The notes below the pieces were generated by a model. The model was not told the origin of the DNA, ran no database searches, and saw only the letters and a program-made list of their open reading frames with translations. Below, piece after piece: positions 1 to 64,000 of a stretch of 64,000 bases of DNA. The position numbers and the translations under genes are program-made. Positions within the stretch are counted from its first letter, which is position 1; every line of letters begins with the position of its first letter. The DNA comes from Dimargaris cristalligena. Taxonomy: Eukaryota; Kickxellomycota; Dimargaritomycetes; Dimargaritales; Dimargaritaceae. The stretch is from assembly GCA_027576995.1 (NCBI GenBank), contig JANBQC010000025.1, forward strand, positions 35,904 through 99,903. The letters are read 5' to 3'.

Positions 1-895
1 ACCAACAAAGCGACTAGCCAGTCTCTGACTAATCCTACTTGTCTGTATTAGCCTCACCACTGACCGCCTTATATATAGTGGGCTGCAGGTCTGGGTCCAC
101 TGCATTGTCACTAGCATGTATCACTGCTATTTTGCTAGGAAACGCGCCATTAAATAGGTCAACAAATTCCCGTTCCCAAGGCGCTATCAGATTTCCGTGG
201 AGGTTCAGCGAGGCCTTATAGCCCCCTCTCTAATTACACTTTACTTAATAGGGTAGGTGAAACGTGAAGGCCGGTAGGTGGAACAGTTACTTGGCTCTAA
301 TGGATCTACTAAACTAAGCGCCCCAAGCCACCGCGAGGGTCCTCTACGTTCACTACATTAGAGATTCCGAATTAAAAGCCGCGGAGTGCAACATTGATGC
401 ACGATCGACCCCGTAAGGCTAAACATCGCAGTGAAGCTACCGCGACCCACTCCGACCACAACGTGATATACCAAAGGTCCAGGGCGCAATTATATGATGC
501 GACTTTTTCGTTAGAGTAGGAATTTGGTTCGAACTATTTATTATAGCCCGCTGTCAGACGAGTTTGAGTACAAACCGGTACGGCTCGGGGTTTTCATACC
601 AACCCCAGAGGTGTAAATGTTCGGAAATGGGAATGCATAATCTAAAGCAAAATGTGAACGAAGCCATAGCCCACAAAAGGGTATGTGTACGGCAGTTGGA
701 GATAGGAGTGAACCGGGGGCGATGACCACCGGGAGAATAGCACTATTAGAAAGCAGAGTAGTCGACAGCTCGGACCAGTCCTTAGAGGAGCCGGGGAATT
801 TGGTTAGGCCCTGATACTAACCCTCTAAATGGCGGTGCAATCGCCCTCCGGCGACGGATAGTCCCCCTGCGGCGGTGCGAAGCCGGGTGTAAGGA
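1..895. other. Intergenic, no gene seen
   Basis: No frame in this left edge has recognisable family motifs or a plausible start with exon structure. Short open frames overlap on both strands without coding character. It borders the 3' end of a minus-strand gene. Confidence 0.5.
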
Positions 896-1843
896 CTACG
901 GGTAGAGTCCGTCGAGTGAGAAGTCCACCAATATCGAGGGATCCAACTGGTCCATGTCGATAAGATCGGTAAGCTGGTCCAGGGCCACGTCGGGGAAGTT
1001 GAGTTCATTCAATGCGGCATCCAGGGACATTTGGATATCGACAGGGAAAGGGTCCAGCGAGAGCTCGGCTAGTCCGGAGCTGGTCTGATTACTGGTGGAC
1101 GCGGAGTCGGTGAGTTCGGATGGAAAGTAGGAGACATTGGTGGATAAAAAGTCAGACGAAAGGTTCATGTGCGCCGTATCAACCGCACAGGGCAAACTAC
1201 TAAGGTCCAAATCCGGCCATGCGGCCGGAATAGAAGTAGCCGCCTCTGTAGGAAGGCTGGAATTAATGTCACCACCACCCTCCCATTGATTCGGGGGAGA
1301 AGGCAGCGGCCCCACCGTCTCCTTCAATGGTGAAGAAGAAGGGGGGCGGGGTAATGGGGCAACTACTACAGGAACTACGGGAGGTTGTTTACCTGGGGGC
1401 TTCTTGGGGGCTTTTTTAGACGGGGGTGGGACGGGGCTGGCGGGATTGGTTCCAATGTGGCGGTCGAAGGCGGGGTCACTAAAGGGGTAAGTGCACTGGG
1501 TTCGTTGGGGTAGAAGAGGAGAGAGAGAGAGCGCTAGGGTAAGATATCCAAATTGCCGTTAAGGGTGTGGAGGTGGCATATGACTTAAACCGAGGCGTAG
1601 AGAGCCAGGATAAGAAACGATGCGATACTATAGCAATGGCCACCACTACTCAAGTGGAGAAAGGGCAATCCCCTCCTCCCTACTTACATTAGTATTGGGG
1701 CAAATTTTGACCTGGCAGTTGAAATGAACTTGGTACAGCCCCAGCTCGGAGTTGCATTCCGGGCAGGTAAGTCGCTGGGAAATGTCGTCTGGGAAGGCTA
1801 TTGACGGACCCTTGGAGGGTGCTTTGGGTTGGGACAGGCTCAT
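896..1843 (-). CDS. Cys-motif protein with acidic C-terminal tail, function unknown
   Basis: Two exons on the minus strand, 1843-1688 and 1495-896, joined across a GTAAGT...CAG intron (1496-1687) in phase 0 give 251 residues. Seen: an N-terminal Cys cluster C27, C30, C43, C48 and C53, with the motif CQVKICPNTN split from CTYPF by the intron. A Pro/Lys segment with PPGKKPAKK-like basic patches follows, and then a C-terminal half rich in Asp, Leu and Ser with many LD pairs (DQLTDLIDMDQLDP). The Cys spacing suggests a small zinc-binding fold. The acidic/hydrophobic tail resembles transcriptional activation regions. I recognise the CxxC...CxxxxCPN...CxYPF pattern as conserved but cannot name the family. 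A nuclear regulatory role is inference. The splice join is strongly supported because it restores the Cys pattern in frame. Confidence 0.75.
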
Positions 1844-2887
1844 TTGAAGGCGAAATGGGGAAATGGCTAAATAGTGACATGCATTGGTTAAAGTTAAGTA
1901 AAGAGAGATAGAGAGAGGGCTGAAATTGTAAGAGTCTGAAAAAAAAATATGGCTCGGCTAAACAAAACAGCCTCGCAAAAATGCTCAGAAAAAGAACGCA
2001 GCACCCCCATTGGGCCGGTGGTAGGTTGTTGAATTAACAACTGCATCCATTAATATGGGTGAAATTCAAGCCAGCTATATATAGTTTTACATGATTTGTG
2101 TATGGGATAGTATGCGGGAGTAACCATTTTAACCAGTAATGTTGGCCCCATCTAATGGATTTTTCGTTATACAGCTTGGATGAACTTCTCCCATATGCGT
2201 ATCTAAACCATCCCTACCTTAAAATCAAACCAGTCACCCCCACCTTCCAAGGAAGGGCCTGGTGAAAAGACTGGCCCAGATTCAACTGTTCAACGCTCAA
2301 CAAAATATTATAAAGCACCGATTCTTTAGCTTCCAAAGAAGACATCTCTCATGTGGCCACTCAGTACACGACGCCGAGATCCATACCCCCAAGGCCTGGA
2401 ACTATCGAGGGTCGAATGTGGCCTCTGTTAGTACGGTACCTAAGTTTATAGGATTTATAGGATATGTAGTAGCATTGTAGCTCCCCAACAGCCCATTCAA
2501 AACAATATAAAATTATAGGCGACTAATTGATAAGTATTTTAAAACAATGCGTGGTTACAAGATGGAGGCGGTAGAAGGGGTAGAGTGGAGGAGACAGAGG
2601 GGGGTGATCAAGTAACAGAAGCCCACACGGCGGAGGACACTAGGTGACTGGTGTAATTGGTAAAATAGATGGGTAAGAAATAAAGGGAATGGACGCAAGA
2701 GAAAACGCCGTAGAACAATCTCATGGGAGGGAGATTAACGACCGGAGACCGGGGGGATATGATGGTAAGTTATACTCGTGAACGGGTTGGGTTGGGATGA
2801 GATCGGTAGCCGAGCGAGTAAAAGAGGGTTCTTGCCAAAAGCGCGCAAAGACCGAGGGAGGAGTACCAGCAAACACACCACCAAGGA
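1844..2887. other. Intergenic, promoter of the minus-strand Cys-motif gene
   Basis: Spacer between two same-strand (minus) genes. It holds AT-rich stretches and GA runs near 1900. No gene seen; the open frame at 2262-2480 lacks family signal. Confidence 0.5.
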
Positions 2888-4077
2888 TTAGGCCTCGGGC
2901 GACTCCGATGGCTCCTTGGCCTTGACGGGGTCAAAATAGGGGTGCTGCATGGCCTCCTGACAGGTGGGGCGAAGCTGGTGGTCGTACTTGAGCAGGCGAT
3001 CGAGGAAATCAATGGCTTCTGGGGTAACGAAGCGGGAGTTCTCGATGGTGACGAATTTGACCCATGGTTTGCGGGGGTAAAAGCCTAGGATACCATTGTA
3101 CTCCTTGCGCAGCGTAATGTTATATTTGTTGAGGTAGGCGAACAGGTCATCGGTTCCCAGAACCTGGGCGATCTTAACGAGCTGGTCGTAGTTATCCTGA
3201 CCGTGGAAGAAGGGCTCCTTGCGGAAAATCATACTGGCGAACATGCAGCCCAGACTCCACAGGTCGAGGGAGTAGTCGTACATTTGGAAGTCGACCAGCA
3301 GCTCGGGGCCCTTGAAGTACCGCGAGGCGACACGGACGTTATATTCCGTACCGGGGTGGTAAAACTCGGCTAAGCCCCAGTCGATGAGACGCAGTTTGCG
3401 TTGTTGGTGATCAATCATGACATTGTGGGGTTTAACGTCTCGGTGCATGATGCCCTTGGAGTGGCAGAACTCGAGGGCCTTGAGGAGCTCGAGAATGTAG
3501 AAACGCACATCGTAGTCGGTAAGCATAGGGTATAGCACCTTGAAGTCGGTGTTGTTGATGTACTCAGATATCAGGGCGGGGGTCTTGGACTCGGGGTCGC
3601 GGACGACGTTGAAGAGCTGGACAATGTTGGGGCCGCCCCGTAGGTTCTGTAGAATCTTAATCTCGCGACGGATTTTCTTCTTCTTAACGGGCTTGAGGAC
3701 CTTGATGACACACTTCTTATTCTCGGAGACGTCGATGCCCTCGAATACCTCGGAGTACTTGCCCCGGCCGATTTTCCGGATGATTTCGTAGCTGTCCTGG
3801 TTACTGGAAGGGGAAGAGCGGAATGGCAAAGTAACATGAGGAGGTAAAGAGGTTTGAAAGAGGCATTTGTTAGCAGGGAATGTTATATATATATGCATGT
3901 AATGGGGGTGGGGAATAATGGAACTTCAACGAGCGGAATCTACTTCGTTTTGAGGAGGAAACGGGCGGTGGATTATACTTACCCCCATGTGACCTGCAAT
4001 TCGTCGTAATCCCAGTACTCCCGAGGGAGATTCTCGTTGACGTCGGCGTAAACACGAGCAATGCTGTTCTCGGGCAT
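2888..4077 (-). CDS. CKA1: Casein kinase 2 catalytic subunit alpha
   Basis: Serine/threonine kinase that, with CK2 beta, forms the constitutive CK2 holoenzyme of nucleus and cytoplasm. Two exons: 4077-3983 ([18 protein letters not shown]..., ending VTW) and 3803-2888. A 179-base intron (GTAAGT...CAG) splits the Gly codon of the CK2 signature VTWGNQDSYE. The joined protein is 336 residues, the usual length. Visible kinase motifs: Gly loop [11 protein letters not shown], catalytic Lys in CVIKVLKP, the CK2-specific basic run [17 protein letters not shown] catalytic loop, DWG in place of DFG, and GPELL in the P+1 region. All catalytic residues are present. The short variable C-terminus ends KEPSESPEA. 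Identity as CK2 alpha is certain; which paralog number applies is not, so the symbol is nominal. Confidence 0.97.
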
Positions 4078-6310
4078 GATGTGAGGACTCGGCACTAAGA
4101 TTAGGACTCTGGCAGTTGGTAGGGATATAAATGGACGAGCCCGAGGGATGGGCTGTTGGCTAGAGCGAGATGGAGACGGTAAGTAAGAAAGCCCAAAAAA
4201 ACAGACCCAATGACGAGAAAAAAAAGGATAGGTAGATAAATATCAGTGGTAAAAGTAGAGCAGCCAAGAGGACTAGAGAAGGTTGGATGTGAAAGAAGGG
4301 GGGCTGCAGCGCCGGGAAAAAGGCCAAATCGGCCTACTGAACAAAGGGTTTTTCGGTTGCTGCTGTCAAGGCTGCCAAAGAGAGATGAGAGAGGCTAAGT
4401 GGCAGAGTACATGGAGAGTTCGCCTAGTTTAGAGGGTAGAGAGAGGGCCGTATTATTCCTGGCGCTCGCCTCCTTCTATTTGCGTGGTGGTTAGGGTAAT
4501 GGCCTATTTAACTAACCCTAAGGCTCTCGGAAGTACAAAGATATGCCCTTCCAAGTGCATGTGGCCTTTTACCCGGTACTACGATATCTTCCCCGCAACC
4601 CCCTTAACTCCACTAAACTGTATACAAGTAAGTAAGTACAAATGCCCCGAATTAGCTACAATGTTTAATTGCATTTTATAATGACAATGGGTATACTATA
4701 GAATAGAATGGGCCTCAGTAGTAATCAATTACGACTGCTGCCGATTCCATAATTGCGGTGGTGTATATTATTTTACTACTAGAGGCTTTTTTTCGAGTTT
4801 GCCTAGCCAATATGGGTAGGAGGGGTTATTGACCTTGACCATTTTAGCTTGAGTTTTAGGCAAAAAGAACCTTTTCCAAACCCCCGCAAAAGGGCCAATC
4901 CCTCCCCACCTAGAACTTTGGGGAGCCTATTAGAACTGACCCGTGTCACGTGATAAATCCCATACCCAGGCCTCGGAACCTACGTAGGCACGCGGTGCGC
5001 CGATTATCACCAATCACACCCATCAATCTGGCCACCCACCCACACAAACTGAAGGCCATGTGTATTGTAAGTATAGAGCAATTTATTATTAAATCAATAT
5101 TCATCAATTTCCATCAGATCCACGATGCAGTGGTGGTGGCATACAGCACCTACGGAGGTTATTGCTGGGGAACCCTTGGCTCAACGAGGGCGCATCCAAA
5201 GCCCGTCGTGTTCCAAATGCCAGAGCGTGGGTTGTAATCTATATATTTAGATTCGCTGATCATCGCCTAGTTTACGACCCTCTGCAGAGTGCTCTATAGG
5301 TGGCCCACGGCTATTATTGGACATGTCCCATGAGAGAGAGCCTCCCCTCGTATGCAGCCGTAACGGATGTTATTGGGCCTTGTCGGCGAGGTGGCTGTGG
5401 AATGAATGAATAATATTCAGTTACGGCAGTTGGGCAGATTTGGTTTGCACTGCAGCCGCGGCCATAGGTCTCCCAGTTAGTGCGTATTCGCAGGGATATG
5501 GGAGGGTAACTACTTGCTCAGGCACCCGGCCAGGACGGGGGGGGGCACTGGCCAGACCCGACCTGGCTCGTCCCCCACCGTAAGACCAATAGTGACAGGG
5601 TGCCCGATCCACAGCGGCGGCATTGAACGAGCGCACCGGTTAAATCGGCAGAGGTATACCATATGTAGGTAAAGATGTTGAGGGACCCCCCCCCCGCCCA
5701 CACCCATACCGCGCAGCTTAAGGAAGAGGGCACTAAAAGGTATGCAGGTAGGGAGGAGCGGGTCGCCAACTAACCACCATGGTGCCACTCCCTAGTAATG
5801 GGGCTGTTTGGGGTGCCTTGGAAAGTAAAGAAAAGTGTAGTAGTATTTTCCACCAGCTGTAGCCTCTTGCAGATGAATAGGGGATTCCAATGCAAGGATT
5901 TCCAACGAACCCACTTGAATCAGAACGGCGGAAAGCAGTGGTGGGTGACAAATCACACTCCCACTGCGCGCCCCAATGCCCCTGACGGCATTGGTTGCCT
6001 TAACCGTTGACCCTGCTGCTCTATTGTTCGGAAGGGCCTAAAATAGCCCCCTTTTGTTCTCTTATTATAAAGCTACGACGCAGCCCACCCTCCCTCCCAG
6101 CCCAAACTGCTTTTAATGTCGCTGATGCCCTTTTATTATTTCTATTATCATCATATCCCCCTATTGTTCATTATTTAAATACCCTCTTCTTTTCCCACTA
6201 CGTAGGCTGGTCCACCACACATATATACCCCCTTCCCTCTCCTTGGTTAACCTCTACAGTATCCTTGTACCTCCCCTTTTCCAGCCCTCTAACCCCCCTA
6301 CTCCGTTGTC
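4078..6310. other. Divergent intergenic region between CK2 alpha and the BIM1-like gene
   Basis: About 2.2 kb serving as the promoter side of both flanking genes. A CACGTG E-box core lies near 4948 and a CTAACCCTAAG telomere-like box near 4511. C/G-homopolymer runs occur at about 5540 and 5685. Overlapping short open frames at 5420-5950 on both strands lack family signal. A pyrimidine-rich stretch and TATATA near 6220 precede the BIM1-like start. Confidence 0.5.
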
Positions 6311-6841
6311 ATGAAGCTTCTCTGCCTGTTGGCTCTGGTCGCCGGCGCTGCCGCCGCCGATAACTTCACCCTGACCAGCCCGCCTTCGCGTGGCTTTGAC
6401 GCCAACCAGGCCCAGTTCGGTCCCTGTGGTGGCTTCAACCAGGCCACCAACTTCACTACCGTCAAGAACCAGGATACTTTCAAGTTCACCGTGCCGGGCT
6501 CCCAACAGGGTATTATTGGCGTGTTCTTCCTGCCCAACGGCGACAATAGCACCAGCTGGACTCCCGTCGCCAACGTCACCGTGTCCGGCAACGACACCAC
6601 CGTATCCTCCACCGTCAACTTTGAAAAGGCCGTGACAACCGCCAGTAACGGTACTGTCCAGGCCACCTTCTTCCGAACTGACTTGTCCCTTCAGGATAAA
6701 CCGCTATTCCAGTGTGCCGATGTTCACGTCAGTGCTCCGGAGAAGAAGGAAGCCACCACGGACTCCTCCTCCGCTTCCGCCATGCAGTTGACGTTGTCCG
6801 CCACCACGCTATCCGTGATTGTTGCCCTAATGCACCTCTAA
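6311..6841 (+). CDS. BIM1-like (LPMO-like, X325 family) GPI-anchored secreted protein
   Basis: Intronless, 176 residues. An N-terminal signal peptide (LLCLLALVAGAAAA) is followed by the family signature FTLTSPPSRGFD...GPCGGFNQATN. There are several N-glycosylation sequons (NFT, NFT, NST, NVT, NDT, NGT). A Ser/Thr-rich linker leads to a C-terminal hydrophobic tail (about residues 158-176), typical of a GPI-anchor signal. The family (fungal copper-acquisition factor BIM1 and relatives) resembles lytic polysaccharide monooxygenases but is reported to bind or deliver copper rather than cleave polysaccharide. Family members start the mature protein with His (AHFTL...), the copper ligand. Here the matching position is Asn18 (DNFTL), one base change from His. 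Copper binding is therefore doubtful, while the fold and cell-surface location remain likely. A TATATA element lies about 90 bases upstream. Confidence 0.88.
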   Translation: MKLLCLLALVAGAAAADNFTLTSPPSRGFDANQAQFGPCGGFNQATNFTTVKNQDTFKFTVPGSQQGIIGVFFLPNGDNSTSWTPVANVTVSGNDTTVSSTVNFEKAVTTASNGTVQATFFRTDLSLQDKPLFQCADVHVSAPEKKEATTDSSSASAMQLTLSATTLSVIVALMHL

Positions 6842-8275
6842 ACCACTGCTGCTCCGAATACTCCGAAAGCCTAGTTTCTATCCCGGCTCTCGAGTTACAC
6901 GCCTTACTCCTCCAACCTTGCTTGTTCCACCTATTGCTCATGAGATGAATGGGTGCGACACACCCTTCTCACTTTTTATCATTTATTCCCCATATGTATT
7001 TGTTACGGTAAAAGATATTCCTGCTATATAGGCATACCTTTAGTCTCTTTATGTTAGACATATTCCTCTCCTACCTCTCCACTTTCCACCGACCTTAAAT
7101 ATCCCTTATATTGCTTCCCCAATAAACCCACCTTAGTAATGACTAGTCGTATTAGTGACCGCGGTCACTGGCTTTATTTCACCTGCTCAGCTGAAGCCAT
7201 CTGTGAAATCCGCCATAAGGAAGCTCCCCCCGCCCAGCGAGCGAGATGTTGCTATACACCACCGGCCATTAACACAGTACCGTGGCCCTCTCATTCGCCC
7301 ACCAGAATAATAGGAGTATGGAAATAGTCCATGATTTTCACCCAAACGGAGTGAATGGTTGACTGTACGGGAAATCCGCTCTCCTTCCTGTCACTGGTTG
7401 TTCCTCCGCTAATTTCAGCCCTAACCAAATCGCTAATACTATCCAATAAAAACTTGGAGAACCTAGCGGTGTATAAAGTAGTTACAGCCTTTCCCAGTAG
7501 ATAATATATATGGTGATAATATGACAACCACCCTACAATACCCGAAGCGGCTTATCCAGCCAACCCACCAATACCCGAAATGCTAACCCCAGTCCAGGCC
7601 ATAACGAAGTAATACACGATACCTCTCTTCTGGCCGCCAGTGACCAGATTGACCAGATGTATCGTCAAGAAATTCTTGGGTTCCTGGCCTCCCTGATAGT
7701 TATGCAGTAGGAGGGCTACAGGGGCGAGGCGCAGTTGTAGGAGGAATATAGGGGGGAGAGAAAAGGCTGCTGGTGTGCCTATCGGCGGAATCCACCTCCC
7801 TCCCTTTTTGGCGCTAAAGAAACATAGCCTCACTTAGTGGATGGATATTGGGGTGAAACTCCCCCCCCAACACTCTTACTGGGCGGGTGTTTTTGTTTAT
7901 GCCTCTAGTCTACTGGCGGCGAATCTTTCCAATATTCCAGCAATTATGGTGAATTAATCGGACCCATTCACTCTCTCCCTCCTACCCAATTGGACTGCAC
8001 AGGTGGCTTTAGGGTTAGGGAAGGGGCGGCTATAACCATAACCACCACCAACAGGTGTCACCTACCCGTCCTGGCCTTTGGACATTTAATGTCTTCCTAG
8101 CGTAGCCCGAGTCCATCCATTATCCATCTATACCTTGTTTCATTTGGCATCACAGTACCACCCAGTTTTTCTATCCCTTTTGGTCTAGCAACCCCTCAGG
8201 TTTTACCACTACCCTAGGCCCCGGCTGTTCAACCCCTTTACCCCTCACCCCACCTACTCGCGCTCTTCAGTCCAG
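6842..8275. other. Intergenic, no convincing gene
   Basis: CCAATAAACC near 7121 may serve 3'-end formation of the upstream gene. A minus-strand open frame at 7552-7833 has hydrophobic segments but no start context or recognisable family, so it was not called. TTAGGGTTAGGG lies at 8009-8020. The 150 bases before 8276 are pyrimidine-rich, as in front of other genes here. Confidence 0.5.
8009..8020 (-). promoter_or_regulatory. Telomere-repeat-like box (TTAGGG)2
   Basis: Two exact TTAGGG units about 255 bases upstream of the small coiled-coil gene. Similar boxes occur before H4, uS14m, CDC4 and NUP155. In other fungi such sequences are bound by Tbf1/Teb1-type Myb proteins; function here is inference. 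Confidence 0.4.
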
Positions 8276-8714
8276 ATGCTGGGCTCACTCGACAGCGTAA
8301 GTTTAGTACTGTGTAACGCTAACCATCCCCATTAGAGAGTCTCCCACATTGTGTACTCATATTAAGGAGTGAATAATAACCAACCTGGGCTACCACTTCC
8401 TTCTCACTCGCGACCATGTCTGTTTCATACACACCCAACCTGGTGGCTCTTCTCACTAGGAGCGTGGCCAAATCCCCACCACCCGCGCGACTGGCCGTAG
8501 GCGAATGTCTGACCCGAACAGCCGCAACCTCCGGGCCCAGGTCGCCTACAACCTGCAAGAATTACGTAAGATACGCCAAGTGCTAGAGACACAGCGAGTG
8601 AAAACCACCCAATTAAAAGAGGAGACCCGCCAGTTAAGTGAGAAAACACTGGTGCTGGAACAAGGGGTGCAGCAACTCCACCAACAAATCGGGAAATTTA
8701 ATGCGTTAGCCTAG
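8276..8714 (+). CDS. Small coiled-coil protein, function unknown
   Basis: The best-supported part is the frame ending at 8714. It encodes about 60 residues of amphipathic helix rich in Gln, Glu, Lys, Leu and Val (LQELRKIRQVLETQRVKT, TRQLSEKTLVLEQGVQQL) and ends QIGKFNALA. A plausible first exon at 8276-8296 (MLGSLDS) is followed directly by GTAAGT and sits after a pyrimidine-rich leader. It can join in frame to an acceptor at 8458-8459 (giving about 92 residues) or to one before 8539 (about 65 residues). An in-frame ATG at 8505 is an unspliced alternative. The size and single coiled coil recall subunits of kinetochore or trafficking complexes, but I cannot assign it. An (AAT)n run follows the stop. 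Confidence 0.5.
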
Positions 8715-8720
8715 AATCAG

Positions 8721-8741
8721 ATAATAATAATAATAATAATG
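8721..8741. repeat. (ATA)n microsatellite
   Basis: Perfect AATAAT trinucleotide run about 6 bases after the stop of the coiled-coil gene, probably in its 3' UTR. Confidence 0.9.
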
Positions 8742-9019
8742 AAAGCCAACCCTTCAACTTATAAATGAATTATGCGTGTTATTCCACCAATAACACACCA
8801 GCACCGGTTGCCGCTAGACTATTATATTAAAACGACCGGCGAACCTACGTACAAAAACACTTTTACTAAGAGCCAGAAGGGGCGAATCAGTCGTTTAATT
8901 GTTATTTGATCTTTATTGAATACTATTGTGAATAATGTACAGCATTAAAAAAACTTAGTTTCCGAAAAATTGCAGGCCCCTCCTAACAGCGTGCAGATTA
9001 TAATTAATTAAAGGGCAAT

Positions 9020-9565
<546 letters not shown>

Positions 9566-9929
9566 TTATTCGCGAGTCTTCAATCATCCAGGTCCCACCA
9601 ACGCGGAAAGGTATAAAGAATGAAGAAGAGAAACACGTGCAGTGTAATATCAGTGCAGGCAAGAACGCGCCTGGACTCCCGCGATGGGAAATGCTAGGGC
9701 TGGCGTTTGGACAGTCTGAAGCTTGGGAGGCGTGCCAAGGGGAAAAAGCACACTATGGAGAGTGGATGATCCCTCCAGAACACTTCACGGGGTAAGGAGA
9801 CGCGCGTGCACTACAGCTTGCAGTCCGCAACCAAGAAACACGTACCATCCTCTCTTTTTATCGCGAAGTGGAAAAGAGGCGCCATTGTTCCTTTTAAAAG
9901 ACAAAAGGTCTTGTTTACTTGTCCTAAAC

Positions 9930-9952
9930 CTAATAATAATAATAATAATAAT
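9930..9952. repeat. (AAT)n microsatellite
   Basis: Perfect trinucleotide run of about seven units in the H3-H4 spacer. Confidence 0.9.
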
Positions 9953-10608
9953 CTCCCCAAGCCGAAAAAGGGACAAACGATGCCAAACCCAAAGTCTATT
10001 CTCGCTCCCTTTCCCACGGCTAGTGATCCAAATCAAGTATAGAATTTCCCGAAAGCTTAAATCCGGTTTATGAAGCCTGCTAAATTCACTTGATGGCCTA
10101 ATTGGTAGATGTCACCGCAATCTTATAAACCCTTATTACCAATACCGCAAAGGCATGCCATTACCGTATTTTGTAAAGTCAGCGGCTAAATAACCGGTCC
10201 GCACGATTGGGCTATCACTCATTAAAAAAGGCTTACTCCTTCAGTGATGGAAAGTGTTCCTATATTCACCTTTGGCTTATTGCAGCTGAACAAGTAGTGG
10301 TTATCAGAATCCCAGCCATGTGCCGATTTTAACATCAGGGAATAGGCTAGTTTTGAAGTATAGCATAGAAGAGAGTGTGTGATTATCGGGGTATAGCCAA
10401 CGAGACTGCTGGATATCCGGTATGGGGCCGACTAGTTTATTTCGAGCGACGTCGCGATACAGTACAGCTCGATGGTTGGCTTTCATCCTTGACGAAAGGA
10501 AGCTAAGCAAGGATGCTTTTCGTGGCATGTCTAGGGAATGAATCAGCGGGGTGGATGGCCGTGTCACTGTGGTGGAACTGCGAGCATTCCAGTCTCATCA
10601 CTGTGGTT

Positions 10609-10647
10609 ACGCGTCCCAATGACTAACAATGAACAATGGCGACGCGT
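10609..10647. promoter_or_regulatory. Paired ACGCGT (MCB-like) boxes of H4
   Basis: Two exact ACGCGT hexamers 33 bases apart, 343-381 bases upstream of the H4 ATG. ACGCGT is the core site of the G1/S factor MBF in other fungi. S-phase control of this histone is a reasonable inference. Confidence 0.5.
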
Positions 10648-10810
10648 CTTTTTATACTGCAAAATGAGTTTCTTCCACGAGTGTGTTTCATTCCTTTCCG
10701 CGCAATAGGCGGGTGGTATTCACTGTTCCTTGGTATTTCCAACGGGGGATTATCTCCTCCCCTATTTCTCTGGTGGATAATAAAGGGGGCTGTGCTGCAC
10801 AGGTTGGTCG

Positions 10811-10820
10811 TATATATAAG
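10811..10820 (+). promoter_or_regulatory. TATA element of H4
   Basis: TATATATAAG about 170 bases upstream of the H4 start, followed by a pyrimidine-rich leader. Confidence 0.55.
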
Positions 10821-10926
10821 CCATTCCCTTTCCCCTCTCTTCGTAATTCAATGCCCATCCTATCTCTCTCTTAATTGTAACCACCAGGCCCTCTCTCATC
10901 TTCTCTTCCAGCCAACTCCGAGGTAA

Positions 10927-11301
<375 letters not shown>

Positions 11302-11699
11302 GCCCACCGTTATCCTATTTAGCGCACACCTATACTATTTCCTATATATCCTGTACCATGCATTCTCTTATCTTCATAATACCGAAGTCATCAGTGTCGA
11401 CTTTCCTTTATGACGTCTTCCGCTTTTCATTGTAGACCGCCCGTGTCTGTATATTTCGATTATCAATAATAAAATAATTTCAAACAATTGCATCTTGTAT
11501 ATTTTGGAGAATTTCTAGTGTCGTAAATTGTTATGCCGAACTTAAACAATTTATTGTATTGTACGGTGCAAGTCTTTTGGTTTACTCTGATGCTCACACA
11601 CATAAACACGCGATATAGTAGTTACATGTTCATTTCCAATTCGTGGTTCAATGTTTAGGTGGTTTCAGGTTTCTTCGCTAACTAACCCCCTAGGTGCTA
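11302..11699. other. Intergenic, H4 3' flank
   Basis: AT-rich. AATAATAAAATAA at about 11465 could direct 3'-end formation of H4. No gene seen. Confidence 0.5.
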
Positions 11700-12204
11700 C
11701 CAATCCTCGCTGTTTCTAGTGTGGTCGTCGAAAGGTAGATTCGCCCTGCCAATAGTTGTCACCCAGCGTAAATCAAAGACCACTGTAGCTCCGGCTTCTA
11801 ATTCTTTGAGAAGGGGCTGCGGCCTAGCCGGATTAATGATATTGTAAATGCCCATTTATTGATATGCTTGGCAATCGGTGCAAAGTAGGTTCTACAGGCC
11901 CAGTAGCCGTCGCTTATGATCGGCGCTATTTGGCGTACCCCGCTTTCCCTTTTTGGGCCAGTTTTATGTGTTCACATACTCGAAACCCATTTACCACGAC
12001 AAATTCCGATAGACCCGGTTTCACTCGAACTTCTAGTTTGATTTCATTAATTAAAAATAAAGCGTCCGGAAAAATAATTGTCGCTGCCCTTTTCCAACTC
12101 TTTCCCAGCCAATTCTTTTTCACGGGCGTCCCCAGTAGTGTTGGCGATGCATTTTTAACGGACTTCTCCAAATGCCCGACGTCGCTGCTGTAATTGAAAA
12201 ACAA
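11700..12204 (-). mobile_element. Possible decayed Ty3/gypsy-type reverse transcriptase fragment
   Basis: Read on the minus strand, three short frames in succession look coding though broken. One is an open frame at 12204-11926. A second, about 11935-11820, contains DGYWACRTYFAPIAKHIN. A third, about 11830-11700, contains LLKELEAGATVVFDLRW. The last two resemble, in the right order, the reverse transcriptase stretches (K)DGSLRxCVDYRxLNxxT and LLxxLxGAxxFSKLDLRWGY of Ty3/gypsy elements. The catalytic YxDD region is not visible, and the order needs at least two frame changes. No LTRs were found. The match is by eye and could be chance. Confidence 0.3.
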
Positions 12205-12556
12205 ACAAACAAGTATTATCCGCTATTACTTTGGTCCACTCCATTTAACTTGTGGCCAACGGGGTTAAACATCGGGCGTTCAAGGGAATGTGCAGTTAAA
12301 AAGAACGGTGGCCGTTTATTTCCCAGCGGGCTGTGAATGTCGATTAATGCAGGTGGTACATAATAGCAAGGTTTGCGATAAATCGCCATAGTTGAATAAA
12401 AGCGGACGGACAGGATAATTACGATTCAGAAAATGATGGAGGATGAAAGGGCCCGGGGGCCGAATGTAGGTGGTGGACATAATGATAAGTGACGTATGGT
12501 ACATGGGTAGGACGCTTGTAAAGGGGACAGCCGGGGCCGTGGTGTTTGGCTAACCC

Positions 12557-14041
12557 TCACGGCGATGTGCCTTCGGGGGACGTTACCGGGGTCTCCTCGG
12601 GACTCGACTGTCGAGACTGGGTGAGCATGGGGGTGTTTGGATCGGAGAGTCGATGACCCAGGGTTGAGCCGGGCAGCGATAGGGATAGGGTGGGGGGACT
12701 CATGCTAGCACTCGGCGAGTCCGTTGAAGGCGGTTGGTGGGTGGACTTGGCTCTGCGCAACTCTTCACGAATTTCCTTGAACTCATGTGGCTGTCGCTTC
12801 GGGCCGTGGTTTTGCATAGAGATGTGGGAGTTAAGATGGTTAAGGGTACCGTACCCCTTGGTGCACCCTTCGTAATTGCACACGTAGACCCGTTCGATTT
12901 CATCGTATTTACGACGGGGGCGTTTCTTAGTGTTGATGCCTCCGGTGGAAACGAATGAAAACACCTTGGTGTGCTCGTAGGAGTGGGGTCCGGGTTGGCC
13001 GTATGAAGTCGACAGGCCGGCACCCCCCACGCTCGCATAAGACACCCCGGGCGATAGAGGCGCCGGATAGGCCGGGGAGGGCGTCGCCATGCCGGAATAG
13101 GGCGGGAGTAATTGGGCCGCCGTGTGGGATCGATGCGGGCGAGTGGGACCGGTTGCTATGGGTCGGGGCGGAAAGTTGGGTCTGGTGGTCGGAGGGGAGG
13201 TCCCTCCCGGATAGACGGGGGGCAGTGGATGGGGGGAAGGCCGCGGGGCGCGGGGGTTGGGCGGTCCACTTAAAGCAGGCGGAGAGCCCGGCCAATACCG
13301 ACTATCAATGGGAGGAAGACGGATCTCCGAAGGCGAGTACGAAGTGGCCCGACCCGCGGCCGGCAGGGGGAGCCGGGGGAAAAGGGGGGCCGACGGACGG
13401 GGGTGGGTCTCCATGGGCCCGGTCGGGGCCGGAAAGGGGGGCGAGGCGGGGCGGGGCGAGAAGGAATAGGGACCTGGGGAAGCCGGCTGCCGGTAAAGCG
13501 GACTATGCTCGGATGGGTTACGGCGCAGGAATTTATGAGGTGAAGTGGGACTCGGTACCCGGTCATCCGAAACGCGGCTAGGTCGCCGGGGGAAGTCGGG
13601 CCAGGCGGATTCCGCGGCACTTCCGTCGAAGCCCGGTGATGGGTGGACTGGGAGTCGCCGGGGTAGGGCAGCTTGAGGAGGGACGGTGTCGGGGGAGACG
13701 CCTCTGAATATCCGGTCAAGGGTCTCGTTGAGGGGCGGTAGTGGAAGGCGGGGTTCAAAGATGTCCGCAGGGCCGGGGGGTGTGGAGGATAGCAAAGAGG
13801 GCTCCGTCAGCCGATTGCCCTGCTCAATGACATCCGAGGGGGGTGCCAACCAAGTGGGCGGCCGGGTGTTGGCTAGGGGCCGCATGATGGCCGATATAGA
13901 AGGGTAGTGCCGGGCGGGGCCCGAAACAAGGTGGGGGCCTAGATTAGGACCGGTCGGGGCGGTTGTTACGGGAGTAATAGAGTGCCCTGTGGATAGATAG
14001 TCGCGTAAAGGAGGTAGTAGAATACCGGTCGGGGGGTCCAA
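12557..14041 (-). CDS. Fungal single C2H2 zinc-finger protein, probable transcription regulator
   Basis: About 490 residues. Most of the N-terminal 340 is Pro/Ser/Thr-rich and probably disordered. A conserved block follows: the basic stretch KKRPRRKYDEIERVYVCNYE and one C2H2 finger of spacing C-x4-C-x12-H-x5-H in CTKGYGTLNHLNSHISMQNH, then GPKRQPHEFKEIREELRRAK. The YGTLNHLN...HGPKR finger with a trailing EFKEIR helix is a recurrent fungal arrangement that I recognise but cannot tie to a named gene. The last 80 residues are Ser/Pro-rich. The 5' end is not settled: the first codon of the clear frame is TTG (DPPTGILLPPLRDYLS), and no in-frame ATG lies just upstream before a stop at about 14153. 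Either a short first exon lies upstream, with acceptor candidates at about 14097 and 13996, or translation starts at the internal Met of MRPLANTRPPTW. Confidence 0.8.
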   Translation of the reverse strand: MDPPTGILLPPLRDYLSTGHSITPVTTAPTGPNLGPHLVSGPARHYPSISAIMRPLANTRPPTWLAPPSDVIEQGNRLTEPSLLSSTPPGPADIFEPRLPLPPLNETLDRIFRGVSPDTVPPQAALPRRLPVHPSPGFDGSAAESAWPDFPRRPSRVSDDRVPSPTSPHKFLRRNPSEHSPLYRQPASPGPYSFSPRPASPPFPAPTGPMETHPRPSAPLFPRLPLPAAGRATSYSPSEIRLPPIDSRYWPGSPPALSGPPNPRAPRPSPHPLPPVYPGGTSPPTTRPNFPPRPIATGPTRPHRSHTAAQLLPPYSGMATPSPAYPAPLSPGVSYASVGGAGLSTSYGQPGPHSYEHTKVFSFVSTGGINTKKRPRRKYDEIERVYVCNYEGCTKGYGTLNHLNSHISMQNHGPKRQPHEFKEIREELRRAKSTHQPPSTDSPSASMSPPTLSLSLPGSTLGHRLSDPNTPMLTQSRQSSPEETPVTSPEGTSP

Positions 14042-17000
14042 AAATAAATATAAAGCGGATAAGGAGGCAAACAGTCAAGATTAATATTACTACAGGGTCT
14101 TTTGCACACAGTTGAACACGAGAGAACTGCTTCGGTCAAATACAATCCTCGATTAATGGTCCATAGAGAGGGTGAGTGAGAGAGCCCGAGAAGCGGAAGG
14201 AAGAGGGAAAGAGGGGTTAGTGGCCAAGGCCAGGGTGTAGGACAGGCGCTTATTTGGAGCAGGGATAACGAGCCAAATAAAAATGCCGAAAGGTCAGTTG
14301 TTGACTGAAGGGGCTTCGCCGACTGAGTTAGGTTTAGGGTTATGTGAGTTGGCAGGCAACTAGTGGGTTTAAGTACTTGGAGCAGGTTATTCCGGATACT
14401 AAACGCACTTGCCCTGGACCATTGCGCCCGTTACAGAGCTAACCCTCCCCTCCTCCTCCCCCTGCAGCGGTCGGCTCGGGGACTATTCAGGAAGGCTGAA
14501 CGGGGTGGAGATGGAGAGTTCCGTAACTCGTTGACTGTTCCCTTCGGTTTTCACCAGACCAAAAATCAGTAGGGAGAGGGGGTTCCGACTGACAGGGCAT
14601 CTCCCTCTATGGCTCAGCTGCTCCTTAGTCTCGATGGGAAGTGCGCATTGACACTAGTGTGCAACGAGCCTTTGGGGGTTAGACGAAGGTACCGGGCTAT
14701 ATTTTTAACCAAATCGGGCGAACGAGAATTCGCCCTGGGCTATTAATAAGGGAATGGGGAAAACCAGCAGACCTAGTCCATCGAGGGACAAGAGGCCCCG
14801 GCTGGGTTCGGGACACCCCGGCGATGCCGTCTAAAAGGGCACCATTATACCAGCACAAGGGGGTCGCGAATGGTGGGGATTGGGATTCTGTCGAGCTGTG
14901 AAAGAGGCGGAGTGACTGGGGCAGACATCAACCGGCCCGGTCGGCTGTCATTCATTCGGACCTAATGGCTTCTCACAAAGGAGATTATAGTCCCGTAATC
15001 CCCGGTTAGACCACGGTGCTTTAGAGCGCGAGTCTGTGGTTGCAGAAGGTGGACTGCAGTGTTTGGAAGCCACACCACATTTGCGGGTGTGGTGAGGCAA
15101 ACAGAGAAAAACACGGCCCCGTGTGGCTCTCGCCTAGCCAGCGAGCACCCATCGTTTACCAAATGACCGGTGGAAGCATAATTTAAGGCGCCGTTGTTTA
15201 CGGGAACACGCTGGGAAGCCAGTCCAGCGGCGTCATCAGGAACTAAATGCCGGAGATGTGACGAAGTGGGGAGCATCTACCCCTCTTTCGTTCTCTTTCC
15301 GTCACTCTCCCCCTCTCAAATCCGAAAAGGACCAAAGGCCTGGTCCAATACGATGGCCACCACCAGCCTCTATCCCGCTCGGGATCATCGCATTTGATGC
15401 TATAATTACACATCACTATATATAATAAATAAAAGGGTCACTTACAAGGATGGGCCAACGGCGGGGGGGGCGACGAAGATTGGGGATGGTCTGGGAGGCC
15501 AGGTGGCTGTTCGGGGGGCAGTCCACGTTTGCCGTGGGCCATTACAGAGCCGGTCAAGGGCGATTAAACGGTAACTAGAATTAAAAGTGCGAAATAGGGG
15601 GAAACAGAGGGACAGGGGCGACGAGGGTTGGTTCTGGGCCATTGGTACCTTCTTCTTAGGAAGCCAGGCGGGGCGGTGAAGTGGGCGCGCGCACTAATGG
15701 ATACACATACACACAGACAGACAGACAGACAGAGACTGTCACCCGTACAAGAATAACGAGAGAGGGAGAGCGGCGCACACGGAGGCGGCGCGGCACTCTA
15801 AACAAATAGAACTGGGGGACGGTGCCCGTAGAAGCGACGGTACAACGAAAAAAATGGGGCAGGAAAGGAGGGCTCTAATAAGGGTATTGGGGGCACGCAA
15901 ATGATGATAAAAAAGCGAAACGGGGGAGCGGGGATCGCCCTGGGGTGAGCAGGGCTGGTCTAATTATAGAGATTGAATAAAAATACCGGACTGAATGAAC
16001 CAAATAAGTCGAGGACTAGTGAGAGAAGGGCGATCGATTTGGCAGCCATAAAAACACACACACACACATCCACATCCACAGAAAGAGAGAGCGAGAGAAA
16101 GAGGTAGCGACTGCAGGCGTCCAACTACAATACGCCTAGAGTGCTTCGGAAACCGTGGTCGAACCAAACGAGTCAACTGACGGAGAAGACGATGGAGTCA
16201 ACGAAGAAGGACGAAGCCAGGTAAGAGGGTTCGGGTGCGCTCGGGCCGAATATAAACTAGAACCTGTCCAAGCCGACGGACGGTTAGGTTAGGGTGGGCT
16301 CGATGTATGGCACTGCCAGAAAAGAAATCCGGCAAACTAGGGGGGAATAGAAAAGAGGTGGTGACGGAGGCAGGGGGGCAGTAGGCTGAAATTAGACTGG
16401 CCAGAAGAGCAGCAAAGGGGGGAGGTATACAGCGGAGGAGGCGGGATGTGGCACTAACGCAGCAGGGAATGTCTAAATGAGCCTAGTCACCACCTGCAGC
16501 CGCGCGGGATTGAATGGAACCAAGTGCGGGAATCCCCAGCACAATAGACGAGGACTAAACGGGGCGTCGGTTGGGGCCGGCAGACTAAGGCAATTGGGGA
16601 CTAATTGGCCGCAACGAGCCAAGACTATACTAAAAGGCAGCGAACGCGTCAATAGCGTAGAAGATATACAAAATAGGGGTTAGGGTGGAATTGCGAGTGG
16701 ATGGGGGCCGGTTTAAATGCCCTTTAGAGGGAGGGAGATGCACTGGGTCAGTTGCTGCAAGGCAGACGGACTGGGGAATCCTCTGCTCTGACGCCGGCTG
16801 TCTCGTCGCGTGAAGGGTTCATTTGACTTGACTATATCCGCTAGTCAGTCACTGTGCGAGGCTAACCCTCGGGGTGATGCAATCTCAGGGAGCCCGGCTT
16901 AATCCATTTAGCCTTTTGGTGGACCCGTTGGCTGATAAATTGGCCTTGTAATGGAGCTAACCCTAAAAGCTGAAAGCGTTTGGGTCCCCGATCCAGGCCG

Positions 17001-20000
17001 CTGCTTCATTATCGGGATGCCTCTCCCCCCTGGGCAATAGTAAGTAGTAGATTTAGTGAGGGAGATCCTGCGGCTGGCTAATGAATGAATGGACGAAGTC
17101 AACTGGTTCTCCTCTTCCACCCGTTAGCATGGTAAAAGGGGGACAGCCGCCGGTCTTTGTTGATCAGCCGGCGCCCCGCTGAAGTAACCCCATCGACTCC
17201 ACCAGAGGCCACTGCCATTAGCCGCGTTATACTTTATTTCCCTAAAATGTTTATTTGTACTGTATCCCATTGTCGACAAGCTCGGTCCAGCCTTCTCTCA
17301 CGACTATGCTTCCGTACACACATCTCCCCCTGCCCGCTGCTAGTCTCTCAACATACCCCCCCCTAGTGCTCCTATCCAACCCTCCGGTACCGTAGCATCA
17401 TGTATCCGCCCAGTATGAGAGGCGGAGCTGTAAGCACTCCTCCCCTTGTCAACCTAGCCGGGGTGTACCGCCCACACCCGCCCCTCAGCAGCGGCTGTGC
17501 CATGGCGGGGGCAACGGTCGAACGGACCACAATCGCAGGCAGTAGTGTCGACTCCGCCAGCAACGGCCCTGTTCACAGCCTAACCCCTCCCCCTCTCCTC
17601 CCGGGTACCTACCATATGAAGGACGGGAGAGCGGCGAGAATCGTCTGCATAAGCGACATTGTGCGTTCCCAATTGAACCAGACGGGCAGCTGCTCTGGTT
17701 GATGCGTATTACTGCATACGAATGGCCCTCTCTGCTCCATGTCATCCCATGCAGCTTCGGCAGCCCTGTGAAATGCCAAATGAGACGAGTCCAGAAAGAC
17801 GGAGGCGGTGTGGGTGGAAGGGGGGAACATAAACCACCCCCATCCATACACAAGCCGGTGTCGTTTTGGTGAGGGAAGTGAATGGTAGAGGAGGAGGGAT
17901 TAGGTAGGCTACGCCGATTGTCGCGGGGTTCCACTACCGAAGGGCGTGTAAAAGGGTTCCGACGGTCCAACCCTCTATAGCCCACTGATGAGCAGCCTGT
18001 ACCGCCATTACTCTGAATAATCCTCTCTCAAAGCACACTTTGGTTCGTGACGGGCCCTCGACCGCATGGGGCTCGCCAAGCTTATCTAGAGGCCTGGCGG
18101 GTAAACAAAGGGTGGCTTATGGGGCAGTGTTGCCATCATACGCCCTGATTGTGGCTGGTGGGAGGGACAATCGGCAGGATTGGCACGGTAGAGGTGACCC
18201 GGTCACCACACCATTAAAACCATATCCGTGTCCCTACTATAATCCCCCTTCGTCCTAGTTTACGTGTTGCTGGAGAAGGGACGCGATGGCCTTGGACCCA
18301 GCTCATTCTCCTGGTCTGCACGGAGCTGACGGAACCGTTGCACTCTAGGGGGGTTGGTATTCGCCTGGTTTCCGTTCATTTCCGATGCTTTCCTTAGAGT
18401 CGGATAGATAGTGGCTAGGGCCGTCTATAGCTACATGAAACTGCACGGAAAAGATGCCGAGGCCCCTTCCATCCCCCACAGGCACCGGCTATAGGGAATA
18501 AGGTGAAGGGGCCGAGTCGCTGCCAGGTCAGATGTCACCTCGCACCTTAGGATCATGTAGGTTCGTCTCTGATCCCCCACTAAACCGTACCTAGCCAACT
18601 CCCTTCCTCGTCTAATTAACTGAAGACCTCCACCACGTGAGTGTGAAACTACTCCGAAGGTGAGAACGTTGACGTGGCGCCCTCTAGCAAATGGGGTACT
18701 CTCTCATAGATCACTCCCCCCCTTAAACGAATGCTCTCGATGCCTCCCCAACTGCCATGGCCCCCCCACCGTCACTAACCATACAGAAGCAGTAGTAGTA
18801 AACCCTAGGGCAGGGGGAATCCACCCACTTTTCATTTCGGGTGCAGTAGAGACGGCCATCATCATCATCTTCTTCTTCACAACAATAGCAAGAAGGCATC
18901 ACTAGCATTAGCCCTTGGAAACAAGTCAATGTATCCTCTTTGTATCCCTCTCCCATCTCTTTTACATTCCCATGTAGTGCTGAGTCATTAATATGAGTCG
19001 TTTATCCATGTAGGGGGATCTAGGTAAGCGGTGTAGTACGTGTAGTCTAAATTAATAGGGATCCGCTGGGTGCTTCGATTCAGCTGTAAATCATCCCCCA
19101 CCCCTGACACGGCCAGCTACTTTCGGCCGCCAAGATGAATGTCATTGACCCCGTGTTCGAGAGACCACATAGATCCTTTTCATAACACTGACTGGTCCCC
19201 CCTCCCCACCGAAGCTCGAGTAAGCGGGACCTAATCAGTGAATATGACGAACGGCTGCAAGTAAATTGCATTCACCTTCGGAAAATCAAACCACTGACTA
19301 GAAAGAACCCCGGTCCATTAGGATAAGCTCCGTGACAATTGTCCGCCAGGGAAGTAAACCCTAAATCAGCTGGGAGGACACACCTGAAGGGCGAGTGTGC
19401 GAGGGTAGGAGGGATCTCTCCTCCGGTCGGTAAATTTCTAGAATCAAGTAGCTGGAGGTTCACCACCATGAGCATCGGCAGGGCATCTCGGCCTATGGAC
19501 TAGCCCCGTTTGGAATAACCCCAACTGGTCTAAGCTCTTGTGAGGAATACGCCTTGCTGGCCACCTCATTCGAGAAATAATTTCTGATGCACACTACATC
19601 ACTATCACTGTACCATCCCCCCCATTCGGCCCCGCACAGATGGTCAAAAAGTCACTCGTTATTTGCTCCTGCCACGCTAGTGTGTAGGGCGAGTCCACTC
19701 AGCTGTGCATTGGAAAAGTATAGTTTGGGGGAGATATTGAAATGCAAATGCCGAGTGTTCCGAAGGATTCGCGGGAAGAGAGAAGGGAGAGAGAGGGATA
19801 AAGTTCTTCAGCAAGACGCGAACCCTGGGTGGCTAATACCAAGCGATGCCGCCTGGTTTCCCACCCCACTCAAAAGGGGGGCCAGTCGCGATCGCTGCGA
19901 GACTTTAGTCGAGTGGATCATTTCATGGCACGATTTGGTCAAGCATAGTTAGTAGTGGGTTGGGGTGGGTGAGGGAGCTCCTGGCTACACTACGCCCATC

Positions 20001-20410
20001 TGGCCCTTTGGGACGGCAATACCAATTGAGGTATCTTGGACCACTGCCCAAGTTCCCACCCGTCGAGTCATTTGGAGGTTCTCTTTAGCCAATTTTGAAA
20101 ATTTGACAAGCCCACAGTCCTAAATATAGTAACTAGTACAGTATTCGCCTAACCCAGGTGGGCCTAGGATCGCCCAGGCGGGAGGGGAACCGCGAATGGG
20201 AGTATCAGAGGACTCGCAGCCCCGTAAATCCAGGCATCACCCAAAATAGATATTCCACATTGGGATAGGTAAAATTCATTGGTGATTGACACATAGACAT
20301 GGACTGAGACCCCCAAAGGGAAGAGAATAAAGAACAACGAGCGCGGTGACCTAAAACACGGCCCCGAAGCTATACCGCCATGACATGAAACCACAGGTGG
20401 TTGGAGTTAG
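14042..20410. other. 6.4 kb region without a convincing gene
   Basis: The upstream side of the C2H2 gene. It contains GA-rich purine strand, (ACAG)n at 15713-15734, (CA)n at about 16053-16067, and several TTAGGG/CTAACCC boxes (about 14333, 14440, 16679, 16861, 16955). A possible minus exon at 15446-15642 ends in a GTAAGT donor and lies after a PKKKVP run, but no partner exon is clear. A possible plus exon start lies at 16191 (MESTKKDEA then GTAAGA). Overlapping open frames at 17400-17985 on both strands have no family signal. Long untranslated exons, non-coding RNA or decayed sequence are all possible. Confidence 0.4.
15713..15734. repeat. (ACAG)n microsatellite
   Basis: Tetranucleotide run of about five units, preceded by CA-rich sequence. 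Confidence 0.9.
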
Positions 20411-22189
20411 TTAGCCCGGGTTACGGTACACGACATATGCATAGGTAGCCGCAATGAGGGCCAGCGTCGAAGTAGCCCATAGCCCAATTGCCATTGCGGA
20501 CGTGGATGGGGGGAGTGGTCGTTGTGAACGAGTACGGCGCGGGTTTTTACGGGTGCGGCGGGGGGTTGAAGGTAGGTCAGAGATGGAGGGGTTAGTTCCA
20601 GTCGAGGTACTGATGATTAAGTAGCTGTCCAGTGAACGACGGCATAGCAGAGACATCCACCATGGGAGATGGCAGGGGTGAAGGTGGTGTCGGTCCGTTA
20701 TTCCCCACGCCATTCGTGCCAGTAGCCCCGTCCCAACGCCAAAGAATCCGCCCCACGAATAAACGATAAACCAAAACAGATACAATGTAGCGGTGGTCAA
20801 TAGAGAGGCCTTCATTGGCGAAATGGGGTGGGTCGGAGGGTGGCCGGGGGCAGTGGTATCTAGCGTCTAGAGTCAAGGAGCACATACGATTCTCGGAGGT
20901 ATAAAATAAACATGTGAACTTACCCAAAGGTGGATTTGATACTCTGCCAATAGAACTGGTGCCAGTTGCTCTTGGTCTGGTCTTCGTCACCCACCGGCAC
21001 CCCCGTCTGGCGGAGGTGCAAGCGTACTCCACTCTCAGTCTGGTCCAGATCGATGCTCACTTGGGAGTAGTAGCCCTGGGGCCAGCTGGACAAGCGCCAC
21101 TTTTGCTTAATACTGCGGCTGGGTTCCAGCTGCTCGTTTTCACCCGTCACATTGCCCCCGAAAAAGGAGAAGCGGCCACCGACACGAGCCTCGAACTGGG
21201 GCGCCGATCGGGTCCACGCGGCGATGCGGGCCGGGTCCGTCAGGGTAGTGTACAGCTCGGCCGCACTGGTTACGAACTCGACGGTTTCGTCCACGGTCAC
21301 CGTATTGGTCACCGCAACTGGGGCGGCGCCGCCCGATGAGCCGGCGGATGGGGCCTTGACCGAGGTGGGCTCGTGGGCCGGCTTGGCCACGCGCGGCATG
21401 GCCGGGGGGGTAGGAGTGCCCAGCTGATCGGGGTCAATATACACGTCCTTTCGGTGGGATTCAATCAGGTCACCACGGAAGGCAGCTAGGCGCTCACGCA
21501 GAACCTGGGTTAGTTGTTTGCGCACCACTTCTTTGATTTCCCGCTTCTCTCGAGTTTCAGCGGTAATGGTGATATCGAACACATAGTCGCTAGTGTCGGC
21601 ATCATGGGTCACCTCAGGGATGTGGATGGAACCGGCAGCCTCGGTACCATCCGGGCCCGTGCCTGGTGGTGCGGAAGTGTGAAGGAACAATTAGGGCATG
21701 TGGTGCGGCAAAGGGGTTTTAGTCGGGGCAGATAAAAGGGTTATAGGGCAAGGAACGCCCACAACTCAATCGCTTATAGCAAATCAAAATACTCCAAAAA
21801 AAAACGGGACTGGGTTTACCAACGTACCTGACCAATTCAACTTGATTTCCAAGTCGAAGATGGTAATGACCTTGCCCTTGCGCTGGTTCAGATCGCAGTC
21901 GCCGGTAACGCTGGTCACATCCTCCGTCGTGACGTGATAGCCATTATAGTCTACAGCAACATTGGCTAGCCTGTCCTTGAAGTAGCTCTTGGCCCAGTTG
22001 ATGCAGTTTTTGTCGGTCCAATGCCTAGCCGTATGGGGAATGAGGCCGGCCAGTATAAGTGGGTGGTGTGAGTGACGGGTTAATCCTGAAGCAATAGCAG
22101 CGACTCGCCGCTGACCTGGGTCGAATTCCGTCTGCGAGTAACTTCGGAGCTTAGGCTTACCAATTGTTGACGTTCTTCCAGTTCGACAT
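20411..22189 (-). CDS. AHA1: Activator of Hsp90 ATPase (AHA1), possibly tail-anchored
   Basis: Co-chaperone that stimulates the Hsp90 ATPase. Minus-strand exons: 22189-22161 (MSNWKNVNN...), 22024-21828 and 21662-20924, joined in phase across two introns. The N-domain shows NWHWTDKNCINWAKSYF and GDCDLNQRKGKVITIFDLEI, the site that contacts the Hsp90 middle domain. The middle/C-terminal AHSA1 domain runs from VDETVEFVTSAAELY to WHQFYWQSIKSTFG. After this point (residue 321) a GTAAGT donor at 20923 both ends exon 3 and would make a TAA stop if unspliced. Splicing to an acceptor at 20625-20626 adds exon 20624-20411 and gives 392 residues. The added tail carries RRTRKNPRRTRSQR and a hydrophobic segment (about residues 366-388), a tail-anchor pattern. 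The AHA1 core is certain; the tail is a hypothesis, and a separate small membrane-protein gene in the same frame is the alternative. Confidence 0.85.
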
Positions 22190-22891
22190 GATAGATACGT
22201 AATGCAATGGGTAGGGTTGGGGGATAAATAAGGCACCAAAGGGGTAAGATTCAGAGAGTAGGTAAAATGGATGAATATTGCGAAAGACACGCCTAAATGC
22301 ATTTAATGTGGTATGGGTCAATGGGGACGGGGGGCTGAAACAATCCCCCTTTCTACAAGCTGGCTTATATTTTGGCTGTGGCGGGCCACCCATCCACCTA
22401 CCTCCCACCTTTATCAAGCCCCCCCCCCCCACACTAGCCATCGTATTTTCCAGAAACATGGGCGCAGAGCCCCTTCCCCACTGGTCAAAATTACTTCCGC
22501 CCTGCCCTTTTTTGGTATACACGAGCCCATTGGTGGCAAGAGAGGAGAAGGGGTGGGTAGCCAAATAAGAAGAATAATAAAAAAACACTGTGGGACTATG
22601 ATGTACCTACTGTTTCGTTGCTAGCGGGATCCAAATTCCATTGCTTCTAGCTTTGTTCCAGCAACTGAGCCGATTAATGATCCATTATACCGTTTTACCT
22701 CAAAGGACCTTTATTTGTTAGTGGTTCCGGCGAATGGTAATAATAATAAAAAGACACGAATACAGGGTGCGGCTAGATAATGGTCTGGGGAAACATATTG
22801 GCGTAGAAGGAGGTGGGCAGCCAAGCAGTACATTGTCTAATGTGAGAGTAACCTAGTAGATCGCATTGCTATCGGGTTAGGCGAGCGGATA
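22190..22891. other. Intergenic, AHA1 promoter side
   Basis: Lies between the AHA1 start and the MIO 3' end, both minus strand. It holds a C run at about 22421 and AATAATAAAA runs at about 22570 and 22740. Overlapping open frames at 22157-22624 have no family signal. Confidence 0.5.
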
Positions 22892-25800
22892 TCAATCCAT
22901 TTCTCGACAATGGCACAGGCAGTCGGCGACGGGGCATACGTTATGGGTCATAAACCACTCGGTAAGGTGCTTCTGGTGGCCTCCGTGACGACAGGTCTGG
23001 CACCACATGAACCACCAGTCAAAGGGGTTGCTTATAACCGGACGGTTATCTGTGGTATTAAAAAGGGAGTAGGGACAGTATAGTCGTTTATGTAGTGGGT
23101 GAGCGAAGCTGGGGTGATTCAAGGGCGGTTACAGCGGGGTCCATCGTAGGATTAACGTAGAAGTAGTAAAATTCCTTAGTGGTTTCAGTGGCTAGGTCGG
23201 ACCCTAACACAACTTACCATTCCGTGCAAGATAGGAGCTGGCCATACAAATATTGGCCGGGGTACCCAGCGATAACAGGCAGATTGGGCACGATGGTAGG
23301 GCCGCCTTACAGTTGGGACATTGCATCGACTGGGGGCCATCAGAGTCCATAAAATAGTAAGGGTATTAGATTCAAAAATATAGATAGATAGATATTTAGC
23401 CATGGTGGCCATGGTTGGAGTCGCAAAGCCGTATTGGAAACCCCAGTGATAGTGTTATTACACAAGACCCGACAAAGTATTTTAATATAAATTGACCAAT
23501 AATTGGATCGGGTGACATACCGTATCGCTCACGCTGTTGTCGAAGCGGTTGGAATTTATATGCTGGAACCGGCGGTTACCATCCCGGTCAAGGTTGGTTG
23601 ACGGAACCCCCGCCCCACCAACCAGGTTAAGGCTTTGCATCAGGCTACTCATGCAAAAAGTGCAGCGCACAAGAATGGGGGGTTGGGAGGTGACGGTGAC
23701 CGGGATCTGGTACCGGCGCATCCATTTACCCCGCTCAATATCGAATACCGCCCGTGTTTCGAACATTTGCCATTGGTCCAGTAAATCCCGGTAGCACTCT
23801 ATGCACCGTTTCTTGACCGAGTTGGGGGTTGCTTGGATAGGTGAAAAGCTCATAATCAGGGCCGCCGTTTGGGTATCCGCCGTTCGATTCGCATAATTGT
23901 CAATCAGTTCCATATTCCGGTCGGCCAGGCCCGTTAAAATCAGTCCTTCCAGGTTCCCATTTTTGACGGCCGTAGCCGTGTTATCATTGACATAGGCCAG
24001 CAGCTTGTTATCGTCGAGGAAGCGCAACGCAATGGACAGGCGCTCCTTCATCGAAAGGCCCTGCTCATTGAGCACATCCGACCAGTCCTCGCTGTAGTAG
24101 TACTTGAAAATGGCACGCAGGTATGAGTTGTCCGTACTTTTCATAAACCGGCGGTTCATTTGCTTCCATTCGTCCATGTAGGTTTGGTTGGATCGATCCA
24201 CCACCCGCGAGGCGTGGGCCGAAAGGGCCATGGCAATTACTTCCAGGTTTGGGTCTAACGCATCGGAGCAAGGTATGGTTAAAGGTATAAATGAGAAATT
24301 AGTACAGAGGGTTCCCACCCGGGTAGGGTAGCCTGGGTTTGGGTGGCATATAAAGGAGTGCACTGGCCTTTGAGGCGGTTCAACTTACTTCCACTCTTGC
24401 TTAACGCCACTACACACCGCTCGCGGCAGTTGTGGAACAAGGCCCAAGCGGCAGCTTTCTCGAATTCGCCGGCCTTTTCCATCCTGTGAGAATCAGTTTA
24501 ATGTACCCATGAGCGGGCAGATGGCAAAATCATCTAGTTAGTCCCGCTACTGAGTAATACACTGCGTGGGGCAATTTAAAAAGATTGCACATATAGACAT
24601 ACACGCGCGCGCGCGTACATTCCCCTTAGTCTTAAATTGAAAAACGCGAGAGGGAATCTAGAACTGGACTTACGTGAGTAGCGTTTCCTCAAGTCGACTC
24701 TGACTGAAATGACACCCCGATATCCGAAGGGCTAATTTACGCGGAATATCGAGTTCGCTTCCGGGGTAGATTGGGTCTTCACCCCCACCGCCTCCGCCCA
24801 AATTAACCCGGCCCATGGCTCCCGTCCCGAGCCCCAACCCGGAAGCCCCACTGAAATGGTTCATTCCCGATGGGAGATGGGAGTAGTACGAAGGGTGACT
24901 CATACCAGGGCCACCGCCCGTCATGTCGTAGTCCGCGTGCTGCAACTGTTGCTGTTGCTGTTTATTTTTTAGAGCCATGACATCCCGCTTATTTAGCTCC
25001 CGAAGAACCTTCTGGATGCCCATAAACCCGAGTCGGATATTGCCTGCAATAAAGTCGCTATCTTCAGCAAGGTTGACGGCATCCTGGATCCACGACCACG
25101 CTTCCCGGAGAGGCCGGTCATGGGCGATGAGTTTGAGGTTGGTGGCCGGATCCATAGCGTAGCCTTGCTCAGCCCGTCGTTTCATAACCATTGAAACATC
25201 CGCTTCTAAGATGGAAATTAAGCGATTGTCCCGCGTGGTGAGAGGGCGGTTCCACATGTCCCAGCGTTGGCCAAGGGTCATACCGGAAGCAGCGGCTTTT
25301 TTGGAAGCGGGGTGAGGGTCTCCGGCCAGGGCCCCTTTCTTGAGCGAGGCTCGGCGGAGATACAAACTGGCCGGTAGCTCGTCGGCCCGCGGCTCCGGGG
25401 GCGCAGTGGGAACCAGTGGCTGGAACGTGGATCCGTCCGCCGTGGGCGTGGAGGGACCCAAGTGAAGGGATTCAATGCCTCGTTTGACCGCAGCGGGGAG
25501 ACCCGGTAGCCCTTCGGCCGGCGGGGGGGCTTGCAGGTCAAAGATTTTGGAAAATTGCTCGTCCGCCACGGCCAGGCTGCCGTGGGGATCCCAGGCCACC
25601 CGAGGCAGCTCCTCGATTTTACGGGACTCCAGATGGCCACTGGAGTTCACTGTAAGGATCCGGTAGCGGTGGGCGAACGGTGTCAGGTGGGGGATCCAGG
25701 TGAAGGTGGCGAGTGGCGCGGGGGGATCGGTGCGAATATGCCGCGTTCGCCATAGGAAGGTGTCGACGGATGGGCCAGCCGACGAGGCCGGGTTCTCCAG

Positions 25801-27301
25801 TGTCCCATCAAGCGGGAGGGCCATCTCTGGGTTGGACCCATTGGGGTATGCGGGCAGTGCCTGATTTTGGGAGAAGTCGTTGGAAAGCGGGGCCAACGTC
25901 CGCTGTTCAGTCACGGTTTGTAGGCAGTTGAGCCGGATAGAATCATTGTCGGTGCCTAAGCTGGCCAGGACTCCCCGGCGGTGTGGGGAGAAGGCGATTT
26001 TACGCATGGTAGACTTGCCCTCGGACAGAAGGGGGATCTGGAGCACCCCCCGGAGGCCGTATCGGATATCCCAGATTTGGATATCCCCCTGCGACGAGTG
26101 TGATGCAAATCGGTACGGGTCAAACGGGTCGGCAGTCAGGCCAAACACGGCGGAGGTTTCGAAGCGAGTAACATGTCGGGTTTGGCGGATGTCGTAGAGG
26201 TGTAGAATACGCTGCGAGGCGGCCAAACCGCCCACCAGCAGCTGGGACTGGGATGACGCCAACCAGGCAACCGACGAAACCGACTCTTGGAACGAATAAA
26301 CACCGACAGGTCGGTCGGAGCCTGGGTTGCGCGGGTTCGATGACGTGTAAAATACTTGGCGCGTGGCAATGCGAGAGGCTGTCGGATTGGTCCACGCACT
26401 TGAGGGAGTCGCCAACGGGGACTGTCGGAAGGGGGTCCGGGGGAGAGCGGTCGAATTGGGGGTGGATTTACGGGCCTCCAGCGGGTCCGAAAACTCAACC
26501 AGAGGCCGGTCCAGGGAAGAATGGCTCGTATCGCGTAAAGCTTTCGAGGGATCGATTGGGGAGCTGGCCGCCTTGAGTCGCTCCGTGTCCCAGACCAAGA
26601 GGCCGTGCTCGTTGCGATGCCGTTCCAGCCCCACTGCGAGGAGCTTATGGTTATGGGGGCTGTAGGATAGCACTTGGCAGTTCCGGCCGTGGGTAATGGA
26701 TATTTGGGGAACACCCCCCACCGATGCTAGGGGAGTGGTTGCCGGCCGGAAAAGGGAACCGTTTGTGTCAAGGTCGAGGTCGGAAGATGCGGGCGGAGGG
26801 TATTCGACGGGCCGGGCGGAGGAGGATAATGACCCTGACAAGGGGGTTTGTAGCGATGACTGGGTGCTTCCGGTTTGGCCAAACTCGGACATGCGTAGCA
26901 ATAGTACTTGGCCCATCCCGACGCCGATGGCCACCAGGTCCTGAACCTGAGGGTCGTGCGACCACGATATACAATCGATTTTATGAGGGTCATGGTACAC
27001 GGAAACCACCGCTTGGCTCGGCTGGGGCTGTGCCTCCTGGGGAATGGATAAAGGCGAAGGGAATGAAGAGGTAACAAGGGGAGGAGGGCTTGGGTTAATG
27101 GAGGTCCTATAGTACGTTCGTCTGTTTTTATTGTTGGTTGCGGGGCAATGTATAGCCTTGCTGGGGTTCCTCTTACTCGGCTCTACTTTACTCTACCTTT
27201 GGGGGCTGCCAGCGATACAAGCGCAACGAATGCTCTTGAACGAGCAAAAACTCGTGGCTCTGTTGGTGGGGGGACCACAGCAAGAAGGGGGAGTTGGGCA
27301 T
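22892..27301 (-). CDS. SEA4: GATOR2/SEACAT subunit MIO (SEA4-type WD-repeat, zinc-finger protein)
   Basis: Subunit of the vacuolar/lysosomal complex that relieves GATOR1 inhibition of TORC1 when amino acids are present. Six minus-strand exons close exactly in frame to 1188 residues: 27301-27197, 27036-24674, 24483-24389, 24254-23521, 23329-23218 and 23049-22892. All introns are GT-AG, with donors GTAAGT, GTATGT or GTAGAG. Exon 1 supplies MPNSPFLLWSPHQQSHEFLL, matching the family start (LW-P-H...). Exon 2 carries the WD-repeat propeller (DCISWSHD, LAVGLERHRNEHGLLVWD, FASHSSQGDIQIWDIRYG) and a low-complexity QQQQQ patch. An alpha-solenoid follows (FEKAAAWALFHNCRER, PNLEVIAMALSAHASR). The C-terminal zinc module is CPNCKAALPSCPICLLSLG, then WWFMWCQTCRHGGHQKHLTE and CPVADCLCHC. 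All expected Cys/His positions are present. Confidence 0.95.
24601..24618. repeat. Alternating purine-pyrimidine (CG)n tract
   Basis: ACACGCGCGCGCGCGTAC inside the second MIO intron, next to CA/TA steps. Potential Z-DNA former; most likely a simple-sequence expansion. Confidence 0.8.
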
Positions 27302-27730
27302 GGTCATAAGCAAGCGACTGAACAAGGCGAGTAATTCGAAGAAGGGGCAGGAAAGGACCCGTCGGTGCTAGTTGGGTGAAACTAGGCCGGTGGAGGGGCT
27401 TATACTGGCATATACTCTCTGTATGCGTATGTTTACTGGGCCAGTAGGAGTTGTAGAGGAGAGTCCGTTTTCTCCCCACGCTTCCTTTTGCGAGGGCCTA
27501 CAACGGCCCGTGGATTACTAGAGTTAGGCGAGTTGGGGTGTGCATGGACAATAGCCCTAACCCTATCTAAGCCCCACCCTACTTTGAAGTCCCCTTTTGC
27601 TAATTCCTCTGCATTTCCAATTCGGCGTTGCATTCGCATTGCTAGACCTTGCTTCCGCCTACGGTGTATCCGCCACTTTCTCCGTTTCTCCCCCCAACCA
27701 GAGCCCTCTCGTCAGCAACTATTGCCTACT
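27302..27730. promoter_or_regulatory. Divergent promoter between MIO and uS14m
   Basis: About 430 bases. CCCTAACCCTA at 27555-27565 lies about 165 bases before the uS14m start. Open frames crossing it (for example 27433-27639) are not convincing. Confidence 0.5.
27555..27565. promoter_or_regulatory. Telomere-like CCCTAACCCTA box
   Basis: Nearly two telomere-type units in the divergent MIO-uS14m promoter. Compare the boxes before H4, CDC4 and NUP155. Confidence 0.4.
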
Positions 27731-28030
27731 ATGCGCTCCAGAATCCTTCGTGACCAGCGCCAACGCCAGGCCTTTGCGTCCCACGAGGTGATCCGTCAGG
27801 TGTACCGCTTTATTACCCACAATGAGACCGTCATGCCCCGTATCCGGTACCAGGCCCAGCTTGCACTTGATCAGTATCCCCAGAATTCCTCTTCCTCCCA
27901 CATTAGCAATCGCTGTATCGAAACGGGCCGCGGTCGGGGTGTCCTCCAGGACTTCCGACTCTGCCGGACCCAGTTCCGTATTAAGGCACTGCGAGGCGAG
28001 ATTCCAGGCGTGACCAAACACTCTTGGTAA
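27731..28030 (+). CDS. MRP2: Mitochondrial small-subunit ribosomal protein uS14m (MRP2)
   Basis: Intronless, 99 residues, within the size range of mitochondrial S14. It starts [15 protein letters not shown] at the ATG after a pyrimidine-rich leader; the frame is open further upstream but without family signal. The C-terminal S14 signature is clear: [20 protein letters not shown], then [21 protein letters not shown] in the order typical for this protein (RC-ETGR-RG---DF-L-R--FR--A--G-I-G---SW). It assembles into the head of the mitoribosomal small subunit. The zinc ribbon of bacterial C+ forms is absent, as is usual for mitochondrial versions. Confidence 0.93.
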
Positions 28031-28490
28031 CCCATTTCCCGCATGTTGGTGACCCTTAGGGTAACTACTGGTCATTTAGTATTAAACAAATCCATCATCA
28101 ATTGCTAGATATATTTTGGAACTGTGATTAAATCGCCTCAGGGACCCCACTTATTACTCCGTAAAATAAATCCAATTTTATAAAACCCAATGGATTTAAT
28201 TGACCTTGCCCGATTGTGGGGTGTTGGTATGCCCCAGCTTTAACGCTGGCTGTGACCAAGGAATAGGTTAGGAGGGGGGAGTAGCTTGGGAAGACCCTAG
28301 CCCTCTAAGTGTCTTACAGAATAGCTAAGTATAGGAAGAGGACCTCACATTTGCAGCCAGATACTTGTTGGAATCCCGACACTTTCTCTTTATTCCCACT
28401 TGAATCTCCCATCCCGGGTTGCTTTTAATCCCTTTCGTTTTCAATCAAGTCTTTTTTCACATTTTCCTTCTTACTACATTCTACATCACC
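28031..28490. other. Intergenic
   Basis: AT-rich. AATAAATCC at about 28166 may belong to uS14m 3'-end formation. A pyrimidine-rich leader (TTTTCCTTCTTACTACATTC) precedes the DRG2 start. No gene seen. Confidence 0.5.
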
Positions 28491-30641
28491 ATGGGTATCC
28501 TCGAGAAAATCGGCGACATTGAGCGCGAAATCGCCCGAACCCAAAAGAACAAGGGTAAGTTACCCTCGTTTTCGAAATTAAAAGGCGAAACGGCATCCTT
28601 CCCACCCCGCAACTGTTTTTTTTTTCTCGGCGGCGGACTTCGAGTCACCTTCATTTGCTCGCTTTGTTTTCGATAAGCCGATAGTGGCTCTAAACTTCAC
28701 AGCGACCACCCGGGCCGGTGCACTAATACCCATTTTTCTGTATAACCGTACGGTATTGCCAATTCATAATACTAGCGACCGAGCACCATTTGGGCCTACT
28801 CAAGGCCAAGTTGGCCAAATTCCGAGCCGAACTGCTGGAGCCCAAGACCAGCGGTGGTCCCAAGGTAATTTATATCTGTCCACCCAGTAGTACATGCTAC
28901 CCAACTATGCAATCAGCCCTCATAATTGACAACGTCGGTGGTGCCGATTTGTTGTTTCAATCATGTACTTGAAAATACGAAATCTCACTCCCACTCTCAA
29001 TCCAGCCCTTTCCCTCTCCACTTTCGCTGGGCTTTGCTCTCTTCTAATACCAATATTATTTACTACCTTAGGGCGAGGGCTTCGATGTCATGAAATCGGG
29101 CGATGCCCGGGTGGTCATGATTGGGTTTCCCTCCGTGGGTAAGTCTACCCTGCTCAACGCAGTCACCAACACCCAGTCGGAGGCGGGCGCTTACGAGTTC
29201 ACCACGCTGACATGCATTCCTGGTAAAATCGAGTATCAAGGGGCGATTATCCAGTTGCTTGATTTGCCCGGTATTATTGAGGGTGCGTCCCAGGGTAAAG
29301 GCCGTGGTCGTCAGGTGATTGCCGTAGCCCGGACGGCCGACCTGGTCCTGATGATGCTGGATGCCACCAAGAGTCGTCAACAAAGGTAGGTTACTTTAAT
29401 AGGCACATTTCCTATTTTGGCCTTGGTAAGCCTCACTAGAGGGGGAGACCCACTTGCTTAATGAAAGGCTGGGAGATTCCGCTGGCCGCCCATTTAAACC
29501 GTACTCATTTTGACAGTTCGTTAAGCACCGCATTAAATAACCGAAGTTACCAATGTTTATTTATTTTGATCTACCCGTTCCAATGATACTGTCAACTGGC
29601 GACTATTTTATAAAGGGCGTTGCTGGAAGCTGAACTCGAAGCGGTCGGTTTACGGATCAATTGCGCCCGGCCTAATATCTACTTCAAGGTCAGTGCCTGT
29701 TGAGCCGACTTCATTCTGCCTGGTATCCCGGGATTGGGCAGTGACAGTGGACCACTGCGCGTTTTACTTTGGCCAGGCTTAACCAGGGCGAGTAATGGGA
29801 TGTATGCCATTGGAGTTAGAATTATGTGTCTTATTCTCTGCTAGCTAACCCTGCGCCGTATTTTATACCCATGGACAGATCAAGAAAGGAGGCGGCATTA
29901 GTTTCAATAAGACCTGCGTTCTCACTCATCTTAATGAACGTTTGGTAACTCAGATTCTCCAAAACTACCGTAAGTAATCTAGGGTCGCCTGATTTAGACT
30001 AGACTGTCGTTTAATTTTAGGCGTAGCCCACCTCCTGGGGCCCGGTTTGACAGCCATTTGGGGGCCACTGTTCGATTTTTTTATTACAGGTATAATGTTT
30101 ATTCTGGTTGGATGCTTTTCATCTAATTATGCCTGTATTTTATATCCCAACTACTTAACTCCCCCCCCCTGCGATAGGTATCTTTAACGCCGAGATCCTG
30201 ATTCGAGAGGACTGTACGGTGGACCAATTTATCGATGTGGTTCTGGGAAACCGCAAGTACATCAAGTGCCTGTACTGCTACAATAAGATTGACGAAATCA
30301 CCATTGAGGAAGTCGATCGCCTGGCTCGCCAGCCCCACACGGTGGTGGTGAGTTGTGAGAGCAAACTCAATCTGGACTATCTGGTTCAGCAGATCTGGTA
30401 CCACCTGAATCTGCTGCGTGTATACACTAAGAAGCGCGGAGAATTCCCCGATTTCGATGACGGTCTTATTTTGCGTAATGGCGCGACTGTTGAGCACGTC
30501 TGCCATACCATCCATCGCTCCCTGGCCGAGAACTTCAAATACGCACTGGTTTGGGGGACATCGACGAAACACAGTCCCCAGCGGGTGGGGCTAGGTCACT
30601 TGGTGGAGACTGAGGATGTGGTCCAAATTGTGACCAAGTAA
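28491..30641 (+). CDS. RBG2: Developmentally regulated GTP-binding protein 2 (DRG2/RBG2)
   Basis: OBG-HflX-type GTPase that acts on translating ribosomes with a DFRP2/GIR2 partner. Six exons: 28491-28554, 28776-28864, 29072-29385, 29616-29688, 29879-29969 and 30178-30641. They sum to 365 codons, giving 364 residues, the standard length. The N-terminus [20 protein letters not shown] is diagnostic of DRG2 rather than DRG1. Visible: G1 GFPSVGKST (residues 69-77), the G2 region [12 protein letters not shown]3 DLPGII, the glycine-rich [18 protein letters not shown]4 NKID, and a C-terminal TGS domain ([33 protein letters not shown]). Introns interrupt the helix-turn-helix and GTPase domains. The phases close without adjustment, so the model is reliable. 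Confidence 0.97.
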
Positions 30642-31465
30642 ATGTGGGATGCTAGCCAGCCCAGTCCAGCTCGGAAGACCCCGAGCGACTGAGTTTGTGT
30701 AATAAAGTTGTAATGACTTGGTTGGAATATTTCGGGATAACTCTTTTGGGGCTGTAATACGATTGGCCTCTCCTTGGGGCGGGGGTATCTAGTCTGCCAT
30801 CCGTGCGATTGAAGTCGACGAAAATGACAGTCTGAATGCCCCGGTGGACATGCTGTAGATGGGGGTAGGATGTCGACCAACAAATGGTATTTAGTATTTG
30901 GCCTGGTTGATGATGTGGGTGCATCATGAAGGAGAGAGAGAGTGAGAGAGACTTGGAAAAGGAAAGCCATTCGGGGTCAATAACGATCACGTGACAATCG
31001 CAATTGATCATCTACATTGGATGGGGCGATGGAGAGTCGCTGTGTTCCCCACTGACTTACTCTCCCAGCGCTTACAGGCGGGAAAGAGGGATGTAGTAGA
31101 TAGATATATGGAGAGAGGAGAGGATATAGCCAAGCGGCCTTGTAAAGCAGAGCCCTGCCTGTGGAGAGCCAAAAACCAACCCTATTGCGGCCCAGGGAAT
31201 CCACCACACCAACAGACAATGGCCTTAATCTGCTTCTGATTCCTCCAACGACCAATCTAGTTCATTCTTTCACCATTATACGCTTGTCCAGGGCTAATAT
31301 CCCATTTGCCCATTATACCCTTCAGCCCGTGTTCTAACATTAGGTCTATAGACCTCTCCTTTCCTCATTTTTCCATCACCCCAACCGGCACTCCCCCTTC
31401 TGCTGTGGGACCACCACCCGGTCGTCGTTACATTCGCTTGTTAATCTATTGTTTTTACTCCCGCT
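30642..31465. promoter_or_regulatory. Intergenic region upstream of NDUFV1
   Basis: Contains a palindromic TCACGTGA (30987-30994), the core for Cbf1/USF-type bHLH factors, about 470 bases before the NDUFV1 start. It also has a GA run and a pyrimidine-rich leader. Overlapping open frames on the minus strand are not convincing. Confidence 0.45.
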
Positions 31466-32875
31466 ATGCTCCCTTTGATCCGCCCCTCGGTCACTCGCCT
31501 AGTGAGTCGTGTGGCTCAGCGCCCCTCTCTACCCCGCGCTACCTTGGCCACTGCCGCCAGCGCCAGTAAGAAAACCTACGGCAATTTGCGCGACGAGGAC
31601 CGCATCTTCACTAACTTATACGGCCGCCATGACTTTCGCTTAAAGGGTGCCTTGGCCCGTGGTGACTGGCACAAAACCAAGGAGATTGTGCTCAAGGGCG
31701 ACGACTGGATCATCAACGAAATGAAGGCCTCCGGCCTGCGTGGCCGTGGCGGTGCTGGTTTCCCGTCAGGCCTAAAGTGGAGCTTCATGGGTAAGAGCTC
31801 CCCGGGCCGCCCCCGCTACGTCGTGGTCAATGCCGACGAGGGTGAACCAGGTACCTGCAAGGACCGCGAGATTATGCGCCACGACCCCCACAAGCTTGTC
31901 GAGGGCTGCTTGATCGCCGGCCGTGCCATGAACGCCAATGCCGCTTATATTTACATTCGCGGTGAATTCTACAACGAGGCGTCCAACCTCCAAATTGCCA
32001 TTGACGAGGCCTACAAGGCCGGCCTAATTGGTAAGAACGCCTGCGGTACCGGCTACGACTTTGATGTGTACATCCACCGCGGTGCGGGCGCCTATATCTG
32101 TGGCGAGGAGACCGCCCTGATTGAGTCCATTGAAGGCAAGCAGGGCAAGCCCCGCCTTAAGCCCCCTTTCCCGGCCAACGTGGGCCTGTTCGGCTGCCCC
32201 ACGACGGTGACGAACGTCGAGACGGTGGCCGTGGCCCCCGCCATTTGCCGCCGCGGTGGCTCCTGGTTTGCCGGGTTCGGTCGCGAGCGGAACACCGGTA
32301 CCAAACTCTTTTGCATTTCGGGCCACGTGAATACACCCTGTACCGTGGAGGAAGAGATGAGCATCCCACTCAAGGAATTGATTGAGCGCCACTGCGGGGG
32401 TATCCGGGGCGGCTGGGACAACCTCTTGGCGGTGATCCCGGGCGGTGCCTCCACCCCCATGCTGCCCAAGTCGGTCTGCGAAGATGTGCTCATGGACTTT
32501 GATGGTCTGCGGGATGCCCAAAGCGGTCTGGGTACGGCGGCCGTGATTGTGATGGACAAGTCGACTGATATCGTCGGGGCCATTGCTCGTTTGAGCGCCT
32601 TTTTCCGCCACGAGAGTTGTGGCCAGTGCACTCCCTGCCGTGAGGGGACCAGCTGGCTCTACCATACCATGGATCGGTTTGTGCGGGGCGAAGCCCGCCC
32701 CCAGGAAATCGACATGATCTGGGAGTTGACCAAGCAAATCGAGGGCCATACCATTTGTGCTCTGGGTGATGCGGCTGCCTGGCCCGTCCAGGGATTGATT
32801 CGCCATTTCCGGCCCGAGCTGGAGCGGCGTATGGCTTCGTCGGAGGAGACGGTCGCTCAGTCGGCCACCGCTTAG
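31466..32875 (+). CDS. NUO51: NADH:ubiquinone oxidoreductase 51 kDa flavoprotein (complex I, NDUFV1/NuoF)
   Basis: Matrix-arm subunit that binds NADH and FMN and holds cluster N3. Intronless, 469 residues. The first ~35 residues ([20 protein letters not shown]) are basic and hydroxylated with no acidic residues, a mitochondrial targeting sequence. Motifs in order: the NADH/FMN Gly-rich [58 protein letters not shown] with [14 protein letters not shown], then the 4Fe-4S ligands [15 protein letters not shown] and [16 protein letters not shown]. All four cluster cysteines are visible. Strong third-position GC bias matches the other highly expressed genes here. Confidence 0.98.
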
Positions 32876-33520
32876 AGTTGCTTCGTCGTCGGTTATGGTT
32901 ACATTGACTTTAGCCACCCGCTCCCTTATTTATTCGCATTTTTCTTCCTTTATATCCAGGTCTCTGAAAGAGCTGTTCCAATCCGAAAGGCCCAGAGTAG
33001 CCGATTAATCCACTTTTCAGCCATCTAGGTTGGTTTGATGAAGGGCGGGGGAGTGGGGTTTTGCCTCGATTGTATTTCCTTAAATTTCCAAATTTTTCCT
33101 TAGAAGATAATAAACTATGGATTCCGTTAACTTTAGAATGTAAGTGTAGGCCTGGATATGGGTGAGCCAAAATCCCTCCGCCCCTCCGCCTTTTCTTCTG
33201 CTTCGAAGGCCCATTGGGTAAAGTAGGGGAGGGGCATTGATTAAGGCAAAATGAAATGAAACGGGATAGTATATTAGTCTGTGGTGGGCCTTTGCCCATT
33301 GCTAGAGGAGCTAATAGGCTCTCACTGCGTGTCTTCTCTCCCTTTTTTTCTGGCGTGTCCTACTTATTCTTTTATTGGTGTGTATGCATCCGGATAGATT
33401 GTCAATGAATTCACCAACTCTTGCCCAGAGGAAATGAGAAAGGACTGGCCACATTTACCCCTTCTTGCGCTATTTAGGGAATTGCCCCGGTTACTAAGCA
33501 AACTGAGCCAATTCTAAAAC
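32876..33520. other. Intergenic
   Basis: AT-rich 3' flank of NDUFV1 with ATAATAAAC at about 33107. The minus-strand open frame at 32910-33299 has no family signal. Confidence 0.5.
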
Positions 33521-34291
33521 ATGGCGGCGACCTTGGGCTCTGCGTCCTCAAGTGTAACCGTTGCCCTTGCTGAACTTTTTCTGGTATCGGGCCTGTCGCC
33601 GCCCACTCACCTCCACGAGGTATGGTCGTCTGCGGAGGAACCTCGGGACTCTACTTCGACTTGCCCTGCCCCGCTCGAGTGGTTTTGTGGTACCATTACC
33701 GTCTTGGGGACCCAGTCCCTGGACCCAGCGGCCCCACCCGGCCCCACGCAGTTCACTGTCCGTTCGACGTGGTCTCTAGTAGGTATCCCCGCCCAGTTCC
33801 CTCCTCAACTCCATGGGTGCTGTGTCGCCCCGGATCAGGCGCCCTTGTTTTATGATATCGTTTTGCGTTCCATTGCCAAACCAACCTCGGGTCAGATACC
33901 GGTGTGGGTGATTCGAAATGTATATCGCCGCCCAACAGGGGATTTACTCGAGCTACATAGCCATGCGACCGAGATAAGTAGCGTGGTATTTCGGTCGACC
34001 GACTTGTCCACCACGCGCACGCCCCAGACAGAACGCACGGCCGTGTTTGGCACCAGCCCAGTTAACCTCCTTCAGGGTATCCGATTCGAACCCCGCCGGT
34101 TAGTCACTAGGGCGACGACAGGCTCTCACCAAGCTCCCTGGGCAGCAGTGCGCCACCAATCCGTGAGGGCGCTGATCCGCGGGCTGTGGCTTCGCACCCG
34201 GGAATCGGCCGTTGATCAGGGCGAGTTTGACCTGTGGCTGAATCGGGCGGTGGTACTCTGCCTGGGCAAATGCCAGTGGTCTACAGGCTAA
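33521..34291 (+). CDS. Hypothetical protein, 256 residues
   Basis: A single open frame from an ATG in good context (AAAACATGGCGG) to TAA. TTAATTAATAAACGG follows about 40 bases downstream as a likely 3'-end signal. I recognise no domain. Composition is balanced rather than low-complexity. The N-terminal ~30 residues are hydrophobic (SVTVALAELFLVSGLS), the middle has LFYDIVLRSIAKPT and VWVIRNVYRRPTGDLLEL, and the C-terminal helix region is RHQSVRALIRGLWLRTRESA. Cysteines are few and there is no clear membrane segment. Codon use is less GC3-biased than its neighbours. It may be a fast-evolving or lineage-specific gene, or one exon of a larger gene. Confidence 0.6.
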   Translation: MAATLGSASSSVTVALAELFLVSGLSPPTHLHEVWSSAEEPRDSTSTCPAPLEWFCGTITVLGTQSLDPAAPPGPTQFTVRSTWSLVGIPAQFPPQLHGCCVAPDQAPLFYDIVLRSIAKPTSGQIPVWVIRNVYRRPTGDLLELHSHATEISSVVFRSTDLSTTRTPQTERTAVFGTSPVNLLQGIRFEPRRLVTRATTGSHQAPWAAVRHQSVRALIRGLWLRTRESAVDQGEFDLWLNRAVVLCLGKCQWSTG

Positions 34292-34914
34292 GTGGATGAG
34301 AAACCGTAGATGCCTCGGGTGCGCCTCCTTTAATTAATAAACGGGGTTGATCAGTAAAACTTGGTTCGTAATCTTTAGCTGAGGAGAGTCCCCTTGGTAT
34401 TATTGGCAGGTGAGTGCTTTGTTTCCACTCGAACTAGGTCAATGTACGGTTGTTAAACTACATAGTCAGGCTGAATGAGTCCCCGAATTAATTTAATATT
34501 CAATAGATAATGTTCATCTAGGAGAGCAATTCAATACGACCAAATCTAATGTTAAATATTATGTATACGGGGAAATAGCCCGCACTATTACTTTTAACCA
34601 GTAATACCGACTGGGTCCCTTCAAACCGAGCATTCATTATATTATTGTAATTTAGATTTATCCAGTCCATATTAATGGCTCAGTCAATATATTATCCTAG
34701 GATGATCACCATTGAGCAGAGGTGATGCCCTCCTTGTAGCACTGGTGCATATAGGGGAAGGAGGGGGAGGGGCTCTCTCATTCGGCTGAAATCGCTCTGG
34801 CTTTTCAAGGCTGGCTCCATTCCTTTATTTGCTTATTCGAGCCTAAACTCTGGAACACCTGTTTCGGTGCTTCTTCCACTTATCGCAGACTTCCTTTCTT
34901 CTCAATCCACCCCC
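34292..34914. other. Intergenic
   Basis: AT-rich with many TTAAT/ATTAAT words, then a pyrimidine-rich leader before the helicase. No gene seen. Confidence 0.5.
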
Positions 34915-37900
34915 ATGTTCAATCTACCCCTTCTCTGGTCACGGATTACCCGGCCGCCAGGTTCGCAGCAAGGGCTACAGTTTGTCTACCAGCGGCTTGA
35001 GGGCTTAGGAGCCAGGCGGGCTGTTGCTAATGGCCCTCATCGTTCTCTACCCGCTTCTGCCCCAGAGAATCCCGACCTTCATGCCAACTCCCCGGAGCTG
35101 ATTCCTGTCCCAGGTGAACTGGCTCCGCCAGTGAGTACATTGCGCCCCTACCAGCAGGATTGCATCACCACCTCCCTCAGTGCCTTTGAAGCAGGCCTTC
35201 GGCGCCAGGCCGTGTCTTTACCCGTGGGTAAGCTGTCGCTCAAATGTCCACCCTCTCGACTGGCTTATTACACCTTGTATTAAAGTATTTGGCCTTTTCC
35301 TTTGTATTATATTAAATGGGGGATCTAACTGGTTACTGTAATTTGATATATATATATATATTAACGTGATACTCGCTCTGATCCTGGCGGGCCATTTGCT
35401 TACACTTAACAGGCAGTGGTAAGACGGTAAGTAAATTATCTGGCTGGATTTCATGAGTAGACGTGGACAGTAAGAGCAACTCGACGATTACATCTCCCGC
35501 GGCTAGTGCTTATATAGATGGTAATGCCCGCTGGGTATGTCATATAACAAACTAGCTTCGACCGTAGGCCACTACCGAATCACATATTACCCTCTAGGGG
35601 CTGCTTGGCCCATTTTTCGAATGCAGCAACCTAATCCTAGGAGGATCCATCCTCCATGTCTTGATTTCAACGCTGCCACTCTATTTACTCTTATAGGTAA
35701 TTTTTTCGCATCTCATTTCGCAAATCCCCGACCGCCGTTCCGGTGCAAATAAAGTACTCATACTGGCCCATCGTGAAGAGCTGTTATTCCAGGCCAGTCG
35801 ACAAATCGGCAAATATGCCCCCAACCTGGTATGCCTTTCCATCTCTTTAATTGCGCATGCGATGGCGGGTTTTCGGATATGGTGCTATAGGTGGAGGTTA
35901 ACACCACTCACTACCGTCTGTAATGTAATAAACTTGGGCACGTAAGCGGGAGGTATGGGTATTTCGCCGCACGCCCTCCCTCCCCCTTTAGGTGTATCCT
36001 TTACTACCTAGCTAAATTGGACACTACCCCCCCCTCTTGTTGGTTGGGAAGACCCACTGTGTCACGGAGAATGTCCCACTAACTTCCGTTTAATGCACAT
36101 TGTCTTGACTTTAAATAGCGAGTGGAGTTGGAGCAGGGGGTTAATCGCGCCAGTCCCCTGGCCGACGTCGTCGTGGCCAGCGTGATGACCCTCGGGCGAC
36201 TCAACAGCAGTCGATTGTCGCGGTTTGACCCATCCCAATTCAAATGCATCATTATTGACGAGGTATGTTCCAATGATTTGGCGGGTAGTAAGGATGCTTC
36301 ATCTCATTATTGCCCCTTATTACTGTCGGACACAGTATCCTAACCCATATTAATTGCGATTTTGGAAGGAGGAGGGTAGGGCCTCCATTACTCTATTGTG
36401 CACCAACCGATGCTTAGGCCCACCATGCCGCGGCCACGGTGTACCTGCGAATTTTAACGCACTTTGGGGCCGATTCCCCCCAAAGCGAAGTGCTAGTATG
36501 GGGTTGCTCAGCCACCCTGCGACGTCACGATCGGCTTACCTTGGGGGTGGCCTTTGACAAAATTACATACCATCGTGACTTTATGCAAATGATTCGGGAA
36601 AAGTGGTAGGTTGTCCAGCCGGTGTAGAGTATTTTAATTTGGGAATAATCCGGATGAGACAATAGGGACAGTTAATTAACCACACTTCTCTCTTTCTCAC
36701 CCACTTTGCTTGCTAACCACTACCACATGCCTTCTTTCGCTGGGTTTAGGCTGTGCCCAATTCGGGCGCTGGTGGTGCAAACCACCACGGATCTTTCCAA
36801 AGTCCATAGCTTGGCAGGGGACTTTGCGGTAAATGAGCTCTCCCAGCAGGTAAATACCGCTCGGCGCAATGACATGGTGGTACGGGCATGGCAGCAGGTG
36901 GCATCCGCGCGACAGTCCACGCTAGTATTCGCAGTGGATGTGGCACATGTCCAAGGTTTGTGGGCGGCTTTCCGGGCGCATGGGGTGGCAGCCGAAATGG
37001 TTACCGGCACCACCCGCGCCGAGGACCGCTATGATATGTTGACGCGTTTCGCCCAGCGCAAGGTGCCCGTAATGATCAACTGTAGTATTTTAACGGAAGG
37101 CACGGACGTACCTGCAATTGACTGTATCATTATGGCGCGGCCCACCCGGAGCGCGGTACTCTACCAGCAGATGGTCGGACGGGGATTGCGTCTATACCCC
37201 GACAAAACCGACTGCTTAGTGGTGGACTTTGTCGATGTGGCCAAGTCCAAGGCTAACATACTCACTACCCCTAGCCTGACAGGAATTGAGCCTGTCACTA
37301 CCTTCCGTGAGCGCCCCCCACGCGACGCGTCCGAAGGAAGCCCAGAGTTTATCGACGATGGGGCCCTGGAGGTAGTACGTGAACATGCGGACCAGGCGGC
37401 GGCCAGCCCCACCGGCGCAGTCTCGTTCCGGGTTGAAGCACAAAAGCACCCCTTTCTGGAATGGGCGAGCCGGCAACAATCGAGGCATGACAGCACCTCT
37501 AGGGCGAGTTCACTTGCCTGGGTCCAAATTCACAAAGGGCAGTATGTGTTGAGCAGCGGGCCCCAGATGTACGTTTATGTCGAAAGGACGCCGGCTACCG
37601 GCTTCTGGTTCGCCTACTACCGAAAGCAAGTGACCCTAAATGCCCACCAGCCGGGTAAGCGAAGCTTTTTGTCGCCACCCAGTCGGATATGCCGACCCAC
37701 GGCGCACTGGGAGGACGCTATGCGAGACGCCGATGCCTGGCTTAAATTGAAGCTGGGCAATACGAGGATGATTGAGCGCCGGGCCAAATGGCGACAGCTG
37801 CCCGTTACCGAAGGCCAGGCCGCCTTGCTTCGGTCGTCGAAACTGGACGACGTTTCCGTGAAGCGGATGAGCCGGGGGCTTGCCAGTGACTTGATACTAT

Positions 37901-37947
37901 GGTCCCGGTTTGGGGGGCGCAAGTTGCCCAAGCAACTAACCAAGTGA
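34915..37947 (+). CDS. IRC3: IRC3-like mitochondrial superfamily 2 DEAH helicase
   Basis: Double-stranded DNA helicase needed for mitochondrial DNA maintenance in yeast. Six exons sum to 662 residues in frame: 34915-35227, 35413-35426, 35697-35828, 36119-36262, 36418-36605 and 36750-37947. The N-terminus MFNLPLLWSRITRPPGSQQG is basic and fits mitochondrial import. Helicase motifs: Q-type LRPYQQDCI, Walker A GSGKT (residues 105-109), Ia ILAHREELL, Walker B IIIDEAHHA (split by an intron after DE), III GCSATLRR, IV-V STLVFAVDVAHV and MINCSILTEGTDVPAID, and VI LYQQMVGRGLRLYP. Exon 2 is only 14 bases and encodes most of Walker A. The C-terminal ~240 residues beyond the helicase core are family-specific. 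All catalytic motifs are intact. Confidence 0.93.
35346..35362. repeat. (TA)n tract in IRC3-like intron 1
   Basis: Alternating TA run inside the first intron. Confidence 0.85.
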
Positions 37948-38585
37948 TTTTTCGGAGGGGGTTATCACAATATATAACCTCTAGTACAGGGGGTGGTTCA
38001 CCGGCCCTCTATGCTGCTGCTGCTGGGCGGCGACCTTACCGAAATGGCTTTACTTGTCCACCGCATATTTTAGCAATGTAATTTATATATATATATATAT
38101 ATATCTCTCTTTTAGTGAGGAGAGAAGAACCAGGCCCCAGTTATCGCCAAGACCTTGGGCACAGGTGACCTGAGTGGTCTATCTGTCCTTGTACCACTTT
38201 GGGAAGCCCTGCGGTGATGGTTCCATGCCCTGTATCACCCTTGGCTTTTGGCCCTAAAGTCTCAGTCTTGGTGACTCCCCGATGTCCAAAGCGGAATGCA
38301 AACATAGTAGGCAAAGGAGAACCGAGCTAGCTGCGGTGGCTCGTCCCGGCCGCCTTATAATAATAGGAATTTCCTCATCCCTCGCGGCAGTCGTATTCAT
38401 CTCTCTTCTTTCTCTCTCGTTCTCTCTTTCAATATTGTTTACCTGATTTTAGGATTATCGCTTTTCTTCATAACACTTATACACCATACATACATACAGG
38501 CCCAGACTCTTTATCTCTCCTGTTTTCGAGTACTATTGACTCGTCTCCTTAAATCCCCTTTTTAACCACACACACACACTTAACC
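37948..38585. other. Intergenic with (TA)n tract
   Basis: A perfect TA run at 38082-38104 lies in the 3' flank of the helicase gene. The 200 bases before 38586 are C/T-rich with CATACATACA and ACACACAC runs. No gene seen. Confidence 0.6.
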
Positions 38586-39750
38586 ATGGTGGAAACCTTC
38601 CGCGTCTTCACGGTCGATACCTTTACCCGGGGCATCCACTCGTTTACGGGTATCCCGGTGGCCGTGTGCCTCCTCCCCGCGGACCTACGCTTACCGGCGG
38701 CCACTTTGCGTCAGTTGGCGGATGAAATGGGTCAGTCGGTCACGGCGTTTATCCAGCCTCTCTTCAAACGGAACCAGACGGTGGTATTGGACCGCCAGTC
38801 CGAGTACACCAAGTCCACGCATTTTCGCCTGCAGTACTTCACACCCCGCCTCGAGCTGAAGCTCTGCGCCCACGCCACGCTTGCGGCGGGGCACATTCTA
38901 TTCCTCGAATGCGACAACACCACCCAGACTCTGACGTTCGAAACCCAGGTCGGACCACTTAAAGTAGCCCGCGACGAGCACCCCAAGGGAACCCGCCCCG
39001 TGCTGCTCCTCCCGGCGGACGTGTCGGTGGCTGTGACCAACTACGTGGACGGGCAGGCCCTGGTCGCGGACGATGCCACCGTGTCGGGCGACGGGGGCTT
39101 AATCAGCGAGTCGCGGGCGGAGCGACTGCGGGCCCTGGTAAACCAAATTTTTGAGACTATGGGGTCCCCGCCCCTCATTCAGTCGATTGTGTATGGGCCC
39201 CTGCACCACAACGTGCTGGTGCATATAGCGGGAGGACCCACTGAGCTGGGCCATTTTGCCCCCACGTTCGGACCGGCTATACTGAGCCTCGGCACCCAGG
39301 AGCGTGTCTGCTCGCTCATTATCACCACCGAGCCCCCACCGCAGGCGAAGACGTACGATACGGCGGCGCGGTGTTTCTCGCCCTGGACGGGGGTGCACGA
39401 AGAAGCGGTAAGTAGTTACATACGCTGGGTCTTGCGGACATGTTCTCACCAACTAACCTTTGTATTTAAATATATATATATATATATATATTCTTACGGT
39501 GGACAATGGACTGACTGAGACTCTACCTACCTTTATGCCCAATATATGGTTTATATAATAGTTGACGGGGTCGGCGTATTCGTTACTGGCTGCCTACTGG
39601 AGCCAACGCCGAGGAGTATCAGAGATTCGGGTCCTCCTGGGGAGTACGCGTAAAGGAGTGGCGGATATGATGGTTAGCCGGCGATTCGGCGACTTTGTGC
39701 AAATCAGTGGACGCACGGTGACGGGGATTGTCGGGCGATTTACCATGTAG
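38586..39750 (+). CDS. PhzF-family isomerase/epimerase-like protein
   Basis: Two exons, 38586-39407 and 39562-39750, joined in phase 0 across a GTAAGT...TAG intron rich in TA repeats, give 336 residues. The N-terminal half starts FRVFTVDTFTRGIHSFTGIP, the usual PhzF opening (V-D-F----F-GNP). The family Glu in the S-E-T/D-y position (QSEYTKSTHFRLQYFTP) is the general acid/base of PhzF enzymes. The second half has GGPTELGHFAPTFG and the glycine motif GVHEEALTGSAYSLLAAYW, corresponding to the usual EDPVTGSAH. Substrates for fungal relatives are mostly unknown; a small-molecule isomerase is inferred. EEALTGSAY departs from EDPVTGSAH at several positions. The first glycine motif is FTGIP, not F-GNP. 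Confidence 0.85.
39469..39492. repeat. (TA)n tract in PhzF-family intron
   Basis: Perfect TA dinucleotide run near the middle of the single intron. Confidence 0.9.
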
Positions 39751-40704
39751 TCTAATGGATATATTGGGGAGTAGTTAGTGTGAGGGCCAGCAGGGTGGGT
39801 GAGTGTTTCCCTTCCCATTTATTAGTCAGGAGTTCCTTTCGTTGGCTATATATTGCCATGTCAATAAAACTTATTAGTAAACGAGCTGTACGAGACACCG
39901 TTTGGGAAGGATGGATGCAGTTAGTGAGAACCCCGCTTTTTTGAGTGACACCACCACCACCACCTGCAGAAGGAAGCAGCAACGAGAAATAAACCTCCGG
40001 ACCCTGGCCCTGGCCCTGGGGAAAGGCGGGGGAAATGGTGATGATATACACACACAAGGCCCAAGGTGGGAATCACCGGGGTCTGACCAATCAAGCGGCG
40101 TGGGAGTGCGGATTGGTCCAAGGCAAGAGAGAGAGAGAATAATGGTGTATTATTTTATCTTCATACTCTTCCCCTTTCCTACAGCTAGGCTTCACTTTGT
40201 ATAGTGGCATCGCAAGTATAGGGTAGTATAAGGAGGGTTGTTGGTGGTGGTTGGTTAGAGTGTATGCTTGTCAGTCCCTCTCTCCTTATTTTCCTCTTTC
40301 TCCTAGGTTTTCTATGCACATTCCTTTTACCTTTCCTTTCCGTTATTGCATCTCTTTGTCTTGCCTGGTGTCATCTACTCTTTAACTAGATAGGAGGTCT
40401 ACTTTAGTTTCCGGCCCTCTAACCCTAGCGCGCTGGCCTCTTTTCCCCTCGTTGCTTAAGGCTAGCTGCTTTTATGTGTGGGGCCTCCTCCTTCCATCCT
40501 TCTCTCTTAGTCACTGTATGCCCTTGACCGGCGGTGCTACCTTTTAGACTGTGTTGCACTACTACTCCCCTAAACCCTCTTCTCCTTCTTTCTGGTCCTG
40601 GCTTTAACTATTACTATTATTATTATTGTCTCTATTAGTATTATCCCCATTACCATAGCATATCTCTGTCCTGCCCTATCCGCTCCACTAATACTGCTGC
40701 TGCC
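39751..40704. promoter_or_regulatory. Intergenic region upstream of CDC4
   Basis: CAATAAAAC at about 39861 can end the PhzF-family transcript. CTAACCCTAG lies at 40419-40428. Long pyrimidine tracts and ATTATTATT occur near 40610. Overlapping open frames on both strands at 39752-40204 have no family signal. Confidence 0.45.
40419..40428. promoter_or_regulatory. Telomere-like CTAACCCTAG box
   Basis: A single telomere-type unit in a CT-rich context about 280 bases before the CDC4 start. Confidence 0.35.
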
Positions 40705-43700
40705 ATGGCCACCCCACTGCTGCCCACCCCCGATCCCCGCCAGGGCCATTCGCCCACCGCTTCCCCGACCTATACGAAGCCTGCGACCCCTTCCACTCCC
40801 TCCGCCGAACCTCTCCACCCCGCCCTGGCCCTGTCTTCGTCCCAGCCCCCCCCGGGCCCCGAGGCCTACTTTCTCCACCCTCGGATAGGCGCCCGGAAGC
40901 TGGCCCGCCTGTCGTTCCGCAAGCCTTCGCTGGCCAAGCGGGTCGATCAGGACATGTACCCCCTAGCCAACGCCACCACTCCCCCCATCCTACGCCGCTT
41001 CCACTTTGTTGTTGATAACAAACGGGTGATTTGCGAAGAGACCGAAGGCTGCTACGCTGACCCTGACACACTGGCCCTAACCAGCGACCACCCTCTGCCC
41101 AGTCCCCAGCGGAAACGCCAGGCCTCCCCCCCCGGCCCACCCGCCTCCACCCCCACTCCCGCTCCCCACTCTATCCCAGTCGCAAATACTCCGACCCCTA
41201 CTCCCACATCCGTCCAGTTACCCCAGCCGGCCGAGCCCCCAAGCGCGTCCGCCCCCCCTGCCCTAACCTATTCTCTGCACAGCCCGCCCCACAAGCGGCC
41301 CAAGGGCCGACCCCAGCCCATCGAAACGGACCCCATTGCCGCCGTCGAAGCATCCGGGATGCGCTCCGACTACTACGACTCCGACTACGATATGAGCGTG
41401 GCCGCCCCTCCCCCTCCCGTGGAGCGTCTGGCTTCTAAGCCTGCCACCGGGGCCCTTGGGAGTGGCGGGGCCCCCGGTAGCAGCGACCTCCGCGATCCCA
41501 GCGAAGAAGTGCCCTCCACCTGCACCCTGCCTTCGCCATGTCTGTCGCCCCGCGCTTCCACCGACTTCGCCACCTCCGGCTTGCCGAGCCCCACCACCAC
41601 CACTGCCACCATGGTGCCCCCCGCCGACTCTTACTTCCCTCCGTCGGCCTTCCCCCTACCACCGCCGCTCGCCTCCGCCCACGCGTCCCCCCTGGACCCC
41701 GCCGCCCCCCGCTTGGATGACCTCCCCGCCATGATTCAGGCCTTTGACTCGTTTCCGCCCACCCTCCAGTCCTATGTCATGTTCCACCTCCTGCAGCGGT
41801 GCCCCACCCCCACCCTGCAGTTTGTCAACTCCCTCGTCCAGCCCGTACTCCACCGCGACTTTATCGGCGAGCTTCCCACGGAGCTGGTTACCCATGTTCT
41901 CCGCTTTCTCGACGCCCAGAGCCTGGGCCGCGCCGCTCAAGTTAGCCGCAAATGGAAGTCTGCCGTGGACACGTGCCAGGAACTGTGGGTATGTCGCTTG
42001 ACTGAAGACCAGATGCTGGATCCCGCCGTGCAGCTGCGTGACTTTGCGGCCGCTTCCTTCTACCAGGGCTCCGGTCGGTCGCTGGATTCGACCATTCCCG
42101 CCGACGACCTCTACCGCCACCACTTTGTCGACAACATCCTGACCTCCCCCCGGTTCCCCCTCCCCCCGCTGGACTCCTCCGCCGCTGGACTGTCCCCCTT
42201 GGTAATAGGGCTCCCGGCCGCCCTGCACCAGCCCTCCCCTTCGATTGTGTCATCATCCCTGGTCCCGCGGAGCTCGGCCCTGGCCCTGTCGCCCGCCCCC
42301 ACCGACCTTACAGATACCCTGGACGGGATTGCCGTCGAACCCGTTAGCAGTCCCCGCCTGACGGGCGGCAAACTGACCGGCCACCACCCCCTCTTCGCCT
42401 ACTTCACTACCACCACCGAGATGCGCCAGGATATCCAGCGCCACTTGGCCCTCATTTACCACAACTACAAGCGCCTGGCCCTGCCCCTGTACTTTCCCCG
42501 CCCTAATCCCTGCAAGCTGCTCTACAGCCGCCACTACGAGATCCAGCGCAACTGGAACCACTGCCGCTTCACCAAGCGCCGCTTCATAGCCCGCGACAAT
42601 AACATCATCACCTGCCTTCAGTTCGACGACCAGAAGATCGTATCGGGGTCTGACGGAGAACGTATCTATGTCTACGATACCCGTTCCGGCGAGCTGCTCC
42701 GCCAACTGGACGGCCACTCGGGCGGGGTGTGGACCCTGCAGTACATTGGCAATACCCTGGTCTCGGGCTCCACCGACCGGTCCGTCCGGGTGTGGGACAT
42801 TGAAAAGGGCCGCTGTACCCATGTGTTCACCGGCCACACCAGTACCGTCCGGTGCCTCCAAATTCTGATGCCCATGGTGGTGGGCTACGACCCCCACACC
42901 CAGGCCCCCATCCTGGAGCCCCCGCAGCCGCTTATCGTGACGGGGTCGCGCGACTCTACCCTGCGCGTGTGGAAGTTGCCCGTCGCCGGCCACGACGCCC
43001 CCTACCACGGCACCAACGAGGCCCGGGATATCACCGCCAACCCCTACTTTATGCACCTACTGGCCGGCCATTCGTCCTCGGTGCGCGCCCTGGTGGGCAA
43101 GGGCAAGACCGTGGTCAGTGGTAGCTACGACATGACGGTGCGGGTGTGGGACGTTATGAGTGGTCATTGCCGATGGCGGCTCACGGGCCATGTCCAGCGG
43201 GTATACTCCGTGGCCCTGGCCGACGACCGCAAGCGCTGCATGAGTGGCAGTTTGGATAGCACCGTGCGGGTCTGGAGCCTCGAGGATGGCACCTGCCTGT
43301 ACGTGCTGGAGGGGCACCAGAACCTCGTCGGCCTGCTCCAGCTCACCCCGAACTACCTGGTTTCGGCCGGGGCCGACGCGACGTTGCGCATCTGGGCTAA
43401 TGGGACCTACAGCCCGCTCCACGTCCTCAGTGCACACATTGGTACCATCACGTGCTTCCACAATGACGAGCGGCGGCTGGTGTCGGGTTCCGAAAGCGGC
43501 CTTAAGATGTGGGACATTAAGACGGGCCAGCAAATCTGCGACCTGCTCACCGACGTGACCGGCATCTGGCAGGTCAAATTCGACGACCGGCGCTGTATCG
43601 CGGCCGTCCAGCGGGATGACTCGACCTTCTTCGAAGTCTTTGACTTTGGCGAGACTCCGCCCACCGGCGGGTTGACCGGTTACTCCGATTACCATCCAAC

Positions 43701-43716
43701 CGAACAGCGGGTCTAG
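40705..43716 (+). CDS. CDC4: F-box/WD40 substrate receptor CDC4 (FBXW7-type)
   Basis: Substrate-recognition subunit of an SCF ubiquitin ligase that degrades phosphorylated cell-cycle regulators in the nucleus. Intronless, 1003 residues. The N-terminal ~330 residues are Pro/Ser/Ala-rich, with a conserved block LRRFHFVVDNKRVICEETEG and basic stretches (HKRPKGRP). The F-box spans about residues 385-430 (GELPTELVTHVLRFLDAQSL, VSRKWKSAVDTCQELW). Before the propeller is ALPLYFPRPNPCKLLYSRHY. The WD-repeat propeller runs from about residue 630 to 985, with GH-WD signatures such as LDGHSGGVWTLQYIGNTLVS, SGSTDRSVRVWDIEKGR, SGSYDMTVRVWDVMSGHCRW and SGSLDSTVRVWSLEDGTC. The arginines that bind the phosphodegron lie in these strands. 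Assignment to Cdc4 rather than another FBXW protein rests on the order and length of domains. Confidence 0.93.
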   Translation: MATPLLPTPDPRQGHSPTASPTYTKPATPSTPSAEPLHPALALSSSQPPPGPEAYFLHPRIGARKLARLSFRKPSLAKRVDQDMYPLANATTPPILRRFHFVVDNKRVICEETEGCYADPDTLALTSDHPLPSPQRKRQASPPGPPASTPTPAPHSIPVANTPTPTPTSVQLPQPAEPPSASAPPALTYSLHSPPHKRPKGRPQPIETDPIAAVEASGMRSDYYDSDYDMSVAAPPPPVERLASKPATGALGSGGAPGSSDLRDPSEEVPSTCTLPSPCLSPRASTDFATSGLPSPTTTTATMVPPADSYFPPSAFPLPPPLASAHASPLDPAAPRLDDLPAMIQAFDSFPPTLQSYVMFHLLQRCPTPTLQFVNSLVQPVLHRDFIGELPTELVTHVLRFLDAQSLGRAAQVSRKWKSAVDTCQELWVCRLTEDQMLDPAVQLRDFAAASFYQGSGRSLDSTIPADDLYRHHFVDNILTSPRFPLPPLDSSAAGLSPLVIGLPAALHQPSPSIVSSSLVPRSSALALSPAPTDLTDTLDGIAVEPVSSPRLTGGKLTGHHPLFAYFTTTTEMRQDIQRHLALIYHNYKRLALPLYFPRPNPCKLLYSRHYEIQRNWNHCRFTKRRFIARDNNIITCLQFDDQKIVSGSDGERIYVYDTRSGELLRQLDGHSGGVWTLQYIGNTLVSGSTDRSVRVWDIEKGRCTHVFTGHTSTVRCLQILMPMVVGYDPHTQAPILEPPQPLIVTGSRDSTLRVWKLPVAGHDAPYHGTNEARDITANPYFMHLLAGHSSSVRALVGKGKTVVSGSYDMTVRVWDVMSGHCRWRLTGHVQRVYSVALADDRKRCMSGSLDSTVRVWSLEDGTCLYVLEGHQNLVGLLQLTPNYLVSAGADATLRIWANGTYSPLHVLSAHIGTITCFHNDERRLVSGSESGLKMWDIKTGQQICDLLTDVTGIWQVKFDDRRCIAAVQRDDSTFFEVFDFGETPPTGGLTGYSDYHPTEQRV

Positions 43717-44759
43717 AAGCCTAGACCGGTGTAGTATACCCCCTTCGTTACTCTAGTTACTTTTTTAACCTCTTGTCTATGTGTATTCGTTCGTTTCCCC
43801 GACATGCTCAGTGTATTTCCCCTTCGCAATTTGCGGGTGCCTCGCCGCCCCCCTACTGTACTTTATCTCTCTATCCATGGTGTATTTTCTTTTTATCATT
43901 TCTCCCTATACCACACCCGACCATGTCAGTAGACTGATATCCCAAATACCCCCCCTTTTTCTCTCTCTTCCTTTCTCTCTGTTTATTTATATAACGCATT
44001 TATATATTACATTTCCCCCTTGAACCCTTTTCCATATCCTAATACTCGTCCCCCCCTTACCCCCTCGTCTTAATAAAGACCCATGATCAGCATATACCCC
44101 CCCCCCCCAAACGAGATTCCGATTATCGAGATAACTAATGCTGGGTCCCTGGTCATGGAAGGCCGTAAGCCTTCGTAAGACACCCCACTAAGATGTCTGG
44201 GCAATCCACATAACTTGGGCCAAGTAATGGGACTCTGCGTGTAGTGTGATGTCTCCATAAAGCTATTTAATACGGTTAAGATATTAAGGTCAGCCATACA
44301 CTAGAAGAAGGCCGCGTGGAAAGGTCCATTTGCCAAGACCTGGCTTTGGGGGGTTGTGTGTAATAATGTCCCTAACGAACCCTCTTCACTCTAGTACCCA
44401 TCGAAAGTCCCCTCCCTATTGTTCCCTCTAACTTACACTCACACACCACAGAAAAACCTCCAAATGCTTCGGGGATGTCTCCCCTTCACCTGTGGCATTC
44501 CGCCCCCTCGTTCTTTACGGTTTCTCTACTTGGCTGTCCTACTGCGATTATCTAGGTTTCTGTATAAAATTATATACAGCCCCCCCTCTCTCTCTCTTTC
44601 GCCCCCCTATACATATACACGACGTATTCACATTGGCCGTGGTTGTTAGTGTCCCGTCTCTCCCCGTTGATTGCGCCTACCTTGGGTCTTCCCTTGTACA
44701 TTTTCTTTGCCTCTCCTGGGAAGCCGGGCCTATTTATTTGCCTCACTATCGTTTAGGGC
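43717..44759. other. Intergenic
   Basis: Pyrimidine-rich throughout. TAATAAAG at about 44071 and a C run at about 44098 lie in the CDC4 3' flank, and the AKR1-type leader follows. Plus-strand open frames at 43781-44023 and 44419-44845 are hydrophobic because of T/C richness and are not called. Confidence 0.5.
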
Positions 44760-46820
44760 ATGCTTGCCGATTCGCAGCCTCCTTCACCTACCTCGGGGTC
44801 GGCCCCGGGTCTAGCCCCGGCCCAGCCGTCTGTGCCCCAAGTTGAGGCGGTCACGGTAGAGTCCGCCCCCGTCAAGGGCCAGCCCATGGCCAATCTGGCC
44901 TTTGAACCCGACCTGCACCGCGCCGCCCAGACCGGCGACGTGGCCCGGTGTACGGCCCTCCTCGAGAGTGGCCAGGCGTTGGCCACTGAAACGGATCCCC
45001 AGGGCATCACCGCCCTCCACTGGGCCTCCATCAATAACCAAGTGGCGGTAGTCCAGCTCCTGCTCCGCCATGGGGCCCTCGTGGATGCCCGTAGCCACGA
45101 TCTGCAGGCCACGCCGTTGCACTGGGCCTGTCGTCAGAACTGTCTCCTGGCGGTGCAGGCCCTGTTGGCCCACGGAGCCGACCCGCTGGCCGTCGACTCG
45201 GCCCGCTACAACGCCCTCCATTTGGCGGTCCACGCCGGCAGCCCCATGCTGGTGGCCTATTTGGCCCTAGTGACCCGCATGCCCCTCGACGTGCCCGATG
45301 CCACCGGGCATACCGCCCTCATGTGGGCGGCGTTCCAGGGAGAGGGTTCCATTGTCCGGCTGTTGCTCAATGTCGGGGCGGGTATCGAGGGCCGGGATAC
45401 CAACGGTTTCTCTGCCCTCCACTGGGCCGTCTCGCGCGGGTTTCGCGAGCCCATTGAGGAGCTACTGCGGCGTGGCCTGAGCCCCGACTGCCGGGACGAC
45501 AAGGGCAAAACCCCGCTAGATATCGCCCGGGAGGTCGGCGTTACGGCCATGTACCAAGCCGCCCTCACCACTGTGGAGCAGGAGCGCGGTCCCCACCCGA
45601 CGGTGCGAATCGCCGGCTACCCGGTGGCCACCCTGTTGGCCTATATACTACCCTTTGCCCTAGTTTATACCGCCCTTCGATCCCTGGCCCTCTTTCCCTG
45701 GTTCGCCGGCCTCCCCCTGGCCGTAGCCCTCCTGCTGGGCGGGCACGTCGGTATGTTGCGTTGGGTGATTCGGGCGACCTCCGCCACGGCCATCCACCGC
45801 TCCCCGTACTTTACGGCCGTGTTCCAGGCCACCATGTTCCTGACCATCGGTACCTGGGCCACCACCCTGGCCCCCGACACCCCCGACCACCCCTTCCTTA
45901 ATAGCCTGTTTCTGCTGGCCGCCTTGTCGACCCTCTATACCTTTTACCGGGCCCTGTGGATCAACCCGGGCTATACCCCCCTGCCCCGGGACGTCCGCGA
46001 CTCGGCCCAGGCCCTCGAGGGCCTATTGGTCGGGGGCAAGCTGGATACCAATCACTTTTGCATCACGTGCTTGGTCAAACGGCCCCTGCGCTCCAAGCAC
46101 TGCCGCATTTGTAACCGCTGCGTCGCCCGGTTTGACCACCACTGCCCGTGGATCTATAATTGCATCGGGGTGGCCAACCACCGCCTCTTCCTGGGCTACG
46201 TCGTGGCCATGATCGCCTCCATTGCGCTGTTCATTACCCTGACCGTGCAGTACTTTGTGGCCGTCGATCCGCCCTACGAGCCCATCGAATCCCAACCCTG
46301 TTTCTGGGGCCCCGGCCTCTGTGGGGCCTTTCAATACAACGGCTGGGTACTGTACCTGGCCCTGTGGGACATGGTCCATTTATCGTGGTCCCTGTTTCTA
46401 CTGGGCTCGCAACTGTGCCAAATCGCGGTGGCCAATACCACCAACGAAGGGCTCAATGGCGACCGTTACCACTACCTTTACACGGACGACCCCGATGCCC
46501 CGGCCATGTCCCAGCCGTCGTCGACTAACAGTGGTCGGCGGGGGCCTTCCTTCCTTATGCGACTACTGCCGTTTGCCAAGCCCGGGCATTCACATATACA
46601 CGGGCACCATCACTCGCGGGCCGAACGCCCGCGGGGGGTGTTCCGCAACCCCTTCGATATGGGGCTATGGGCGAATTGCCTGGATTTCTGGTCCGGGGGC
46701 GACCGCGGTCCGCTTGCTAACGTTGATTGGTATGCGCTCGACAGCGTCACTGACTTGCCGGCGCGGCGTCCGAAACGGCGAACCCGGGAACAGCCCAGTC
46801 ACGCCTACGAAATGGTTTAA
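44760..46820 (+). CDS. AKR1: Ankyrin-repeat DHHC palmitoyltransferase (AKR1/ZDHHC17 type)
   Basis: Golgi/endomembrane S-acyltransferase acting on cytosolic faces of proteins (yeast Akr1 targets Yck kinases). Intronless, 686 residues. Six or so ankyrin repeats span about residues 50-265 ([80 protein letters not shown]). Hydrophobic helices follow from about 285 ([34 protein letters not shown]). The Cys-rich catalytic domain is [40 protein letters not shown], with DHHC (not the DHYC of yeast Akr1) at about residue 457-461. Two further membrane helices and a His/Arg-rich cytosolic tail follow. Catalytic residues are intact. AATAAA at 46857-46862 is a likely 3'-end signal. Confidence 0.95.
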
Positions 46821-47287
46821 TACTGTTAGCCCTCTCTCCCCTTTTGCTTAATCTTGAATAAATACCCGTTTTTGATATGCCTTGGTAGCCGTGCGGGAGT
46901 TGATGTTAGTCGCCGTTTGGAATTATTAGGGAGTGTCACGAATGTAGCCCTATATTAATTAGGCGGAAGGGCCTTGGCGTGGGTGGGACTCTAGGAGGTG
47001 TGAGCGGGGCGGAAGACCCAGGTCCGTTGTTATTCGTTCCGCCTTACCACAACACCTCCCCCCATTGCCCAATTACCCATTGGTTTCTATCTGTCTCTTT
47101 CTATTAAAAATATACATGGACTATAAGTATTTTTCGTTGCAGGATTTGCATCTCTAACCCACCCTCCTCTTTTTTTTTTGATATTACCACCTGCTTTCCA
47201 AACGAGTAGCCACTGCTATTCACAACCGGAGGTTCTAAACCCCCTTTTTGTTACCTCACCCCCGTGGGACCAAGTCCGTATATTGCC
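46821..47287. other. Intergenic
   Basis: AATAAA at 46857, AT-rich middle, then CTCTAACCCACCCTCC and a T-run before the SAD1 start. No gene seen. Confidence 0.5.
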
Positions 47288-49122
47288 ATGTCGCTCCCCC
47301 AAGCGAAGCGCCAGCGCACGAAGGGCCAGTCCGGCGATTCCCCACCGACCGTTGATCCCATTGCCACTAGTCCACAGTCGTCCCCATCCCCTGAACCGAC
47401 GGCGGCCGCCTCTGCGCCCCCACCAGCGAACTACAGCACGCTTTACCTCGATTCCGTTAACCGGCGCCTGCTCGACTTTGATTTCGAAAAGGTGTGCTCC
47501 GTGTCCCTGCTGCATCAGAATGTGTACGCCTGCCTCGTGTGTGGCAAGTATTTCCAGGGCCGCAGCAAGGCGTCGCATGCCTACTTCCACAGCATCAACC
47601 AAGACCACCACGTGTATATCAATTTGCACACGCTCAAGGTGTACATTCTACCCGACGGCTACGAAGCCACCGACCCATCCTTGAACGATATTAAATACGT
47701 TATTAACCCCGTTTATTCACCAGCGGACGTGGCCCAGCTGGACCGGCCGCGCTCTCCGTCCCTGGGTGCGTCCGGTTCCCCCCAGGTCGCCTGGTCTACC
47801 GACCTATTTCAGAAGAAGTACCTCCCGGGCTTTGTGGGCATGAACAATATCAAAGCGAACGATTACTTAAACGTGGTGATCCAGGCCCTCGCCCACGTGC
47901 CCGGCTTCCGCGACTATTTCTTAACCGCTGACCTTGGCAGCGCCTCCGAACTGGCCCAGCGGTTCGGTCTGCTTTTGCGCAAGCTGTGGAATCCCCGGGC
48001 CTTTAAAGGCCAGGTTTCGCCCCACGAGCTGGTCCAGGAGGTGGGCAAGGCCAGCCACGGCAAGTTTACGCTGGTGACCCAGGGGGATGCCGCCGAGTTC
48101 CTGGCCTGGTTCCTGAATGCGCTGCACCGCGGGCTGGGCGGTTCGCGCAAGCCCAAGAGTAGTATCGTGTACCGGACCTTCCAGGGGGAACTGGGCATTA
48201 CCACCAAACCCCTGTCCACCGCCGGGGAGTCGCACGAGTCCACTGCGATGGCCGAGGATGGTGCGAAGGAGGCCCCGTCAATCGGTGAATCGGCCGCACC
48301 CGTCCCCCCTCCGACCTTTATGCAGTCGCCTTTCCTCATGCTAAGTCTGGATCTTCCCCCGGCCCCGCTCTTCCAAGACGAGGTACGGGAAAATATCATT
48401 CCGCAAATCCCGCTGGCGGAGCTCCTGGACAAGTACAACGGCTCAACCGCCCAACTCACCGCAACCCAAGCAAAGTACCACCGTTTGCAGCGGCTCCCGC
48501 CCTACCTGATAATTACCATCCAGCGGTTTAGCCGCAGCAACTTTTCGGTGGACAAGAACCCTACGCTGGTGACCTTTCCCCTGGTCAATCTGGACCTCGG
48601 TCGGCTGGTGTCGCCCCCCCAAGCCGACGGTGTCGCCGAGTCCCCGCGGCTGGGCGACCATTACGATTTACTGTCCAATATAAGCCACACCGGCTCCGGT
48701 CCGCGCCGCGGCAAAGACGGCAGTGACCGTGAGGCGCCGTCGTCGGGTAGTTATCAAGTGGATCTGAAGCACCTGGCCTCCGATGAATGGTACCGGATCC
48801 AGGACCTATTCGTCAACCCCATTGACCCCCAGCGCCTGTTTTTATCCGGCGCTTACATTCAGGTAAGTTGACTAATTTATCGCCCTTCTATGCCCTGCCC
48901 GTGGATTGCTCTGTGGTGGTGTCCGTTGCTTTGCGGTTACTTCACAGGCGGCACAGCATGTGTGCCAAGGCCCGTTCTAGGAATAGACGCCGGACGTGTT
49001 TCATCACCCTTGAACCAATTCTAATGGCTGTATCCTCCCCCTCCCTCCTTCTCTCCGTCTTTGTTTTATGATGGGACCTTGCCTCCCCCTGCTAGATTTG
49101 GCGCCGACGTCCCAACCTTTGA
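47288..49122 (+). CDS. SAD1: U4/U6.U5 tri-snRNP protein SAD1/USP39
   Basis: Splicing factor that stabilises the tri-snRNP. Two exons, 47288-48862 and a 27-base last exon 49096-49122 (IWRRRPNL), give 533 residues. The last exon is supported by the family ending YIQIWxR. An in-frame GTG lies upstream, but the ATG at 47288 (MSLPQAKRQRTKGQSG, nuclear-type basic start) is preferred. The ZnF-UBP domain is visible: VYACLVCGKYFQGRSKASHA, YFHSINQDHHVYINLHTLKV. The USP fold begins PGFVGMNNIKANDYLNVVIQ, where the protease Cys is replaced by Asp, as in all USP39 proteins, so it is not an active deubiquitinase. The fold continues through YLIITIQRFSRSNFSVDKNP. The His-box region SDEWYRIQD also lacks a catalytic arrangement. 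Confidence 0.95.
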
Positions 49123-50028
49123 CAAGGGCCAGCGGCTAGCGCTAGCCGGCGTGTCTTTTAGAGGCGATGTACCATATATAGTTTGCCTAGCGGCGGGTCG
49201 TTCATTTAGGTTGCCGGTGGCTGAGGTCAACCTCCCCTCCAACGGAGTCGGACCCCTGCGTCCAATACGCGGGGTCTTTTGCTAATAAATGGTTCTATAG
49301 ATAAAAATGCCTTTAGACGCAGAGTCGGACGCGCTCACCAATGGCAGAAGTGGCGAATAGACTGGCCCCGAGGTGCTTCTATTGTCGGGAATGATATACC
49401 CCCCGTCTGGCCTTATTTAATTGAGCGGGGGCAATGCCCGTCGGCGTCGTTGGCTATTCAACGGAGGGGCAAATGGCGCGGAAGTTACTGCGAAAATGGT
49501 CCAATGGGCGGCTGCTGCCCGACCTTCTCCGAACCATGGATTGTTTTACTTAGACACATTGGTGTAACTATGTGACGATGGGTTGAACCCTCCTTTCTCC
49601 CTTCCTTGTTTTATTGAGGGCCAGAATTATAAGGGATGCGGCCGAAAAAGGACCCGGTGCCCGTATGCTTATATATATATATATGCAAGTCTTCCTCCTG
49701 CCATCATTTTGCCTTCAAATGCAAGGCAATGCTTCTTTTTCACTTTTACTCTACGGACCACGCTTTCCATATTTTAACACCAGGCCCTCTTATCAGTCAG
49801 GGCCAACTCCGTTTTTTACCCCATTTTATTTCCTCACTTACCGTTTAGTATTTTAGCTAAACGATACCACTAGAGAATTACCTGTGGCTACTTATTCATT
49901 TTTCTTACTCGCCGACTCTGGCTCTAGCTAACCATCGCTGGTGGGCATTTAATCCGTCCTGTTGACCACCATATACTGTCCGTTTGAACGGAGTTGTCTT
50001 TGGAGGGGGCGGTGATACCATATATTCA
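49123..50028. other. Intergenic
   Basis: Contains a TA run at about 49672-49685. The plus-strand open frame at 49279-49575 has no family signal. No gene called. Confidence 0.45.
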
Positions 50029-52437
50029 ATGGCCAATTTTCGTCAAGTCACCCGGCCAGGTGCGACAGCTATTGCATGGGCCACTACTACATTACTGACC
50101 ATCATTCTATCCAATAGAGTGGGCACCTACGGTGGTATAATCCCGGCCTCTATGAGCGAGTATCAGCTGCACCAGCCGTCACTTGTTCGCCGGGAACCCC
50201 TGTTCGAATGGCTGCCCTTTGGCTGGGGTTCGAAAAAGGCTAAACCAGTGGAGGAGACCGCGACGGTCCCGCCCACTGCACTTACCCCGGCGGGACCAAC
50301 CCACGAGGCGGCAGAGCTCAAACAACCCGAGACCTCTGGAAACCCCATCCCACCGACCATAGTGACTGCCCAGGCATCCATGTCACCTTTGGAGCCGGCG
50401 GTCCTTGCTCCCAATTCCCCCGATGGTATACCACCCACCCCGTCGCCCGGGCGAGTCCCATTGTACGAAAGCAGCCGAGGGAGTGACGCTGACGATGAGG
50501 AGGGTGGCCCATTACTCGACAACCTAAAGGACCCGAGTAGCGACGAGCCAGAGACCCCCTCCCAAGGGAAGTCCTGGGGGACTCCGAGCAAGGCCGGAGC
50601 CAGCGACCAACTCAAAGGTATGGAATTTTCCCCTTTGCCCCCAGTTGAAAAGCCCGCCACCCTCAGCACCACCAATGGCCCGGATAAGCCCGAAACGGAG
50701 GCGAACCTTGGGTCATTGGTTTCGCTTGGTGGCGGTGGAGACCAGAAGTCGGAGCACACCAAACCTATTGTGGACCAGGCGGTCGACTCGCTGGCATTAA
50801 CGGATAGTGGCTATGAGTCCCTGGGGGACAGCCCCCCGACCTCCCCTCTCTTGGACAAGGTGGCTACGCTGCCGTCCGAGTCATCGCCTCTACAAGATAA
50901 CCTCCGACAGACGCAAGTGCCCCCGGGCTGGGACAACCGTGGGTACGCCGATGATCCCGACCTAAGCAGCGACGACGAGTCAGTCGGTACAACCGTAGCG
51001 AGCGTACCTCGGCGATTGAAACGCGTGGCTTGGCGGGACCCGCCTCGAAAGACGGTCCGGCTGACCGCCTCGTCGGACAGGGGGGGTTATTCGGGAGACG
51101 AGGAGGATAATGGAGACGACCCGGATAATTCCGTCCTCCACCTCTACCATGGGTCCGAGGCCCCGAGTAGCTCTAACCCATCTGTTGCCCCAAGTAGCCC
51201 CAGCTCGTCTGACAAACCCAGCGATTCAATCCTCAACCAAACCATTAAGCAGCAGATGATGGCCTATATCCTCAAGGTCCCCATGCCCGATTTTATGAGG
51301 AAAAAGGTGGTGCAGTATTTTGAAGCGAAACCGGAAAGTGCCCCCGTGGCGCAATCACCGGCGCAGTCGTTGGGCTTTTTTCAGCGGGCCCAGTATAGGG
51401 TGCTCCAGTGGGTCATGAAGGTCTACAATCCCAGCCTTCAGCAGCTGGAGAGGCTGCCGAGCTGGATGCAAGGGGCCGCCTTGAAAAAGATTATGCGCGA
51501 GAAGCGGTCCGCACAACTGAAGGCGGAGGTCAAGGCCGAGGAGGAGGCCGGGGAGTACAACAGCTTCACATTGGTGCCCCATGTCCTTGTAGACCCCAGC
51601 CCCGACTCGGAGGTGGATACTCGAACAGCGGCGGAGAAGGCCGCCTCGAACAAGCTTCTGCGCGAGAATATGGCCGCGCAACTGAAGGCGGAGCTCAAGG
51701 CCGAGGACGAGGCCGGGGAGTACAAGGGCTTCATGCATTTTCCCCATGCCAATTCCGACTCCATATCTGACCCAGGGGCGAACGCCCCGATAGAGGTGGC
51801 CTCCGTGAATTCGGATACCCTTCGGCCAACTCAACTGAACAGTTTTGGCATTCCCGTGTCAGCCAACGGCTACGCCAGCTCCACGGACGCCGATGTTCCG
51901 AAATGGCCGGGTCTATCGGAGGATGGGCAGGAAACGAAACGGCCGGTTGCTTCGACCCCTGGGACAATTCAACTGAACAGTTTTGGCATTCCCGTGTCAG
52001 CCAACGGCTACGCCAGCTCCACGGACGCCGATACTCCGGAATGGCCGGGTCTATCAGGTGCACCCAAGGTCTTGGCCCCGAAGAAACCACCGGTCAGTTC
52101 GCCGCCTTCCCGGTCGTTTCAGCTCAATAGTCTAGGTTTACCCATGCGCCCCAGCGATTCCACCCGCCCCCCAATGGACGACGATTATTACGACAGCCCA
52201 GGCACCCCCGACTTGACCAGCGACGACGACAGCGCGTATGCCTCGGAGCAGTCGCTAATGAGCGATACCGAGGCTGAGGTTAACCACGTTGGGATCCAGC
52301 CCGAGCCACCAACTACCAAGGATTCCGCCCCCAACTTCCACCCCTGGGTTGATAAGAAGCGCCCTTCGCAGCCTTTAAATATCCAAGTGCCAAACTACAG
52401 CGATTTCCCCCCCGTTCATACCACCGCAGCCCATTAG
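50029..52437 (+). CDS. Repeat-rich, probably secreted or membrane-anchored protein of unknown function
   Basis: Intronless, 802 residues from the ATG at 50029 (a TTG-started extension upstream is disfavoured). Residues 1-30 form a signal peptide or anchor (MANFRQVTRPGATAIAWATT then LLTIILSN). The rest is mostly disordered, Pro/Ser/Asp/Glu-rich, with SDDE-type acidic serine clusters (LSSDDESVGTT, LTSDDDSAYASE). A helical part at about 410-570 contains VPMPDFMRKKVVQYFEAKP and two copies of AQLKAExKAExEAGEY, 55 residues apart. Residues about 600-670 hold two copies of QLNSFGIPVSANGYASSTDA, 46 residues apart, with 64 identical bases, and a third degenerate copy QLNSLGLPMRPSDSTRP. The exact DNA repeat implies recent duplication or gene conversion. 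I recognise no family. A secreted, fast-evolving protein is inferred. Confidence 0.75.
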   Translation: MANFRQVTRPGATAIAWATTTLLTIILSNRVGTYGGIIPASMSEYQLHQPSLVRREPLFEWLPFGWGSKKAKPVEETATVPPTALTPAGPTHEAAELKQPETSGNPIPPTIVTAQASMSPLEPAVLAPNSPDGIPPTPSPGRVPLYESSRGSDADDEEGGPLLDNLKDPSSDEPETPSQGKSWGTPSKAGASDQLKGMEFSPLPPVEKPATLSTTNGPDKPETEANLGSLVSLGGGGDQKSEHTKPIVDQAVDSLALTDSGYESLGDSPPTSPLLDKVATLPSESSPLQDNLRQTQVPPGWDNRGYADDPDLSSDDESVGTTVASVPRRLKRVAWRDPPRKTVRLTASSDRGGYSGDEEDNGDDPDNSVLHLYHGSEAPSSSNPSVAPSSPSSSDKPSDSILNQTIKQQMMAYILKVPMPDFMRKKVVQYFEAKPESAPVAQSPAQSLGFFQRAQYRVLQWVMKVYNPSLQQLERLPSWMQGAALKKIMREKRSAQLKAEVKAEEEAGEYNSFTLVPHVLVDPSPDSEVDTRTAAEKAASNKLLRENMAAQLKAELKAEDEAGEYKGFMHFPHANSDSISDPGANAPIEVASVNSDTLRPTQLNSFGIPVSANGYASSTDADVPKWPGLSEDGQETKRPVASTPGTIQLNSFGIPVSANGYASSTDADTPEWPGLSGAPKVLAPKKPPVSSPPSRSFQLNSLGLPMRPSDSTRPPMDDDYYDSPGTPDLTSDDDSAYASEQSLMSDTEAEVNHVGIQPEPPTTKDSAPNFHPWVDKKRPSQPLNIQVPNYSDFPPVHTTAAH
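51831..52032 (+). repeat. In-frame tandem repeat, 138-base unit
   Basis: Bases 51831-51894 and 51969-52032 are identical over 64 positions at an offset of 138 (46 codons). Similarity continues to about 51917 and 52055 with two or three differences. It lies inside the repeat-rich protein gene. Confidence 0.9.
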
Positions 52438-53264
52438 CAGGGTGGTGCTTTGATGTGTATTACTATTACTATTACTATTGCTATTATTATGATTATGAAC
52501 ATGATGTTATGATTGGGTTGAGTTACAGCCATCTATACCCCTCTTAGGCCTTTGTATATTTGGTATGCCTGAATAAAACCGAGTTGTTCCCCCATTTTTG
52601 ACCAGAATATAGAATATATAGGATAAGGGATAGGGATCCTCATAGGCGGAGAGTAGTCTCCATCAAACAGCGGCGGTTGTTTACCTTTTTATTCTATAAT
52701 ATAACCCTCCCGGCTGTTACTTGGGGATGGGTGGGCGCATACTCTGTGGCCCTGGAAGAAACTTGACTGGCCTCAAACCCTGTGGTGCATTCTTTCCAGC
52801 TCCAGGGTAAGAAAACCTTGCCTCTTCACCCTACTGTTGCAGTGATTCCAATTCCAATTCCTATTCCGATTGGCATCATTCCTTTTGTAATTAGTTTATT
52901 GGTCGCTCCGTTCTCTCGTGCAATAGAACTTTACAAGGCTCAGTTAACTGCTTTGGCAACCCTAACTAACCCTCTAAGTCCGCATCCGAGTCCTTCCACT
53001 CCCACTCTCCGCGGGCTCGTCTAACATTTTCCTCACCTGCCCCCCCATTGCCCTCTGGGTCTGAGCTTCACTCTAGTCCCCTCTATCTCTTTCTTCACAC
53101 GACTTGGGTGCCTTGCCCTGCGACCCTTTTCCCGCTGCGCCTGGTATCCCCCCCTCCTTGGAAGCCAGTGCTATTATTTATTATTTTTTTCGGGCTCAAT
53201 TTCCCCCTCTCTATCCTACTCATCACATTAGTCTCGTTTCCGCCGTGGCATCCCTTCCGCTCCC
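52438..53264. promoter_or_regulatory. Intergenic region upstream of NUP155
   Basis: (TATTAC)n-like repeats at about 52460-52492. GAATAAAACC at about 52570 is a likely 3'-end signal of the upstream gene. AACCCTAACTAACCCT lies at 52958-52973, then a C/T-rich leader. Plus-strand open frames here are hydrophobic by composition and not called. Confidence 0.5.
52958..52973. promoter_or_regulatory. Telomere-like AACCCTAACTAACCCT box
   Basis: Two telomere-type units with a short interruption, about 290 bases before the NUP155 start. Confidence 0.4.
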
Positions 53265-56200
53265 ATGAGGCCCCTCGATTCCCCCGACCTAACCCCCTCG
53301 TTGGGCGGTACCGACACGACGTCGGTCACTGGTGAGGCTCCGCTCCCGGCCGCTGAACTTCAGGCCCTCCTATCGAGCTCCGCGACTGAGATCCAAGCTG
53401 GGCATACGGCCGATGCCAAGTACCCTACGCTGGACCAGTTGGTTCAAACCACCACTTCGGGCGAGTACAATCAAGCCCTGTTCCCCGATTGGGTACTGTT
53501 CGTCAAGACCCAGTCGGTCCCCTTGCCCGATTCCCTGTTTGACCAGTACGACCTCCTACACTGCCGGTGCTTCATGGGGCTGTTCCCCGAGATCCAGCGG
53601 GCGTGGCTGACCATTGACCACCGGCTCTTTCTCTGGAACTACGAGGACGGGTCCGAGTTTCACGCCTACGAGGAGCAGGACCAAATCATCATTAGTGTGG
53701 CCTTGGTTAAACCCCGGACTGATGTCCTGGATAGCCAGATTAACCACCTGCTGGTGCTCGCCACCCCCTTGGAGGCGATTCTGCTGGGCGTTGCTTCCCG
53801 CCCCAGCAAAAAGAAGGCGGGCGGCGAAGTCACCTTCTACAGCACCCAGCTCAACGTGCCCACCGATAATGTCAGCATGCACCACATGGTGGGCAGTGCC
53901 GCCGGGCGCATCTTTATGGCCGGCAGCGACTCCAACCTGTACGAAATTGTCTACGCCGCCGAGGAGGGCTGGTTCAGCCGGCGGTGCCGCAAGGTCAACC
54001 TCACCGCCTCCATCTACTCGTATTTGATGCCCAGTTTCCTAACGGGTTCGGAGTCCGACCCCGTTATCCACATGGTGGTGGACGACTCCCGCCAGCTGCT
54101 CTACACCCTGTCATCCCAGTCGCACATTGAAGTGTATTACCTGGGCCCCGGGGGCGACGAATTCCACCACGTATGCCGCAATGACAGCATCTGCCGCAGT
54201 ACCCTGGCCCTGTGCCCCTCGTCCGCCGTCATTCAGCGCAATAACTTTGTGATTGTGTCGCTGCATGTCGTGCCGGCCTCCGAGTCGCGCCGGTTCCACC
54301 TGGTCGCCTCCACCTCGACCGGGTGCCGCCTCTACTTTACGACGGTGGCCCGCGACCAGCGCTTCTACGACCCCAGCTTTGATCCCTCCACCCTCCCCCC
54401 CACCTGCCTGGACTTGTTGCACGTTCGTTTACCGCCCCTCAACGGCCCGACGGCCGCCCAGCCCCCCGCCCGACCCACCGCCCGGGGCAGCCAGGTGAGC
54501 ACGGCCCTCCTCGACGTCCACTGTGCCTTTTATTCACACGAAATCTACCTCGGGGCCAGCGGTCTCGGTGAGGACATGGATACCCTGGTGACCCTGGCCC
54601 CCGATACCGGCCGGGTCGTCCAGCTGATTGCTAGCCAGAGCAGCCGCGTGAATCTCACCGAATTCACCGCAGCGGTGGCTATTGAAGGGAAGACGTGGGC
54701 CGTGGCCGAGTGCCCCCAGACGAGTGTCCTGGGCTCCTATTTACCCCAGACCGAAAATAGCCTCCTCACCCAGGCGTTGACCCCTCCCCGGCAGTTTTTG
54801 GTTCTGACCAACTCGGGCATCAATCTCCTGACCCACCAGCGGCCCGTCGAGTTTTTGTACCAGCTTCTCGCGGGCGCCAACAGCGCCGACCGCCATTTCA
54901 CCACCTTCATGGCCCACTACGGCCCCGCCCAGACCTGTGCCATGTGTCTGCAGATTCTGTGTTCGGACCGGTGGAGTGGCGATGCTGCCACCCCGGGGTT
55001 CAGCCCGTACGACCGGCTGCCCAACCCCGCCGTGCTCAGCAAGGCCCGGTCCATTTTCTTTGATTTGGCCGGTAATACCGGATTGGCCACCCAGGCGCTT
55101 GGGGCCACCCACTCGGCGTTGGCCTCCTCCTCCTCCTCCACCCCGTTCAGTTACCGCTACCAGGGCCTGGTGCTGTACCTCTCCCGCCTCCTGTCGCCCC
55201 TGTGGTACCACCCCTTTCTCCGCGTACGCTCCACCCCCCTGGACGACACCCAGTTCGAGCTGGTGCTGCCCTATTCCGTCCTAACCGCGGTACAGCGCCA
55301 GCTGAGTGATCTACAGGCCTTTGTCACCCGGAACCCCCAGTTTGTGCCCCCCAACGCCCAGGCCCTCTCCTCCTTTGTCAATAAGTTCGATACCCCGGCC
55401 TCAGCCGGCGAGGCCGCGAATTGGCAGAGCGAGCGCCGCGCCCTGTACGGCCTGTCGTTGCTCCTCACCTACGCCAGCGAGGCCATTGCCTTTCTGCAGC
55501 TCCTTCACGAGTTTAAGATGACCGCCGTCGTTCAGCAGATCCCGGCGGCCCTGCAAGCCGACCTACTTAAGATGCAGTTTAAGGACCTGGTCAGCGCGGC
55601 CCAGAGCCGGGATCTCTGCCGCGAGATTGTGATTGCCATGCTGCACCTCCACTCGACCACCAACGCCAACACGGTGGTGGACCTGTTGCGCAAGCGCTGC
55701 GGCCACTTTTGCAACGCCGACGATATTACCCTGTACAAGGCCATGGAAACCCTCCTCCGGGCCAAGGGCACTTTGGCGGGACCCGAGCGCCAGCACCTGC
55801 TCTCGGAATCCCTGCAGCTCTTTGAGCGGATCGCGGTCCACCTCTCGGTACTAACCCTGGACGATATTTGCGAGACGTACAAGCAGTACAACTTCGCCCA
55901 GGGGGCGGCCCAGCTCGCCCTGGCCTGCGCCAAGGCGATTGATCCGCTGGACCAAGGGCTCAAATTCTACCTCGAGGGCGGGGCGGAAGGGGAGGGGCCC
56001 AATGGGGCCGAGCTGTATACCCACCGCAAACAGTGTTACGAACGGGTCTTTAGCGTGCTCGCCGCCCTGGAGCAGCCGAATGCCCGGGCCCGCAGCACCC
56101 CGCCCGACAATAACCGCAAAAGCGCGATGCAGCTTATCATGGCCACCCGGGACCCGCTTTTCTTTTACTGCCTCTACGACTGGTACCTCAGCCGCGGGGA

Positions 56201-57278
56201 CACCCACGACGTGCTTGAAATGGACTCGCCCTACCTGGAGGCGTTCCTGACCAAGGAGCCCGTCGATTTGGTCAAATGTGACCTGCTCTGGAAGTACTAC
56301 GCCCGGTCGAACAAGTTTTTGGAGGCGGCCAAGGTGCTCAGCAACCTGGCCGAGTCCACCCAGTTTCCGCTGGACCTGCCGACCCGGTTGGAGTATCTGT
56401 CCCTCGCGGTAGGCAACGCCCGGAGTGCCCTCAACGGGTCCCAGCGGGCCCCCACCGGGTACTCCCTGCTGCAGGACCTGGAGGAAAAGCTCGAGGTGGC
56501 CCAGATTCAATTGGAGATCCAGCGCCGCCTGACTACCCTCGACGACCCGGTTCCCCCGCAGGTTCGGCTGCGCCTGAATGGGGCCCTATTGACCATTTCC
56601 GACCTGTACAATGACTACGCCGAGCCCTTCAGCCTCTACGACATGATGCTGCTGATCTTTAAGGCGTCCAACCACCACGACCCCGAATATGTCGAGTCCC
56701 TGTGGACCATTATTTTTCAGGACGTTCAGGCGCGGGTGGCCGCCCGCTTCGGGGAGGCGACGGAAGTGGACGGCAGCGACCCCGCGGTGGCCCGGGCGCT
56801 GCTGGATGCGGTGTCCGGCCAGGTCCGCCAACTCGGCCAATTGCTCTACCCGTCCGATTTGGCGTTTCCGCTTAAATTCCTGTGCCCGGTATTGGAGGGT
56901 ATGGCGCTGGAGCGGGCTGCGGTGGCCCCCGCCGGCTGGTGCCCCCAACTCCTACGCGCGGTCGGCGTGCCCTTTGGCCAGGCCTTTGAAATCCTGCATG
57001 CCATGGTGGAGATCCGCGCCGGTCCTTGGAAAACCCCCGCTGGGCTGACCTTTTTGGTGCGTGATATCGTGGACCTACTCAGCCAGTGGCTCGATTCCCT
57101 AGGCCAATCCCGCCACCCCCGGCGGCCGACCACGGGGGTCGAAGAGCCCGACACCTTCCCCGCCAATTTAGTCGACCAGGCGCTGACCCAGTACATCATC
57201 CTCCTCACGGCGATTGACGCCCCGGCCCTGCTCACGGAAATCCAGACGGCCCAGCGTCGCATCCACCAATTGTTTTAA
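53265..57278 (+). CDS. NUP170: Inner-ring nucleoporin NUP155/NUP170
   Basis: Large scaffold nucleoporin of the inner ring of the nuclear pore complex. Intronless, 1337 residues, within the family range of about 1300-1500. An N-terminal beta-propeller (about residues 60-480) shows the conserved family start: YPTLDQLVQT, FPDWVLFVKTQSVPLPDSLF, CFMGLFPEIQRAWLTIDHRL and FLWNYEDGSEFHAYEEQDQI. The PDNVSMHHMVGSAAGRIFMA-like loop is the region that carries the membrane-binding (ALPS) helix in relatives. A C-terminal alpha-solenoid runs from about residue 560 to the end (LLHEFKMTAVVQQIPAALQA, LFERIAVHLSVLTLDDICET, YLSLAVGNARSALNGSQRAP). No FG repeats are present, as expected. The ATG follows a C/T-rich leader. 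Confidence 0.95.
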   Translation: MRPLDSPDLTPSLGGTDTTSVTGEAPLPAAELQALLSSSATEIQAGHTADAKYPTLDQLVQTTTSGEYNQALFPDWVLFVKTQSVPLPDSLFDQYDLLHCRCFMGLFPEIQRAWLTIDHRLFLWNYEDGSEFHAYEEQDQIIISVALVKPRTDVLDSQINHLLVLATPLEAILLGVASRPSKKKAGGEVTFYSTQLNVPTDNVSMHHMVGSAAGRIFMAGSDSNLYEIVYAAEEGWFSRRCRKVNLTASIYSYLMPSFLTGSESDPVIHMVVDDSRQLLYTLSSQSHIEVYYLGPGGDEFHHVCRNDSICRSTLALCPSSAVIQRNNFVIVSLHVVPASESRRFHLVASTSTGCRLYFTTVARDQRFYDPSFDPSTLPPTCLDLLHVRLPPLNGPTAAQPPARPTARGSQVSTALLDVHCAFYSHEIYLGASGLGEDMDTLVTLAPDTGRVVQLIASQSSRVNLTEFTAAVAIEGKTWAVAECPQTSVLGSYLPQTENSLLTQALTPPRQFLVLTNSGINLLTHQRPVEFLYQLLAGANSADRHFTTFMAHYGPAQTCAMCLQILCSDRWSGDAATPGFSPYDRLPNPAVLSKARSIFFDLAGNTGLATQALGATHSALASSSSSTPFSYRYQGLVLYLSRLLSPLWYHPFLRVRSTPLDDTQFELVLPYSVLTAVQRQLSDLQAFVTRNPQFVPPNAQALSSFVNKFDTPASAGEAANWQSERRALYGLSLLLTYASEAIAFLQLLHEFKMTAVVQQIPAALQADLLKMQFKDLVSAAQSRDLCREIVIAMLHLHSTTNANTVVDLLRKRCGHFCNADDITLYKAMETLLRAKGTLAGPERQHLLSESLQLFERIAVHLSVLTLDDICETYKQYNFAQGAAQLALACAKAIDPLDQGLKFYLEGGAEGEGPNGAELYTHRKQCYERVFSVLAALEQPNARARSTPPDNNRKSAMQLIMATRDPLFFYCLYDWYLSRGDTHDVLEMDSPYLEAFLTKEPVDLVKCDLLWKYYARSNKFLEAAKVLSNLAESTQFPLDLPTRLEYLSLAVGNARSALNGSQRAPTGYSLLQDLEEKLEVAQIQLEIQRRLTTLDDPVPPQVRLRLNGALLTISDLYNDYAEPFSLYDMMLLIFKASNHHDPEYVESLWTIIFQDVQARVAARFGEATEVDGSDPAVARALLDAVSGQVRQLGQLLYPSDLAFPLKFLCPVLEGMALERAAVAPAGWCPQLLRAVGVPFGQAFEILHAMVEIRAGPWKTPAGLTFLVRDIVDLLSQWLDSLGQSRHPRRPTTGVEEPDTFPANLVDQALTQYIILLTAIDAPALLTEIQTAQRRIHQLF

Positions 57279-58069
57279 TTTATTGGTTGTGGGGCCGCCT
57301 GGGTATACCGCCCCCCAGCAGGTATCGTCGTCGACCTGGCCCAGAGTTTTATTATTATTAAAAAACGGCCTATTTTATTAGTAGTGATATTATTATTATT
57401 GTTATTTGTTTGGGTTCTTTTGGCGTAGGGTCGGCGTTGTTCTCTCTCCCCTCCCGCTCCTTCTTATATATCGATTTACATTTATAAATATTATAATCGT
57501 TGGCGATGGTCTGGTCGAAGCAAGTTGCGGACCACACCACCACTTTCGTTACCCAGAGAGCCCCCTAGGAATAATGAGTAGATTTTCTATAATCAGTGGT
57601 AGTGGCGGTTTGCTGACTGGCCGGCCTTTAATCGATCATGTGACCCTAAATGGTATCAGAACTCCTCTTCTTTCATCTTTGGGTATACAATGTCCACTTT
57701 TGCCCTTTTCCCTTATTAGGCGCATGGACTATACTGGCCGTGCGATGAGCAAAATGGGTGGTGGTGGCCATAGTGGTAATAGCAGTTGGTCGCAGTTCTT
57801 ACTTTGGAAAAAAAACTTAATGTAAAGGGCAAATATTATACGTCGGGTTTTTCGACGGTGGTGGCACTGGGAAACACTACGCCTGGCCTTTACTAGCCGG
57901 GAGCCCGTTTTAGTCCGCCAAGTAAATATACCAGCTTTCCCTTTCTTACTAAGCCCGCCTCTATAAGCTCTTAAGCTCCATTCCTTACATTGTAGTGAAT
58001 ACCGCCTGTTACTCTAACTTTATATCGATCCCTCCTGCCCCGCCCTAATCCCCTTCCACTTTCCGCAAC
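57279..58069. other. Intergenic
   Basis: ATT/TTA-rich 3' flank (ATTATTATTA at about 57347), then mixed sequence. The plus-strand open frame at 57406-57825 has a hydrophobic start but no family signal. No gene called. Confidence 0.45.
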
Positions 58070-59992
58070 ATGCCCCCCAAGGCCAAAAACAGCGGCACGC
58101 TCGGCAAGGCCATTATCCGGGACCGTTTCAAGGGGCGCACCCGCCCCATTGACGGCGACACCACGCTACATACTGTCGATGTCGACGATGGTCCGAGTTG
58201 GACCAGGCTGCAGTCGGTGACCCAAGAGGGTGATTTGGATGCCTTTCTACGAACCGCCGAACTGGCCGGCACTGAATTCACCGCCGAACGGCAGAATATC
58301 CGCATCCTCGGCAACCAGAATGCGGCCGTCAACCCCTTTTTGATAAACTCTGAACAGGAAAAGGCCCTGCTTGAGCGCCACGCCGAGCACCACGAACGCC
58401 TCACGGTACCCCGTCGCCCCCACTGGGACCATACCACGTCGCGCACGGAGCTCCACCGCGCCGAGCAGGAGTCGTTTCTGGACTGGCGGCGGGAACTGGC
58501 TCACCTCGAAGATACCGAGGGCCTCCTACTGACCCCGTTTGAGCGGAACCTCGAAGTATGGCGGCAACTCTGGCGGGTCATTGAACGATCCTCGCTGATT
58601 GTGCAGATTGTCGATGCCCGTAACCCTCTCTTCTTCCGGTCCACCGACTTGGAAAAATACGTTAAGGAGGTCGACCCCCGCAAGGAAAATCTGCTTCTCG
58701 TGAATAAGGCGGACATGTTAACCGATAACCAGCGCCGCCACTGGGCCCGCTACTTCAAGCGCCACCAAATCGCTTACCTGTTCTTCTCGGCCAAAGTGGC
58801 GGCCGAAACCCTAGAATCGGCGTTGGAGGCGGCGGAGTCGACGGACGAAGACACCGAGGCCACCGAAGCGGCACCCGCACCACCGGCCCCTACTCCCCTC
58901 TCCGCGGAGGAGGCGGAGATTCACGTGCTATCCGTCGATGAACTCGTTGACATTCTTAAAGCGAAATGCCCCAAGGCCAATACCTCCCCCACCGCCTCGG
59001 TCGCCGATTCGACCCGTAAGATTAATATTGGTCTGGTGGGCTACCCCAACGTCGGTAAAAGTTCGACCATCAATGCGCTGGTGGGTGCCAAGCGGGTCGC
59101 GGTCGGCGCCACCCCCGGTAAAACGAAGCATTTCCAAACGCTGCCGCTGGACGACGATACCATCCTCTGTGATTGTCCCGGTCTTGTGTTCCCCTCGTTT
59201 GCCACCACCGCCGCCGATATGATTTGTAACGGTGTCCTGCCCATTGATCAGATGCGGGAGTATATTGGGCCCGCCGGTCTGGTAGCCCAGCGTATCCCCA
59301 AGTGGGTCCTGGAGGCCATTTACGGTATGGAAATCCAGATTAAACCCATTGAAGAGGGTGGCACCGGTGAGCCCACCGCCGAGGAACTGCTCGTGGGCTA
59401 CGCCGTTGCCCGTGGTCTGACCCGTTCGGGCCAGGGTAACCCCGACGAATCGCGGGCGGCCCGCCACATGCTCAAGGACTACGTGAACGGCAAGCTGCTA
59501 TTCTGTATCCCGCCGCCGATTGGCGAATCCGACGATTCCGACGCCCCCGTCTTGACCGGAGAGGCCTTCAACGCCGAACTGTACGACCCGCAGGTGCTGA
59601 TTAAGCGCACCCATCACTTGGTGGAAATGGACGACGGACAGTTCACCGTCAAGGCGCCCGCTAGCAACCGCCTCCGGAATTCGGCCGTTACCTCGACCCG
59701 GGTCCAGACCATGGACGCCCGGTTCTTTGACGAGTCCAACAAGACCGGCCGGTACGGGGCTTCCAAGAAGGGGCAAATCGGCCACCAGCAGTCCTTCCAG
59801 CGGGTACAGCTGTACTCCGGTCAGCAGCGGGTCGATGACCAAGGCCGGCCCATTGACTCGAATTCACCCCTTGGCCGGGCCAGTGTCGCCATGGCAGGCC
59901 TGTCGCTGGGCACGGGTCCCAATATCCGCCTGAAGAAGGGTAAAAAGCAAGGTAAACAGCGCAGTGGCAAGGGCTGCGACGACCTTTACTAG
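58070..59992 (+). CDS. LSG1: Large ribosomal subunit GTPase LSG1
   Basis: Cytoplasmic GTPase that releases the export adaptor Nmd3 from pre-60S subunits. Intronless, 640 residues. The conserved N-terminus LGKAIIRDRFKGRTR matches the family. The GTPase motifs are circularly permuted, as expected for YawG/YlqF-type proteins: G5-like DARNPLF (before G4), G4 NKAD, then G1 GYPNVGKSS (about residue 323), G2 region GATPGKTKHFQT and G3 DCPG. An acidic Ala/Pro insert (about 255-285) lies between G4 and G1. The C-terminal conserved block RIPKWVLEAIYGMEIQIKPI and the Lys-rich end (KKGKKQGKQRSGKG) are typical. GAATAAATTC at about 60146 may be the 3'-end signal. Confidence 0.97.
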   Translation: MPPKAKNSGTLGKAIIRDRFKGRTRPIDGDTTLHTVDVDDGPSWTRLQSVTQEGDLDAFLRTAELAGTEFTAERQNIRILGNQNAAVNPFLINSEQEKALLERHAEHHERLTVPRRPHWDHTTSRTELHRAEQESFLDWRRELAHLEDTEGLLLTPFERNLEVWRQLWRVIERSSLIVQIVDARNPLFFRSTDLEKYVKEVDPRKENLLLVNKADMLTDNQRRHWARYFKRHQIAYLFFSAKVAAETLESALEAAESTDEDTEATEAAPAPPAPTPLSAEEAEIHVLSVDELVDILKAKCPKANTSPTASVADSTRKINIGLVGYPNVGKSSTINALVGAKRVAVGATPGKTKHFQTLPLDDDTILCDCPGLVFPSFATTAADMICNGVLPIDQMREYIGPAGLVAQRIPKWVLEAIYGMEIQIKPIEEGGTGEPTAEELLVGYAVARGLTRSGQGNPDESRAARHMLKDYVNGKLLFCIPPPIGESDDSDAPVLTGEAFNAELYDPQVLIKRTHHLVEMDDGQFTVKAPASNRLRNSAVTSTRVQTMDARFFDESNKTGRYGASKKGQIGHQQSFQRVQLYSGQQRVDDQGRPIDSNSPLGRASVAMAGLSLGTGPNIRLKKGKKQGKQRSGKGCDDLY

Positions 59993-60410
59993 GGATTGAG
60001 GCCCGAGGGATGCAATAATTACCTAGAGGCTGTTCTCTCCCAGTGGATGGTTTTTTTTTCTTTAGCTGGACTCCCCTTCTGACCCGATGGCTATTTTGAT
60101 ACAGTCGGAGTTATGTGTCCCGTCCTAAATTCATGTAAACAATATTTGGAATAAATTCGGTATACGGGGATTAGAGGAATGTATATCCCATTGACTAGAT
60201 AATGTAACCTATCTAGACTGCGGGGGGATAGCCGTCGAAACTTAATCCCTTTACACCGATGCCTGATTACCCATATGTTGCGCCGTTATTGGGTGGACCG
60301 GAAGGGTCGGGGAGTACTTCATTGCAGGGTAAAGCGGGCATATTCGACGGTGGATTTAATCCCTTCACCAGATGAACGAGCTTTTGCGAACGGGGTGTTT
60401 TGGGTTTTAG
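59993..60410. other. Intergenic, junction with pseudogene
   Basis: LSG1 3' flank. Nothing matching the missing N-terminal half of KRE33/NAT10 is visible here. TTTTGGGTTTTAG at 60398-60410 looks like a splice acceptor leading into the homologous segment. Confidence 0.5.
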
Positions 60411-62570
60411 GTGTCCTGCCGCTGGTCAAAGACCTTATGGGCCCTTTGCCTGGTGTTCATGTCCTCCATCATCAACGGCTTCGAAAGCACCGGTCGCTCC
60501 CTCTCGCTCAGGCTTATCCAGCAGAGCCAGGAGACCACCGGGTCGGGCGTGATGGCACGCCCCTCAAGATGGGCAGCGGTTCGACGGACGGTACCGTACT
60601 GGGATCGACCGGCAGCCGGTCCCTCCGCGAAATCAAGCTGGAGGAACCCAGCCGGTACGTCGATGGCGACTCGACAGAGAAATGGCTCAACCGACTGCTG
60701 TGCCTCGACACCTCCATGGTCACCAAGAACATCCACGGCTGCCCCCACCCCTCGGAGTGCGAGCTCTACTACGTGAACCGGGACACCCTCTTTTCCTTCC
60801 ACCCCGTGAGTGAGACGTTCCTCCAGCGCATGATGGCTCTCTACGTGGCCAGCCACAACAAGAACGCCCCCCATGACCTGCAGCTCATGTCCGATGCCCC
60901 GGCCCATCACCTGTTCGTCCTCCTGCCTCCCGTGGACGCGAGCGCCAACACTTTGCTCGATCCTCTGTGCGTGGTCCAAGTGTGCCTGGAAGGTCAAGTC
61001 TCTCGCCAGTCTGGGGTGAACAGCCTGCAGCGCGGCGTCCGGTCCAGCGGGGACATGATCCCCTGGCTCATGTCCTAGCAGTTCCAGGACAACGACTTTG
61101 CTGGTATGTCCGGGGCCCGCGTCATGCGTATCGCCACCCACCCCGACTACGCCAACATGGAATACAGCTCCCGCGTGTTGGAACAACTCCACAGCTTTTA
61201 CGCGGGCGAATTCCCGAACCAGGATGAAAAGGCTCCTATGGACGGAGAGGCCCACGAGGCCTCGTTCCACCGCCTGGACGACGCGGATCTGGACGAGCTG
61301 GACCTGGCCACCGACAAGCCCAAGGTACGGGACCCCCACCGCATGCCTCCGCTGCTCATGAAGCTCTCCGAGAAGCGCGCCCCCCCAACTCCACTACTTG
61401 GGGGTGTCGTACGGCCTCACCGCCAGTCTCCACAAGTTTTGGAAGCGCGCCAGATTCATCCCCGTCTACCTCCGCCAAACCGCCAATGACTTGACGGGCG
61501 AGCACACCTGTGTGATGCTGCGGGCCCTGCCCAGCGACGCCGCCCGCCAGGCCGTGGTGGTATCCGACGACTGGCTGCAGGCCTTTGCCCAGGACTTTCA
61601 ACGCCGGTTCATCCACCTGCTGGCCTACCAGTTCCGCAACTTTACCTCGGTGACGGCCCTTAGCATCATGAACAGCGTGAACCCCAGCGACGCTGATGCT
61701 CTGGCCGCCTCGGGCTAAGCCAGCGCCGCGCCATCGAACCAGCCCCTCGTGACTAGCCGGGCCGACCTATTCCGCGAGTTGACCTCGTTTGATCCCAAGC
61801 GCCTGGAGAGCTACAGCAACAACCTGCTCGACTACCATGTCGTTATGGATCTGCTGTCTACCCTGGCCGGCCTGTAATTTAATCACTGCATCATCGACCT
61901 GTCCGCTAAGCAGGACGGCGACACCGAGGAGTACCCGTCTCTCACCCTGTCCGCCATCCCGAACAGAATCCTCCTGGCCATTGGCCTCCAATGCAAGAGC
62001 GTCAGCGATTTGGAGAAAGAGCTGAATCTACCCTCTAACCAGATTATGGGTATGCTCATTAAAATCATCAAGAAGTGTTACACCTCCTTCCGACTGGTAC
62101 AGTCCCAGGTGACCATTGCGGCGTCGCCCAGTCTCCTGGCCCCTCCCGCCCCAGCCGGTTCCGCCCTCGACAACGACAACGACGACGATGACGACCAAAG
62201 TGAGAATGGCGACAGCGAACCGACTGGTGCCCCGGCTACCTCGCTTTAGCGCCGCGAACTCCCCACCTCCTCCAACCGGCTCATTAATCCCGACACGATT
62301 GACGCCGAAAACGAAGAGTGGGCCCCCGTGAACCAGTCTCTGGACGACGATGTTGGTTGGGAGGGTCAGCAGGTTATCCGTAAACAACAGCGGATCGTGG
62401 TCAATTTGTTGTATTTGCAGCAATACAAAATAGGCGAAGAAACGCGGGACTAGTCCCAGACCGAGTCCCAGATTGCCAAGGGGAGCTCTAGTTCCAGCGT
62501 GGTCAGTATTGTGAACCCCCTTGGCACCCCCGCCAAACGAACCCGCGGTGGTCCTATGCGCCGCTTGCCT
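60411..62570 (+). pseudogene. KRE33: Decayed, 5'-truncated KRE33/NAT10 RNA cytidine acetyltransferase
   Basis: Intact KRE33/NAT10 makes N4-acetylcytidine in 18S rRNA and tRNA and is a helicase/acetyltransferase of about 1050 residues. Here only the C-terminal part (from about the end of the helicase domain) is recognisable: LPLVKDLMGP, then LVFMSSIINGFESTGRSLSL, SLREIKLEEP, CPHPSECELYYVNRDTLFSF, LMSDAPAHHLFVLLPPVDAS, FQDNDFAGMSGARVMRIATH, LGVSYGLTASLHKFWKRARF, VYLRQTANDLTGEHTCVMLR and LAIGLQCKSVSDLEKELNLP. Three frame changes (about 60445, 60550-60615, and 61387 after a C run) and five in-frame stops break it: TAG 61076, TAA 61716, TAA 61875, TAG 62247 and TAG 62451. The acetyl-CoA loop, normally GxGYGSR, reads NMEYSSR. 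It cannot encode a working enzyme. An intact copy must exist elsewhere, or the assembly is faulty. Confidence 0.93.
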
Positions 62571-64000
62571 CCGCCCATCGACTGGTTGCGAAGTACGCCG
62601 ACCGCCTGTTCTGGTTCGTTTTTTTATTATTATTCATTTTCTCTATCAATTCCCTACACGAGAACGGGGCAGTTACGGAGCGGCCCCATCGGGCTTAGTT
62701 TACACGGTCATTTAACAACGGTTTCAATAAAATCGGGATTCCAGAGTCGTTTCTGTTATGGTTTAGTTTGTCGTTGTTGAGGACGATTGAACTGGCTTTT
62801 TGGTTTAGCCGTTGGGCAGCTGGCCTTCATGACTTGACGCGGGTGACTCGTCGCCTATTTATACCCAACTGCCTAGACGTAGGTCCTCGGAAAAACCAGC
62901 GCGAGCCCCATTCCTATGGAGTACGGCGTGGTGCTCGCTCAACGTCCGCCCTGTCACTAAGGGCGCCGTTGATTATTTACGCTCGTCCCTGGGCACCATG
63001 CCGAAGTCACCGATTCCGAATGCTCCATTGGACTTCCAATGGCCCGTTGGGATCGACACCAGTTTATGCCCACCACTAGTTAGCTCAGGGCCCCCGCCTT
63101 TGCTGTGCGACGTATTCGTTTAGGTACCATTCAAGTTGGCGAGGGCCACTCCATTCAGGCAAATGGCTCGTCTTGGGGTGCTCCCACTTGGTCTACTACA
63201 CTTTCGAAGACTCGGGTTGTACTTGGACTCTGGTCTACACTCGGGTACACCGTTCATATTCTTATACTAACGTTTAGACGGCATTTACTTCAACGGTGGG
63301 ACCGATTTAGCCTTCGTCAGTTCCCTGTCAAGAGGAATGGGCAAGCCTCATGGACCGAGTTTGGTGTATAAAGAATCGTAATAGCCGCCGAACTAGTTAG
63401 TATCAAGTAGGGGGATACTACGAAGTGTAATAATAAAAGGATGAATAGTACTAAATAGGCCAATTGATGAACTAAGTAGGGAAAAATAATAAGCAGGCGA
63501 ACTAATTAACAAAAGGGGTCAAATAGCTGGTTTATGTATTCAAGAGATGGGTTATGAGTAGTCATATAGTGCGAAATGCGGGGAAATGACAATGTACTAC
63601 TAGATATATCTAAAATCATGGCCGGAATTGGCTGGGGTATTGAGGAAGCAAGTGTAGCTCTTTGGCCTAGTAAGGGAATACATCCCCTCTTGAACCTTTG
63701 CAGAAGTTAGCCACTAAAACAAGGCCCTGATTAATAGCAGAATATAGTGGTATCAAGGGACCTTTAGAAGGGACTATAGGGTCATATATATTGGCATGGT
63801 CATGGTTAGCATACAGCAGTCATAGTAGTAGTTTTGATATGTCCCCTGACTATATTATGTGTGGTTTTGAAAACCAGATCCATAGTAGGCAACCTATTGT
63901 ATCAGAGGGGAACATGGCTACTGAAATACACAGCTGGCCTGGGATTTATGAGGTTAGTGATTCCTATCAGTTTGCCTTATTAAAGAGTAAATCACTAGGT
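62571..64000. other. Right-end region, no clear gene
   Basis: From 62627 (TTATTATTATTC) composition shifts. Open frames at 62768-63079 and 63105-63371 have no family signal. From 63370 to the end the sequence is AT-rich, with TAATAATAA and TATATA words and no open frame of note. It could be spacer or decayed sequence. Confidence 0.45.

Follow-up and report, generated by a model that had tools for sequence, protein, structure and literature searches.

The NAT10-like locus at the end of contig C25

The window, i.e., the whole stretch of DNA analysed here, forms the final 64000 bases of the 99903-base contig C25 of Dimargaris cristalligena; the genome searched amounts to 27.1 Mb in 779 contigs. 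Near the window end, on the forward strand, lies a 5'-truncated and disrupted copy of the gene for the RNA cytidine acetyltransferase NAT10/KRE33. It is preceded by a GTPase gene, presumably LSG1, and followed by AT-rich DNA up to the contig end. Related DNA is found on contigs C150 and C121. The features of the three loci are as follows:

58070..59992, + strand: LSG1-type GTPase, upstream neighbour with an open frame (PF01926 match)
59993..60414, no strand: spacer from LSG1 to the fragment; no other genome matches listed
60415, + strand: 5' end of the homology to the intact gene (breakpoint); similarity absent upstream
60415..62550, + strand: 5'-truncated NAT10/KRE33 copy, 91% DNA identity to C150
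62551..64000, + strand: downstream flank copied along with the fragment and apparently non-coding; shared with C121 up to the window end and with C150 up to about 63683
63601-64000, strand not given: CpG-poor AT-rich repeat DNA by CpG counts, as at C121:54087-56086 (L013) and loci L020-L048
C150 (L012) 6492-9192, strand not given: ERB1/BOP1, neighbour of the intact NAT10
C121 (L013) 915-3797, strand not given: RRN3, neighbour of the C121 fragment

The window copy corresponds approximately to residues 394-1117 of the intact protein (1165 aa) and retains a small piece of the C-terminus. With this protein as the query, tblastn gave two matches, each with E printed as 0.0: 60416-61402 to residues 394-735 at 78% identity, and 61383-62540, read in a different frame, to residues 729-1117 at 90%; window 60415-62539 is 91% identical to the intact gene on C150 at the DNA level. 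Pfam recognises PF13718 and the end of PF05127, which begins only at model position 144 of 176 (the last 33 positions); TmcA_N is missing and most of the helicase is gone. An earlier sequence-only reading had described about 2.1 kb of C-terminal KRE33/NAT10 similarity with the N-terminal half absent, and the tblastn, DNA and PF05127 matches agree with both points. Its span of 60411..62570 has to be adjusted at both ends, as the homology starts at 60415 and the coding match runs to about 62550, while homologous DNA reaches 64000.

A 213-aa protein (P0121) is listed as the window's own on C25. The antisense ORF at 60407-61339 over the fragment was considered as a gene and set aside as a shadow, similar antisense ORFs being present over the intact gene. 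No Rfam match to an RNA element was obtained in 59900-64000 up to E 0.1.

The intact gene on contig C150

C150 carries a 1129-aa open frame with all four Pfam domains (TmcA_N, helicase, GNAT and tRNA-binding). The frame is 100% identical to P0001, a 1165-aa NAT10 record. The 36 residues that P0001 adds are located in an upstream ORF, and a short first exon of the C150 gene is therefore inferred. Across the region covered by the copies the gene has no introns. The window copy derives its sequence from KRE33/NAT10, as does the C121 fragment with PF13725, but differs from a functional NAT10 by the lack of TmcA_N, of most of the helicase and of a continuous frame, all of which are present at C150.

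In the genome profile search, PF05127 was found beyond the window on C150 only, and PF13718 at four places that correspond to three loci: C150 (349 bits, in the open frame), the window (two pieces of 213 and 84 bits, with one stop inside) and C121 (42 bits, with three stops inside). Neither these profile matches nor the DNA search of the genome revealed a second intact NAT10. To judge from its open frame, C150 is probably the working copy. The sequence-only reading had expected one elsewhere and had proposed a genome search with NAT10, which does lead to an intact second locus. Since this open frame exists, the fragment is not a unitary pseudogene, i.e., one in a genome without a working copy.

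Lesions and decay of the window copy

Alignment to C150 gives three frame changes and five in-frame stops, the same counts as those read from the window alone. The lesions, all on the + strand and located by alignment and, for the stops, codon comparison, are as follows:

60444..60446: frame change 1, an additional base compared with C150
60533..60534: frame change 2, a 40-nt gap relative to C150
61076..61078: stop TAG (CAG in C150)
61382..61388: frame change 3, an additional C within a C run compared with C150
61716..61718: stop TAA (CAA in C150)
61875..61877: stop TAA (TAC in C150)
62247..62249: stop TAG (AAG in C150)
62376..62377: 9-nt deletion relative to C150, common to C121, with the outgroups compared by eye
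62451..62453: stop TAG (TGG in C150), common to the C121 fragment
62530..62550: 57-nt gap (window copy alone) and 63-nt gap (also C121) against C150 in the C-terminal tail

The 9-nt gap is read as a deletion because the outgroup proteins P0002 and P0004 have the length of C150.

The window copy and C150 differ at 73 amino-acid positions, stops included. When polarised by the majority of 10 other fungal proteins, 54 differences are derived in the window, 10 in C150 and nine are unclear. Among 705 comparable codons, there are 56 synonymous and 66 non-synonymous single changes, and seven codons with more than one changed site. The synonymous share is 46%, above the neutral 24-30% but short of full constraint; such an intermediate value would be expected if one branch were constrained and the other free. 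The expected number of stops is 1.8, 2.4 and 3.4 for 70, 92 and 137 random substitutions, and the probability of five or more is 0.04, 0.10 and 0.26, respectively. Five stops are thus in line with neutral decay, with no clear excess. The fragment has decayed under little constraint.

The third copy on contig C121

A shorter dead NAT10 fragment with PF13725 lies at about 51877-53080 of C121. Of the four stops in its 390 counted codons, one also occurs in the window and three are private to it. The two fragments share this TGG-to-TAG stop, the 9-nt deletion, the 63-nt gap, the replacement of Q/S/S by P/N/R at 61959-61965 and several replacements at sites that the outgroups conserve. Because a nonsense change and a deletion are shared, one broken copy was probably copied again, and by their sequence the two fragments are probably sisters.

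The relation among the three loci is patchy. At 61465-61614, two of 150 sites separate the window from C150 and 24 separate it from C121; at 61915-62064, the corresponding numbers are eight and three of 150. Site patterns are clustered: the 280 sites form 111 runs, whereas shuffling yields 175 on average and never gave a number as low in 10000 trials. The longest stretch without a given site class exceeds the shuffles for two of the three classes (p 0.0003, 0.04 and 0.38). From this, ectopic gene conversion or recombination is inferred. Clustering can also arise if constraint varies along C150 or if the alignment is poor where C121 begins to match, and confidence in the conversion step alone is below that in the overall account of the fragment given further on.

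The likeness between the window and C121 rises to 97% at 63565-64000 (13 differences in 436 bases), as compared with about 91% at 62215-63564 (125 in 1344). The assembler may therefore have merged the next stretch of C25 into C121.

Flanks, repeats and neighbouring genes

The homology continues past the gene. Window 62532-64000 is 92% identical to C121, and window 62547-63683 is 90% identical to C150. The copied flank is AT-rich and extends for about 1.45 kb up to the contig end, as counted from the gene end. The longest ORF in the conserved flank at C150 (179 aa) gave no hit to Pfam at E values up to 0.01. Within the flank, 62815-63264 is 96% identical between the window and C150 (18 differences in 450 bases), above most of the fragment. 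Near 62858, this stretch contains what we take to be a TATA-like motif.

The match to the C150 flank stops at about 63683, where a dispersed repeat starts. Bases 1-115 of C150 have nine further matches in the genome at 83-99%; in eight the match covers bases 1 to 107 or 108, and in the ninth 32-111. The five repeat copies examined at both ends measure 770-805 bases and run from TG to CA; their 4-base target duplications are perfect in four cases and carry a mismatch in the fifth. By these sequence marks, the C150 repeat (C150:1-107; family L040-L048) looks like a solo LTR. As the window and C121 copies lack the repeat at this place, its insertion in C150 would postdate the duplication. It cuts the flank of the intact NAT10. 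The C121 tail also consists of AT-rich DNA with dispersed repeats and gave at least 54 matches, the self match included (40 of 52 candidates scored).

On the upstream side, genome searches with the 422 bases before the fragment, with C150:3510-10000 (upstream DNA of the intact gene) and with C121:46887-51886 (before the C121 fragment) returned the self match only. Window 40001-59992 gave five short matches of 37-81 bases; its self match was missing from those listed, so this is a weak negative.

Each NAT10 locus adjoins a gene for ribosome making (the LSG1-type GTPase, ERB1/BOP1 and RRN3, respectively), which may be chance. A subtelomeric origin was also considered. Three tandem TTAGGG units occur at two places (C31 and C226), against four for the reversed control, and telomere repeats are absent from C25, C150 and C121, so that this reading is without support.

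Origin of the window copy

The window copy is best explained as a duplicated (unprocessed) pseudogene from the C150 locus, with a probability of about 0.9. An intact parent exists elsewhere, about 1.45 kb of flank past the gene was copied with the fragment, and disabling lesions are accompanied by relaxed constraint. A DNA segment running from inside NAT10 to at least 1.45 kb past its end would have been copied from the C150 locus elsewhere. Since it had no promoter, start codon or N-terminal half, the copy would have been dead on arrival and would then have decayed almost unconstrained. From this broken copy a shorter part would have been duplicated again, giving the C121 fragment, and patchy gene conversion among the three loci may have followed. 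The likely route is repair-based copying at a repeat-rich edge, by break-induced replication or ectopic recombination; it is rated no higher than likely because the 3' breakpoint lies beyond the contig, C25 ending at the window end. The fragment most likely has no function.

Two of the other explanations also start from the NAT10 gene itself. The sequence-only reading had left a choice between a segmental duplicate and the decayed original after relocation. The first is favoured by the intact C150 parent, the co-duplicated flank, the shared lesions and the decay on the fragment side. The second, an ancestral NAT10 beside LSG1 whose working gene moved to C150, is improbable, as the 5' half of NAT10 and its upstream DNA are found at C150 only, the DNA before both breakpoints has no counterpart, and each dead copy would need a separate loss of its 5' half. 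Truncation at different points on the 5' side with a common 3' side is a frequent property of retrocopies, so both dead copies could recall a processed pseudogene formed by LINE-type reverse transcription and insertion of the NAT10 mRNA. Introns cannot argue against this, the parent being intron-free in the covered region. The homology nevertheless runs about 1.45 kb past the gene into the AT-rich flank, and no poly(A) end is present up to the contig end; the shared lesions moreover argue against two independent insertions. A retrocopy is accordingly very improbable.

The remaining two explanations concern the data and the mutations. The public genome of D. cristalligena, according to the accessible part of its report, was co-assembled from short reads of amplified cells and is 99.34% complete by CEGMA (PMC6784888); it is assumed to be the assembly analysed here. 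Such a co-assembly, together with the position of the fragment close to a contig end, gives some room for an assembly or amplification artefact, and the junction between LSG1 and the fragment could be a chimaera. The diverged sequence itself could not: the divergence is 6-10%, lesions recur on two separate contigs and most changes belong to the branch of the fragment, so that an artefact is hardly credible as the source of the copy. Killing of the window copy by repeat-induced point mutation (RIP) is just as hard to credit. C-to-T/G-to-A is indeed the commonest class on the window lineage at 61388-62549 (17 of 29 changes), and with both copies pooled, C-to-T is in excess at CpG (27/572 against 46/1673 at other C, p=0.03). 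This pooled value is the sole sign of the process. Neither copy alone has a significant CpG excess (p=0.17 and 0.12), CpG observed/expected is 0.81-1.17 in the six 400-base bins of 60401-62800, and all three frame changes are indels; dense C-to-T change with dinucleotide bias and loss of CpG or CpA is not seen.

In kind, the window copy is an ordinary dead duplicate. It resembles other duplicated pseudogenes of segmental origin in the partial copy, co-duplicated flank, lesions, intact parent and relaxed decay, and nothing essential differs; in the present case the 3' end lies out of view, and a second round of copying seems to have started from the dead copy. The sequence-only reading took pseudogenes of this kind to be uncommon in compact fungal genomes; dead copies of a fungal housekeeping gene are on record. 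In Pseudocercospora fijiensis, the accessible part of PMC6710886 describes transposon-aided amplification of a housekeeping gene, histone H3, with dead copies, the original kept and repeats nearby. Unlike the hundreds of dead copies described there, two were found here, no carrier transposon was identified and the fragment is without RIP. Among the matches listed, no literature on this NAT10 pseudogene was found. Annotators should label the fragment a pseudogene, lest it be taken for a second NAT10. For an early-diverging fungus, it is a modest case of an essential gene whose end was partially duplicated and, as the shared lesions suggest, then duplicated again.

CpG loss in the neighbouring repeats

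As a neutral yardstick, the fragment also makes the CpG loss of nearby repeats conspicuous. CpG is at normal levels in the NAT10 duplicates, which exceed 1 kb and are about 90% alike, but is almost gone from some of the repeats around them, together with part of the CpA. Window 63601-64000 contains one CpG (observed/expected 0.06), as compared with 1.05 in the preceding 400 bases. The border near 63600 is sharp, falls inside the copied segment and recurs in C121, where the values fall from 0.86 to 0.12 and then to 0, with three bins at 54487-55686 having no CpG at all. At 29 loci (L020-L048), which are not a random sample because they were chosen for matching the C121 tail or the LTR-like repeat, CpG observed/expected is below 0.2 in 31 of the 56 400-base bins with G+C under 40%.

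Loss is uneven within repeat families. In a six-copy family, two copies keep 15 of 15 CpG sites (full scores that are partly built in, because sites required CG in at least two copies), and the others keep 0, 0, 1 and 0, most sites being lost as TG, CA or TA. In a second family, 22, 25, 27, 11, 13 and 0 of 34 sites are kept, and in a third, 32, 23, 10, 31, 26, 11 and 3 of 37 (gaps not counted). Across the three families, the C-to-T fraction is 0.20-0.26 at CpG, 0.175, 0.118 and 0.087 at CpA, and 0.05-0.11 at CpC/CpT.

A process driven by methylation or akin to RIP possibly underlies the CpG-poor repeats of this early-diverging fungus. In the accessible main text of a 2025 RIP survey, Zoopagomycota appears once and Dimargaris never (PMC12543289). 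The literature pairing 'Dimargaris cristalligena' with 'CpG' consists of oral-mycobiome work only, among the matches listed and within their accessible text.

A bolder and rather doubtful proposal is that, unlike in classical RIP, the erasure of CpG in Dimargaris tracks a block of repressed chromatin and not duplication as such, the NAT10 copies being spared and a DNMT1-like enzyme being the candidate agent. Against it, 25 of the 56 AT-rich repeat bins are not below 0.2, and the repeat at the C121 end keeps most of its CpG directly beside the CpG-poor block. The candidate enzyme is a 1588-aa open frame on contig C448 of the genome (G000; L052:1967-6730, - strand) with DNMT1-RFD, BAH and cytosine-5 methylase domains. 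It is the only strong PF00145 match in the genome profile search, a weak second one (34 bits) being on C113, and among solved structures its protein is closest to DNMT1.
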